A stretch of 64,000 bases of DNA from Pyxicephalus adspersus (taxonomy: Eukaryota; Chordata; Amphibia; Anura; Pyxicephalidae), in the NCBI RefSeq assembly GCF_032062135.1, contig NC_092864.1:18486332-18550331 (forward strand), given 5' to 3'. The position numbers and the translations under genes were made by a program. The notes under the pieces were generated by a model that saw nothing but the letters and a program-made list of their open reading frames with translations, was not told where the DNA came from and made no database searches. Shown one piece after another: positions 1 through 64,000 of this stretch (position 1 is its first letter; the number at the start of each line of letters is the position of its first letter).

Positions 1-236
1 ATTATTATGAAGGCTGGAATCCGGCTGGCAGTGAGGCGAGTGTACGTGCACACTCGAGTCCGGACCGCGGTAAACCGCGCGTACTTTCGCGCTTCCAGCG
101 AGCGCGGATTTTATTGATGAATCAGGGGCACTGACTTAGAGTATTCAGATAAAGATGTTTGACTTCCTTTGACTTTTCCTGATCTGTGTACTAACTCTGG
201 GTTGTTCAAAGAGCAATAAGCTATTTTGTTCCTGAA
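1..236. other. CpG-rich repeat-like edge, no gene
   Basis: The first 120 bases are unusually CpG-rich for this window and contain short palindromes such as GTGTACGTGCACAC and CCGCGGTAAACCGCG. This looks like the end of a dispersed element cut by the window edge. Positions 120-236 show nothing recognisable. Confidence 0.3.
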
Positions 237-465
237 GCCTGATTTAATAGTGCTCTCCAAAGCTGGAGAGGATACACTTTCATCATTGAAGCTTGGTGAT
301 CCAGCAAACCTTGAATGGATTTCTTCACAGTAATTTGCAGTAAGTATGTGTGCAATATATATTGTTAGACCTGGACCAGATCAATTCCAGGTTTTCTAGA
401 TCACCCAGCTTCACTAATGAATATGTATTCCCTCCAGCGCTAGAGAGCTTTATTAATTCAGAGCC
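237..465. repeat. Foldback MITE, family A (copy 1)
   Basis: The ends are inverted copies of each other: GCCTGATTTA plus CTCTCCAA on the left, and the complementary AGAGAGCTTTATTAATTC on the right. The middle holds the paired strings GGTGATCCAGCAAACC and TCTAGATCACCCAGC. The whole element is one long imperfect palindrome of about 230 bp with no coding capacity. Related copies are at 2505, 4296, 23864 and 35844. Confidence 0.75.
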
Positions 466-2504
466 AAAGTTTCCCAGCACAGCCACATACATCTCCTACT
501 CTTTTTTCCGAGCTAATCATAATGATCTAGGTATTTTGGCAGGTGGAGTAGTGGATTAAGATGTCAGGACGCAGGCCTATCCAATCTCAAATGCAGCCCA
601 GACTCCAGACCCTACAGAGGAAAATTCTGATCAGCCTAACTAGACTAACTTACATTTCTTACCAGTATTCCCTGGAGCTCACAACCACTACAATTTGAAT
701 CCTAGGTGACATGTATTGTCCTTCTACCACCTTTCTTTTTTTGACCAAATTGGTCACAATACTATTTTTGTATAGGAAAATTATACTAGTAATCCTTTAG
801 GTGCCATGAATATGTCCTACACCCCCTAATACTTAAAAATGGAAAGGATTAAAAATAATGCCCACAGCTTTGCTTGTTTTAATATTGTACAGCAGGCTCC
901 GCACTGTAACCAACATACTTGCTGACTATGTCACATTATTACTCGTATGCAGCTGCCCTGCAACAATGACAGGTCCAGCACCCTTCATGGCTGTATCCAT
1001 GGAAAAAGCCATCTTTGCTGCCGGCTCCTTGGCAGCCTTCTGTGAAGATGGCAATCCTCTTTTGCCATTGGGCAGCCACGTAGATGGTGCACTTTGAGTG
1101 GTAGCTGGTTTCTCTTGTGTAGTCACATATGGTATTTGGTAAGACCAGACAGCAGGATACCAGCTCTCTGTGTCTTGACACCACCAAACTTATGTAAGCT
1201 TTTTGGTCATCCTATTTCAAAACCTTCAGCATAAGTTGCAACACTTCCTTGCCCCCTGCATCTTTAAAAGCTAAGATTTTGGATATGTCTGTGGAAATGT
1301 TCTTCCCATATAGTATACACAGATACTGATCTTAGAATAGTGGACTTTCCTTTGTTCCAGTTAATCCCAAAGGTATTTGGTGAGGATAAGTTAAACTTCT
1401 GAGGAGGCCGTTTTTGTCTTCAGATGAAACCAAACCTTTATTGACCTGGCTTTGGGCAATGTCTTTTAAGAACAGCTTAAGGCTTTCCACACTCTTGCCA
1501 AAAGGTTGGACTAAATTGTCTTTCTATGATGTAGTTCAGTAAGAAGCAGGATGTCTGCATATGCTTTCATATAAAATCTACATTGGGGATGAGTCTGTTC
1601 AGAACAAGTTGAACCTCTAGAACAGAGTTTTAATCAGTAACTCAAGCATTTAGAATCAGCAGTGAGCAGTTTTTTTGCAGGAAAGGGAGGTGACTGTTTT
1701 CTCTATAGATGAAGTTTATTCAGCTTTGTTTGCCTTCCATGGTTCCACCTTTACCCTCTCCTTAACATAGTAATGAAATTATCACTGCAAAAAAAGACAA
1801 GCATCAGAGTAAAAACTAGAAAGATTGGGAAATATAGAGAGTTGGTGACGTGGGGGGAATTGGGGGAACCATTTAAGGTCCAAGTTCCTGATCCGGCACC
1901 AATGTTCGCTACACACCACTCTCCCAATCAAACGCCGCATTCTTTGTCTAGCAATCCCTAAAAAGGCTAAATGTGCCTTCCAAGCACTCAGTGGCCCCTA
2001 GGACTTCTGTGCACCAAGGATGGTCCACGAGCCCACAGATAATCCAGTACAAGAGAATCCAGCAAAGGCAAATCAAGAATACAGAGCCAGAGGTCAACCA
2101 CCAGACAAAGTATACAAAGACAAGCAGAGTCAGGCAAAGGTAAATCCAGGTAGCATACAATAACAGTCAGAAACAGGCAGAAGCAGCAACAGTAAATCCA
2201 ACAAAATAACACATCAGCAGCAATTTAACCCAGCCTAACTGTATAACAGGCAACTGGTGACTGTGAGCGGAAAGGCTATAATGACCTAGCAGCCAATGGC
2301 TGGGCAGGATGAAGCCAGATACTAATCTGGCTTAGCTGTGCAGAATAAACAGGGCATGAAATATTGCGGTCACGCAGATTAACTTCTTTTAACAGACCAG
2401 ATCTTGTATGTGCTGATGAGGCACCGTGCACAGCCCATAGAATGTGTGGACATCACAGCATCAAAAACTCAAAGTCCCCAGATAAGTGCGGGTTGATTTA
2501 CTGA
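466..2504. other. No gene seen; repeat-like block near 1840-2350
   Basis: The short open frames here show no splice context, domain or composition of a real protein. Positions about 1840-2350 (CCGGCACCAATGTTCGC, then a purine-rich CAGxCAAAG-type stretch) resemble a moderately repeated unit. A similar purine-rich stretch lies near 56600-57000. I cannot classify it. Confidence 0.3.
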
Positions 2505-2720
2505 GCCTGATTTATTAAATCTTTCCAAGACTGCTAAGGATAATCTATCATGGGAAAATCTGGGTGATCAAGCAAACCTGGTATGGAAATGGTCAAGAAT
2601 TGAAAATGTTTGCTAACTCATAGCAAAGGATTTTTAAGAAATCCATTCCAAGTTTGGTGGATCACCCAGGTTCTCCTAGTCTATGCTCTCCAGTCCTGGA
2701 GAGCCTTAATAAATCAGGCC
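2505..2720. repeat. Foldback MITE, family A (copy 2)
   Basis: It begins GCCTGATTTATTAAAT and ends with the complement TTAATAAATCAGGCC. The internal halves pair through CTGGGTGATCAAGC and GGATCACCCAGG. It is about 216 bp long, more diverged than copy 3, and has no open frame of its own. Confidence 0.8.
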
Positions 2721-2815
2721 CACTATGTCTACCCACTATGTAAGAACTCCAAACTATCATGTATTCCTGTATCATGTATAGCCGCATAGTCTTGCTAATA
2801 AAATACCAAGTAATT

Positions 2816-3065
2816 TTACCCTTCACTTGTGCCAAGATAGGATTGCTTAACCACCAGGCTTTTGCAAGTGTCTGTTTTGCAACCAGAGGGGTTTGGGACC
2901 AGTAGGGGATCCAAGAGGCCTTTCCAGATACTCTTTTCTAGAAGAGTATAGATATTTGATATACCCCAATCTAAAAATGCTTCAAGCCAGGACATTTCCA
3001 CCAAATGTGCTAAAGGCCTTTTTTTTACATTTTTCCATTTCTTTTATGGTAGAGTGATTTAGAGA
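2816..3065 (-). pseudogene. L1-type ORF2 C-terminal remnant
   Basis: Read on the minus strand, one frame gives HIWWKCPGLKHF, then a stop, then a run ending LVAKQTLAKAWW. The pattern H-x-x-W-x-CP-x-x-x-x-FW, followed by a L-x-A-x-Q-T-x-A-x-x-W segment, is typical of the far C-terminus of L1-clade ORF2 proteins, after the reverse transcriptase. Several in-frame stops and the absence of any RT core upstream make it a dead, 5'-truncated fragment of about 80 codons. The call rests on family knowledge and a short motif match, so it is moderate only. Nothing suggests it is expressed. Confidence 0.5.
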
Positions 3066-4295
3066 TTTATTACTGGACTTTTTCTGAAGAATAACATATT
3101 GCCAGAAAAGGCAGGTATTCCCCCGGAGCATTCAGTTTTGTTAGCAGTGTAAGGCGGAATGCCCCCACCATTACGATGCAGCTAGATATGGCTTTAGAAG
3201 AGACAGGTGCATAGATCTACTCTGTAACACATGTATGAGATGTGTTTCGACTATTCATTTCATGACCTTAAAGTAAACTTTGCACAGGCAGGCAACATGT
3301 TCACATACATAGCAGATATTGAGAAAGTCTACATTTCACTGGAACCATTTCCACCAGTTGAAACATGAAGCAAAGGATATGATAATAGCATATTCTCTCT
3401 TCTACCACACATCTGGTATTACATTATTTATGACAATTTCACAGCTTTATATTTTCAAGCTTGCACACAGGCAAACTTCCTTAACTTTTAGAAATATAAA
3501 ATCTGTTTATTAAATTTAAATGCACTAATTGGATTTTTTAGCTACGTAGATGTTTGTCTTAGAGATTTATTAACTGATAACTGGAATATTTGGCAGGAAC
3601 TTATCACACTAGATATTGTGTAGCTAAAAACCACAGTGGAGGTCGTAAGTTTAGAAATAAAAAAAATCATAAAACAAATTCTAAATGTTTGTAACTAATG
3701 AACTTTGATCAGGCGTATCAATCTGGAGGGTGGGAGGCACTGATGATGTCAAGCAACCACAATAATCAAACAATCTCCCAGCATTTACATACACCAAAAA
3801 TACATTTTTTCACAGTCTCTTGAACTGTTTATCATTTGATGTGCCCAATATATAACATTAGATAACACACTGTCATTACCTAAAGTATGTGTGTTGCAAC
3901 AATGTTTTAACCTTTTTGACCTCTACTAAGCAAATTGTGCCTTTAATGTGGAATGTGGCCCCATAGGGAAAATTCTGTTTATTTCTTCTCCCAATGTCTT
4001 ACAATGACATTTCTCTAGTGGGAATATAGACAGAAATATAAAAGGGATATGGATTCTAACCTTTCCTATTCTAACATTGATAAATGTTTTGTTTGGAGTT
4101 GGGCTTTAAGCAGGCTAGTATAAATATTTAAATGGCTTAATATTGGTTATACATTATTTATATTAATAATATTCAATTATTTATAACAATATACATATTA
4201 GTCATATTAATTATTGCCTTTATTGCTCTGTACAACACCACAAACCATTGATAGGAGATTGTGATATTAGAGAACAGGAAACACTGTATACATAT
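3066..4295. other. Unique-looking AT-rich DNA, no gene
   Basis: I see no ORF of note, no splice-bounded exon and no clear repeat ends. Composition is AT-rich, with runs of TATTA near 4140-4210. Confidence 0.4.
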
Positions 4296-4518
4296 GGGCC
4301 TGATTTATTAAAGTTCTCCAAGGCTGGAGAGGGTACACGTTCATCTTTGACACTGGGTGATCCAGCAAACCTGGAATAGATTTCCTAAAATCATTTGCTA
4401 TTTGCTAGCAAATGATTTGAATCCTGAACCAGATCCATTCAAGGTTTGCTGGATCACCCAGCTTCACTGATGAAAGTGAATCCTCTCCAGTCTTGGATTG
4501 CTTTATTAAATCAGTCCC
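4296..4518. repeat. Foldback MITE, family A (copy 3, best preserved)
   Basis: It runs from GGGCCTGATTTATTAAAG to TTTATTAAATCAGTCCC. Left and right halves are near reverse complements across a centre at about 4400 (TTTGCTATTTGCTAGCAAA). The pairs CTGGGTGATCCAGCAAACC and GGTTTGCTGGATCACCCAG are almost perfect. At 223 bp this is the cleanest family member in the window. It has no transposase, so it must have been mobilised in trans. Confidence 0.85.
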
Positions 4519-5887
4519 TGGGGCTCCAGAAATATGGTAACCAGCCATGGCCATTCACATGGTCTTGTAAAGAGAACTTCAACTGTTTAATCCTATGTAA
4601 TTATTTTCCAAATGTTATACAAGGATATTTTGATAAAGCTATTTCGTCAGACTTGTTTTTAAAATTATGTATTTTGTAAGATCTTTTACAACTGTATGAT
4701 CAATGTTTAATTAGCAGTATGCTTAGAAACAGGGCACCAAACTAAAGTGTTGCTGAGAGGTGTGCTTTCTGATTTAAAAGAGAAAAAAAACATATGGTAA
4801 TACACACCTGGTCAGATCATCCTGTTTTGATCTTTCCACATCATGTTGGTAATATCAAAGTTGCAAAATGACTGCACAATAAACACATAAGTCAGGGGGA
4901 GGTTCCCTGTGAGCATTGCACTCAATTGAACTACTCAGTACTAAAGGGCATGCATTGCATGTAAAAAGGTTTTTACTATATAGACTACCAAAATATATGT
5001 TAAACTTTAGTTAACTTTAGGCGTGTGATCCCTAACATCACAAACAAAGGCTTATACCAGATATCCAGCCAAAAAAAGTATGGCTCATTAAAAAATACAC
5101 CCTTTACTCTCATTAGCTATCACCACATAAACTTATCGCCTCCTTTTGCTACTTCTTCTTATCATACTGCAGCTCTGCTATCAAAGACTGCAAAAGGCTA
5201 ATACCAGGTCATATTCAGGTACCTACACTGCTAGCATTTCAAACATCTTTTTAATGTTGCATGATAATAAATATAAAGCTGCATTATTATGTGTATTTAA
5301 TATCTGCCTAGAGTTCAGCTTTGAATTTATTCTGAAATTAAGCATGTGCCAGTGGTTTGGTATTAATATCTTAAATAGCCAATCTACAGTATATGCTGCC
5401 ATAGGAAACAAATATATATGTGTGCCTGTTGGTTGGTTCTTTGATTGGTTGATAGGACTGATACTGTATTGATATCCTCCAGCTCTCCTTGTAAATTCAG
5501 AAATGAATATACATGCCATAAACAAGTGTTTAATCCACCTGGCAATACCATGATACCCTTTTTTTGTTGAGTTTGCTACCCGCTTTTCTGTGCTTGTAAA
5601 ATCCTTGACCGCCAATCCACAAATGAGATCAGGCTTTCTACACACATTTTTATGGTACCCTCATAAAAATATCTGACCAACAATTCTATTTCTGCCATTT
5701 GGAAAAATAAAAGACTTTTCTGCACAACATATACAGTTAGTAACTGTAACATTTTTAACTCAACTTGCAAGAAGAAAGATCTACTTACAGTGAGAATGGC
5801 CCATCACCAGCATGTGAATTGCTGTACCAGGTGCAGCTGAGAAAATCAATAAAGTTCACATAGCACCTGAAATTTTCTGGCATATGC
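4519..5887. other. No gene supported
   Basis: Overlapping open frames on both strands at 5146-5770 reach 140 codons. They have no recognisable domain, lack splice context and are rich in low-complexity residues. I treat them as chance. Confidence 0.4.
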
Positions 5888-6055
5888 TCTGAATGAAAGG
5901 GAAAATGAAGCAAAAAAACAAATTAGTGGAAAGAACGAGAAAGATAAAAGAAAGGAAGGAGAGTAAAGATGGGAAGCGTAAAAGGAAGAAGAAAAGAGGA
6001 GAGAAGTGAGTGGAGAAAAAAAAGGGTAAAGAAGAAAGTAGAAGGAAGAAACATC
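5888..6055. repeat. Polypurine (GA-rich) tract
   Basis: About 165 bases are almost pure A/G on the plus strand (GAAAGGAAGGAGAG-type runs), abutting the (TA)n run at 6060. The reverse strand gives a spurious Ser/Phe/Leu-rich open frame. Confidence 0.85.

Positions 6056-6059
<4 letters not shown>

Positions 6060-6102
<43 letters not shown>
6060..6102. repeat. (TA)n microsatellite
   Basis: Uninterrupted TA dinucleotides, about 21 units. Confidence 0.95.
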
Positions 6103-6106
<4 letters not shown>

Positions 6107-6459
6107 AATATTAGGCAAAGGTTATTGTGATCATACCAGACTCCTATTATGTTTACTGTTAGGGTTTACACAGTATGAATAGGATGTCAGAACCCATTGG
6201 ATATTGCAGTTTCAGGTTAAAAAGGTTGGTTTTATAGCACCCACTCCTTCTAAAGAAAATGTTCTTAACTTACCCTAACTACATATGGACACTTTGTGAT
6301 AAGGTCATCAGCACGACTAATTGAAAATAGGGCTAAGAGATGCTGAAAGTAGGCACAGGACTCTCTGCAGCTCAATTATTAAACTTCCACCTCTTTCTAG
6401 CTTTCTTGGATGGCTTTTGATTGCTGATTTATATAGTCAGGTTCTTTCTGGCCCTGTAA

Positions 6460-6707
6460 TGGAACTCTTGAAATAACTTTCAGGTCTTAGGGAACCCCCT
6501 GCTATGATTACTATATCCAAAGCTCACAATATACTAGCATGGTTTTATTGTGAAGAATGCCTCTTACAATGTGCCTGTGAACAATGTCACGCTTACAGAT
6601 AGTCAAAAAGACCTGAGAGGCACAAATTGCTCATTGCTCAAGGAACCCCTAGAAACTTTTGGAGGTACCTATGGTTCCATTGAATCTTGGCTGAGAAATG
6701 CTGATCT
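6460..6707. repeat. hAT-like MITE, family C (copy 1)
   Basis: It shares a common body with 22041-22281, 29398-29575 and 45208-45479: CTTGAAATAACTTTCAGG on the left, AATTGCTCATTGCTCAAGG on the right, and a GAGAAA-type terminus. The best copy has CAGTGTTTCT/AGAAACACTG ends, a hAT-style terminus (family knowledge). No coding capacity. Confidence 0.7.
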
Positions 6708-8019
6708 AGCTAGTTGTTGGCTTTCAAAAGCTTTTTGTATTTTAATTGAACAAAGTGATCTACATTGCAAAAGAAGCCGATAGGAGAGAGTATACTAAAA
6801 TATGTTTTATAATGCCACTTCTCTATTAACTGTGACTGTAGCTGTATTGCTGATCCAGATTTAGAATTGTCAATCACCAGCTGCTAAACAGATTTTCACT
6901 GACAGTTTTCTACAGTTCATTCATTTTGCAACTTACGGTTAGAGCATGCATGAACACTATTGTGCATTGCCAGGTATACAATAATCCGCACACATATAGT
7001 TTGAACACAGTTCTTCATTTTTACATCAATCCTACAAATACACATAAATAATAATAAAAAAACTTTGTGAGTGATTTGCAAAAGCACATTAAGTAGAGAA
7101 ATGTTGCAAAATATATAAAATTGGTATAATAATTCATGTAATATTATGAATTTCAAATCCTAACAATAACCTTGTTTTTTCTTCCCTCATGGTCTGTTGC
7201 ATATATCATTGATTTTGGTTGTATCTGTGCCAACAAAGACCTGTTGATCCCTCCAAAAGTCCTGTGAGCTGATTACTTCACGTGTGTGTCTCCGCTCAGA
7301 TAGCATTGTTCTCATTTCTCTATTCGAGCTGTGGAACACTTCTTATAAATTATGTTATGGATTTATGTATGTCTACATACTTTATACACTTTGTACAACT
7401 TTGGATAGGAAGTGAAAAAAATAAAAATAAAATAAAGCATTTTTGAAATGACCTAGGGCAGGTGAGCTGCAATACATTACATATTTTTCTTTGGTTTAGA
7501 TATGATTTCAAGTAGAACTTTAGGCACTAGTGTAAACATGGTTTGATGAGTGCTATAATATATCCAAAAATTCTAAAAGCATCATCTATAGCATACCCCC
7601 AGCATCTGTGATCGGTTGGCCCACCTGTAGCCTGTTAGATCTTTATCACAGAGCAGAGGTAAGTTCTCTAAAACTACTCAATGACTTTGTGCTTCAGGTC
7701 TGACAGGCGGTAAACAGCCCTCCTCTCTCTAAGTGTTAGGTTAGTCCCACTTTCGCATTCTTGTCCTTTATACAGTGCAGTTTGGCACTGGTGCAGGAAA
7801 AAGAACAAACAGGTAGTACGGAGTTTCAGGATGCCAGCTGTACAGACTCACTGCCCACTTAGCTACAAACTCCCAGCCCTTCCTTAACTCCTGCACAAGA
7901 CTTTATCCCAGGAGAATTGCGGCTCCCAAAAGATGCTCTTCTAGCCTTCATCTCCATATACTGCTGCAAAGTACATTATCTGGAATGCACATGTATTCTT
8001 AGCCTGTGCAGTCTATGGC
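6708..8019. other. No gene or clear repeat seen
   Basis: AT-rich DNA with scattered short frames and no splice-bounded exon. Confidence 0.35.
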
Positions 8020-8346
8020 TTTGTACTCACGTGCAATAATTGTCGTTGGAAAGGATCTTTCACAATTATTTCCAATGGCAAATGACTGCACGATGCATGA
8101 ATGAATGTGTACATACAGTACCATTCTGCTCTATAGAGAGGGGAAGGGGGAAAACGATGCAGGTGCACCCCACTACGCTCTCTCCCCTTCACTTCCATTA
8201 CGATCAGTTGTCATCCATGGATCCGCCAGGACAGTCATTCAGACAATGGATGACGAACACTGTACACACGCAAGATTCTCATGTGATATCCGCCCTGAGC
8301 AGATTATTGGACGGGAACCATTGCACTTGTGTACATAGCCTTAGCC
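8020..8346. repeat. CG-rich inverted-repeat element, family B (copy 1)
   Basis: Termini read GTACTCACGTGCAAT on the left and ATTGCACTTGTGTACATAGCC on the right. Internal hallmarks are TTGTCGTTGGAAAGGATC, a GAGGGGAAGGGGGA block, GGATCCGCCAGGACAG and CTGAGCAGATTATTGG. The same ordered blocks occur at 8836, 14304, 22530 and 27176. Confidence 0.8.
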
Positions 8347-8665
8347 TTACATGCACCTGACTTACTTTGGCGAATTTGTAACCCCTTTCTATATGATATG
8401 TGCATTACATACACCTGTCCCCTGCACAGTGCGTTTTGTACTCCTGACCCCTGTGCTCACATGCTCCTTTCTCCTTCACTTTGTACTCCAGACCCCTGCA
8501 TTATATGCCTAACATAATCCTTTCCCTTCTTTTTTTTGTACTCCTGTCTGATTATGTGCTGTCCGTTACATACTTCTGACCCCTTACTTTGTGCATTATG
8601 CTCTCCTGACCCATTTGCTACTAATTCTTGTTCCCTGCACTTTGTGATTTGTGTACTTCTAGCCA
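8347..8665. repeat. Degenerate minisatellite (TACTCCTGACCCCTG type)
   Basis: Loose head-to-tail variants of a roughly 40-base unit containing TGTACTCCTGACCCCTGC and CACTTTGTACTCC. The unit is strongly diverged, so the array is old. It starts right at the end of the family B element. Confidence 0.6.
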
Positions 8666-8835
8666 CTGCACTCTTTTTGCTGTATTGTAAAGTAAATACT
8701 CATGAACAGCAACGCTGAATGCCAAGCAGTCTTCAACTATTGTATTAAAGTTCTTCTTTAGGTTAGACAAAGCAAATGGGTTAGCTCCCTGTCTATACTT
8801 TACTGTTCTGTGTCCTCTTGCTCTTGGTAGACTAA

Positions 8836-9145
8836 AGCTACGCACACACGTTCAATTTTTCTCACCCAATAATCGGCTCAGGGCGGAGAGAATCTGGCGT
8901 GTGTACAGCCCACGTCGTCTGTCCTGGCGGATCCACGGACAATGAACGACGAGCGATCCTAATGTAAGGGAAGGGGGAGAGTGCGCAGCAGGGTGCCACT
9001 CCGTCGCTCTCCCCCTCCCCTCTCCATAGAGCAGAACGGTGCTATATGTACAGCACTCGTTCATGCATCGTGAGGTTCTTATCATTCGAAAAGATTGTGA
9101 AAGATCCTTTCCAACGACAAGAATTGCACGTGTCTATGCGGCTTT
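8836..9145. repeat. CG-rich inverted-repeat element, family B (copy 2)
   Basis: Starts AGCTACGCACACACG and ends GCACGTGTCTATGCGGCTT, with the family order reversed relative to copy 1: CCCAATAATCGGCTCAGGGC, GGCGGATCCACGG, GGAAGGGGGAGAGTG, GAAAGATCCTTTCCAACG. Copies 1 and 2 are inverted about 500 bp apart, so together they could form a large foldback. Confidence 0.8.
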
Positions 9146-11262
9146 ATGCTTTTGGCACACAAAAATATCGTACAAGGACTGTGGCATACGTATAGACACT
9201 GTCAGTAGGCTTAAGTGTTATTCATCCACACCCCTTTACAACTCTCCAACTGTTAATTTTGCCCCAATCACCTTTCCTATGATACCACTGCTCCACTTGT
9301 GGTGCCTCAGGCACTGTCCCAATCCTTTCATTGTCACTGACTACAATACAAGGCAGATAGGACAGGTAGCACTAAGCATTATATTAGGATTTTTCCTAGG
9401 GGATTATTCCGTAGGGGAATAGAAGTTCCACTTTTTTCTGTAGTACTATAAATTTACAGACTAAGTATTTCTTTATATGATACTTCTGCTTTTATTATAA
9501 CTTGTGTTTCAGAATTGGAGACATAGCTCCTTTATCCATACCCCTAGCACCAGCATAGCACTGCTAATAAGAATGCCACCCCTGACTACAGTTCCGTAAA
9601 AAAACTTGTATCCAGTTATGTATTGGTTAAACATTGTTTGGAGGCATATTTGTAAAGCAGTCAATGTGACACCAAATATTTACTGGTGTTAAATCAATCA
9701 CTATCATTTAAAACATATGGATCAAGAAAATTCACCTGCATTTGGTTAATGCCACATTCACTGCTTAATAAATTTACATTTCAGTGTATTTCCAATCTAG
9801 TTAGAAAAAACACCCACTAAGTCCAATATTACTTTCATGTGATCCTCCAGGCAGTAACATTTCACTGGGGAAATAAGGGTGAAGACTCAAGCTTTCTTGC
9901 TTTGTCTAATATTGTTATTATGATGTACTAGAGTAAAGGGCACATAATTGATTTTAGAAATGTAATCATATTTCTTAATTGTCTAGACACCAGGATGGGG
10001 AGGAGAGGTGACTATGTCCACTTAGGTCATAATTTGTTAAATGTACCCATCAGGCTGGTAAAAACGATTGCATCACATTGCAAGGGGATACAATATGTGT
10101 TGTAGATACAGTTAAGATCTTGAGATTAGATTTTTTTTTACTGGCATTCTAATTAAGCTTTATTTCTTTAGCTATATTATTTTAGAATATTTTCCTCTTT
10201 GAAGTTTAAAGATCTACCATAGATATTGCAATGTCAAGTCTCAATATCTAATTCTCTATATGAATAAACACCAAAATTGGTTGTAGAAACTAGACTTCCC
10301 CATAGTGACCCATTCAGGCAAACCCCTGACAACTCATAAAAATGTATAGGTGGTTCAGCCTATAAATATGAAATAAGTGAAATCCCATTTTTTGACCTAC
10401 ACGCTTTAGAAAATGATGCAGTGTCAACTACTATTATGGAAGACCACATCCAATAGCCATTTTATAGAGAACTATTTTATATCATGTTAAAGCCAAAAGT
10501 TTGTAGAATAAAAAGAAACGCAGATGTTTTGACTTCATTGACTGCACGGTCGCCCCGGATTGACTGAAAGTCAGGCAAAATCACTTTCAATAGAAGCAAA
10601 AGAAGGCCAATTATTCATCTCTGCAAAGGTTTTCTTTAAATGACATAACACGTCATTCAGGTGCACTAGAGATGCTGGAGCGTGGGCAGATGTGATGATG
10701 CGGAAGGGGTGAAGGTATTGTCTCCCAAGCATATATAGTGCTGTATTGTCAGAGATCTGATACTCTCCTGAGATCCCCAGTGCACTGATCTATAATTTGC
10801 AAGCACCGTACAGCTGTTCTTACGACAATTGACCTTATTCTGACAAATGCTGCCTCGTTAATGTATAGAAGATCGCATCATCTACATCTATAAAGTCTCA
10901 TTGTTCACATCTTTTGGGTGTATGTAGATCATAAACTACGTGTGGTAACACCAATGACAGCAATGTCCATTTTTTGTATGAATAAAACAATTTTATCAAT
11001 TGTATCAAGTTTAAAAAATGTTCATGTTTTAGGAAACCAGTTCTTGTGTAAATTAGGAACCAATGCATTCCCATTTTTGCATATCACTCAAATAAATATT
11101 AATCTTTTCAAGGTGCAGAAATAATGACAAATCATCTAATGCCAAATTTTCAGCATAAAATTTAGGTCAAGGAATTGGTATCAAAACAAAAAAAGTAATC
11201 AACGCATCGTATAATTATACTTATATCACATCTTACTTTTTTGTATATTATTATGAATACAA
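9146..11262. other. No gene seen; complex unique block 10520-10900
   Basis: Positions 10520-10900 are less AT-rich and less repetitive than their surroundings (for example GAAGGCCAATTATTCATCTC and AACACGTCATTCAGGTGCAC). They have no ORF. This could be a conserved non-coding element or just unmasked unique DNA. The rest shows nothing. Confidence 0.3.
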
Positions 11263-11373
11263 TAGGGTCTAATTACAAAGCAGTGAATCTGACATTCTAT
11301 AGTGGGGAATAAGTCGCAGAAAACATATGAACTTTACCAGATGTAGTGAATGTCAGATTTTATAAATAGAACA
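11263..11373. repeat. Short palindromic MITE, family K (copy 1)
   Basis: GGGTCTAATTACAAAG and GTGAATCTGACATTC on the left are mirrored by GAATGTCAGATTTTATAAAT on the right, about 110 bp in all. It is related in layout and core to 58580-58727. Confidence 0.6.
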
Positions 11374-11678
11374 CAATTTATATAACATCCAACATAATGG
11401 AACCTAAGCCTATGTTATATTTTATTGGCTGTATTTGCATGAACAGTTCAATAGCTTACCTCCAAAATGATTTTAAAAACATTAAAACAACATAAATAAA
11501 TCAACATAAAAGATAAAAAAATATTAAACAAAAAACAATGAAAAACAAAAATAAAATAATTTACATTGCCCTGTTTTCTTCCAAAATTTCCACAACTTTC
11601 ATTTGGAAAATTGTATGAATACTTGGAGAAAGTTACAAAAAAGTTATGTGAAAACATTCATAAAAAAACTCCAAAGTG

Positions 11679-11715
<37 letters not shown>

Positions 11716-12664
11716 AGAACATATTGTATTGAGAACATTTTTACAGATAAAATTAGAAATTACTGTTAAAATGCAAAAAAAAAAAAAAATGCTTTGTTAG
11801 TTCCCCTTTGTCACAAACAGTCTGATCTAAAGACTTAATCAGTAAAGAATTATTAAGAGCAGTGATCGTACCTGCTAAAGCTCTTCCCAATATTATGAAA
11901 GTCTAGTGTGTGTCAGGGTGACAAATATTAGAAGACTCTTATCATCAGGAAAATCACTGTTTCATTTCCTGTAGGAGAGGCGTAGCAATCATTTTATAGA
12001 TAAAAATAGTTGACGTCTCCTCCAGGGACTTGTCTTCTAATTCTAAAGAAATTAGTTCTAAAATAAGTAAAAGTCATAGAAGCTGTATGACTGTCAGAGC
12101 TGCATTTGTACCTTTCGGTGAGGGTAGAAACTTTTTTATGCAACTTTTTTTGTAAAATACTTTCAAAGGTTTGAAAATGTATATTTTTAGTATTTGTCGA
12201 TGTGCTTGGCAAATCTCTTTGAGTTATGCTCCCCCTATTAAAAGTATGTGTTTTAGCACAAACAAATAAGTGTCTCTTACAGGTGTCTCCTAGTCCCACA
12301 AATACCTAATGATGCTGCCAGTTAAGTTCACCTAAATGGGCTTTTTGTAATAAAGTGGTAACAATGCTGCACTGCTCCTGAATTTGGAGCAGCGTTGCCA
12401 CTGATGTACGTACAAGGAGATGAGAAGAACATGTTTTTTGTTTGTTTATAGTGTTGTTGTTGTTATACATTTTTGTTACCACTGTGATCTCCATTGAAGC
12501 CATTCCGTGTAGGCTGAGCACCTGTTTTACGTCACTGCCTGACAGATATGGTGGAGGTACATGCAGGCTGTAGGTGGGTATACATGCAAGAACACAGGAA
12601 GGGCTCCTCTAAGGGTCAGAGACTATTTTAGCTGTTCTGTGACTTTTCTGTACTTGTATATTTT
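11374..12664. other. AT-rich DNA with (TA)n at 11681-11712 and poly(A) at about 11775-11790
   Basis: Simple sequence in AT-rich DNA. I see no supported gene. A 101-codon minus frame at 11994-12299 has no recognisable domain. Confidence 0.5.
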
Positions 12665-12910
12665 TGCTAATTGCCCTGAATGTTTGTATACACCTTCGGA
12701 TTATGCTCGCCTTTTGTCTACAATGACTGTTTGTCTGGATTTTGGATTATGCTCTCCTGCCCTAACCATTTGCCTGGACCTTGGATTACACACTGCCTGT
12801 CACTCACCCTGAATGTTTGCCTGGACCTTGGAATAAGCTGGCCTTCTGTCTGCCATGATCTTTTGTCTGGACCTTGCAATATGTCTGCCTGTAGCCTGCC
12901 CTGAATGTTT
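12665..12910. repeat. Degenerate minisatellite (GTCTGGACCTTGGATTATGC type)
   Basis: About four or five diverged units of roughly 55-60 bases. Each contains TGCCTGGACCTTGGA or a variant, followed by TATGCTCTCCTGCCC or a variant. The open frames across it are a by-product of the repeat. Confidence 0.65.
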
Positions 12911-13333
12911 TCCCAGACAATCGTCCACCTGTCTGCTTGCCTGTTGCAAGCTCTGATCTCCTACTCAATGTAGTTTACCTCTTCTGCTGCTGGACACAGA
13001 CCTCCACACCAAAGCCTCTCCATGCTACCTGCTCAGGTTACCCTGAGGGTCATGACCTGGCGGCATCTTGCAGTAAAAGCCTGGCGCCCTTTAGGGTTAC
13101 TGGCCCATCACCCCTTGTCGTGTGCTCTCGTGATGACCAGATGTTGCTATAGACTCGGCACTGCAGGTAATCCCTTGCTACTTGCACTTTTGTGCATTAA
13201 ATATTGTCTAGATTAGGTACTATTTTTAGACTTTCTACAGTAGCATTGTTATATAGTAGTTGTTCTTTAAGGAGGTTTTAAAGTTTACCATAGAATACTT
13301 GTTCAACTGGGTATCTAAACCTATTTACAAATG

Positions 13334-13368
<35 letters not shown>

Positions 13369-14132
13369 CAGCTTATTAGGGCAGGGCATAGCAATATTGT
13401 ACATGAGTCAATAGACTCATTATAGGCTCTGTAACTTTTCATTCTATTTCAGATTGCCGAATCTGACTCTTCTGTAAGTTCACTTAAGTCATCTGATGGG
13501 ATACTCCAATCAATTGCTATAGGCAATATGGCTATTTTTCTTCAAAAATCAGCCCAAATGTGTACCCTGACTAAAAAAGGTACACATGATCTTAATTATT
13601 TTAGATAAGCCCCTAAGCAATAAAAGGAAGTAAGAAATGTGTACTAAACATGTGGTGTACAATGATTTTATCAGTAAACATTTTACAGAGGTTAAGAAGA
13701 ATTAACCATGGCCGTCCAAAGTCATTTTTGTGCTAACTAAACCAACAAGTGTTTGTCCAAAAGCTCACAATATGCTCAAATGTACTATAAAATGTTCTAC
13801 CTACAACATTTTGTTATTGTACACATATTTAATATTCATTATTTATTCATAGCACCCCACTGTCCTGGCTTGAAGGGATTGTTCTACTTTTGGCCCCAAA
13901 TCCCTCTGTTCCACCCTACTTCTTACAGAGCTACATTTTTGGTCTGATGTGTAGACTTCTAAATGAAAATGTAACATTTAGCTACCAAAATGTTACAATA
14001 CAATACAATAATACAAAATAATGTTTACCTACTTTTATTGCCAAAAGAATGTTAGGTTTGGTTCTCAATAAACAATGTATTACTTTGTTATCCTGGGTTT
14101 TATAAATGTTTTCACTAAATGAATAGATTTAT
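12911..14132. other. No gene; (TA)n at 13336-13366
   Basis: Contains a (TA)n microsatellite and otherwise undistinguished AT-rich DNA. Confidence 0.45.
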
Positions 14133-14962
14133 ACAGGTAGTCCCCGGGTTAAGGACATCCAACATACGGACGACTCCTAGATACGAATGGGCTTCCCTGC
14201 TCGCTCTCTGTGCAGGACGGAGGATTGATAGGGAGGAGGTTTGCATGACTTCTTTGCAAGAAGAAATCCTTTGCTAAACACAGTTGAGGTTGTGGGTGAT
14301 CTTAAGCTACGTACACACAGCAGATTTTTATCGCCCGATAATCGGCATCGGCCAAATATCGGGCGAAAATCTGCCGTGTGTACAGTCGGTGTCGTCCATC
14401 GTCCGAACGACCGTCCTGCCGGATCCACGGACGATGGACGACAACCGATCCTAATGAAAGGGAAGGGGGAGAGCGCGCAGCAGGGTGCCGCTCCGTCGCT
14501 CTCCCCCTCCCCTCTCCATAGAGCATGAACGGTGCTGTATGTACAGCACCGTTCATGCATCGTGCAGTCCCTTGTCGTTGGAAAGGATCGTGAAAGATCC
14601 TTTCCAACGACAAAAATTGCAAGTGTGTACGCAGTTTTAGGGAGGTGAACTTTCTGCAGCCTCTTGTAACTCTTTAATGACCAAGACAAGCTCTGCAGTT
14701 GTTTCTTTTTGCATATCAAAGCACAGCTTGCTCCAAAAGATAATGAATGTCTAGGCCCCACAAGGTTTTTTTTTAAATTATTGCTTTGTTTCTGATTAAC
14801 TCACAGTGAGGATTTTATACAGTAACTGACACATCACTGCCTAATATTATGTTGAAACAAACCTCTGTCCTAAAAATAATGTACCTGTTCCGACTTACAT
14901 ACAAATTCAATTTAGGAACAAACCTACAGTCTCTATCTCGTATGTAACCCGGGGACTAACAG
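14133..14962. repeat. Family J element (ACAGGTAGTCCCCGGGTTA ends), disrupted
   Basis: Outer ends are inverted: ACAGGTAGTCCCCGGGTTA on the left and TAACCCGGGGACTAACAGT on the right. Without the nested insert at 14304-14640 it is about 490 bp. A second, uninterrupted copy lies in opposite body orientation at 38995-39445. TA flanks fit a Tc1/mariner-like non-autonomous element, but that is inference. Confidence 0.75.
14304..14640. repeat. Family B element (copy 3, full length) nested in family J
   Basis: Starts AGCTACGTACACACAGCAG and ends AAGTGTGTACGCAGTTTTA. It contains an internal hairpin at 14522-14560 (GCATGAACGGTGCTGTATG / CAGCACCGTTCATGC) and a second at 14576-14611 (CGTTGGAAAGGATC / GATCCTTTCCAACG). 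Strong CpG content contrasts with its host. It is the best preserved family B copy here. Confidence 0.85.
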
Positions 14963-17900
14963 TAATGGAAATATGAAAATTACTCTGGTCCATAAAGATG
15001 GAAAAATGCAAGCAGTTTTTTTAGTCCACTTTTTATAATTAAATCAGATCTGAATAAAAAAAAATAAAGTGTATTTCCAATCAATCACATTTTTCGCTTT
15101 TTAACTGGTTGATCAAATGCGTTGATATATCTCCATCCGGAGTACACATATCATGTATATTAAAGATCTAGCTTATTCAGCTGATCACTTTTTCTCAAAA
15201 AGGGCTTGGATTGAAAGAACCGAATGTAGAGCATGTGACCGATCAAAATCTGATTGGAAAGTTGATGGCAATGGTTTATAAAGTACAAAATTGACAGCAG
15301 ATGTGCCCATGTGTCCCTAGTGTATTAGGGTACAAAGGCTGAGTTAGTTAGTTACACTTTTCTCATACACAAAAGGGACCCTTCCAGTTTAGATAATCAA
15401 GTTGTACGCACTAACTTATCAGTGGTGTATCAAAGTGTGCGAATATATAATTATGTGTACAGTTCTTAGTTTACCCATAAGAACTGGTCAAAGTCCACAG
15501 TTGCCACATATCAATGTATTTGTTGTTAGGTAGATTAGAAAATGGTCAGAACCTCCGATTTTCATTGCTGACTGTCGCCATTTTTGGCTTTTCTGCATAC
15601 TACTAATTCAATTTTATGAATTATGTTCCTGGTATTTCTCCTCTCATATCTTAATATTTTTGTTGCCAAGGCAGGAGGTATGGAAGTTGCTAACTAAACA
15701 GAAAAGCTGAAATCTTGGAACATAATGTAAGTATAATTTAGGAACTGAAAGTGTATTTTCACTTTAAGCATCTGAGAAGTTTGGGGGTAGGCCCTGAAAA
15801 ACTTTACCAAAATACCTTGAGCATACACTATATGGCCTGTTGTCTCTCCCCTTCAACCGTTCCTCTGAACGATATTGTTGGAAAATCAAAGCTGTCAAAG
15901 TGACCTCTGAGGTTTTCTCCATATCACAGCTGTAGTTGTGGTAAAAAAATGAAAAAAAAAAACTTTGCAATGCTTTGTACTAGAATTGTAACTGTAGTGT
16001 CATTATTAACTTTAGAAAGTAAAAAAAATGGAAAAAAGGGGGGATTTTTGTGGGCAAAAATTGTTTATATTAATTGCTACTATGCTAATGCTTAACTATG
16101 TTAATGCCGGAGTTTTTTTAGATTAACCCTCTATGGTAGAAATGATGCTCTATTGACATCAGTTAAGCACCAGGATAGATATAATATTTACATAATTCCA
16201 GGATCACAATATTGAGGTTTCTCTTGACAGTCTTTTTTACTCCTGACATTATTTTCCACTAATTTATCTACTTAATACTAACCCTCTACAAATTGCTCAA
16301 TAGATCTTAATATCCCCTTAATATCCCTTTACAAAGGCAAACAGGGCGAAAAGCGTCGGGACCTGAGACCTACCTTTGATTATGTATATTTATGCTACAT
16401 CTTAAGTTCACCTTAGGCTAAATTTGTCTAGTCTTTAACAGAATACCCCAGGACCTAATGGGGGTATAATAAGCATCTAATTGTTACTGCCTCATTACCT
16501 GTGTTGTAAATGTTCAATTGGTGAAACCTTTCTGTTTATTGTACATGTACTACCTGTATATCTTTTTATAAACAGGAGCACTACTTGTTTTAAAACGAAC
16601 ACTGGTCAAAATAACTTTTTTTTGTCTACTATATATTATAATATATAAATTCTACTATAAAATGCTTCTGCAGGGTGTGAAGAAGTAGAGGTTTACTGGG
16701 AAAGATGAAACCACAGTTTATTATTCTATTACTTAGAACAGAGAATTCTGTAAATAAAGTTTTATACCATGTATTCCTTTATATATTTTACCTGTAGTTC
16801 GTAGTTCAAAAAATGCAGAATAACTAACTAAGGCTTTTTCAGGGGAGGTTACAAATGGAGATACATGAATCACAGTGTAATACAAGCCCAAAAACTATTA
16901 CAAATAAGTAAAACATAAAGAAAGAGTATGTCCATTATAATATAGTCAAAAAATTGTTCTTATGAAAGGAGATGGCCATGTCAATACCAATGAAGATTAC
17001 TGAAGTAACTGAATGGCTGAAAAGTTGGTGTATAAAATTATTCTGAAAGGGAGCATAGAAGTGAGTCAGGAGACAAAACTTTTTACATTTTCTGCATTTT
17101 CTGAACTATGGACTCCATAAAATTATTTATATAATGGAATATATGGTAAAAGACTATTTTGGGTTCTCTGTGCTGATTATTATATTAAACTGTGGTTTCA
17201 TCTTTGCCAGTAAACCCCTCTTTTTCAGATGGATGCTTTGTCCGCATCTTTAGGAAATATTAACAAGACTAATGCGATTCATCCGGGAGTGTAATACTTG
17301 TGCCCACATAGAAGAAACTGCAGTAGCCATTCCACACTAAAGGCATTATGTTTTTTGATGGCACTAATAAGGGGGTCTACAACTCTAATGATCTGATTGA
17401 AGTTGGGTGGTTTTGTATTATTTGGTTTTGTTTGGGTTGGCATTGTATTCTGTTCCTTCTGCGGCTTCTTCACATGTATGAGCACAAGTATTGAGGGGAG
17501 AGCACACTCCCAATCTCAATGGTCTTAAAAATATTTCCTGAAGAAGCTGAACTGGTAGAATTGAATTACATTAGACCTTGACCTTTCTGTCACCATGTCA
17601 TCGATCACTTTGTAGTGTACTAATGCATCAATGACTCATTGAACTGATGAATTCCAAGAAAATGATGTCTCATACTACATTGTATGTCACTTTGCAATCC
17701 TCAGCTGGCTAAAGTAAATAGGAACTTGACCTTTAAATTCAATCCAACGATGCTAAAAGGAAGTAAACATAAAACACTGCAGACTCCTATCTACAATTCC
17801 TTAAAAATCAAATGAGAAAATGGTAGTAAAGAACTATTTCCTTGGAAATATAGGGGTAGTTTGGGGTTTTGTAATGCAGACAGTTTCAGTTGTTGTTCCT

Positions 17901-18134
17901 TGTGAAAAAAATCAAGCAAAACTTAATGAAATGCCCCATTTTTTTGTTGCTATATATACTATTATGAATATTGTTGTAATATTATTTAGAATTGTGAGCT
18001 GTTTGCCAATCTTGCAGAATACTGTATACATACAACAGGGTTTACTGAGCAATAAAGGACAGGAGGGAGTCAACAATTACACTTCGAGTTAGGGTCTTTA
18101 CAGAAGCTCAGTATTGCCACTTGAAATAATTGTT
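14963..18134. other. No gene seen
   Basis: Three kilobases of AT-rich DNA. Near 16335-16360 a GGGCGAAAAGCGTCGGG string resembles the GCGAAACGCGT tail common in frog dispersed repeats. Nothing else is supported. Confidence 0.35.
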
Positions 18135-18605
18135 AACCTGTTCTGATCCAAGTAATGGGTAAAGCCAATGGTAGGGACAGGGGCAGTGTTGGTGAAACTG
18201 TGGCTCTTAGGAAGAATCGGCCTTCATGGCTGAAATATTGCTGAGTTTTTTGGCCTTTTTGGCCCCAATTCTTCCATGAAGACCTCTTCTGGAAAGACTT
18301 CTCCAGACAATATATGGTTTTACCTGGGTCCACCAGGATTCTGCAAGTTTTGAGCTGATGAGTTTGCTTAACATAAGCACAACCATGCTGAAAAATTTCA
18401 AAGATAAGTAAGCATGATGTGTTTTTTATCTGCTGCAAGTTTTCTTGACCACTGTGTCTACTGTCCTCAACATTGCCCGTTTCTTTGTGTTTCTTCAACA
18501 CCTCAGTCTGCTTTGAAATCTTTGCCTGGAGGAGACCTTTCTGATGTTGAATAATTACCATATGTCCTGTTACTGTGCCCAGTCTTGCCAACGTCAATAA
18601 CTTCT
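18135..18605 (-). pseudogene. Tc1-like transposase N-terminal remnant
   Basis: On the minus strand, two overlapping frames together carry Tc1-family signatures. One frame has EKGLLQ-like QHQKGLLQAKISKQ, KHKETGNVEDSRHSG and LQQIK. After a frameshift the other frame gives SSKLAESWWTQV, then SLSRRGLHGRIGAKK. In intact Tc1 transposases these are the DNA-binding helix-turn-helix region, the GRPRK-like hinge and the S-G-L-x-G-R-x-A-x-K-K-P motif. The catalytic DDE half is absent and both frames are broken, so it cannot make an active enzyme. No terminal inverted repeats were identified. Confidence 0.7.
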
Positions 18606-19854
18606 GATATAAACCTCACCTTTGATTTGGCCATTCATCACACAATTTTTTAACCTCCTACACAGCTGTTTTTATGGTGATCATTAGCACCAACTGTTTG
18701 CTATTATTGGGTAATCATACACCTGACTATAATCCTGCTAAATTCCGAACGCTGAGCAAGTGTTCCCAGAAAAATTGGATGCTGACATTTGTTACTTTAA
18801 AAATAAATAAATAAATAAAAGCAAATGAAATGAAAGAATTGGAAAGCAAATGGTAGTCCAAACAAATATTGATTTGCTTTAGATATTAGCTTGTTATATT
18901 GATCAGAATAAATCATTAGAATTTATATTTCTGTAAGCATTCTTATTTATAAAACATTTTTTCACACCTAAAACTTTTGCATATTTTTTGTATACCTTGC
19001 AACACACACAAAATCATGTACAAAATCTGCAAAATATACGCACACACACATACATACGCACTGCATACGTAAAACAGTTATGCAGCTAGGCTCACACAAA
19101 GAATACACACTGCATAGCAATATATAAATTAACACAATCTGCCCATTACACACAAACATACACACAGCACTGCATTACATACATAAACATACAGTATACA
19201 CAAACATAACTGTACCCTATAGTACAATCATAATCAATCCCTCCACTCATCTGCCAAAACAAAAACTCTAAATCCCCTGTGGGAGCTGCAGAGAATACAA
19301 CTCCTCATGTGTAGGGAAAGCTTAAGAAGATTAGAGGGGCTTCTGGACAGTTGCCTTGTTTGCCCATCCAAACACCAACCCTGGGGAGGCACTGGGCAGG
19401 GCGCTGTAGGGAAAGCAATAGCAATCATTACAGTTAATTGTTTAGTGATCTGACACAGCAGTTCTTTAAACATGGATACTTATATTGATCCTAGGTTTTC
19501 ACCTAAAGTAAACGTTTGTGATTCTCAACTTTGTATAGCACTAAAAAAACAAGCACCTAGTGTCTTTTAGATGGGAATTCGTTCACTGTACTGATAAAGG
19601 GGAACTGGTGATACAGTGGAAACATCTGTTACTATGGCCTGTAGTGGCCAATTCCTAGAAAATAAAAAGTTAAACTAATCAAAGAAGGGTTTTTCTGATG
19701 ATCATTTTCTAACTATTTTTAACTAAAATGTCAACTGGAAATTGATCGAGCAAAGTATTTTTCTTTTTGGGCAGATAGGTTACTATACAGCCAAAAGAGA
19801 ATTTGTCAGATTTTGGATGAGAAGATATCCGTGTTCCAATTTATTTCAGAGAAG
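18606..19854. other. No gene; CA-rich tract 18985-19205
   Basis: Diffuse CACACA/CATACA-rich simple sequence lies at 18985-19205. The remainder shows no exon or repeat ends. Confidence 0.45.
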
Positions 19855-19858
19855 TTAA

Positions 19859-20358
19859 AGCAGAGCTAAACTCAAAATTTTTACTTTACATAAAAGACAA
19901 TCCTTTTATATAAAGAAAAAATTGCCTTCTTTTTCTTAAAATGCAACACCCTTTTAAAAAAAAAAGAGTGCAGCACCTTCCCTTTCTTCCCTACACCACG
20001 CATCCTGGGAAGGTCCTGGCTGCTCCTTATGCGCATGCCTGATCTTGGGCATGTGCAGAAGCAGCCTTTTCTTTGGGGGGGAAAAAATGCCAATCCTACG
20101 CATGTGCAGTGAGATCGGTACTATTTATTTCACCATCTAAGTCACCCAATCTCGCGTCTGCGCCGTGCGAAAACAGGTGACGTAGGAAGAGGACAGAAGG
20201 GGATCAAAGGAAATGGCCGCACCCGGTCCTTCCTCCGCACACGGCCAAAGGATGATACTGAGGTGACGCAGGACCAGATCGAGGAAACCACATGATGGAT
20301 CGACGGGTCTTCGGGATTATAGGTAAGTGTTTTTTTTTATTTTTAGTTTAGTTTCGCT
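19859..20358. repeat. TTAA-flanked inverted-repeat element, family I (copy 1)
   Basis: TTAA lies immediately outside both ends (19855-19858 and 20359-20362). The termini AGCAGAGCTAAACTCAAAA and, inverted, AGCGAAACTAAACTAAAA match closely. The interior holds GCGCATGCCTGATCTTGGGC, CACCCAATCTCGCGTCTGCG and other CpG-rich pieces shared with 59914-60455. TTAA duplications are the hallmark of piggyBac insertion (family knowledge). There is no transposase. Confidence 0.75.
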
Positions 20359-20362
20359 TTAA

Positions 20363-21439
20363 GTAGGGTTGAGGTCGGCAGGTCTTTGAGTTCCTTTGTG
20401 GTGAATCATTACAATCTATCTTTTTTTGCCTGTGTACATAAAATTATTTTTACGCTTTTCCTGTCCTAATTATAGGGGTCAAACTGGGGTGAGGTCACTA
20501 AAGTTTACAGTTGTCCTCTTCCTCCTTGCTGAACCCTCAGCTGAAAAATGTTAGATAATATAACCTCTGTCATTCTCTTTCCCATGAGATCTGGGAAATG
20601 TACAGTTCTCCCGATCTCACTAAGGAGATGCTCCAAGCTCTATACTACATTGTCTCTTGTCTTGGAGTTCTCATTATACTCCAGGTACCTTTTGGAGTTT
20701 GATGGTGTCACCGTCTGCACTACAGAGGAAAAAGTGTTTTTTTTTTTACTTTTACAGGTGTTTTTTTTTCATTTCAGCAGTGGAGAGAGGGTGCAACATT
20801 AGCAGTGGACCTTGTGCTACGTGCAACTTCCACTTTAAGACAGAAAAGTGCATCGGACTGATAATCTGTGTGGTTTATGACATTATGGTCATAACATGAT
20901 GTGCATTTGCTTCAGATAACTTCACAGTAACATATCATGCCATACATATTTATAGACATACTCCATAATGATACACTAGACTCAATATAACATCAGTGCA
21001 ATCAGTATTTATTAACATTGATTCCTTAAAGAGACTTTTAAATTTAAGTTAAAAGCACAGAAAAATCAAGAAGTTGTAAAGTTTGACTTCATTGTTTTAT
21101 TTTTTTTTCCCTTGCAACATGAATTTTTCTAGAAATATGGACTACACCAGGAAAGTCAATTCCCTACTACAGTCCTCTCCCTTCTGCAATCTCACACTTC
21201 ACAGCAGCTGCATATTTAGGTTCAATGTCAAATAAATGTAACAATTGTAATGCCCAAAAATGTGTACTGTCACACACTTCACATGAACTCAGCGTTTAAG
21301 GTAGGTTTAATGTTTTGACTATAACATTCTGGGGAGGCATATGGCACAAAATAGTAGCTGCACAGGTGCCTGTGTGCTAGTTTCTATAAAACTTACCATT
21401 ATTCAATCCTTTGAACAGAAATCAGCACAATGCGCTGTG
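20363..21439. other. No gene supported
   Basis: Short frames with poly-T interruptions and no splice-bounded exon. Confidence 0.35.
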
Positions 21440-21664
21440 TTCATATACATCGGCCATTGGACTGCAAAGTACCTACAGACAAAGCCAAGATGGCTTCTTG
21501 TCACTTGAACTACAGAGAGATTTTCATAATCTTCAGCAGACCCTATCTCCCTTCTCTGAATTTAATGCCCAGAATGTTCCAAGCACAACAAACCATTTCC
21601 ACCTTACAACTTTTTTTATCATTCACTCTGGGTCTTAATACTTCCTATTGTGTGTAAATTCCCC

Positions 21665-21835
21665 CACCTACTAGATTGTAAGCTCTTCGGGGCAGGGTCC
21701 TCTCCTCCTGTGTCACTGTCTGTATTTGTCTGTCATTTACAACCCCCAATTTAATGTACAGCAATGCGTAATATGTTGGCGATATAAACATCCTGTTTAT
21801 TATTAATAATAATAAAAATAATAATGATAAAATGT
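21665..21835 (+). repeat. SINE-like 3' tail
   Basis: TAGATTGTAAGCTCTTCGGG, GCAGGGTCCTCTCCTCC, then GGCGATATAAACATCCTG and an (AAT)n tail. The same module in reverse is at 28012-28132. The closing (AAT)n suggests the 3' end of a retroposed SINE. Confidence 0.6.
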
Positions 21836-22040
21836 GATTATTGTCTACAATATTCCAGAGCCTCTCTGGGCATGTGCAGAAGGATCGTTTTCTTTATTGT
21901 GGGATGCACCGCATGCGCACCGCACCGCATGAGGTCCGCACTCTTTTTTTCACAACCACGTCACCCAATCTTGCGCCTGTGCACCTAAAAGAAGCTAACA
22001 TGTTTTTTTTGTTGAACATAACCTACAAAAGCCTTTAGAG

Positions 22041-22281
22041 CAGTGTTTCTGAACTAAGGTTCCATGGATCCCTAGGTTCCTCCAGAGGTTGCTGGGGGTT
22101 CCTTGAGCAATGATCAATTTATGTCTCTCAGGTCAGTAAGTGACACCAATGATCTTTTTGGCTATCTGTAAGGGTGACATTCTTCCACTGGCCAGCAATG
22201 TAAGGGATGTTCCTCCAACTTACCACAACGCTAATTTCTAATTCAATAGTTCCTCCATGTTAAAAAGTTCGAGAAACACTG
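22041..22281. repeat. hAT-like MITE, family C (copy 2)
   Basis: Ends are CAGTGTTTCTGAAC and GTTCGAGAAACACTG, near-perfect inverted repeats. The body is in reverse orientation relative to the copies at 6460 and 45208 (CCTTGAGCAATGATCAATTT, CTGGCCAGCAATGTAA). Confidence 0.75.
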
Positions 22282-22529
22282 ATTTTGATGTTGTAAACTT
22301 GAAAATTGTATTTACTTGAGAGAACTGTATTTGCTTTTTAAATAAACCATGGCAGTGAATGCAGCAAAGGAATGTTAGCATTGTCAGCTGGGCTGTAGAT
22401 TCTATAGAACAGAGAAATGTTCTGTAAGTTGTCCACTGGAAAGGAGATGAGAGGTTTTTAAGTTGCTGACGCAAGTTGGAAGAGCCAAATGCCATTATAT
22501 GTGCTATTTTTTATGATCTTTTATGATAA

Positions 22530-22750
22530 TTTCCAGCGACAAAAGAGTGACTGATGAACTAATGAACACTGTACACACAACGTCATTCTGTTTTATGGAG
22601 GGGGAGAATGAACAAGTTGCACCCCTCTGTGCTCTTCTCTTAGGACAGATCCATGAATGTTGTCAGGCGACTGCTATACACATGTAAGATACTCAGCTGA
22701 GATTAACCCGACCGTTTGTACCGAGTGAGAATCGTGTCAGGTGTTCACAT
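22530..22750. repeat. Family B element remnant (copy 4)
   Basis: Degraded but ordered family B blocks: CAGCGACAAAAGAGTGACTG, a GGAGGGGGAGAATG block, CAGATCCATGAATG, and GATTAACCCGACCG in place of the GATTATCGG core. Confidence 0.55.
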
Positions 22751-23863
22751 ATTATATGTATTATATATATTGGAACAACAAAGTCCACACTAATATCAAT
22801 GGAAATTCAAGATATTAAATTTATATATTTAATATTTACGCTCTTGGCAAGTCATTAACTAAATAGAGGAAATAATCCAAAGTTGGTGTTGGTTTACTAC
22901 CATGAAGTTTCATAAAACCTAAAGTGTCTTAGATGAGAGTGGAAGGAACTTCAGGTCTTTCTTTGACCTTTTCACTGTAGATGCATCAACAGTGATGTCC
23001 CATTTGCTTCTACACATCAAGATGATCCATAGGATGTGGCTATATAGTATGAAACCACATACAGGCACAATGTTTTCAGCTGTTCAGTACAGGTTGTTTA
23101 GGTTTTATGCTAGGTGCTAAATATTCAGTCTGAATGTTTCATTTTACAGAAAGGTTAATGCTTAATAATGATGCCATAAAAAAATGCAATGACAATGTTC
23201 AACCTAAAACTGATAAGACAAAATGTGATGATTCAGTGTACCTCAGTGGGAATAAAATGAAGTAAGACTTTGATTTATGTTCTAAGAAACTTAGCTGAAA
23301 TATACATATTTCTTGTACTGTTGACTTTTTTTAGCCTTCTTCTCTTTTTTTATTGTTTATCCTATTTGCATTTTATGTTTCTGCAAAAAAAGCCACAGAG
23401 GTCACAACTAGGTGCAAAAGTTAACACGAGTATCACAACATTTTGCAAAATTATGCAAAGTTAGGCTTTAATTAGTATAACATTAGCTTGTTTTTTATAT
23501 TTTGTTCAGCTTTTTGGAGGTAGAGAAGGCCATAAACTGACCTTGAATTTTTGATGCAATGTACATTTTATTATATTCATGAGAAAGAAGATAATAAAAG
23601 ATAATAAAAATCAGGCCTTACTAGTAATTGTGAAGAACTGACAATATTAGCATATTGAGGCAAGGAAAACGGTACTTGGAATAAATCTTTCTGTATCACA
23701 AGCAAATCATCTAGGATTCTTGCCGAAAGTTTAGGTAGTTTAAAACATCCCTGGATCTTAAGATTGTGATTGGCATTGAATTCATCTTGGCCAATTTGTC
23801 CCACTGCACTGATGTTTACAAGAGCTGGATGTAAAAATGTCTTCTAATTGGAAAGATGTCACA

Positions 23864-24070
23864 CTGATTTATTAAAGCTCTCCAAGATTGGAGAAGTTAG
23901 ACTATCAAGGAAGAACCTGGGTGATCCAGCAATCTTGGAAGAGATGTGGTCTAGGTTTGAAAATATTTGCCAACTACTAGCGAATGTTTTGTAAGAAGGT
24001 TTGCTGGATCTTCCAGGTTCTCCAATGATAGTTTATCTTTTCTAGTCTTGGGGAAATTAATAAATCAGGC
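23864..24070. repeat. Foldback MITE, family A (copy 4)
   Basis: CTGATTTATTAAAGCTCTCC at the left and TTAATAAATCAGGC at the right, with GGTGATCCAGCAATC and GCTGGATCTTCCAGG inside. It sits at the junction between the two copies of the tandem duplication. Confidence 0.75.
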
Positions 24071-24084
24071 TAAATGTCTTATTT

Positions 24085-25490
24085 TTGTGATCATCTGCCA
24101 TTGGACTGCATAGAACCTACAGGAAAAAACAAGATGGCTTTTGGTCAGTCGTGCTATAAAGAGTTTTTTTTTTCATATTTTTAAGTAGCCCTAGCTCCTT
24201 CCCCTAAACTTTTCATGATGAGTTTAATGTCCAGAAGGTTCTGAGCATACCAAACTATTCCCTCCTCACATCATTATCTATCATTCATTGAGACCCTGGG
24301 GTGGTTATTGTCTGGACCATTCCAGTGGCTCGCCACCATGACAATGCATTTAAAAGGTACTAAAAAGTTTATGTTGCTGAATATGTTCTACAAAAACCTG
24401 AAACTTTAAAAATGTGTAAAGTAAGTGTGTGAGATAAAACTGGTTAGATTTTCATTTCACCTTAATCTTTTAATCTTTTTTTTTAGATGAAAAGATAAAG
24501 CAACAGGGTGGCTCAGGGGTTAGCACTCCAACCTTTGCAGGGCTAGGTCCCAGATTCAAATCTCAGCCAGTATACAATCTGCATGGAGTTTGCAGGTTTT
24601 CCCTGTGTCTGCGTGGGTTTCCCCTGGGTACTCTGATATCCTCCCACATCCCAAAAAACATGCAGTAAGGTTAATTGGCTTCCCCCCCAAAATTGACCTT
24701 AGAAGACATATGACTGTGATAGAGACATTAGATTGTGTGCCGCTTTGAGGGACAGTTAGTGACACGACTAAGGACTTTGTACAGAGCTGCATAATATGAT
24801 GGTGCTATATAAATACTGTATAATATTAATAATAGATGTGTTTCACTTCTGAAACATTATTGTTGTCCATAGGATGTGTCTATAATGTATGAAACCACAT
24901 ACAGGCGCAGCTGTTCCGGACAAGTTGTTAAAGTTTTTGCCTACATGTCAAATATTAGGGCTGAATGTTTCCTTTGACATGACAGTTAATGCTTAATAAT
25001 GAAGCCATAAAAAGTGCAATGACAATGTTCAACCTAAAACTGTTAAGACAAAATGTTCTGATGATTCATGGTACCTCAGTGGAAGTGAAATGAGGCAAGA
25101 ACGTGGTTTATGTTCTAGGGAACTAAGCTGTCATATACACAGTTCTTGTATACATTGACTTTTTATAGTCTCTTTTTTACTCTTTTTATTACTTACACTT
25201 TTTGGTTCTGTATTTTACTTCTATAAAATAAATAGAAAAGTGAATTATACAGCCAAAAAATAAAAGCCATAGAAAAAGCAACTGGATGCATAGGTAACAT
25301 AACAGTTTGCAAAATTGAGCAACAGTGTGGTCGTAACAAATCACTGAGCATTTCTGCAAAGAAATGTAGTTTAAAAAAATATTCTTGGTCATCAGATTGT
25401 GCCTGGCATTGAGTTTCTCATGGCACCATACTGACATTTACAAGAACAGGATATAATACACTGGGACTGATTTACTAAATTATTTTGGCC
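24085..25490. repeat. Old tandem duplication, copy 2
   Basis: Matches copy 1 block for block: CCATTGGACTGCATAGAACC with AAGATGGCTTTTGGTCA (24100), CCATAGGATGTGTCTATA with CAATGACAATGTTCAACC (24870-25045), and GGCATTGAGTTTCTCATGG with TGACATTTACAAGAAC (25400-25450). It carries its own SINE at 24506 that copy 1 lacks. Confidence 0.75.
24506..24832 (+). repeat. tRNA-derived SINE
   Basis: A box-like GGGTGGCTCAGGGGTTAGC and B box-like GGTCCCAGATTCAAATCTC lie about 40 bases apart. These are followed by the conserved body GCATGGAGTTTGCAGG, GTCTGCGTGGGTTTCC and ACATGCAGTAAGGTTAATTG, and an (AAT)-rich end. This is the usual layout of vertebrate tRNA-type SINEs (family knowledge). A 5'-truncated relative lies at 31089-31384. 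Confidence 0.8.
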
Positions 25491-26123
25491 TGTTCACAAG
25501 GGTAAATTATCACCATGAAACCGATATTTAATTGTGCTTAGTGAATGCAATGGAAATACCCAATCACATGCAAGGAAACCTAAAAAACTGGATTTTTTTT
25601 TCTTGTACATGATTGGATAGCTAAAAGAAATATCTTAAAAGGTTGCTATGAGTACCTTGATCTGTTGTTCAGTGATCTTTTTTTTTATGTCTGCATAGAT
25701 TGGAGTACCAGACTGCTTGGTAGAGCTAGCTGTATGACACTAATTATCTTTTTGGTAGCCTACAAGGTTGGTATTCTAGCCAGCACTGTAAGGTGAACAT
25801 TCTTGTTAGAAGTATAAGAGGCTTTATCCAAATTACTCCCAAATAATTGTTTTGGTACGGTTTCCTCAAAACTCCCAATAAAATGGTTTTAGTGGAGAAT
25901 CCCTGAGACATGAAGATTATATCAATTTGACTTAGTGGGTTCCCTGGTTGTTTGGCAATCCTGCCCAGGCACCATTTCTTATATATTTAAGTCCGAGGAT
26001 GGCATAACTAGCCTACTGAGACTAAATAGAGACTTGACCAATGACTTGACTGGTTCCTGGGCAATGCATTGGCAATCAGCCAGGTACACTAATAAACTAT
26101 TTATTTGTCACAATGATGTAGAC
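25491..26123. other. Diverged repeat pieces, no gene
   Basis: Positions 25730-25900 contain family C-like fragments (TGACACTAATTATCTTTTTGG, GCCAGCACTGTAAGG). Otherwise nothing is recognisable. Confidence 0.4.
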
Positions 26124-26366
26124 CAGCGGTCACCAACTGGTTGTTTGCAAGAAAATTATGATGGTCCGGTGCGCCCCGCCAGGGGGTTCAGGAGAAGGAC
26201 TCTTCACCAGCAGAGCCGTGGACAATGAAACCCTGTAATCTCTGGACACAACCCACCCACTCTCCTATCGCAGGCTCGGATCTCATCATGACATCACTAT
26301 GGGGGAATTTTAAAGCGCAGCCGGGAGCCAGTAAATTTAGTGATACAAAAAGGTTGGCGGCCACTT
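26124..26366. repeat. hAT-like MITE with perfect 8-bp target duplication
   Basis: Starts CAGCGGTCACCAAC and ends GTTGGCGGCCACTT, so its termini are inverted. ATGTAGAC flanks both sides exactly (26116-26123 and 26367-26374). An 8-bp duplication and CAG...GTC-type ends are hAT hallmarks. It is 243 bp long with no coding capacity. A 152-bp relative is at 52030-52181. Confidence 0.85.
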
Positions 26367-26374
26367 ATGTAGAC

Positions 26375-27175
26375 TGTAAGCTTTATATAACAAGCACCGG
26401 TACGGATATCTTTTTATGTCCCATTGAAATCCTGCCTAATATCGCATTAGTAGTAGTAGTAAGCTCATTGCAAGTGTTTTCTTATGGATGCATTATATTT
26501 ATTATATTGTGTGTTTAGAGGAAGATCCCGGGCAGTCCAAAACTGGGTGGTAGGAATAAAAATCCCTTAGCAGGTAAAACTGCTCCCTTATATTTAATTG
26601 GGTTGTTTTTTGTTTTGTTTGCTCGGAGTTTGTTTTTTTTAGTATAACACTTTCAGGCATTTATTACCTCTTGTAGATCAAGAAGCCCCTTCTGACAATG
26701 CTTTCTTTTGTTTTTCTTCCAAGAAGGATGAAGCCATTTATGTTCAACTGTTGTCCAGAATCAGCACCTACTTCCAGGATGGAGATGCTAGTTGAGATAT
26801 GAGTTGAGATATGATACCATAATGTAAATCCTGTGTTTACAGATGTCTGACTGAGGCAAGGTAATGCTGCAACTGACATTGGTATTGCTATAAACTTATA
26901 ATATTGAAGTTTGATCATTGGGGAAAAGTAGAAAATGCTTCACCCTGCCTGCAGCAGACTGATAGCATTGTATTAGGCAATGTCACTGTACTGGGCTTGA
27001 CAATGTTTAAATGTTTTTCTGATACCTTTGCTGTATATTGTGTAAGAAGTGTTTTTACACAGACTTGCTACAGTTTTAAAAAAATCTTTCTTTCATAATA
27101 AGTCTGACATTCTGACATTGTCTGGAAAAAGGTTACCCAAACCTTTTTTTGCAGAATACAGATGAAGTTAGAAAT
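26375..27175. other. No gene seen
   Basis: AT-rich DNA without a supported exon or repeat boundary. Confidence 0.35.
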
Positions 27176-27492
27176 TTCACACTTGCAATAATTGTCGTTG
27201 GAGAGGATCTTTCATAATCCTTTCTAAGGACTAACGACTGTACAATACATGAACGAGTTTTGTACATACCGCACCGTTCTGCTCTATCGAGAGGGGAGGG
27301 GGAGAACAAAGGAGCAGCTCCACGCTTCGCTCCTTCATCCTTCATTACGATTGTTCATCGTCCTTTGTCAGTGGATCCAGGATGGTCATTGGGACAATGG
27401 AGGACGAGCCCTGTACACAAGCCAGATTCTCCTCTGATATCGGCACTGAGCCGATTATCGGAAGAGAACAATTGTACGCGTGAACCTAGCCT
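27176..27492. repeat. Family B element (copy 5)
   Basis: Left CACACTTGCAATAATTGTCG and right CGCGTGAACCTAGCC. The internal order matches copy 1: GAGGGGAGGGGGAGAAC, GTGGATCCAGGATGG, GAGCCGATTATCGG. Confidence 0.8.
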
Positions 27493-28011
27493 AACTAGTT
27501 ACTTGGGATTTATTTTTTGAAAAGCCACTAATTTAGCTCCTAAAGTTCAACTGTCTTTAAAGGAAATCAATCTTTTAAAACAAAAAAGGAGGAGTTACAA
27601 ATTTTTTTGTGTTTTATGAGTAAGTGCCATTGTTTTCTATAGAACTGTACACATTACAATACACAGTAAAGGATAAGTTCAAATATTTTGCTATTATTTG
27701 ACCAATACTTTCATTTCTAGACTAAATCCATTCCAGGTTTAGCCATGATAGTCTATCTTCACCAATCTTACAGAATTTTAACTTGATGTAGATTATGAGT
27801 TTTTATTTTGTGGGATACAAAAAGAAAAGAAAGAGAGAAGTGGTTGGAGGAACAACAAAAATAGTGCAAAAGTGGCCAGATTACAGGGACAGATTACAGT
27901 GGTGCGGAATCTAAAAAAAAGCATGTCATATCTTCTAATAATTTAGCGGATAATATATAATAATATAATAATTATTAATAAAATATTAATATTATTATTA
28001 TTATTATAATA
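27493..28011. other. Family A half-element and (TAA)n
   Basis: Positions 27717-27782 look like one arm of a family A MITE (AATCCATTCCAGGTTTAGCC, GATAGTCTATCTTCACC). An ATT-rich microsatellite occupies 27950-28011. Confidence 0.45.
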
Positions 28012-28132
28012 AACAGTATTTATATAGCGCCAACATATTACACAGCGCTGTACATTAAATAGGGGTTGCAAATGACAGACAGATACATACAGTGACACAA
28101 GAGAAGAGGACCCTGCCCGGAAAAGCTTAAAC
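28012..28132 (-). repeat. SINE-like 3' tail (reverse copy)
   Basis: Reverse complement of the module at 21665: TATATAGCGCCAACATATTA, GCGCTGTACATTAAATAGG, GAGGACCCTGCCCGG. It is preceded by the complementary ATT-rich tail, as expected for a minus-strand insertion. Confidence 0.65.
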
Positions 28133-28154
28133 ACAGAGCCAGTTCACTGTTTGG

Positions 28155-28760
28155 AGGTTTGTAAAAGTTAGTGCTAGTTAGTGCTAGTGTTAGTAAAAAA
28201 AAAAATCCTCATATTGGTAGACAATGGGAGTGGAAAATGCCCCTACATGTATGTGAGAATAATAAATGCTCCTGCATTATTAAGAGTAATACATTCTCCT
28301 ATATCAGTGGTAGTAAAATGTCCCTACATTGGTGGTCAGTAGAGCAAACATGCCCCCACATGTTTAAATGCCATTAAATTGGTGGTCATTGGTAGCGCTC
28401 ATTGTTCAGTGTGAGTGTAAAATATCCTGGTGCCAATGCTCAGTGGAAGTTAACAACTCATGTGCTTTAGTCAAAGTGAAAAAAATGCCCCTACAATCAT
28501 GGTCAGCAGGACTAAAAAATGCCCCTGCATCAGTGGGTGAATGTTTTAATATCAGTGGTCATTGGGAGTAATGTATGCGCATGTCAGTGGTAAGAACGGT
28601 GCATCTCTATCAGTGGTAATAGTGCTCCATGTCAGTAATTTGAATAATGGCAGTGGAAGAAATAGTGCCCTTGTGTCAGTGGGAGAAATAGTGTTAATTT
28701 GTAAAAGACAAATATAGTGCCCTTCTGCCAGTGGGAAATGGTTTCCCATCATTGGTGCCC
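28155..28760. repeat. Degenerate minisatellite (ATCAGTGGTCATTGGGAGTA type)
   Basis: Around 15 diverged units of roughly 35-40 bases. Typical pieces are TCAGTGGTCATTGG, GAGTAAAAATGCCCCTGC-like and AGTGGGAGAAATAGTGCCC. All are head to tail on the plus strand. Confidence 0.7.
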
Positions 28761-29397
28761 AGTGGTCATTTATCTTGTAGGCTCCATGTCCTGTGCCGCT
28801 CCCTACATTTAGCCACCATCAGAAAGGGGATCACCCCACCTGTTACAATGCTAGGTGGTAGAACGTTCTGTATGGCGTGTAATGAGGAAGGCCTATGAAT
28901 AGCGGCGCACAGATATATATTAACTGTTTATGAAGTTTGACGTTTTGAGCATAAAACAAGACACTGACATCAGTTGTAAAATGTCTTTATTAGATAAAAA
29001 CTTCCCAGGGCTACAAAAACACATGCTCCTCTGTTTTTGTCTTGTGTTTACTCATCTGTGAAAAAAAAAATCCCATCAAGTGTAAAAAGTCATGTGTGAT
29101 AATTTACCCATTTAACAGGATGTAATGTGGTTACAGTATATTCAGTAACTGTACCATTTCTTATTGAATGATTGATCTGATTGTCCAATCAGAGCATGGG
29201 AACTGAGCCATGGGAATCTCCTAATCTTGTCATCCAGTTAATTCTATCATAAATGATGCATAGATTTGTTCAATGTGGATTCCAAAGTCTTACTGGAAAT
29301 ACAGAAAGGGTTTTCCTAACAAATTATTCTATGTGAAAAATAAAGAAAAAATGCTGTAGTGGCCTAAAGCGCAAATTCAGGTTTAAAGAAGTATTTC
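28761..29397. other. No gene seen
   Basis: Undistinguished AT-rich DNA. Confidence 0.35.
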
Positions 29398-29575
29398 TTG
29401 ACCTTTTTAACTGGAGGGTACCCTTAAAAAACTTTCATGTCTTGGGGAAACCCTCCTATAATTATAATATCCACACCTCACAGTACATTAGTGTGGTTGT
29501 CAGTGGGAAAAATTCAATTTACATTGCTGGCCATTGGGAAGAATGCCACTTACACAAGTGATGTCCCTTCTGCAA
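29398..29575. repeat. hAT-like MITE, family C (copy 3, truncated)
   Basis: Shares CTTTCATGTCTTGGGGAAA, CCTATAATTATAATATCCAC and GCTGGCCATTGGGAAGAATG with copy 4 at 45208. The right third is missing. Confidence 0.65.
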
Positions 29576-30114
29576 AAAAATAAAATTACCTACCTGATCA
29601 CTATTTTTCCTAAAATAAACTCATCTGTTCTCACTCTGTCTTAAGCCCCGGCATCTTCATTCTGCCGTCTCCTGGATCTTCGTCCATCTTGATTGGCAAG
29701 GTAAGAATAACATAGCCCATAGAAGGCGGTATACCCAGCATCATACACTGAGCTGCAAACGTGCAGCTTAATCTGCTTTACAAGGAGCGTAGGGATCCTG
29801 TAGGTAAGTATAATTAACTGCAGAAGGGACATCACTTCTCCTTTCGGCAATAAACAAAAACCTTCCCTCTTGCAGTTTTTTTCTACAAGTTTAGTTATGT
29901 TTTGAAACAAACATTTCAGTAAAATTCAAGAAGTGTTTATGTGGTTGCCCCTAACCTCTGCTGTCAAACATTGCATTAAGCAAACCAAAAAAAAATACTA
30001 AATAAAACCTCATTTTCCAAATTCCAGCTGTTTCATCTCTTCAAGGTGACGTTAGTGAGTCTTCTTGCTGGATCCTGAGAAATATGAGGACCCAAAATGC
30101 TCTTAGAACATGTT
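29576..30114. other. No gene supported
   Basis: A direct restatement of CAGAAGGGACATCACTT in inverted form (29560-29575 versus 29820-29838) suggests a small foldback. No exon is supported. Confidence 0.3.
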
Positions 30115-30495
30115 NNNNNNNNNNNNNNNNNNNNNNNNNNNNNNNNNNNNNNNNNNNNNNNNNNNNNNNNNNNNNNNNNNNNNNNNNNNNNNNNNNNNNN
30201 NNNNNNNNNNNNNNNNNNNNNNNNNNNNNNNNNNNNNNNNNNNNNNNNNNNNNNNNNNNNNNNNNNNNNNNNNNNNNNNNNNNNNNNNNNNNNNNNNNNN
30301 NNNNNNNNNNNNNNNNNNNNNNNNNNNNNNNNNNNNNNNNNNNNNNNNNNNNNNNNNNNNNNNNNNNNNNNNNNNNNNNNNNNNNNNNNNNNNNNNNNNN
30401 NNNNNNNNNNNNNNNNNNNNNNNNNNNNNNNNNNNNNNNNNNNNNNNNNNNNNNNNNNNNNNNNNNNNNNNNNNNNNNNNNNNNNNNNNNNNNNN
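30115..30495. other. Assembly gap (N)
   Basis: 381 undetermined bases, about 65 bp upstream of the mariner-like copy. Confidence 1.
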
Positions 30496-30560
30496 GAGAT
30501 GAAAGTTAGAGGATTCCTTTTTGTAAACATATTGACTCACAGTAACTGCAATGCAAAATA

Positions 30561-32135
30561 CAGGCTGTCCCAAAAGTCACTATACACTTTTAATGAATTT
30601 CTAAAAATTAAAAAGAAACTGAGTTTATTCATATTTTTAGCATCAACAAATGAGTCGTTGCAGTTTTACTTGCTAGGGCTGCCATCACGTTCAAACGCCT
30701 TGAAAACTAGTTGTATACCTCCACATGAGCACCTCCGTTTTTGCCAACTTTCAGCCACCTTCGGACAAAAGCCTCTCCGATGTTTTGCAGCATCTCTTCC
30801 CCAACCTCACTGCAGGCCTTGTGGATTCTTTCCTCACGTTGTGACAGGTTACGGGTCTTGGTGGCATACATCTTGCTTTTGATAAAGCCCCACAAAAAAG
30901 TCACAAGGTGTAAGGTCAGAGGAGTGCAGAGCCCATCTGAGGGGACCCCTTTGACCCATTCATCGGTCAGGAAACTTGATGTTCAGGGAATTTCTGACTA
31001 ACTTGGCAAATAAGGGAGGGGCTCCGTCATTATCAACAAGGTCCCCCCTTGCCTGAAGTTGTGGCACAGCAAACTCCTGCAGCATCTCGAATCTCGGCCA
31101 GGACGCTATCTGCATGGAGTTTGCAGGTTCTCCCCGTGTCTGCGTGGGTTTCCTCTGGGTACTCTGGTTTCCTTCAACATCCCAAAAACATGCAGTGAGG
31201 TTATTTGGCTTCTCCTCAAAATTGGCCTTAGACTACATTAATGACATATGACTATGGTAGGGACATTAGATTGTGAGCTCCTTTGAGGGACAGTTAGTGA
31301 CACGACTATCAACTTTGTACAGCGCTGTGTAATATGATGGCACTATATAAATACTGTGTAATAATAATAATAATAATAATAATAATCTCCAGGTAAATTT
31401 CCCCTGTAACGGTGGTCATGTTACTGTATGCATTGCGGAAGAAAAATGGTCCAATCAGCCCAGTGCTTGACATTGCACACCAAACCACCAGCTTCTGAGA
31501 GTCTCGTTCATCCTCGATAATTACTGCTGGGTTTGATTTTCCCCAAATTCGACAGTTGTGACAGTTAACCCGACCAGAGAGATGAACCAAAAGTTTTCCA
31601 AGAACTGAGGGTATTTTTGATAATGGTGTAGGAGTGATTCACACATTTCCAATCGAGCATCATAAGTCGGTATGTGTAGAGCTTTATCACTCTCCGAAGC
31701 ATCCGCTGAATTGAGGTTTTGTTGATGCTGATTTCCAGTGCAGCCCACCAGATGGACTTTTGCCTGCTCCAGGCATTCAGTGTTTTCATCGATGGTGGTA
31801 GTAGTAGGCCTTCCGATGCATGGTTTGTCAAGAAAAGATTCTGTTCTAAGAAACCTGCCATGGATAGCATAAATTGTCTTAGGCATTGGAGCAGTGTGGC
31901 GGCCATAAAGCTTCTCAAACTTGTGCTAAACTGCAGTCGGTACTGAAAAACTTGCCAAGCAGCAATTTTGCAGGGTTGCTCCAATGTCAATTGACGAGCC
32001 ATAGTTAAGGGAATGATACGCTTACAAAAACTGCAAAGCCTAAGTAGTCATATTCTGATGGCCACAAGACTCTCTGAATGATACCTGGAAAAAAATAGAA
32101 AAAAGGAAGTGTGTAGTGACTTTCAAGACATACAT
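30561..32135 (-). pseudogene. Broken mariner/Tc1-superfamily transposon with transposase remnant
   Basis: The left end is CAGGCTGTCCCAAAAGTCAC preceded by TA, and the right end has the decayed complement GTGTGTAGTGACTTTCAAGAC at 32109-32130. The minus-strand transposase starts MARQLTLEQ at 32002 and is frameshifted repeatedly. Pieces recognisable from this DDE_3-type family are HLSGRVNCHN, RIWGKSNP, ERDSQKLVVWCAMS and IGPFFF, which sit around the second catalytic region. The helix-turn-helix N-terminus is also present. A SINE is inserted at 31089-31384. The enzyme cannot be made. Exact clade is uncertain; relatives are best known from arthropods. Confidence 0.8.
31089..31384 (+). repeat. 5'-truncated SINE inserted in the mariner-like copy
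   Basis: GCATGGAGTTTGCAGGTTC, GTGTCTGCGTGGGTTTCC and an (AAT)n tail match the SINE at 24506 but lack its A box. ATCTC flanks both sides (31084-31088 and 31385-31389), and the transposon sequence resumes exactly afterwards. The SINE is therefore younger. Confidence 0.75.
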
Positions 32136-32175
32136 CAAAGGTGTTAAAAATAAAAATCAGAACAGAGCTCATTAT
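32136..32175. other. Short unique stretch before a gap
   Basis: About 40 bases between the decayed transposon end and the next N run. Nothing recognised. Confidence 0.4.
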
Positions 32176-32410
32176 NNNNNNNNNNNNNNNNNNNNNNNNN
32201 NNNNNNNNNNNNNNNNNNNNNNNNNNNNNNNNNNNNNNNNNNNNNNNNNNNNNNNNNNNNNNNNNNNNNNNNNNNNNNNNNNNNNNNNNNNNNNNNNNNN
32301 NNNNNNNNNNNNNNNNNNNNNNNNNNNNNNNNNNNNNNNNNNNNNNNNNNNNNNNNNNNNNNNNNNNNNNNNNNNNNNNNNNNNNNNNNNNNNNNNNNNN
32401 NNNNNNNNNN
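32176..32410. other. Assembly gap (N)
   Basis: 235 undetermined bases, close to the right end of the mariner-like copy. Confidence 1.
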
Positions 32411-33517
32411 TAGATTAAACCAAAGTAAGCCATAAGTCCATAAGCAAACCAGTAAAAAAGTTTTGTTCCCAACTCATTTCACCTGCATAGGCTCTTCAAC
32501 GACGTTTGCAAGATGAGACACGTCATGAAAAATAACATTGGTGATATTTTGGAGTAAGTAGATATCGAAGTTGTCCACTAATATCCAGTTTAGAGATGTC
32601 CCAAGGGTACCTTGGTCTCAATAAATAGTTTCAAAGATGAGCAGGGTTCACAGCCCTGATTTTGGAAGAGCTCTCCCCTCCGTAAAATGTTGCAGCAGGG
32701 GTTTTTTTTTGTTGTTTTTTTGTTGGCTTTAGATTATGTGTTTACTGATAGTAAGGATGGAAATTTTGATGCAATGAGAGATTGGATGGATTATTGACCA
32801 CTTTCCCTTCAATTACAAATGATAGTACTAGCTATAAGAAATTTCTGACAGATTTAAAGTTATTTATTTCAGTAAAGGCCACTGCTAACCTCCGAGCCAC
32901 CATGCTGCCCGGCCATACTTGTTTGGCATATGATGTCATTGCAACGCATCCATGGCAGACGACATTCCAGCACTGTCCATGTGGCACGACTTGCTACAGT
33001 ATGATGGTGCTCAGTGGGGATAAAAGGAGAAATTCAGTTCTACCTCACCTCTTTTGGTTGTAGATACCTTACAAACTATTTGTTCCTTGAATAGTGGTAT
33101 ATTTAAAACACCATATACATTTTAGATAAAAGCCAAATTTTAAAAAGCTATAGCACAAACATAGGAATCTTTTTTTCCATTACTGTCATTTACAATTGTA
33201 TTGAACTAGGTTAAAAAATTCCTGTTATGTTTTTTAAAATAGTGACCCCTACCCCATACTTGCCATTGTCCCTTTCATGGTGGCTAGGTCCCAAACCTTT
33301 AAGTAGGAAATTTGGAATAATGTGCTTACAATCAATTGTGTTCTATTAGTGCAAACCAGCTTATAGTTAACAATTTTCAGGTAACATAAGGTTAAAACAT
33401 TGTTCCTACTGCAGCTCTGTTTATTTATAATACAACTTTACTTTTTGTTCGTATAAGGCATACTATTGGAAACACTCTTACTGACTTTGCTCTTGCTGCT
33501 TACTGTGCAACTGGACC
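32411..33517. other. No gene supported
   Basis: A 93-codon plus frame at 32782-33063 has no domain or splice context. I consider it chance. Confidence 0.35.
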
Positions 33518-33560
33518 CTAGACCCTATGTTTGTGGTTAAGACACATACATAGGGTCTAG
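33518..33560. repeat. Short hairpin, 18-bp stem, 7-nt loop
   Basis: CTAGACCCTATGTTTGTG pairs with CACATACATAGGGTCTAG with a single mismatch, and the loop is GTTAAGA. Confidence 0.85.
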
Positions 33561-35843
33561 ACACATATTAAGCTTTTCGATGAGATCAGTTTATAAGTGT
33601 AAAATTTCCTCCAACTGTGACATTTGCAGAAATCAGCCCACAGCCTAGTGTTAGAATAGGGGACGTTTTACACCAAAGTCACCCCACCTACACATGACTT
33701 TTGTAGACCACCCAAAGCCTTGCTGATTGGTAATGAAACAGTGGCCTTGTGCTTTTTTTGAACTTTTCATATTACTCATTCATACTAACCTATATGTATC
33801 CATTTGCTAAATGGAAACAAATAATTGTCGTATTAATTAGTGTATACTAATATATGAATATATACATAAATCTATGAGAATTATATGACGAGTCAAGACA
33901 GGATGAAAGCTGTCCATAAACATTTATAATATTTTTTTTGGTCATAAGGCCATTCCACTGATAGCTCATTCACTCCAGTGGATGGGATGAAAAGTTGGGG
34001 AACAGCCCAGTTAAATGTCTTGTATAAATCATGTGATCAAGCCCTCATCCTATCATGGAATGTTATCAGCAGGGTTTTGCACCAGTGGGCGCCTATTTTT
34101 TTGTTTCTTTCAGTATTTGTAAACTAAAACAAAAAAGCAGACAGAGACATTAATACTGGTCTTACACATACTAATAAAAAATATATTGTTGATCAAATCA
34201 AAGATGTTTGCTGAGCTGTAGTAAATCACACTCAAACAAGTTTGCCCATCACTAATGTGGAACAAGGGAATACATTGCAAAGAGGTCAAGAAGAAGAAAT
34301 AAAAAAGGAAGACGGCTTTTCTACTTATATTCTACTGTCCTTCTCAGTGTCTACTACCTTTATTTTACAAGAGGGGAAACCAAAAGAAACAGGATTGTCC
34401 TCCGTGTGGCTGGACTGCGAGTGGAGGGGGTTTGATTAAGGTCAGTTCTTGTCCCCCCATCCCTCGCCACTCAATAGCCAGGTGGACGCCTCTATGAAAC
34501 GATCTCACTCCTCAGGCAGTGATTGTTTTTCTTGTTACCGTGTCGAAATTGTGATTTCAGGGAGCAAGGAACTTGTTTGAAATTTTCTCCTTGGCAAGGA
34601 GAAGGAGACCTTCTTAAAGGTGTTCTGCTCTTAAGGAGCTGCGCGATGTTGATGTGTTACCATATTAATTAGGACTGTACATCACCCAGGGATCCCAGAT
34701 TTGGTCAAATTTATCCATTGTGTTGTTAAGTGTACAAGTGAGCTTGTCATTCATTTAATTCATTTTTGAGAAAATGGGGTCTAGGGGAATGGTAACATAC
34801 TTCCATGCCTTGTACCAATGTTATGCAGGCAGACAGTGACATGTGTTTGGTCAGTTTCTGTGGTTTAGTACAAATTTTGCAGCGGATCTGCTCAAATATA
34901 CCAGGTCTAAGGTCTTCTACTCTGGACATGGAGCTGGCAATTGAGGGTATCCAAACCACAAAGTGAAGGAAATTGAAGACCAAGTCAAATTAGGAAACAA
35001 TCAGTGAGGGGAACTAGATGAAGTGTTTTATGATTAATAAAGGTAATAACAGGCATTTTATGGTTTCTGCTCCAAGGTTGGACCTTTGTTGAGCAACTGT
35101 CCCCTTTTATCATTAACGTGCGTGGGAGAGCTAAGAACTCCTTTGTAGACCCCAAGAGAAAGAAATGATCAGTTAATGATCCAACTGCTATTCAGATTCT
35201 TGTGATTATTTAAAACAACAAAAGCAGCAACACTTATAAAATCTTTTATTTGCAATGTTCACTGTCACATAAATCCATGGAACATAATGGCAAGTCGTTT
35301 TTACACAACAATTAAAAAGCAAATCACTTTATAGAACAAGCTAAACATAGAAGGAATTGCATGCAAGTAAAAAGAAGACAATAAGAGGGAAGAGTCATTT
35401 AACTTTCTTGCTTCTGGAGGTTTTGCTACCAAGTGTAGTGAACCTTTAGCAGCATGTTTTGTTAAATGTTTCTTTTCTGTTGCTTCCATGACTTATTATA
35501 CTTAGGTAAATATTACAAAAAGGTCAATCTTTTTTTTTTCACATTTTTCCACTTTTGAAATATACATGTCAGGGAGATTTCAATGAAAATATAGATCTTA
35601 AACTACAAGGTCATCACCTGGCTTTGATGTGTGTTGGTGGTTATTTTATAGTCATGTGCAAGGCAGCAAGAACAGTGAGTGTAATTAGCAGGGATAGGTT
35701 TGCTATCAGTTCTAAGCAAATCTGTATTTTGCAGGTAAAAGCAACAGGTTTTCTTTATTATCCCCTTCCCCAGCACCATCTACTTTCTTGTCTTTCATTC
35801 CCCCACCCCTCCATGTATCTGCTGCAAGAAAGCAGAACACATT
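33561..35843. other. No gene supported
   Basis: Short open frames at 34242-34439 (plus) and 34747-34983 (minus) carry no recognisable motif. Nothing else seen. This is downstream of il21r, so it could include part of a long 3' untranslated region, but no evidence shows that. Confidence 0.3.
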
Positions 35844-36058
35844 GGGCCTGATTTATTAAAGCTCTTCAAGGCTGAAGAGGATTCACTTCATTAGTGAGGC
35901 TGGGTGATCCAGCAAAAAAGGAATAGATTGTTTCAAAGTAATTTGCTAGCAAATTTTTTAAATCTTGACCAGATCCAATTCAGGTTTGCTGGATCACCCA
36001 GCTTCACTTATGAAAGTGCATCCTCTCAAGTTATGGAGAGCTTTATTAAATCAGGCCC
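35844..36058. repeat. Foldback MITE, family A (copy 5)
   Basis: GGGCCTGATTTATTAAAGC on the left and CTTTATTAAATCAGGCCC on the right, with CTGGGTGATCCAGCAAA and TTTGCTGGATCACCCAG internally. It is 215 bp and nearly as clean as copy 3. Confidence 0.85.
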
Positions 36059-37396
36059 ATGGTATGTTCAGGTAAGGAGGAACATTGTGAACATGTGATT
36101 GGCCCGGAGCAGTCGATGAGTTCCAGGATACACTTATCAGCCTTGTGTAACCTCCACCCAGAGTAACTAGAACTAACACATGGTTTTCTTTGCACACATC
36201 TAGTGGTCAAATGGAGCAGCAGAGAGTGAAGGTGACTATGTGCTGCTGGGGGGAGAGGCATCAAAATAAACTTTTAAGCTAGACATCTGGATAAATTGAA
36301 AGAACAAAAGTTAACAAATTAATACAATTAGGTCTCCTGACAATCTGTGTATTTGGTTGTTTAGCTGGAATTAAAGTTTGATATTCATTAAAGCAGACCT
36401 ATGATCAGGGTTAGCCTTTTTTCTTTTTGTTATAAAGCCAAAAAACGTGTTTGTTTTCTTTGTTCTAAAAGAAGGGAAGGCCCCTAAAGACTAATTGGAA
36501 AAACCTGAAGCATCCTGGGCTACATGATTTATGTATCCCAGAAGGCACCAGGTTTCCTATTCAGACGGAAGGGGAAAGGCCTCCCCCTTGTAAAAAAAAC
36601 AAAACACTTTTTTTTTTGCTTTATTAAAATATTATATAAAAAATTATATAGTGGGGAAAAAAGAAAATAGAAATGCAAACAGAAGTATTGCACATGGTGA
36701 CCAAAGATGTATTACTCAATTGAAATCAAGAATCAATAAAGGAATCTAGTTGGTTGGCTAGCTTGTCTACCTTGTTTAAATAAAAGCAATGGCCACCATG
36801 GCAGAAACCTTAGCAAGGAGTTATTAGAAGCTATTTGTGATTCAGTATTTTAACCTTCCTATAGGTATGAAATATCAGAACAGAGTGGATTTTTTTATCT
36901 CCATCTTAAATTATCCGTATTTGCTACATTTATAGGCCATCACAGCAACTGCACAAAGAAATTACGATTAGACCAGGAAGGACAAAATAATTTAAAACAG
37001 CAAACAGATTTAAAATTTAACACTTCAACTTGGAGTTAAACTATATCTGAAATGTTTTGATTTGAATAGAACAGGGAAGAGTTAGATTTTTTTTTTTATT
37101 GTTTTTTGTGTTTCTAGTTGGTAGCAGAGTTAATCTTGATGATCTCATGAATTTGGATGTCTTGAGCAAAATCTTAATATTAGAATTATATATAGCAGTT
37201 TGGATTTCCCAAATGTGTTCTGAAGAAAAAGGCCCAACGGCTTTTTCAAATAATGCCAGACAATTTTTTTTTGCCCAAAAGTGTCTGCATTGATTGAACT
37301 AATACTTATGAATATTTTAAAAAGGACCAGGATGCTGAGTTTTTATATGTTTGTATCTAAAGGCACAACAGTATTTAAAGACCTAGTTTAGGTACT
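36059..37396. other. Region 3' of il21r
   Basis: Positions 36388-36625 show family I-like pieces (TTAAAGCAGACCTATGATC, GCATCCTGGGCTACATG). The rest is AT-rich and is presumably 3' untranslated and flanking DNA of il21r. Confidence 0.35.
37095..37100 (-). promoter_or_regulatory. Possible poly(A) signal for il21r
   Basis: AATAAA on the minus strand about 300 bases past the normal stop codon. Such hexamers are common by chance in this AT-rich DNA, so the call is weak. Confidence 0.3.
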
Positions 37397-38212
37397 CTAT
37401 TCTATTAGGGTTTCTGTTACAGATTCAGCTGGTATAGAATGACAGGGCACCCACTGTTTCACATAATTTCTTTCATATACGCCCTCTTCTCCACTGTAAG
37501 AGTCTGAATTATGTTGTTTTGATGGTGTGCCACTGTTTCCAAAATCACTGTCCACTGGGCTTCCACATTCAGAATCACAGAAACCACTGTCTATAGTGTC
37601 CAAATCTAAGCAAATTCTCGGATAACGAAAGTCAGCACTATTTGCTGAGTCTGGAGAAAGGGAATTATAATTGTCATTGTAAAAAACATTTTCATCATCA
37701 TCCTGGCTTGGAGAATCTTGAAACTCCCATCCTTCTGGTGAAGCTGGCAACAAGTCCAAAATATTTAAATTGGGTCCTAGGCAATCTTCTTGCATTTGGA
37801 AGTTGGAGTGAATTAAGGAGCCTGTGGTAGCCTGTGAATCTAATTTACGGTCAAGCATGAGGTCCAACATGGTGCTGTTGTCACTGTCAAGGTTAACACA
37901 AGGCTAGCTGTCATCTCCACTCCTATTAATGTCAGCTTCAGGACCATCTCTGGTGTTAAAGTGAGGACAAGCCTCAGTGCCTATTGGTAGGCTCCCAGAG
38001 TCCTTGTCTAGAACAGCTTTATTACAACCACCGTTAGTGCAGTCTTGGCTGTCTCTATTTGGCCATGAGTTGGTAAGTAAAAACTTGTGTTTCTCCAGGC
38101 TGTTGAGATCCTGTCTTGATGCAGCCTTCAGCAAACTCTGGCTGTAGACTTCAAATATTTCTGGAAATTCTGGAAATGGTTTTGCTTGGTAGTAAGAAGA
38201 ACCCAGCCAGCT
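37397..38212 (-). CDS. il21r: il21r last exon: cytoplasmic tail of interleukin-21 receptor, with internal stop
   Basis: Terminal coding exon of a class I cytokine receptor. The acceptor is TTGTCTTACAG followed by AGC (38212), phase 0, and the final TAG is at 37397-37399; 272 codons in all. In order it shows SWLGSS just after the DFK junction, EIFEVYSQS (residues 19-27, human IL21R has LEVYS), a Leu-rich ILDLLPASPEGWEF segment, LDLDTIDSGF with CGSPVDSDF, and a C-terminal YVKQW. Human IL21R has LDMDTFDSGF, CSSPVECDF and YLRQW in the same places. IL2RB shares only the junction region, so IL21R is the best call. The tail recruits STATs after JAK1 phosphorylation, and YVKQ fits the YxxQ STAT3 motif. 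An in-frame TAG is codon 103 (37904-37906). Whether the gene is functional is unknown. Confidence 0.9.
37904..37906 (-). other. il21r: In-frame TAG inside the il21r tail exon
   Basis: The frame upstream (ending GDDS) and downstream (PCVNLDSDNS, then MLDLMLD) is the same, with no splice sites around. Both sides align to the IL21R tail. The stop would leave 102 residues of this exon and delete 168, including DSGF and YVKQW. It may be a nonsense allele, a pseudogene lesion or a base error. Confidence 0.85.
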
Positions 38213-38994
38213 CTGTAAGACAATAAATCACTGATTACGTGGCAGTAAAAAGATCTTTTATAAGTCAATAATGGGGATTTCCAAAAGGCTTGAAATCCCC
38301 TATATGTCTGGGTCCTTCATGGAGAACCATGAAAGGTCTTATCTGCAAATTGGTATGATTCCATCTATTTTTTTCTATTATTTAGCTAAACCACTTTACT
38401 TCATATAGGGTGTTCCTAGGATATTGGTAATATTGTTTTTTCTAGAATGAACATATAACTTTATTATTGTCTGTTCTATATTTATCTCTCTCACTGAAAC
38501 TCCATACAATGTTCTACATAGTTAGATAAGCCTAATCTAGCATATGTGTATTTGCTGAATATTTTGTATTCTATAATATATTTAACAAAACAGTTAAGGT
38601 TAGCCTGCTTACCATAAAAATAAAAGGATCCCAAAATTGCACTTCCTGGCTGGGAGTAGTTAATATGAAATATGTAGATATTATATTTTACATTTACCTG
38701 ACTAGCAAAAACATTTAATTCAAAATTATGAACAAAATAAAGAAACTATCTTTAAAAACAATATGCATTCAGTAAAACCTGCAAACAAAGGAAATATGCT
38801 AGTCACGCAGATGTAACCTTTCATCTTTATGTCTGCTAGAAAACAATGGTTAATGGTTACTGTTAGCTTGTATTTTGTATTAACCTCCTGCAACCACATC
38901 CTTCATGTTTGAAGTGACATTGACAATAATAACCCAGTGGCTGCAAAATGTTTTTTTATATACATTTTTTAGTGGAATGGTTAATACAGGTAGC
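38213..38994 (-). other. il21r intron (3' part)
   Basis: Intron between the Box 1 and tail exons. No further exon or repeat seen in this part. Confidence 0.7.
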
Positions 38995-39445
38995 CCCCGT
39001 CTTACATACTAGTTAGGGACTATAGGTTTGTTCTTTAGCTGAATTTGTACATAAGTCGGAACAGGTACATTATTTTAATAAATGCAATTAGGAGCGATGT
39101 TTGTCTCAACATATTATTAGGCAATGTGGTGTCAGTTACTGTATAAAATCCTCACTGTGAGTTATTCATAAACAAAGCACAAAAAAAAACTTTATGGAGC
39201 CTAGACATTCATTAATGTCTGGAGCTTTGGTATGCAAAAAGACTGCAGAGTTTGGCTTTGTCATTAAAGTTACAAAAGCTTGCAGGAGAGCTCAGTCTCA
39301 GCTGTGTTTAGCAAAAGATTTATTCTGCAAGTCATGCAGACCGCCCCTTCAAGCCTCCATGCTGAACAGGAGCGAGCAGGGAAGCAGCGTTCGCATCTAG
39401 GAGTCGTCCGTATGTCAGATGTCTTTAACCTGGGGATTACCTGTA
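38995..39445. repeat. Family J element (uninterrupted copy) in the il21r intron
   Basis: TACAGGTAGCCCCCGTCTTA at the left and ACCTGGGGATTACCTGTA at the right are inverted. The body is the reverse complement of 14133-14962 without the 337-bp nested insert: TGTTTAGCAAAAGATT and AAGTCATGCAG here correspond to the insert flanks there. Confidence 0.8.
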
Positions 39446-41247
39446 TATTAATTGTTGAATATTGAAGAATAAAGATACATTTTTTAACCTTTCTATCTAT
39501 TTTTCTTTATATTTCCAGTATTGGTCACAGATATTGTGTAAAGGTTAGATTTGTATGTTCACAGACAGTTTATTTTACCAAAAAGAATGCACATAATCAT
39601 ATCTTTTTGTTGGTATGTGTCATTACAAAACAAAAGTAAAGCTACCCTGTAAAAGGAAATGCTGTGTAATTACCTTTCCAGTTTCAAATAACCCACCTTA
39701 GCTACCACCACCACAATCTATGGTTCCTCTTGTTGGTTTGTAATGATCTGGAAATGAGTGGATATAACCCCAGCGAGTGTCAGCGCCTAATAATAGACAA
39801 CTGTTGTGCCCTGGGTACCCTTTGTTTTATCTGCTTAAAGCTGAACCCCAGCCTTACCTTTAGACTTGTACAGTTGTACAGCTTTATTTTCTGTACTGCC
39901 ATTGCTTTCTCTGAGATATATATATATATATATATATATATACTATACTGCACACTGCACGATTTACACAATTGTCACTAGAAGATGCACACTGCAGATA
40001 GTGCCCACATCCTTTATTGCTGGAAGACAGTTATCTAGTGCTATCCTCCTCAGTCTTATGGTCCCTGCACTGCCTCTTTCATTCGTTGAATTTTATTTCA
40101 TATGTTGCACCTATAAACCCTCCAGCCTGACATTGAATGTTGGGGTAGATCAGGCAATGTATGGAAGAGGAGACAGAATGTATGGAAGAGGTAGTGTTTA
40201 ATTTGTTTAGGCAGATGTGAATGTATGTCTGTGCATACATGTATGAATTTATGTGTGCGCATGTATGTGTTTGATATATCCATGTATAAGGGAGGGTTGG
40301 GATACTGAATTGGATTCTTTTGGGGAGGTGGGTAGAAGGTGGTGGAAGTGGTTTGTTCTGCCTAGGGCACCAACAAGCCTAGAAATTACCCTGTTTCTTA
40401 TCATTAAATCTTTACAGAACTAACATTGCTAAATAAGGATATAGTGCAAAATTGCCACATAAGATTTTTTTGTGTATGGTTATGTGCCATGGTTTGCAGG
40501 CATGCTATTGCTATTTTCTTCTGTTTAAAGACTTCCTCTGAGGAAGTGGCAGGATGCTGACATAACTTTTGTCTGCAAAATGTACAAAACAATTTGATTC
40601 ACACATATGTTGTGGTTACTTTAATTGCTGGAGTTTTAAACCTTATAATATAATATGACCATAGACATTAAATAAAAGCATCTCCCATGTACAAGTGTAC
40701 AATCTATCATAGCTCCCCTTTAATCACATCTGCCTTTTTCTGCACCAATTGTCAAAGCACTTGCTGTCTCCTCCCTTGGAAGGGCAGGGTTCTCCCCATC
40801 TTAGCTAAATTTGTTCTATCAAATGTATTGCTTTTTGTATTTTGTAGCATTTGTACTGCTGAATGCACAAGTGCATATCACAAATTATCAAAGGGGCTGT
40901 TTATTGTTTCTTTCTTGCATGTAAGCATGCCAAGTAAAAAAAATGTAAAGATTGTAAAAGCTTATGAGAAGAGGAAGTACTTTTTTTTTGTACAGATCAC
41001 ATGATTTCTTGCTTATGATGCTTATGTAGATCCAATTATAGTATCATTATCATACTGCAAAAACAAGCTAAGCATCAAGCTTCGTTACGCAGGTCTAGGG
41101 TATGTTACCCTTTGAACTTAGCATATTCATTATCTCACTCCTACAGACCCTCTCTATATAATACCATTCTCAGTGCTAAAAAGTCACTGGATGCTACATC
41201 TACAAATGAGTAATAATGGAACATTTTAGAATATACATGTTTTTTAC
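39446..41247 (-). other. il21r intron (5' part)
   Basis: A (TA)n microsatellite sits at 39915-39942. No exon-like segment with minus-strand splice sites was found. Confidence 0.6.
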
Positions 41248-41332
41248 CTTAAAATCTCCATGATGTACCATGTAGAGTGGCTTAAAGAAAGGTGCAGGGT
41301 TGGGTATTAATACCCACACATTCTTCCATAAA
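41248..41332 (-). CDS. il21r: il21r Box 1 exon (juxtamembrane JAK-binding segment)
   Basis: An 85-base exon. The acceptor is TTTTCTCTTGTCAG followed by T, entering in phase 2, and the donor is TTTTAAG|GTAAAA in phase 0. It encodes LWKNVWVLIPNPAPFFKPLY and then MVHHGDFK, 28 whole codons. Human IL21R reads LWKKIWAVPSPERFFMPLY then GDFK at the same place, with the same break before the tail exon. The Pro-x-Pro core with flanking hydrophobics is Box 1, which binds JAK1 in this family. The tyrosine in KPLY matches a conserved human one. The IPNPA core also resembles IL4R Box 1, as expected for related receptors. Splice phase joins cleanly to 38212. No coding damage is seen here. Confidence 0.85.
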
Positions 41333-43275
41333 CTGACAAGAGAAAACAGAAAATAGACAATGACATTTGCTTTTATCATTAGCAAGGTTGACAAAAGGTC
41401 ATTTCCTCTGCTTTAAAGTACTCTCATCAAAAGAGAAGCGTTGGCATTGCCATTGTTGGTCTACTTCTGAAGACTCATGTCCTGAGAATGACCACCAAGC
41501 AGGTAACATTTTCCAGAAGGAAATCAACAATGGTAGGTTAAAAAAGTATTTTTTTGCACAGCGGTTTAGGAAACTAAATGTCATCAATTTAGGGTTTAGA
41601 TGTATATAATTGCAATGAGTACTCTCCTAGATCAGTAACTCAAATTACATATTAACATACTAATATTTAGGCATCAGCAAGAAAGACAAACAATTAGTTT
41701 TCTCAGAGTAAGTAAGACTAAGAGGTTTCATTTTCTCTGCAACCCACAGGATTCTCCCCTAATTTGCAGCACCAAACCCACTTCTTTATTATGGTAACAA
41801 AGCTTAGAAACGGGTTCGAAAAAAAGGAGATTGATGTTCTTGACATTGTAGAAAGATTACCTGAATTAAATGTATTCTCCCTCAAGAAAAAGTTTAACAA
41901 GGTATGGACACTGGAAGGGCTACAAGCACCCCAAGCTGCTAGATACCAGATACCACATGTTTATAGATACTGTTCAGATGAAATAGAGATGCAAAGTAAC
42001 ATTTTTACTTGTGTATCTACCTTGTTTCATTTGAAACTGAAAAGCATTAGCTTCAGTTTGCAATTGATGTATATAAAGCAACCTAGCAAATGTTTTATTT
42101 GAGTAAAATGAGTTTTTATTTAATTTCCTATTAAACTTTAATGCATTTTATTCAGCTGTAATAAACTTTGTATTACATTCTCCCCTAAGCCAGATCTGTC
42201 ACTAACATCCTCATAGGTGTTTTCCTGCAAACTCTGTTGGCAAAACACTGCAATGTTAAAAATGTGCCTAAAGAAACTTGCTGGAAGCCTTGGTAAGCAT
42301 TTTTTTTGATTTCCCCAAAAGTTTTTTCCCATAATGCAGCTTTTTGATAGCAGGAGGTGGTTTGTATGTGTCTGTGTTGGACAACCAAATAAGCAGACTT
42401 TGCATTTTAGCACAATATTTGCTTAAACTATTGTTTCTATTACTATTCTATTACTTTTTTACATTTCCTTTTACCAACTGTAATTAAACTCTAAATAACT
42501 CTTTTATATATATATTTTTAATTATTTTTAAGTATTTGAAGGGGTGATCTTTCCCTTTTTTGTATTTACTGCTCCATGGGATACATATGTCACATATCCC
42601 GGGAAGCTGTGGGCTGCTCCTTCTGCACATCTTGGGCATGCCTAGAAGGGGCTTTCATGTGCCATGAGATTGGTTCTTTTTCTTTTTATTCTTACATTTT
42701 CCAGAAGGTGCATCACCCAAAAAGGCAATTATGTTGTTTCATTGCATTTTATTGTTAGGCTTTCTAAAATGTAAATAAATATAATGAGTGCATGCCGAAT
42801 CCACCACCGGCCTGGTACTGCTATATGACCATTATGTGTGGGTCTCCATGTTGGAACATTCATGTATTTAAAATTATGAAAGCAGCTGGAGAAGTATGAA
42901 TCTACCAAATAGGGTACATAGGCCACCAATCTGACAGCAAAATATTGCCACTGAAGCACATCAAAAATAAGAGACAGGTGATTTAACCAATTAGCATACA
43001 CACAAAAGCAAAAAATTAGTTCTAAATGGACAGGGCCATTACACATTTTACCCGTGATGGATTAGTTCACAAAGATAAATATGAGCGTCAATGAGTCATT
43101 TCTTTGAAACATTTATTGCCAGTCAGTATTTGAGTCAGCACACGTTTTATGTTTAGAGGTTTTGTATTGATGTGGCTTAAAGGGGAAAAAAATATCTACA
43201 GTGAACCTGTGGTAAAAGCATCGGAACCCAAGTAAGACCACATTGAAAGCACTAAGTATGTAGCATTTTACTTAC
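41333..43275. other. Expected place of il21r D2/TM exons; none identified
   Basis: A transmembrane exon ending two bases into a codon should precede the Box 1 exon, and D2 exons with WSxWS should precede that. I searched both strands for two Trp codons nine bases apart and for hydrophobic segments with flanking splice sites and found none. A 112-codon plus frame (41764-42102) and a 105-codon minus frame (42729-43046) are present but unrecognised. A family I-like fragment lies at 42540-42730. Confidence 0.4.
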
Positions 43276-43366
43276 CTGCCATTGTTAAGCTGCAAAAAGA
43301 TAACAACAGAACCACTATTGCTTTACTTCTCCTCTTCATTTTTCTAATGACTTATGTTGTTTTTTC
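43276..43366 (-). CDS. Candidate signal-peptide exon of a secreted or membrane protein
   Basis: The acceptor is TTTTTTATACAG, followed by 27 bases with stops in all three frames that would be 5' untranslated. ATG at 43339-43337 then gives MKRRSKAIVVLLLSFCSLTM and A, ending at a textbook donor GCAG|GTAAGT in phase 1. The shape is a signal peptide: basic n-region KRRSK, 15-residue hydrophobic core, small residues at the end. Phase 1 after the signal peptide is usual in class I cytokine receptors and matches the phase 1 entry of the D1-like exon at 45012. However, it lies downstream of that exon on the minus strand, so they cannot join in the present order. It may be il21r, another gene, or chance. 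Confidence 0.35.
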
Positions 43367-44201
43367 CTGTATAAAAAAGAGTAAAAAATTTGCCAATAAG
43401 AAAACATTTGAAACTAACAAAATAAGCAATGAAACTGTAAAAGATTAAGTAGTAATACATTCCAATACAAATATTATATTTTATAATGCCTCTTTTTCTT
43501 ATCAGTACACAATTTTCAACTTAGCTTTTTTATTTCAAAGGTTTTTAAGAACAAAATTTAAGGAGTATAACCAGGATGGAGGGTAAAAGAAACAATAACA
43601 TCAGTCATTTATTCTCGCCATATACAAACGATAGAACAAAATGTATTTGACTTAGCTTTTTAAAGGGTACTCTCTGCTGTCTCCCTTTTAAACTGTTACC
43701 CCAAAATGGTATGCTTAGGGCAGGTTCAGACCTCTCTCTGGATTGATCGATCCTGATTGGCTTCCTGTGGCTGGCACCAAAGAGCCACCGTCTGCACATT
43801 TGACAGCTGGCAGCAGTGAGAGGCACTGCTACTTATCACTGCTGCCCCCATTCATTCTCTGTGGGGCTGCTGCTGCTGGGAGAAGCCACGTCTAGCCCTG
43901 AGGAAGTAGTTCCCTGACATGAAGAAGCGGGAGACACTCCAAAATCTCACTGCCAGTGAGAACATAGCCATGAAATCTGAAGAGGAAGGCCGTGTATGTA
44001 CATACTTGAGTATATAAATTTAGTTACTGCAAGCAGGGCACATAGGATTAGCAGGTCCAATATGTAAAATAGAATAAAATAAAGTTGAATTGATTATAAT
44101 ATACAGTAATTTATTAAATGATTTGGCATTCAGTTAAAATCTCTGCTGTCCAATATTGATGTTTAAAACAGATCTATGCCAATATTAAGAAATTTATTAG
44201 A
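43367..44201. other. No gene seen
   Basis: Positions 43860-43960 include CCTGAGGAAGTAG and GAAGAAGCGGGAGACAC, degenerate pieces of common frog dispersed repeats. No exon found. Confidence 0.35.
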
Positions 44202-44270
44202 TACATGGTATTGGTAATCAGACCTAAAAACTGATGTCAAGTTTTTAGGTCTGATTACCAATACCATGTA
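44202..44270. repeat. Perfect hairpin: 31-bp stem, 7-nt loop
   Basis: The left arm 44202-44232 (TACATGGTATTGGTAATCAG then ACCTAAAAACT) is the exact reverse complement of 44240-44270, with loop GATGTCA. One more A-T pair extends it outward. The absence of any mismatch indicates recent origin or gene-conversion-like maintenance. It lies between the D1-like exon and the Box 1 exon. Confidence 0.95.
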
Positions 44271-44511
44271 TGTTTTTTTTTTAATTTATTTTAATTTATT
44301 TAAGAACAAATCTTATGCCTCCTTCTCTATTTGTAGCCTTCTTAGTAAATTTCAATGGTAACGTTTTTGCACAGGCTAACAATAATACAAACAATTTTCA
44401 TTTATGAAAATCCAACCATTCAAGTCCATGCCTTGCAGTAGCAAGGAAAAGTACAGCTGAGGGGGAGTGATGGAAATGCCAGAGGCAGCCAATATGGAGC
44501 TAAGTCTTATG

Positions 44512-44751
44512 AGTGGCCCGCCCCTGAAACTCCATCTTCATTGAAATAGCACGGCTACTAAAATTCCGGGCATTATTTGCGTCTTTAAAAAAATGCGGGG
44601 CCATGCATAGGCAAAGGGCCCGCTGGTCTATAGTAGTTGCGTTATTTCAATGCAGCGCCGTGCCAGCTGCAGTTCATATTTAGGATTCCTTTGGGGGCCA
44701 AAAAAAGGACTTGGGGGAGATTTGGCCCCCGGGCCGGAGTTTGACACCCTG
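44512..44751. repeat. hAT-like element fragment (GTTTGACACCCTG end)
   Basis: The right end reads GGGCCGGAGTTTGACACCCT then G, which in reverse is CAGGGTGTCAAACTCCGGCC, a classic hAT-type terminus. The interior is CpG-rich (CCGGGCATTATTTGCGTC). The left end is not clear, so the start is approximate. Confidence 0.55.
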
Positions 44752-44805
44752 CAAATTTTGCAAATAACACTAATTACTGTCATAAGATCGCTCACTGTAC
44801 TGTAC

Positions 44806-45012
44806 CTATAGAGGAAGCCATAGTTGTCACCCACACTGCTCCAAGGATTTGGACTACAAACACATTTTCTCTTTTACATGGGGGCTGAGGAATTAGTAGT
44901 TTACAGGAGATATTGTAAAAGGGAGATGAGATTCTGTGTGCTTTCATGTCAGCTTTGAAACAGTGGCAAGGACACTGGTTTCTGGCCAGATTCCAATTTT
45001 TTCTTGTACTTG
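44806..45012 (-). CDS. Candidate cytokine-receptor D1 exon (second half), possibly il21r
   Basis: An open exon of 207 bases. The acceptor is ACATTTTCAG at 45013-45015 and the donor CTATAG|GTACAG, phase 1 at both ends. It encodes 68 whole codons with C-P-C-H-C, then FYNISCKLLIPQPPCKR, then NVFVVQILGAVWV and TTMASSI. The spacing of Cys, Y-x-x-x-C, the F-V-x-I strand and the final SI matches the second half of D1 in human IL21R (CSL, TYTC, FSVNI, AESI), and FVVQ also occurs in IL2RG. Identity is low, so similarity is by pattern. The frame is clean. Its place upstream of the Box 1 exon is right, but it lies upstream of the signal-peptide candidate, which is wrong. Confidence 0.4.
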
Positions 45013-45207
45013 CTGAAAATGTTTTATAACAAGAAAACAAACACAACCAACACTTTTAAAAACTAATAGGCTGCATCATATGAGGTGAGATCTCCCTAAT
45101 GGGACTATGGGAATGCAAAATGAACCATGTGGCTCTGACTTTAATCTGCCCAGCTAAAAATAGGTTTATGTTGCTGTTTGATTAGAAGAGCTTTTCTCGC
45201 ATTTTTA

Positions 45208-45479
45208 ACATGGGGGAAAACTTGAAATAACTTTCAGGTCTTCAGGGCAAACCCCTCTATAATTACTATATCCACAGCATGCAGTATATTAGTGTTGTTA
45301 GTGGAAAGAATGCCTCTCATATTGCTGGCCATTGGGAAGAATGTCACCTATTCAGATAGCCAAAGTGATCATTGGTGTCAGGTAAACTGAGAGGTCCAAA
45401 TTGCTCATTGCTCAAGGAACCCCTAGCAATATCTAGAAGAAGCCTAGGATTCCATGAAACCCTGTTTGAGAAACATTGG
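45208..45479. repeat. hAT-like MITE, family C (copy 4)
   Basis: Contains CTTGAAATAACTTTCAGGTC, GCTGGCCATTGGGAAGAATG and AATTGCTCATTGCTCAAGG, and ends GTTTGAGAAACATTGG. It is collinear with copy 1 at 6460. Confidence 0.75.
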
Positions 45480-46582
45480 TGTAAGAAAGAAACATTGAGA
45501 AACATTGGAGGAAGAAAAGGAAATTTGCAAACGGCATTAAGAACCTCAACAAGGCTCTACTTCAGGCTCTACCCCATAATTATACAGATAGGAAATAATT
45601 GCTTAGCCCAAAAATGAAAATCCCTTCTCAGCCATTGCTATGTATCTGAAGGTGTGAGTATTTGTCAGTGCGGTATCACCGTAGCCACAAGTCCCAATAC
45701 ATCTTTCATTTCCTGAAGCCTAATATTTTACATTCAGTATTCTATTTTTAAAATATTCTATAATATATTCTATATTGTAAAAAAATGAGTCATATTAAAA
45801 AAAACATATATAAACCCCTGAACAAAATTTTAACATATTGCATCCCCGCAAGCTTTAGATATAATTATATATTTTTTTAAATTATTTTTTCACCTGGTAA
45901 CCCTGCCAGTAACACATTTCCTCCCCTACGGTGGCAATGCTCACTCGCTATATCTGGGAAGAAGCAGAGTTGTCACCCTAGAACAAGAAGTGTCTTAGAA
46001 CTACAGATGACATACAGTACCCATTTGCTTCCCCATAACATGGGGGTAGGTTTTTTGTTGTTTAGAGAGAGAACTAAGCAAATAAAAAAGTTATCGACAG
46101 GGTTTACAACACTTTTATTTGCTTTATGTATTCCAGCTGAGAACATTTCCCTGTTCTGAATGATTGCCTGTGTTTTCAAAGATAGTAAAAAAAGGAGAGA
46201 GGAAATATTTAAATATCAATACACGTTGAAAATTGTGCTTTAGATCACATGATCCAATGGGACATCCATCATCATATAATCAAACTGTCATAGCACAGAG
46301 ATACTGTATATAAATATAAGTCTTTGATAAAAGCAATCCAATTGTCAAAAAAATCTAAAGTTGCTATAATTGTATCCTCTAACATATACTGGATGATCCC
46401 TGTTTTTAATAATATCTGTTTTCCCATTGGGAAAGTTCCATTTATAACTGGACAGGTAGTAAATGGAGATTTCCGCAGTGGATAAATAGATAAAAATAAA
46501 AACCTGAAATATTATAGTGCTAAAAAATTTATTGTGAGTCCAGTATATTTTTTAAACAAGAAAATTGTTTAAATCAAACACT
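45480..46582. other. Upstream of the il21r candidates; nothing supported
   Basis: AT-rich DNA without clear exons. A first-half D1 exon and a promoter would be expected somewhere above 45 kb, but I could not find them. Confidence 0.35.
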
Positions 46583-46610
46583 TTTCATGGCTCAACACTC
46601 AATTCATCAG
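46583..46610 (-). ncRNA. Hammerhead-like core string (degenerate)
   Basis: On the minus strand CTGATGA is followed 17 bases later by GAAA and then AGTGTTT. CTGATGA...GAAA is the conserved core order of hammerhead ribozymes, which occur in vertebrate Penelope-like elements and retrozymes. The intervening stem II is not convincing, so this is at best a decayed copy. Confidence 0.2.
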
Positions 46611-48480
46611 GGCTTGGATACTAACAGTAAATAAGATGCTCATTAAAGAACAGATCTATATATAGTGGTACTTGTTTGGATCACCAGTCAGGAAATTTTT
46701 TGCCCTCCTATCATGTGAAATAAATATTTGCATTATATCTTTGGAGCTTTAATCCTTCAGATGAAGAGTTGCCTCCAAAATCTTGCTATTCCTAATTTTG
46801 GTTTAGCATTCTACAAGCACATCAAAACTTGAACAATAAAGCCGACAAAGTTCTAACTTTTCTGCACCTAGTCCAAATGAAAAAAATAAAAAAGTTATAA
46901 ATATTAAATAGCTAAACAAAAACACACTCTATCATTCATTTTTTCAAAAGGTGGAAAACAAGACGTGTAATTATTACCTCTGTTTAACTGTCCATCATCT
47001 ATGCTTTTGCAGAACCTACAGGAGAGTGTAATGACTCTGCAAACACAAAGCAGCCGGATGAAGAGACAAAAATGATGTGCATATAGGTAAGCTTCTGTGT
47101 AATTGTCACATTTGTCACTGATGTCATACGTGAGGATGTGGTGGTGTGGGATGTGTAGATAAACTGCACCTACATGATGTAGTTCTGCCTAAAAAGGTGG
47201 CTGAAGAAGTACATACTGTCACACTGTGACGTCAGATGCAACAAAATTCATAGTAAACACATAAAGAGTCTGATTAAAAAAGTACTTGAGTTTTTAATAT
47301 TTTGTGGTAATGGTGGGATGTAAGAGAAGTATTTTGTCCTTCAGATAAGGATTAAATCTCTCTTTCTCTCATTTTCTTTCCTCTCTCTCTTTCTCTCTCT
47401 GTCTGTCTCTCTCCCGTGCTGTATATAAATTACCTTTTTATACTTTAGTGCCCTTGTGCCACATTTCACAGTGGATAAGTGCTAAATACTCAAGTAGTGG
47501 GAAAAACAAGGTACATTAAAAAAAAAGGAATTTACTTCCCCTAACTGCTGTGCCAGGTGGGGTTGCATCTGAAGTCTGCTAGGTCAAAGAGGACATTTTG
47601 TTGGGTGGTATTTTCACTTTTAAAATGTGTACTGGGGTAGTAGTGCAACTTTGTACTGGGCGACATTTTTGACTTTGGGTGAGGGTAAGATTTCTATTGA
47701 AAGGGGGGAGAATTTGGGAAGGATTTATTCTTGAAGGGAGAACTGTTGGTGGGTCTGGGCATTTTGCTGGTGCAATGTGTAATATATACACACTCCTCTT
47801 CATTCTTTGTATTACATGCACCCAGGTCAGGAATATTGTGCCAGTAGGCAGGATGGTGTCTCTTTGCATTACCTGTGCATGTGTGTGGAAAAGAATGGGT
47901 CTTTGCTCACAAGCTTGCTATTGGTCATGCATATGTACGGAGGGACACACCATCTGTCTGTGCATATGTTGATGTGGTGCAGGTGCTTTCACAGGTGTGT
48001 GTGCTTGTGTCTCATCAATGGCATCAAACAAGCTTTTTGAATTTGGCCCTTGCAGAAGATCGATACTGAGCTGTTGTACCTGTGACCTGTTATCCCATGC
48101 TTTCTGATTGTCATCCTGTTACATGCTGGGCAATTGCAAAGAGACCACTGCTTTCACACAAAAAGGAGAAATCGTTTTCTCTGGGCCACCATCAGAAATG
48201 TCTGGTAAATTACTTCGGTCTCCTTCCCCTATGTCTAAAAGTTTCAGCACACCTTGCTCTTTTGCTGCTTAGCTCCAAACTTCTACTTGCACATGGCTAG
48301 CCAGCAAGTGAGCTAAGTGCAAGCAAAGTGCCAGGATAGCCAGCATGGAAGCCAGGTACAGTCTACGGTTCAGGCTCTATTGGCACCTAGCACCCTTACT
48401 GGCTATTCAGATCTTCCGCTTTCAGCTGGCAGCAAAATGTGTGCGTGGCTACATAACACTGAATATTGCATGTGGTCTAA
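46611..48480. other. No gene supported; CT-rich tract 47350-47415
   Basis: A CTCTCT/TTTCTC simple tract at 47350-47415. A minus-strand splice-bounded 59-base segment at 46978-47036 could be a non-coding 5' exon, but it has no other support. Confidence 0.35.
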
Positions 48481-49660
48481 CCACCTGGGCGGTTAGCCCG
48501 ACCTTGGTTCGGGGTAAGTAAACTTGCTACTATCGTTTACCCCGAACCAAGGTCGGGGTGGCTAAAAATATAAACATGCGTTATATTGCAATCCGATTGT
48601 TATACAACATTGAATAACAATCAGATTACAACTGAAAAAAAATACTTACCCTGTCCCCGCAGCTCCTCCGGAGACGTCTGTCCTCTTCTTTCTTCATCCG
48701 GCGTGTGCAGTGACGATCTCCGGGGGTTATTTGCGGGCGGAAAATTCAAATCACTTTGTATTGAACTCAATACAAAAAAGCTGTATTGAGTCCAATACAA
48801 AGAAATCTTTATATAAAATATATATAATTGTATTAAATATATATATCATATAAGCTACTGTACAGGTACATTACATTATACACTATTTTTTTTGTTTTTT
48901 AAAGATTTTTTTTTAAAGATTTTTATTTAAAGATTTTATTTTATGTTTTATTATATTTATGTTATGATTAAATTTATAAAATTTTGGACATATTTCGGTG
49001 AGTTATGCGGTATTTCAGTGAATTATAAGTAATTATTGAGTAATTCGGTGAATTATAGCCTACAATCTAAAATAAATTTCAATGCAAAAAATTTAACACT
49101 TTTTGCATGGAAGTACGGAATTTCGGAAAGAATTAGAACACCCGGCATTCGCGCACGCGTCCCTCGGCGGTTTCTGATGATGTCAGTGCATGCGCCTGTC
49201 GATGGGGGTCGTAGTGGGAAATTCAAATATTTTGTATTGGATTCAATACAAAGTCCTGTATCCAATCCAATAGAAAATAATACAAAATATATTTATGTGG
49301 TTTTGTCTATAGGTATGTGACGTTGGACTCTGTTTTAAAATTTACCACACTAGGGAGGTGTTTTAGAAAAATATATTACTATACAGTATACCGAATTATT
49401 GCATTTTCAGTATTTTTGATTTATTTATGTATTATTGTTTAAGCTGATTTTTGTGTTTTTTATTTAATTTTATTAAAAGTAATTTTTTTTTTTACATGAT
49501 TGTGTGTTTCAAACTTTTTTTATATTCAGGATATCTACTAGACCCTTGTTCGGACATATTTCTGTAAGTTACAGGTCTACAATTTAAAAAAAAAAATTCA
49601 TGAAAAACAGTGTACCGCTTTTGGTACAGAAATCCAGACGTTGGTGAAACGCCCAGGTGA
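48481..49660. repeat. TTAA-type element, family F (copy 1, about 1.2 kb)
   Basis: Begins CCACCTGGGCGGTTAGC after CTAA and ends AAACGCCCAGGTGA before TTAA, so the termini are inverted. Just inside the left end is a perfect 21-bp-stem hairpin (48497-48517 with 48537-48557, CCCGACCTTGGTTCGGGGTA). Further inside are CAATACAAA/TTTGTATTG palindromes and AT-rich low-complexity DNA. The TTAA target suggests piggyBac mobilisation (inference). No transposase. Confidence 0.75.
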
Positions 49661-49689
49661 TTAAAGGAGTGCAGTTAAACAGACTTGAA

Positions 49690-49965
49690 AACCTCAGAAA
49701 ATGAAAACCTCAGTGACAGACCCCCCAATACAGACCTTAGTGACAGACCCCCCCAAGACAGATTTAGTTCACTCCATAAAGTCTTTAGTGACTAACCTCA
49801 GTAACAGTTCCCCAGTGCAAACATTTTCTGCCTGATCCCCCCCCCCTCCAGTTACAAACCCCAGTACCAGACTCCCAGTGCAGACCTCAGTACAGACCCC
49901 CCCCCCGCCATTGTAGACCTCAGTCACAGACCCTCAATACATACCTCAGTGACAATACACCATTT
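49690..49965. repeat. Degenerate minisatellite (CAGACCTCAGTGACAGACCC type)
   Basis: About ten diverged units of roughly 24-30 bases. Typical strings are ACCTCAGTGACAGACCCCCC and ACCCCAGTACCAGACTCCCA, with C homopolymers up to nine. It starts right after the family F element. Confidence 0.75.
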
Positions 49966-52029
49966 TAGACCCCCAGGCAGAGCATTACTATCTGTTACAT
50001 GCACCCTGCAACTCCTTCTGCTTATTTCTCCATGACCAATATCTAGCCACTGAGGACAAATCCCTTGTGGATGCAGGAGGAAAAATCTACCAGATAAACA
50101 TGTAGTAGGGTGACAACACAGCAGCACAACTAGGATACAGTTGTGCCCTTCAAGATTACAAGGTATATTTGTGCAAGCTGAAGATTTAAAAAAAGATTAT
50201 AAACAACAATAAGGTTACATTAATATGGTTACATTAATATGGTTAAGCTAGGGTGAGATTTTACTGACTGGGCTTAGAGTTAGAAAATGTTAGTATTTCA
50301 ATTAATATCTGAACTTACAATTTATCAACATTCCACTACAAATCAGGTTTGCATAGACTCTGCCAATACATCTATGCTGTATTTGCCTCCTGTGCATGTA
50401 CTGCAAGGTATATAATAACACTTGCAACATTCTTCAAACAAAAAGATGAAGCTTTTCAGTGTGGCCTATAAAAAGGAAAGGCATGAACAAAATGGCCATG
50501 TTAATTATAAAACATTCTGCAGCCTTATGCTAAAATATTCCCTGCAGAAAAAGAAAGCATTAATCTAGGTAATCAGAAGTTTTAGTTCAGAAGGTTCATC
50601 ATAAAAATTATTTAAAATAAACACAAGAGTGGGTTTTGGGCAATCTTTTTTTAAAGTTAAATTTATTTAAAAAAGTATCAACTAATGTCAAAAGATCTTG
50701 TTTTGTCATCTTTATTGACAATATATTAGCAACCCTTCTCCATGTTATCTCCTCTTATTTGGCAAGTCATTTTAACTAATTGGTTGGTCCTGGTTTAATT
50801 CAAATGTGTACCGATTCCCAGGGGGGCACTGTCTACCTATGGCTAGCCTAAGGCCCCATTGCAATCTTTGAGGTGTGGCTTCACACCTATTACCACATGT
50901 ATTTCTGCAATGTACAGTGCAGCTCATAACAAGTGCTAGTTTGCTTGGGTGTGACCCTATTACCACTCTGCGTGCAGATCCAGTTTAGCAGTTTGCAGAA
51001 TCCCCAGCCTCCATTAAGTCACATGCACTCTGACCATATCAGCATCCCCAGCAGACTGTACGCAGTTGGAGGGGATTATTGTCCTGCAGCCAATGAGTAG
51101 ATTAGTTCCTGTTCATGATCCTTTCCCTCTACTGGATGATAGTAATAGCCTAGGCACAGGTTTTCTGACCTTCAACTTGCTACCTGCTAATTGCTCAGCG
51201 ATATTCTGCCCATTCGACCCTGATATCACTCTCACCTCACCTTTTTCTCTATTGCTCTGATCTCAGCCTGTTCTGATGACACTTATCGCCTGCCCCAATT
51301 TCAGACCGCTTTGACAAGTATTGTTTGTATTGTGCCGCCTGCCCCCACCCTAGTACAGGATACAGAAAGCCACATATAATTTGGGAGAATTCCACATATA
51401 ATTTAACAAGACTGGCCTGCCTTTGGTACTTTGGGTTGACCTCAGTTTGGGATGCTTCTGAGATCATTTAGAATTTATTGGCAGATGCATTTGTCCTACA
51501 ATTGACCTCCTTTTCATCTGCATTTGACCTGTTTCAAACAGCACTAAAAATGTGGCTAGAAAATATGTCAATCAGTTACTCCATTCAAAGGAATAGAACT
51601 TCTGATTGTCAAATTAGCGTAAATCCAGTATGTCAGTCAAAGCAATGCTAACTGCTATAAAAATGTAATCCTCCTTTATAAATGTGGCATTATAAAGTAG
51701 TTATCAGAAAAAGGCACACAAAGAAATGACCATTTGTTATCTAATTGTTACTTTTTTATGAATAAGCTCCATAGTGACATGGCTATGAACCCTCCAACCA
51801 TACCAGTGTATTATCTACACAATAATAAGCCTATGGTAGGGATACTGGATCATGAACTGCTCTGGGAGACATTTAGTAACATAAAAATTGGCTCTATGAA
51901 GTGCTCCATAATACATCTGCTTTCTTTAAATGTATAATATTATTAGTTATGGTACAATTACATTGTGACCCCCTACTGCTCCCTTCTCCAGTCATATGTC
52001 ACATCTTCCATGTCCAGTGAGATCTAGAG
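49966..52029. other. No gene supported
   Basis: Two kilobases with only short unsupported frames. No repeat ends recognised. Confidence 0.35.
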
Positions 52030-52181
52030 CAGTGGTCGCCAACCTTTTGGACATCATGGACCACTAATTTCACGGACTCCGGACACACAACCCCCCCTCT
52101 GGTCTGAGCCTGCAAGCCGTATGGGAGACATAGTCCGCAGTTCTGGCTGGAGAAAAACCCCCCACCAGTTGGCGACCACTG
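52030..52181. repeat. 152-bp hAT-like MITE with 8-bp target duplication
   Basis: CAGTGGTCGCCAACC at the start and GTTGGCGACCACTG at the end are perfect inverted repeats. The flanks ATCTAGAG (52022-52029) and ATCTGGAG (52182-52189) match at 7 of 8 positions. It is related to 26124-26366. Confidence 0.9.
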
Positions 52182-52189
52182 ATCTGGAG

Positions 52190-53830
52190 TCTATTAAAGA
52201 TTGATTTTTTTGTGTTAAAATATTTTCTCTCTTTAATAAGACTTTTTCACAGCAGAACCAATATATAAACACTGCCTTAAGTTGGTTATTTCATATTACT
52301 AGGTTCTCACTTTTAGGTTTCACCTATCTTTTTTTTTGGTGTTTTTTTGAAGTTAGCCAAATTTATAAACTTGCAAATTAACAATTTAAGAAAAAGTTTT
52401 CAGGTTTTCTACTGAAAAAAGCAGTTGTATTCTAATTTAAATCTGATACATATAAAAATTCTGCACTCATCCCTCTTACCTGGAAAGACTTTTTTATATA
52501 AAGATCTCTATATATTTTATTGGGAAACCAGTGGGTGAAATCTGCCTCATAAAACAGCAAACAAAATGTGATTCATCTTGCAACTGCTTTATGTGTAGGC
52601 CCTGAAGATCATATCTATGGCACAGTAGATTATACACTGCTCAGGTAGTAAGTTAAGATCTGGAAAAAATATATATATTAGCATGGTAGCAGCAACACAG
52701 ATGCTATTGTTATTTGAAGAACAAGGTATAGAACATCCAATAGGATCTTGTACTAGCTATGGATCCAAATGTTTTCTATACAACTATACAGCTGATGAAC
52801 TTTAGCAAGGAATTCTTTTGTATAGAAAACCATAAAAAATGTGCAATATGTAATTTGCAGTTCTATGTGTATAGCATATCTAGTCTTATCCAAGTGATTT
52901 ACTGTGGATCTGATCATATTTAGGTATATTAGTATACCTGAAGATAAATATTAAATTATGCATGTGACCACTTACAGAGTAAAACAATATATTTAATATT
53001 ATTAAACTATTGTATTTTATTATATATATGTGTGTGATGTATATTTATTTGCTTTGGAGAAGACCTTAGAATTAAGGTCCTTGTTAGAATTTGAAGAAAG
53101 AAAAATAACTTGTTAGAATTAAAAGAGGTAAATTGTATTTATTAATTAATGTAATGTAATTCTATATTTATGTGTGAATTATTGTATTGATTTATTATCT
53201 TACACATCTGGATGTCAAATCTAATATTGTAATCTTTAATTCTGTCAATAAAGTTTATCTAAAGCTAAATCTTGTATTTAGTATTTAATTATTTTAGAGG
53301 ATGTCTTTTGAATTCCTGTCCTGTTGACACAATTACAGGAGGACATCTCTTCATACTGAGGGTAATCCCCTCATTACCAGTTGTCATTGGAACAAGTAAA
53401 AACCCCAAATGTTGGATTCTCCATTACTTTATTCCCAGAGACAAGAGGCAACAGAACAAATAAAAGGGTGAATCTCTCCAATAAAGCTACAGACAGCAAT
53501 AAAAGAAAACCATTGGAGATTCTACTGTATCACCAGTTTGCTGGCAGATGTGATGTCAGATGTGGTGATGCCCACCTTTTCTGATTACCTATTTAATGAT
53601 GGTTAGTTGGCGATGTGGAGCTCCTGCAGGCAGACACATACTGGCATTGGTATTTGTGAGTTTATTTTTTTTTTTCTTAGAGATAAGCTATACCTATAGG
53701 TTTTCGGGGATTCCTTCTTGGACAGGATGTTTAAAGGGTTACGCTCTCATCATATTATAGTTTTCTATATTAGGTATATCTACTACTTTTGCCAAGTAAG
53801 GGGGTTATCCTTATGGAAGGTGTTATTTAA
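52190..53830. other. AT-rich DNA, no gene
   Basis: No exon supported. TTAA at 53827-53830 is the left target site of the next element. Confidence 0.4.
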
Positions 53831-54690
53831 CCACCTAAGCGATAAGTCCAACCTTGGTACAGGCTTCAAAAAGTTACAATTATCGATAAACCCGAACTTT
53901 TCTCACTGTATGAAAATACAGTGAGAAAAGTTCCGGTTTATCGATCACTTACCTGGTCCCGCTGAGATCATCCATCGTCGTGTTCCAGTGTCGTCCTCCA
54001 GCGTCGGGTGTCCTCTCCGGGAAGAAGAAGCCGGCTGGCTTCTTCTCCCTCCGTGCGTGTACGTCGGCGCGTACAATGACGTCGGCGCGTGTGTGGGAAA
54101 TTCAAACTGAAACTCATTCAAACACATTTTGTATTGGATTGAATACAAACTCCTGTATCCAATCCAATTCAAAATAATTCAAAATAGATACAAAGTATGT
54201 AATTGGTAAATTCAAACTCTCATTTTGTATTGGATTGGATACAGGAGTTTGTATTCAATCCAATACAAAATGAGAGTTTGAATTTTGTTCTCATTTTGTA
54301 TTGGANNNNNNNNNNNNNNNNNNNNNNNNNNNNNNNNNNNNNNNNNNNNNNNNNNNNNNNNNNNNNNNNNNNNNNNNNNNNNNNNNNNNNNNNNNNNNNN
54401 NNNNNNNNNNNNNNNNNNNNNNNNNNNNNNNNNNNNNNNNNNNNNNNNNNNNNNNNNNNNNNNNNNNNNNNNNNNNNNNNNNNNNNNNNNNNNNNNNNNN
54501 NNNNNNNNNNNNNNNNNNNNNNNNNNNNNNNNNNNNNNNNNNNNNNNNNNNNNNNNNNNNNNNAACTACTAGAACCCTGTTCAGACATATTTCTGTAAGT
54601 TACAGGTCTACAATTTAAAAAAAAAAATTTCATGAAAAACTGTAACGCTTTTGGAACAGAAATCTAGACCTCAGTGTAACGCCCAGGTGG
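53831..54690. repeat. TTAA-flanked element, family F (copy 2), with assembly gap
   Basis: TTAA lies at 53827-53830 and again at 54691-54694. It starts CCACCTAAGCGATAAGTCC and ends TAACGCCCAGGTGG. The terminal 120 bases match copy 1 (TTTCTGTAAGTTACAGGTC, CGCTTTTGG). A hairpin at 53882-53945 (CTTTTCTCACTGTA / TACAGTGAGAAAAG) occupies the position of the copy 1 hairpin but has a different sequence. A 28-bp perfect inverted repeat lies at 54210-54237 and 54256-54283. Confidence 0.8.
54306..54563. other. Assembly gap (N) inside a palindromic tract
   Basis: 258 undetermined bases, directly after repeated TTTTGTATTGGA palindromes that would defeat short-read assembly. Confidence 1.
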
Positions 54691-54694
54691 TTAA

Positions 54695-54965
54695 AGGATT
54701 TGTTTGTTTTTCCCAGTTAAAAAATATAATAATAGTGTTTTTTTTTTTCTAATATAAACCTAATGTTTTTTAGAAATTAGTGTCTGGATGCTTGCAGTTC
54801 TACCATACCCCTTTACCTCTATTTGTTGACCTCCCAAGGTGGTCTTTTGAATGCATGTCTAGCAACAATGTAAGTTACATTAATGTCTTTTTGGTAGTTG
54901 GATTGTTTTTTATATGAATAATTGAAGTTTATCTACTATTTTAGAATTTATTGAGCCTCCATCTC
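54695..54965. other. Short spacer, nothing seen
   Basis: AT-rich sequence right of the family F element. Confidence 0.4.
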
Positions 54966-54985
54966 CTGATGAAGGTTATGCGAAA
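54966..54985 (+). ncRNA. Hammerhead-like core string (degenerate)
   Basis: CTGATGA at 54966-54972 and GAAA at 54982-54985 with AGGTTATGC between, followed by TGTGTTG. In frog repeats the intact form CTGATGAAG...GCGAAACGCGTTG resembles a minimal hammerhead. Here the stem is not well paired, so activity is doubtful. Confidence 0.25.
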
Positions 54986-57900
54986 TGTGTTGAGAACTAG
55001 AGGATTTGTATTTTTCAGGGTTTTCATGCAGATTGTGACGCACAAGATACAGTGGTTTAATGCAATGTGAAGAAAAAATGTATTAAATCCTTTTCTGAGA
55101 TAAAATATAATAATATTGATTTTATGGTACAAAATGTTTGGTTTATATACACATTACGTTACATAATTGATTGGGTAAATTATTAGCATTATATATAGTA
55201 TAATTGACGGTTCTTTGACGCAGAATGTATAATGTTTTGCTGTGCTTTTTTGCAGTCAGGGGTACCAGTAGTGAGAAACATCTGGGGCATTAATTTGTAT
55301 CGTCTCTGTTTATCTTCCCGCACTTTCTTCTGCTTATGTTGTCTTTTGTTATGGACCGATTTAGTTTTATTGTTGGAAACCACAGGTCAAAATGATTTTC
55401 ACTGTACAGTTTCGTTATTGTAATATGACATGCACAACTTTCTCAGGTGCTCAAAACAATCACGTCTTGGAGAGAGGTGCACAGCCTTATTCCTGAACAT
55501 GGCTGGTGGTTATTCTAATAGGTTTAGGTATATTGAAATCATGCTTTATTGACAAACAGTGAGTAAAAAAACTAACTTGAAAGGAAACGTTTATCTTGGT
55601 TGTAACCAACCAATAAGGTTTCTGACAAATGAATAATATCTTCATATTCCATCAAGGTTTATAAACAATGTCATTTGTGTGTGAGTAAAGCCATTGCCAA
55701 AAAAGAACTTTCATCAACAATCTGTTTCCAGCTATATTAGGTCTTATAATTCAGACATGGGCATGGGTGAGTTATGAATTTTGGCAGCACACTTAAGTCA
55801 TTTAAAATTTAGGGAGAAACAACAGCTCAGAACCCAATAAAAATAAATACATCCTAAAAATGGAAGTGTAACTCTACGTGGTGAAGCAGATAGAAGAATG
55901 TAAACTACTAAGGACCAACTTGTGGCCATAGAGAAAAAGAAAAGAAATATGCGTGGGTACAAGCCATCATGGAGTTCCTGTTGGGAATGTTTTGCTAGCC
56001 CTTACCTTCTCTATGTTAGGACACTTTGCCAATGTGCTCACATCCAAAGTCAACGACGCCATGTATAAGTCTTCATCACAGCAAAACGTTCACAAGAAAG
56101 CAGTATTATATTCCACATAGCTGAAGTGAAAGTCGCAGACAAGTCATAGCCACTTAAAGTCGCTGTCTTCTGATAGAAAGAAAAGCCTGTGAAGACAAAG
56201 TACATCATCCTAAAATGTGATGACACTAATTCATAAACTTTGTGAGATAATGACCTTTATGCAAAAAAATCATTGAATATTTTCAGATTGTGTTATTAGT
56301 CATACTTAAGTCTTCCTGGGCACATACCGTAAAGACAGTCTAAACTAGTAACCATAAAGTACTTTCAGCCACTAACAAAATCTCTTGTAGGAAGACTCAT
56401 TTTCATTTCCAATGCTTGGCATGAGACTGTCTGATCTAGTCATGTGACCCAATTATGGCAAATCATATTGCTTAGAGTAATGGCCGAAAACTGGAATGTA
56501 GACCAGAACATGGGGTTTGTATACTGATAGCATGCAGCTGGTGGAAAGAATATTTTTTAAGTACCATCTAAAATAGAAACCAAAAATCAAAATCTGGAAA
56601 ATCAATCAAGTAAGTAAACAGACAAACACAGAAACAGCCAGGAGACTAGAATAACATGAAATACAAAAGACAAGTCACCATCAGATGATGAAAGGTTCTC
56701 AGAGAGGTGCAAGATAGCTTGTTAGAACAGCTGCTTGCTAGCACCCACTGCCTATGGTGGCATCTCTGGTGAGCAGCAACAGTAAGAAAATGGAAACAAA
56801 GAACAAAAAATGTTGAACAGAAGCAGCCAGATGCTGAACTGGACCAAAGGATATAAAGGGGTCAAGAGCTGGTGGCTTACACAACAAGAGAGTATGAATG
56901 AAGAAAACAAACCATGAGATGGAACCAAAAAGAAGAGAACAGCAAAAGCTAAGATAGAGTCCCAAACAAGGCAAACGTTCAGGTCAACATTTTCATTTAA
57001 AAAAAAAAAAAGCATGGTTACAGTAGCAAAGCTGGAATACAAATTCCTAATAGCAAGGGGACATAAAGGTACAAAAATAATAGAGATCCCAGGGAAGCAA
57101 GATCAAATTCATATAGAGCCAGCCTTATGTTCATAGCTGGACAATAATAATTGGATGTTTAAAGGGCACAGCTAAACTTTTGAAAGTCATACAGAAATCA
57201 GTTAATTCCATATGTGAGTGATCTTTGGCTAATATGTTCAGGTACTTTTTTTTGTTCCAAAGTCATCCCTGTAGAAATAATACTTTTTAAGTGACTCAAA
57301 ACAAAGCACCAGAGTTACATTACAGCAGGAAAATCAAGAAGACTATTCCAAATGGCATTGTCATCTTTCTTGTGCTCCCTAAATATTACATGTATACATA
57401 CAGTAACTACCCACTGACAGGTGGTATTTTCTAAGAGTTTGGCACACATCACCCAAATGACAATACTTCGACAGTGTAACACAATATTGTGCAAGTGTGC
57501 CTCCTTTGTTCCTTTCGCTTTAGCGGCAAAAGTGAGTGGCATGGTAAAAAAAAAAAGAAACAGGCTTTTCATTTTAATGATCAAATAATATAAAAATATA
57601 TAAAACGGTATTAGTTTCTATTAGTTTTTTAGCCAACAAGTAAAACTCCACAATATTTTCCAGTTACCTGTCAATTCTTAGCCGCTTTGTTGAAAAAATG
57701 TATGTTGCTTAAAGAGAAAAAAAGCTCAAGTCAAAGGGTTAGCTTTCCCCCCACCCCCCAACACCACAGTTTCTTCTGCCTGCACATTTGCAACAGCAGC
57801 AAGGTGTTCTGGCAGCTGGTAATAAAGTAAACCTATTGCACTGCTTTGCATGAACCGGGCATTGTAAGGCAGCCCATTAATTAAATGCGTCAAAATTAAT

Positions 57901-58579
57901 TAAAAAAATGCTCCTTCAATTTTTTTTTTGTTTGCACACCACACAACAATGCACAGAGGTACACATTTGATTGAATCGGAAACTTAATAGCCACCTGAAA
58001 TTTCTGACAAAGACCAAAGTCAGTTTTGGGTATAGTAAGTGAACTGCAGTGGCAAATTTGTTTCCACTCTGCTACTGCTGAGTCAATTTAATCCTAAATT
58101 TCTGCTCATTGCTGTTCACTACAAGACAGGTGCATAGAAATATAATTTAAAACATGCTTAGGATGTGTTATTGCATTGCAATGGTGTGAAGCCAAGCTAA
58201 GGGTTTGGTACTTGGCTTTAATTCCTCCATGCATGTCAATAGTGTGTCCATACCCCAAACTTTTTTTTTTGGATATAGTGGTGGAGTGTTAGAAACACTT
58301 TTAAACACTTTTACTGCACTTGGAGGATCCATGGAGGAGATTTTGTTTTACTTCCTGTCTAGTAATAAAGGTTATAGGAAGGGAAGGTAAAGTCTATCAA
58401 GCAGCATCATAGTCAGAACAGCTGTTTTGTAGGGGCAGGCTGGAACCTCTCAATGTTTTATTTTTGTATGATTTCCTGTTCCAGATTTTCCTGTACTTTT
58501 TGTCTGGTGAAAGGTTGTCTTGCCAGAGCTAACTTCTCTAGTCTATCTCCTGTGGAGTATACAGTTGATACACTCTATA
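54986..58579. other. No gene supported
   Basis: Mostly AT-rich DNA. A purine-rich stretch at 56570-57010 resembles the block near 2000-2230. Positions 57860-57915 contain several TAATTAA-type sites in less repetitive DNA. No splice-bounded coding exon was found. Confidence 0.35.
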
Positions 58580-58727
58580 GGGCTCTATTTATAAAACAGG
58601 GAATCTGACATTCACTGGTAGAAATGAATTACTGACATTGAAATACATGGACCTGGAAGATTCCCAAGAGGGAATGTTTGAGGGAATGTCTGATTCCCTA
58701 ATTTATAAATGGGGTCCGTTCATAGCC
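58580..58727. repeat. Short palindromic MITE, family K (copy 2)
   Basis: GGGCTCTATTTATAAA and GGGAATCTGACATTC on the left are mirrored by GAATGTCTGATTCCC and TTTATAAATGGGGTCC on the right. It is 148 bp. Confidence 0.75.
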
Positions 58728-59913
58728 CAATGATGACAGTGACTACTAATCTTGATATAAAAATGAGGAAAAAAACATACTGATAAAAAAAACTGCATAA
58801 AAATCCAGATTGAAAACTACAGCAACAACAACAGTTAAAAAAATAGTAAAATTTATTAAGACAAATCAGTACAAACCTGGTGTAAGCTAATATAAATTTT
58901 GGTGATTAAAATACAAGTCATTAAAAAATAATTTAAAAATATGAGAAAAAGTGATAAAAATGTTGCTTTTAGCGCTTTATAAAATATTTCTAAAATACAA
59001 CAATCTGAGAAACAGAAATAATAAAGTATATGTTAAAGGAAACCTGTTTTTTTGTAAAATAAGGGATTACCCCTGCTGATCTACTCATAATAATGTCAAC
59101 TGCTGCCTATTATGCCGATCCATCAACTGTATTACTTTCTATGTCACTGACCCCAAACATGTCAGGAAAGCAGTACTAATCTGGATCAGAGATTTCACAT
59201 ATTGACACCCTAAAATCAGCATGACAACCAGGCCACTAGATTTTTCGGATGTCATAAAAAATACATTTCTACACTTCTGTACCTATTAATCAATTATAAA
59301 ATGTAAAAAAAAAAAAACAACTGACCTGTTGTAATAAATAGACATGGCAAGCAATCTTTTCAGCTGAAGATAGAAGATTTCTCAGCAAGATCATCCAAAA
59401 ACTGAAAGGAAAATTAAGTCCACAGGTTTGTATAAAAGAAACCGCACCACCCTAACTGTACAGAGAAATGCTTCTTCTGTATGGTTTCATCTTTAGTCAA
59501 GGCTTACAAGCAATGATTTGCATTTGATTCTTGAATATGTTTAGCACTTAAAGTTTATGTGAACCTTAACAACCAACTTCTCTTATTTGGTCCCTTTTGT
59601 TCTATAAAAGATGTACCATTAAATGTGTTTTGTTACATTTGTTTGATAAGTACAAAAACACTTGCTGATCAATTACATTGTTCTCTGGGGATTGCAAAAA
59701 GAAAATTAGCAAGCAGAAGGATGGAGGTCCAATGTTGTTTCTGTTGTCTTGAAACATCAGTTACAAAGATGAGTATTAGCCTTGGACTTGTAATGGTACG
59801 GGTAGGTATGAGCATAGCAGTTTGAAATGGTGAAATTCTACTTGAATTTCATGCAGAAATTTGATACTGCTGCAAATTCAATTGTTTTGGCATTTAAGTC
59901 TATGGACATTTAA
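58728..59913. other. No gene supported
   Basis: AT-rich. The 88-codon plus frame at 59559-59825 has no recognisable feature. Confidence 0.35.
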
Positions 59914-60455
59914 AGTGGAACTAAAGTGAAAATAAAAAAAAGATGCACGTCTTCCATACATCCCACATTGTCCTGATTTCTTGCTTTGGCCCGGCGAGCG
60001 CTACCATCTTCATTGGTCTTCTTCCTTCTTCTGCTTATGTCACCCAATCTCGCACTGTGCAGGCGCAAAAGTGCCGTTCCCTCTGCACATGCGTAAGATC
60101 AGCATCTTTCTTTTTTTAATGACAGAAAAGTACCTTCTGTGCAGAAGGAGCAGCCCAAGCCACCTGGGATTCATAACATTCTCATTCCAGGGGGCTCTGT
60201 GCTCCTATTCAGTTTTACCACCACGAGTTTGGGTGATATGTGTTCTTCCTATATCACCTGATCTTGCAATGTGCAGGCATGAGTTTGGGTGATATGCCAT
60301 CCCGAAAAAAAATAAAAAAGCATGTGTGAGATTTGGCATGTACTGAAGGAGCAGCCCGCAGCCTTCTGGGATATGTGACGCCCCAGGAGGGTCTGGGTTT
60401 CTCATTCTGTCTTTACTGAGGCTGCGGAAAAGACAGAATGGGAGGGGTTTCCTCT
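59914..60455. repeat. TTAA-flanked element, family I (copy 2)
   Basis: TTAA sits at 59910-59913 and 60456-60459. The left terminus is AGTGGAACTAAAGTGAAAA. Internal CACCCAATCTCGCACTGTGC and CACATGCGTAAGATCAGCA parallel copy 1 at 19859. The interior carries an extra inverted segment around 60220-60370. Confidence 0.7.
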
Positions 60456-60459
60456 TTAA

Positions 60460-63400
60460 GTAAAAAATGTGATGATAGTGTTGGAGTGAGGTACCGAGGC
60501 ACGTGTAAGGAGCATGTTTCCAAAATGAGGTCTTTTCTTAAATGATTGACACAGTTTCATCAAACACATATTAAAGGAGGAGCTCATTTGGTATGAAAAA
60601 TGTGTTCCTTACTATCCTATTGATTGGCTCTACAAAAGTTTTTTTTTTTTTTGCTTGAATCAGTTGGCCCTATTCCTTTAAATTTGTATACTTTCATTTA
60701 TTCACAAATTCAAACATATGTGTGGGGTAGAGGGGTAGATGAGCAATGGTGACTACATCTATTAGTAGTTAGTCAAAATTAAATGGACTTGTTTTTGTAA
60801 TGTGAAGACGTTTTGCAACCTATTCAAGCTACATCTTCAGCTCTACAAGTGTAGGAAAACCCAGCATTTATATCAATACATCACACATGTATACAGAAGC
60901 TGTGTGAATATAAATACTCTGGTATTTCCAACACTGGCAGAACTGAAGACCTTGATAAATGAGAACGTTCAAGAGAGATGACTACTAGACTAACTACTAA
61001 TGAATCCACTTCTATCGAAATACTAACCTACAAAAAATGGTCAAAGAAAGTTGTTCAGCATGAGTTATTTTGTAAAACTGAGTCTTCCTGTTTCCTAAAT
61101 ATACATTAGAGGATGCAAAACATTAAGGATCCATTTGGATCTATTCATTGCACTGTTCTTTCTAGCCTGTTTGATCTTGGCGCACCCCTCAGAATTTTTC
61201 AGTAGCCACCTGGTTGTTTTTGGTTGATTACTGAAAAGTTGGATCACAATACAGGGACACTGGACAGTGGAGACATAATCCAAATATGATAAAAAAAAAT
61301 GTTACATACTAAGGTGGTGGGTATTTTAAAGTTGGAACAAAGTAATTGGGGCGGTAGAAAACTGGCAGAATTATAGGGAATACTGGACACCTATGGCTAC
61401 AACAACTAGGACTACTAAATTTGATTGCCCTGCCCACTTTTTGACTACAAGGCTACAGCCTCTTTCCACATTAACAGCCTCTTTCCATATTAACATGCTA
61501 TTGTTGCACATTAATGTGCATTCACAAAGGCATCTAATTCCAAACTATTGGGACAATGCACTCTATTGTGCCCAAAAAAACACAAAGCCTTTTTTCTAAT
61601 TTACAGCACTTCAACATACCAATGCTGTATCATGCATTGTGGTGATCTGAAATGGGGTGCATGGGGGTTCCCTAATTATTTTTAATTCTATTCAAATCAA
61701 TGCATTTATGGCATAATAAGTGTGCACATGTAATCTGAATAATCTTCTAATGATTAGTGATTGCTAATTTATGAGGTATATAGATCCTCAAATGCATACC
61801 CTGCCATCAAAGTTATAGACTGAAGGCATACTAGATGAGATGATGTTCAGAGACTACAGACTTGCTAGAATTATGGCTGAATACTGGATATGTTCTGTAG
61901 AAAACTGTAAGAGACAGACAACATGTTACACTATCACTCCACCTATTTGCAATTAAGATTACTCCAAATATTCCTTTAAAGGCTACAAAGCAAGTCCCCT
62001 GGTATGGGATCAGGGCTATGAACTGTGCAGTAGCCTGTATCTTGCAGAGAGAGAATAGAGTCATACATACCTGTATTGTTGGGACAGGTGAGTATAAATG
62101 AAATACTCTTCTTTTGAAGGGCTCCATTATTTGCAAAAGGGTCGCTTAAAAGAAAAGGTTTTTCACTCTGATTTAGTGCTTATTTTTCATACACAATGCA
62201 AAATATGAGGAAAATAACCATAATATTTTAGGTATATGGTATAGAAAGTAAGCTATGTTGTGGATAGTAGATAATATATCTCTATAAGATATAAGATAAT
62301 ATATCTCTATAATAACAAGCAAACTGAGCCAGTTGAGTCACAGTTTCTCCATATCAGTTTACTTCAGACAACAAGGGAAACATACCACCACAATGATGTG
62401 AGAGACTGAGAAAGGTATTCAGAAAATGATGAATTCAAGTTATTGCTCCTAAAGATAATTCTACAAGGTATTGAATCTCGGGTGTACTTAGTTTGATCAC
62501 ACATGGCTTCTCCATTCCTAATTCTTTTATCGTAAATAAATAATAACACTGTGGAATCTGTTGTGTGTTGTTTTATGCCTGAGGTTAATAAATAGATCTA
62601 AATAATTTTGGAATCTGCAAATGGTCAGATTATTTTTTTAATTATATATTTGTATTTATTTATATACATAGCTTTATATATATTAATGACTCCAACAGTT
62701 ATTGAGTGTGCAAGCTAGACCATTGGTGCAGTCTGCCATACAGATATTATCCTGTCAACCTAAGCTAGCACTCACATCTCTTTGCATATTCAAAATATAA
62801 TGTTTAAAAAAAACTTGGCTGATTTTTCAATTCACAGCAAAGTTGAGGATCTACAGTATTTATCCAGACTAAAAGATGTTTGATTTTTTAACCTCTTCCA
62901 ATGGTATAAAGTTTTTGTATTACATATCAACACCATATACCTAAAAGTGAAAGTGTTTATATCAATGCTGAAACGCATTTGAAGAACAACCTGAATGAAA
63001 TTCAACACCTCCTTCCTCTATTGTCCACAATTGGTTCTGTGTTTCTATTCCTCAAACTATCGCCTTTCTTTCCTCAAATTACACATGTTTATCATGTATG
63101 CATGTGTGTATTGAGAACCTAAACTGGTGAGCTTCATCTTTCTGTTCTCTCACAAGCTCACGTCTAATTCCCACAGTTAAACAATAATATTGTACACTCT
63201 TCCGTATGAAAAGCCTATAGGGGTAATATCCATATGAAAAGCTCAGTTTGAAAACTGACACATGTATACATACAACTTACAAATTCAATGTACATGTGCA
63301 GTATGTTATGCCACATTCACTCATGTTAAAATCTTGCTTGCTTTCTAGTAATCATTTTTTGCCACAAATGGGAAAACTTTCAGGGTTAAAATGGATCTAC

Positions 63401-63686
63401 ACAGTACTTGCAGAAACACATTTTATTATATTTCTATTCACCAATAACTATCAGTCCCAAAATTTGTTCACTTTGGTGTATTTTACCTAGCAAGAGCATG
63501 TCAGTCCTAGAACCGAAGTCTATTGGAATCTGGAAACCCCCTTTAATAAGGGGCCCCAAGATATTCACCCCCTCATTCTGTGGAGTGAGTACAGGTGTAC
63601 ACATCACCCCTTACTCATTCCTAGAAAAAAATTAGAAACTACACAAAAAAAAATCTTTATCATTCATTTTTTACTGATATTTACAG
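60460..63686. other. No gene supported
   Basis: Three kilobases of AT-rich DNA. Near 60805-60855, ACGTTTTGCAACCTATTC and ACATCTTCAGC look like a decayed dispersed-repeat tail. Nothing else seen. Confidence 0.35.
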
Positions 63687-63774
63687 GGTGCAGAAATTCC
63701 CAAAATTGAGATCCTGCAACGACCTGCCAGGAGCTCCACCCAGCTGTCCAAAGCTGATGTGGTGGGGACAAAAG
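63687..63774 (+). CDS. Candidate internal exon of an unidentified gene
   Basis: A pyrimidine-rich tract and acceptor (TTACTGATATTTACAG) precede 88 bases with one sensible open frame, ending at donor AAAAG|GTAGAT. The frame enters in phase 0 and leaves in phase 1. It reads GAEIPKIEILQRPARSS then TQLSKADVVGTK. The P-K-I-E-I-L-x-R-P string resembles the SUZ RNA-binding motif (SZRD1 has QIRILKRP), but the rest does not match a protein I recognise. One exon at the window edge cannot be placed in a gene. It could equally be chance. Confidence 0.25.
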
Positions 63775-64000
63775 GTAGATGGCCTAAGAGAGTAAAAAAT
63801 TTAAATCTGGACAGGTTCTCACTGGCATTACTCTACCATTTCTCCACTGCAGAATGCGTTAATGGGCTCTTTGAAAATCCTTCAGATCTATTTGATACTT
63901 CTTTAGCACATGCTCCCTCCTTATTATGTGGTGGTCTGGGATCATGAGCTAGGATAACCTCCGGAGGACCTACAAAAAACCACTCATAAAGCTGATGTGG
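63775..64000. other. Window end, nothing further supported
   Basis: Would be intron if the preceding exon is real. No second exon is visible before the window ends. Confidence 0.35.

What the first reader, a model, noticed from the sequence alone, without database searches (positions are those of the whole stretch)
37397..38212. il21r tail exon interrupted by an in-frame TAG
Both sides of the TAG at 37904-37906 keep one frame and both align to IL21R. The truncated product would keep the membrane-proximal EVYS tyrosine but lose DSGF and the YVKQW STAT site. That would uncouple JAK1 binding from STAT3 recruitment, or mark a dying gene, or simply be a base error.
Basis: partly seen in the sequence, partly recalled or inferred. 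Interest (0 to 1): 0.75.

Follow-up and report, generated by a model that had tools for sequence, protein, structure and literature searches.

The report
Broken frog interleukin-21 receptor gene
This stretch of frog DNA holds an interleukin-21 receptor gene that, as assembled, is broken twice: a stop codon sits where relatives have a conserved tyrosine, and the outer cytokine-binding half of the receptor is missing, so it is probably a recently lost gene or copy, or a faulty assembly.

Summary
On the minus strand one frame runs from a consensus splice acceptor (38214-38213) to a normal end (37399-37397), broken only by TAG at 37906-37904. Both halves are IL21R tail (68-71% identical to Mantella and Rana). 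All 18 frog relatives aligned have Tyr at the stop, as do 33 of 35 relatives, so TAG is one base from a Tyr codon.

The signal-peptide exon (coding 43339-43276) and Box1 exon (41332-41248) are present, but the exons for both cytokine-binding domains are not found anywhere in the window, nor any reliable transmembrane exon. Profile pieces score at most 12.4 bits against 32-90 bits for Rana controls. The 1.9 kb between the flanking exons has no N, and joining those exons shifts the frame.

So the "JAK1 without STAT3" receptor is not supported: no surface receptor can be made as assembled. The downstream tail is well conserved (1 private change in 48 conserved columns), so any loss is recent. Best reading: a recently inactivated il21r gene or partial copy (0.6). 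Main rival: assembly faults (0.28). The own genome could not be searched.

The parts
43276..43366 (-). il21r signal-peptide exon: acceptor CAG just above 43366, ATG at 43339-43337, coding to 43276 (phase 1), donor GTAAGT
   Evidence: 85% identical over 20 aa to Rana temporaria IL21R residues 1-20; splice sites read from sequence
41335..43269 (-). interval in which the D1, D2 and transmembrane exons should lie; no match to D1 or D2 above noise and no N run
   Evidence: profile and tblastn tests with controls; N runs lie only at 30115-30495, 32176-32410 and 54306-54563
41248..41332 (-). il21r Box1 exon (LWKNVWVLIPNPAPFFKPLYMVHHGDFK), splice sites intact
   Evidence: 66.2 bits to the frog profile; sequence
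37397..38212 (-). il21r last coding exon (cytoplasmic tail), 271 codons (one of them the internal TAG) plus the end stop
37904..37906 (-). in-frame TAG where all 18 aligned frog relatives have Tyr (GDDS-Y-PCVNLD in Rana)
38141..38152 (-). EVYS motif, upstream of the stop
   Evidence: translation
37625..37627 (-). Arg codon where relatives have Gly in FGYPRI; the only private change among 48 conserved downstream columns
37580..37591 (-). DSGF motif, downstream of the stop
   Evidence: alignment A1; TIDSGF in 35 of 35 relatives, a set found by similarity to this tail
37451..37465 (-). YVKQW STAT-site motif, downstream of the stop
   Evidence: alignment A1; YV[KQR]QW in 35 of 35 relatives, a set found by similarity to this tail

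Best explanation
This is the il21r locus, or a partial copy of it, of a ranoid frog, and it was inactivated recently. One lesion removed the exons for the two cytokine-binding domains and probably the membrane segment. Another, in unknown order, turned the conserved Tyr codon of GDDSYPCVNLD into TAG by a change of its third base. If transcribed, the signal-peptide exon joined to the Box1 exon shifts frame and ends after 29 codons, so no receptor is made. Shown here: the stop, its alignment to Tyr, the lack of any ectodomain match in the window, the frameshifted join, and the conserved tail. Inferred: that both defects are in the animal rather than in the assembly, and that the loss is recent.
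For: There are two separate disabling features in one gene. Pieces of the frog ectodomain profile score at most 12.4 bits anywhere in the window on both strands, while six Rana pieces of the same size score 31.9-89.6 bits against profiles built without Rana. In twelve 40-residue tblastn tiles the window's best is 25.4 bits, while Rana against Mantella gives 37.0-72.4. Signal-peptide exon, Box1 exon and tail are in order on one strand. The signal-peptide to Box1 join gives 29 residues and then a stop. Recency: no frameshift and one stop in 816 bp. In a neutral simulation the probability of at most one lesion is 0.05 at d = 0.08 (indels at 5% of substitutions) or 0.03 at d = 0.06 (indels at 10%). 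The downstream part keeps 47 of 48 conserved columns.
Against: No reads or second assembly were seen, and the window has three N runs (235-381 bases), so the assembly is unfinished. The tail looks almost fully constrained: 1 of 48 private changes downstream against 0-5 of 47-50 in five relatives, and a terminal branch of 0.216 against 0.230 for one ranoid relative, 0.131 for the stem of the Rana pair and 0.122 for Mantella. A live gene badly assembled would look just like that. The transmembrane exon is weakly conserved (control 31.9 bits), and tblastn alignments of the Box1 exon run on into the intron end at 41403-41333 opposite the membrane segment. I take that as chance hydrophobic reading of a pyrimidine-rich acceptor tract, but it leaves the membrane exon undecided.
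Confidence: 0.6

Rival explanations
1. Assembly artefact: the gene is intact in the animal; a local misjoin dropped the ectodomain exons and the TAG is a base error.
For: The tail is conserved as in living genes. The splice sites of the three remaining exons read as intact. The window holds N runs. No hit above 70% identity was found, so nothing from the same species confirms either defect.
Against: It needs two independent faults in one small gene. The join between 43275 and 41333 carries no N. Stop-creating changes are only 113 of 2430 possible single changes in the tail, so a random base error would rarely give a stop.
Confidence: 0.28
2. Living receptor with a shortened tail: membrane receptor that binds JAK1 by Box1 but lacks the STAT site, with the ectodomain exons lost only from the assembly.
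For: Box1 and EVYS precede the stop; DSGF and YVKQW follow it.
Against: No ectodomain or reliable membrane exon in the window. The DSGF and YVKQW motifs are in 35 of 35 relatives found, although those were found with the tail as query, so short-tailed forms would be under-sampled. The downstream part is still conserved, so truncation has not been tolerated for long.
Confidence: 0.07
3. Stop codon read-through or recoding keeps the full tail in use.
For: The frame stays open and conserved for 168 codons after TAG.
Against: All 18 aligned frog relatives encode Tyr, none a stop, and the ectodomain is missing anyway. Recent origin explains the conservation. No recoding signal was searched for.
Confidence: 0.03

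Closest known systems
Interleukin-21 receptor (IL21R) of Rana temporaria (P0010) and Mantella aurantiaca (P0011)
   Same: Signal peptide (matched to Rana only), Box1 exon and tail in the same order; 68-71% identical tail; EVYS, DSGF and YVKQW kept
   Different: Rana residues about 24-226 have no counterpart found in the window, 227-262 have no reliable one, and the conserved Tyr is TAG
Unitary pseudogene / recent gene loss (general kind, recalled)
   Same: Exon loss and a nonsense change in a gene whose relatives are intact
   Different: Whether an intact copy exists elsewhere in this genome, and whether reads confirm the lesions, is unknown

Membership tests
Functional IL21R | Signal peptide exon | tested here: met
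   43339-43280, 85% to Rana over 20 aa
Functional IL21R | Two cytokine-receptor domains with WSXWS-type motif | tested here: not met
   no match above noise in six frames of the window; a loose WSXWS pattern matched twice, both on the plus strand, at 52048 and 61653, outside any receptor match
Functional IL21R | Transmembrane segment | tested here: inconclusive
   best 2.8 bits against a control of 31.9; Box1 alignments extend into the hydrophobic reading of the intron end at 41403-41333
Functional IL21R | Box1 JAK-binding motif | tested here: met
   41331-41248, 66.2 bits
Functional IL21R | Open tail with the STAT-recruiting tyrosine (YVKQW) | tested here: not met
   motif present in the DNA but behind an in-frame TAG
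Unitary pseudogene | Disabling changes in an ortholog that is intact in relatives | tested here: met
   in this assembly: TAG plus missing exons, against intact relatives
Unitary pseudogene | No intact copy elsewhere in the genome | not testable with these tools
   search of the window's own assembly did not complete in 8 tries
Unitary pseudogene | Lesions confirmed by reads or a second individual | not testable with these tools
   no reads held; no protein above 70% identity found in three searches

The most novel reading that the evidence does not exclude
A ranoid frog has lost the IL-21 receptor altogether, very recently, while close relatives keep it. This would be a natural test of whether amphibian B-cell and T-cell help depends on IL-21.
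Probability: 0.3. Interest if true: 0.55.

Novelty: new member of a known kind. Interest (0 to 1): 0.35.

Why it matters
IL-21 receptor signalling is a main helper pathway for antibody responses in mammals (recalled). A frog that lost it recently would show whether amphibian immunity can do without it, and could bear on comparisons of disease susceptibility. If the defects are assembly faults, the lesson is practical: a single in-frame stop should not be read as altered signalling before checking that the rest of the gene is there.

Tried and rejected
Tail against Pfam at E up to 1 and against the PDB at E up to 10: no match, so neither helps identify the tail. Self-comparison of the 1.9 kb interval for a transposon that could explain the loss: only two short repeat matches of 34-42 bases, not informative. 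Search with the upstream piece alone, to find an independent copy of the stop: 3 candidates, none at E up to 0.01. dN/dS: not possible, as I had no relative's nucleotide sequence. Branch lengths: the window branch is not exceptional; the test is weak. The D1-like exon at 5888-5789 was considered as a displaced il21r exon and rejected: 12.4 bits against 67.0 for the Rana control. Paper searches pairing il21r terms with Xenopus, amphibian, frog or pseudogene listed 14, 2, 6 and 0 papers, none about frog il21r loss by title or abstract start. One of them, PMC10828426 on infected toads, holds the word il21r once and was not opened. An in-exon intron removing the TAG, and a recoding signal, were considered but not tested.

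Full report
Observation. Window 38212-37397 (minus) begins after the acceptor TTGTCTTACAG and reads open for 102 codons, meets TAG at 37906-37904, and stays open in the same frame for 168 codons to a normal stop at 37399-37397. The upstream and downstream halves lie in one collinear tblastn match to Rana temporaria IL21R residues 290-562 (E 5e-122, 71% identity) and to Mantella IL21R (E 1e-117, 68%).

What the stop replaced. Eighteen frog relatives were aligned: 15 named species and three unnamed public-contig proteins (P0001, P0002, P0019) that the tree places among frogs. The stop column is Tyr in 18 of 18, followed by Pro in 18 of 18; DD[SG]YP is in 14 of 18. In all 35 relatives returned by the searches the column is Tyr in 33; the others are one gap (a lizard isoform) and one Arg (a teleost). 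For distant relatives the alignment is uncertain: the Polypterus protein has Ser there, where 8 of 9 relatives have Tyr, but Tyr. TAG differs from either Tyr codon by its third base. I take this to be the tyrosine called Y397 in human IL21R. A paper lists six human tail tyrosines including Y397 and Y510 (PMC4063596, one passage seen), but the match to Y397 is recalled, not aligned here.

The rest of the gene. The searches returned 16 long frog IL21R proteins (P0010-P0025, 513-562 aa). Fifteen of the 35 relatives were compared with the window by tblastn; the printed answer was cut, so I saw 7 queries in full and an eighth in part. Rana finds the signal-peptide exon (43339-43280), and all seven find the Box1 exon (41331-41248) and the tail exon, in order on the minus strand. 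For the ectodomain they show only scattered weak matches (E 0.18 or worse); the one that recurs is at 5877-5806. Some Box1 alignments (Rana, Mantella, Mixophyes, Gastrophryne) run on into the intron end at 41403-41333 opposite the membrane segment; this is the pyrimidine-rich acceptor tract and I take it as chance. A profile from 14 of those 16 frog proteins covering residues 21-262, and pieces of it, were then run over six frames of the whole window. The whole profile's best was 6.4 bits; the best piece scored 12.4 bits, at 5874-5818, and the best of every other piece was 3.9 bits or less. As a control, six Rana pieces of the same size scored 67.0, 72.6, 88.5, 89.6, 83.8 and 31.9 bits against profiles built without Rana; a seventh, 2-residue piece scored 4.5 and is not informative. 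In twelve 40-residue tblastn tiles the window's best was 25.4 bits (again the exon at 5.9 kb), while Rana and Mantella tiles matched each other at 37.0-72.4 bits. Tiles cut by an exon boundary would score lower than these controls. Rana and Mantella share 155 of 212 ectodomain residues and 201 of 271 tail residues, so the ectodomain evolves about as fast as the tail and should have been seen. The membrane part is less conserved (13 of 26), so its absence is not established.

The interval. The signal-peptide exon's donor and the Box1 exon's acceptor are 1.9 kb apart with no N between them; N runs are at 30115-30495, 32176-32410 and 54306-54563 only. Joining the two exons directly shifts the frame and gives 29 residues followed by a stop. 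As assembled, the locus cannot encode a ligand-binding membrane receptor whether or not the TAG is there.

How old. Downstream of the stop, the window keeps 47 of 48 columns that are conserved in the other frogs; the exception is Gly to Arg at 37627-37625. Upstream (Box1 and first part of the tail) it keeps 20 of 21. Five relatives (Rana, Mantella, P0002, Mixophyes, Gastrophryne) have 0, 0, 1, 2 and 5 private changes in 47-50 downstream columns. Identity to Rana is 76% (99 of 130, Box1 exon included) upstream and 72% (120 of 166) downstream of the stop; to Mantella it is 70% (90 of 129) and 71% (120 of 168). In a tree of the Box1 and tail region the window groups with Rana (support 82) among ranoid frogs. 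Its terminal branch is 0.216, against 0.131 for the stem of the Rana pair, 0.230 for P0002 and 0.122 for Mantella; fitted separately it is 0.25 upstream and 0.20 downstream. In a simple neutral simulation, with indels at 5% or 10% of substitutions, having at most one lesion in the tail has probability 0.66 or 0.44 at d = 0.02 and 0.12 or 0.03 at d = 0.06. Any inactivation is therefore recent compared with the split from Rana. The same data fit a gene that is not dead at all but badly assembled.

Mechanism and verdict. The idea that the stop uncouples JAK1 from STAT3 needs a receptor on the membrane, and the window shows none. Two independent disabling features favour real, recent inactivation of this il21r gene or copy (0.6). 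An assembly with two faults is next (0.28). A living short-tailed receptor (0.07) or read-through (0.03) is unlikely. The decisive test, a search of the species' own genome and reads, could not be made: the genome search did not answer in 8 tries, and no protein above 70% identity was found in three protein searches, which were limited by length to about 150-476, 177-562 and 59-187 residues.

Literature. Seven paper searches listed no paper whose title or abstract start concerns frog il21r loss. Passages of PMC9465101 concern gamma-chain cytokines and other receptors of the family in amphibians; the paper's text has no IL-21R hit. Only listings and passages were seen.

Noticed in passing
5789-5888 (minus): A well-formed exon, reading HMPENFRCYVNFIDFLSCTWYSNSHAGDGPFS, flanked by CAG and GTAAGT, resembles the first domain of a gamma-chain family receptor (weak IL2RB_N1 match, 13.9 bits against a cut-off of 31). 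It is probably a neighbouring receptor gene on the same strand, perhaps il4r (recalled, not tested).
   Followed up: partly
8023-8339, 8832-9146, 14301-14639, 27178-27492; flanking parts 14130-14288 and 14654-14964 recur at 38985-39447: Dispersed repeat of about 315 bases, copies 73-79% alike; stretches beside the 14.3 kb copy recur (77-83%) inside the last il21r intron.
   Followed up: no
237-461, 2507-2732, 4290-4518, 23864-24071, 35839-36058: A second dispersed repeat of about 220 bases in both orientations, copies 68-81% alike.
   Followed up: no
31312-32047 (minus): Overlapping open stretches that look like a broken transposase (recalled resemblance); no Pfam match at E up to 1.
   Followed up: partly
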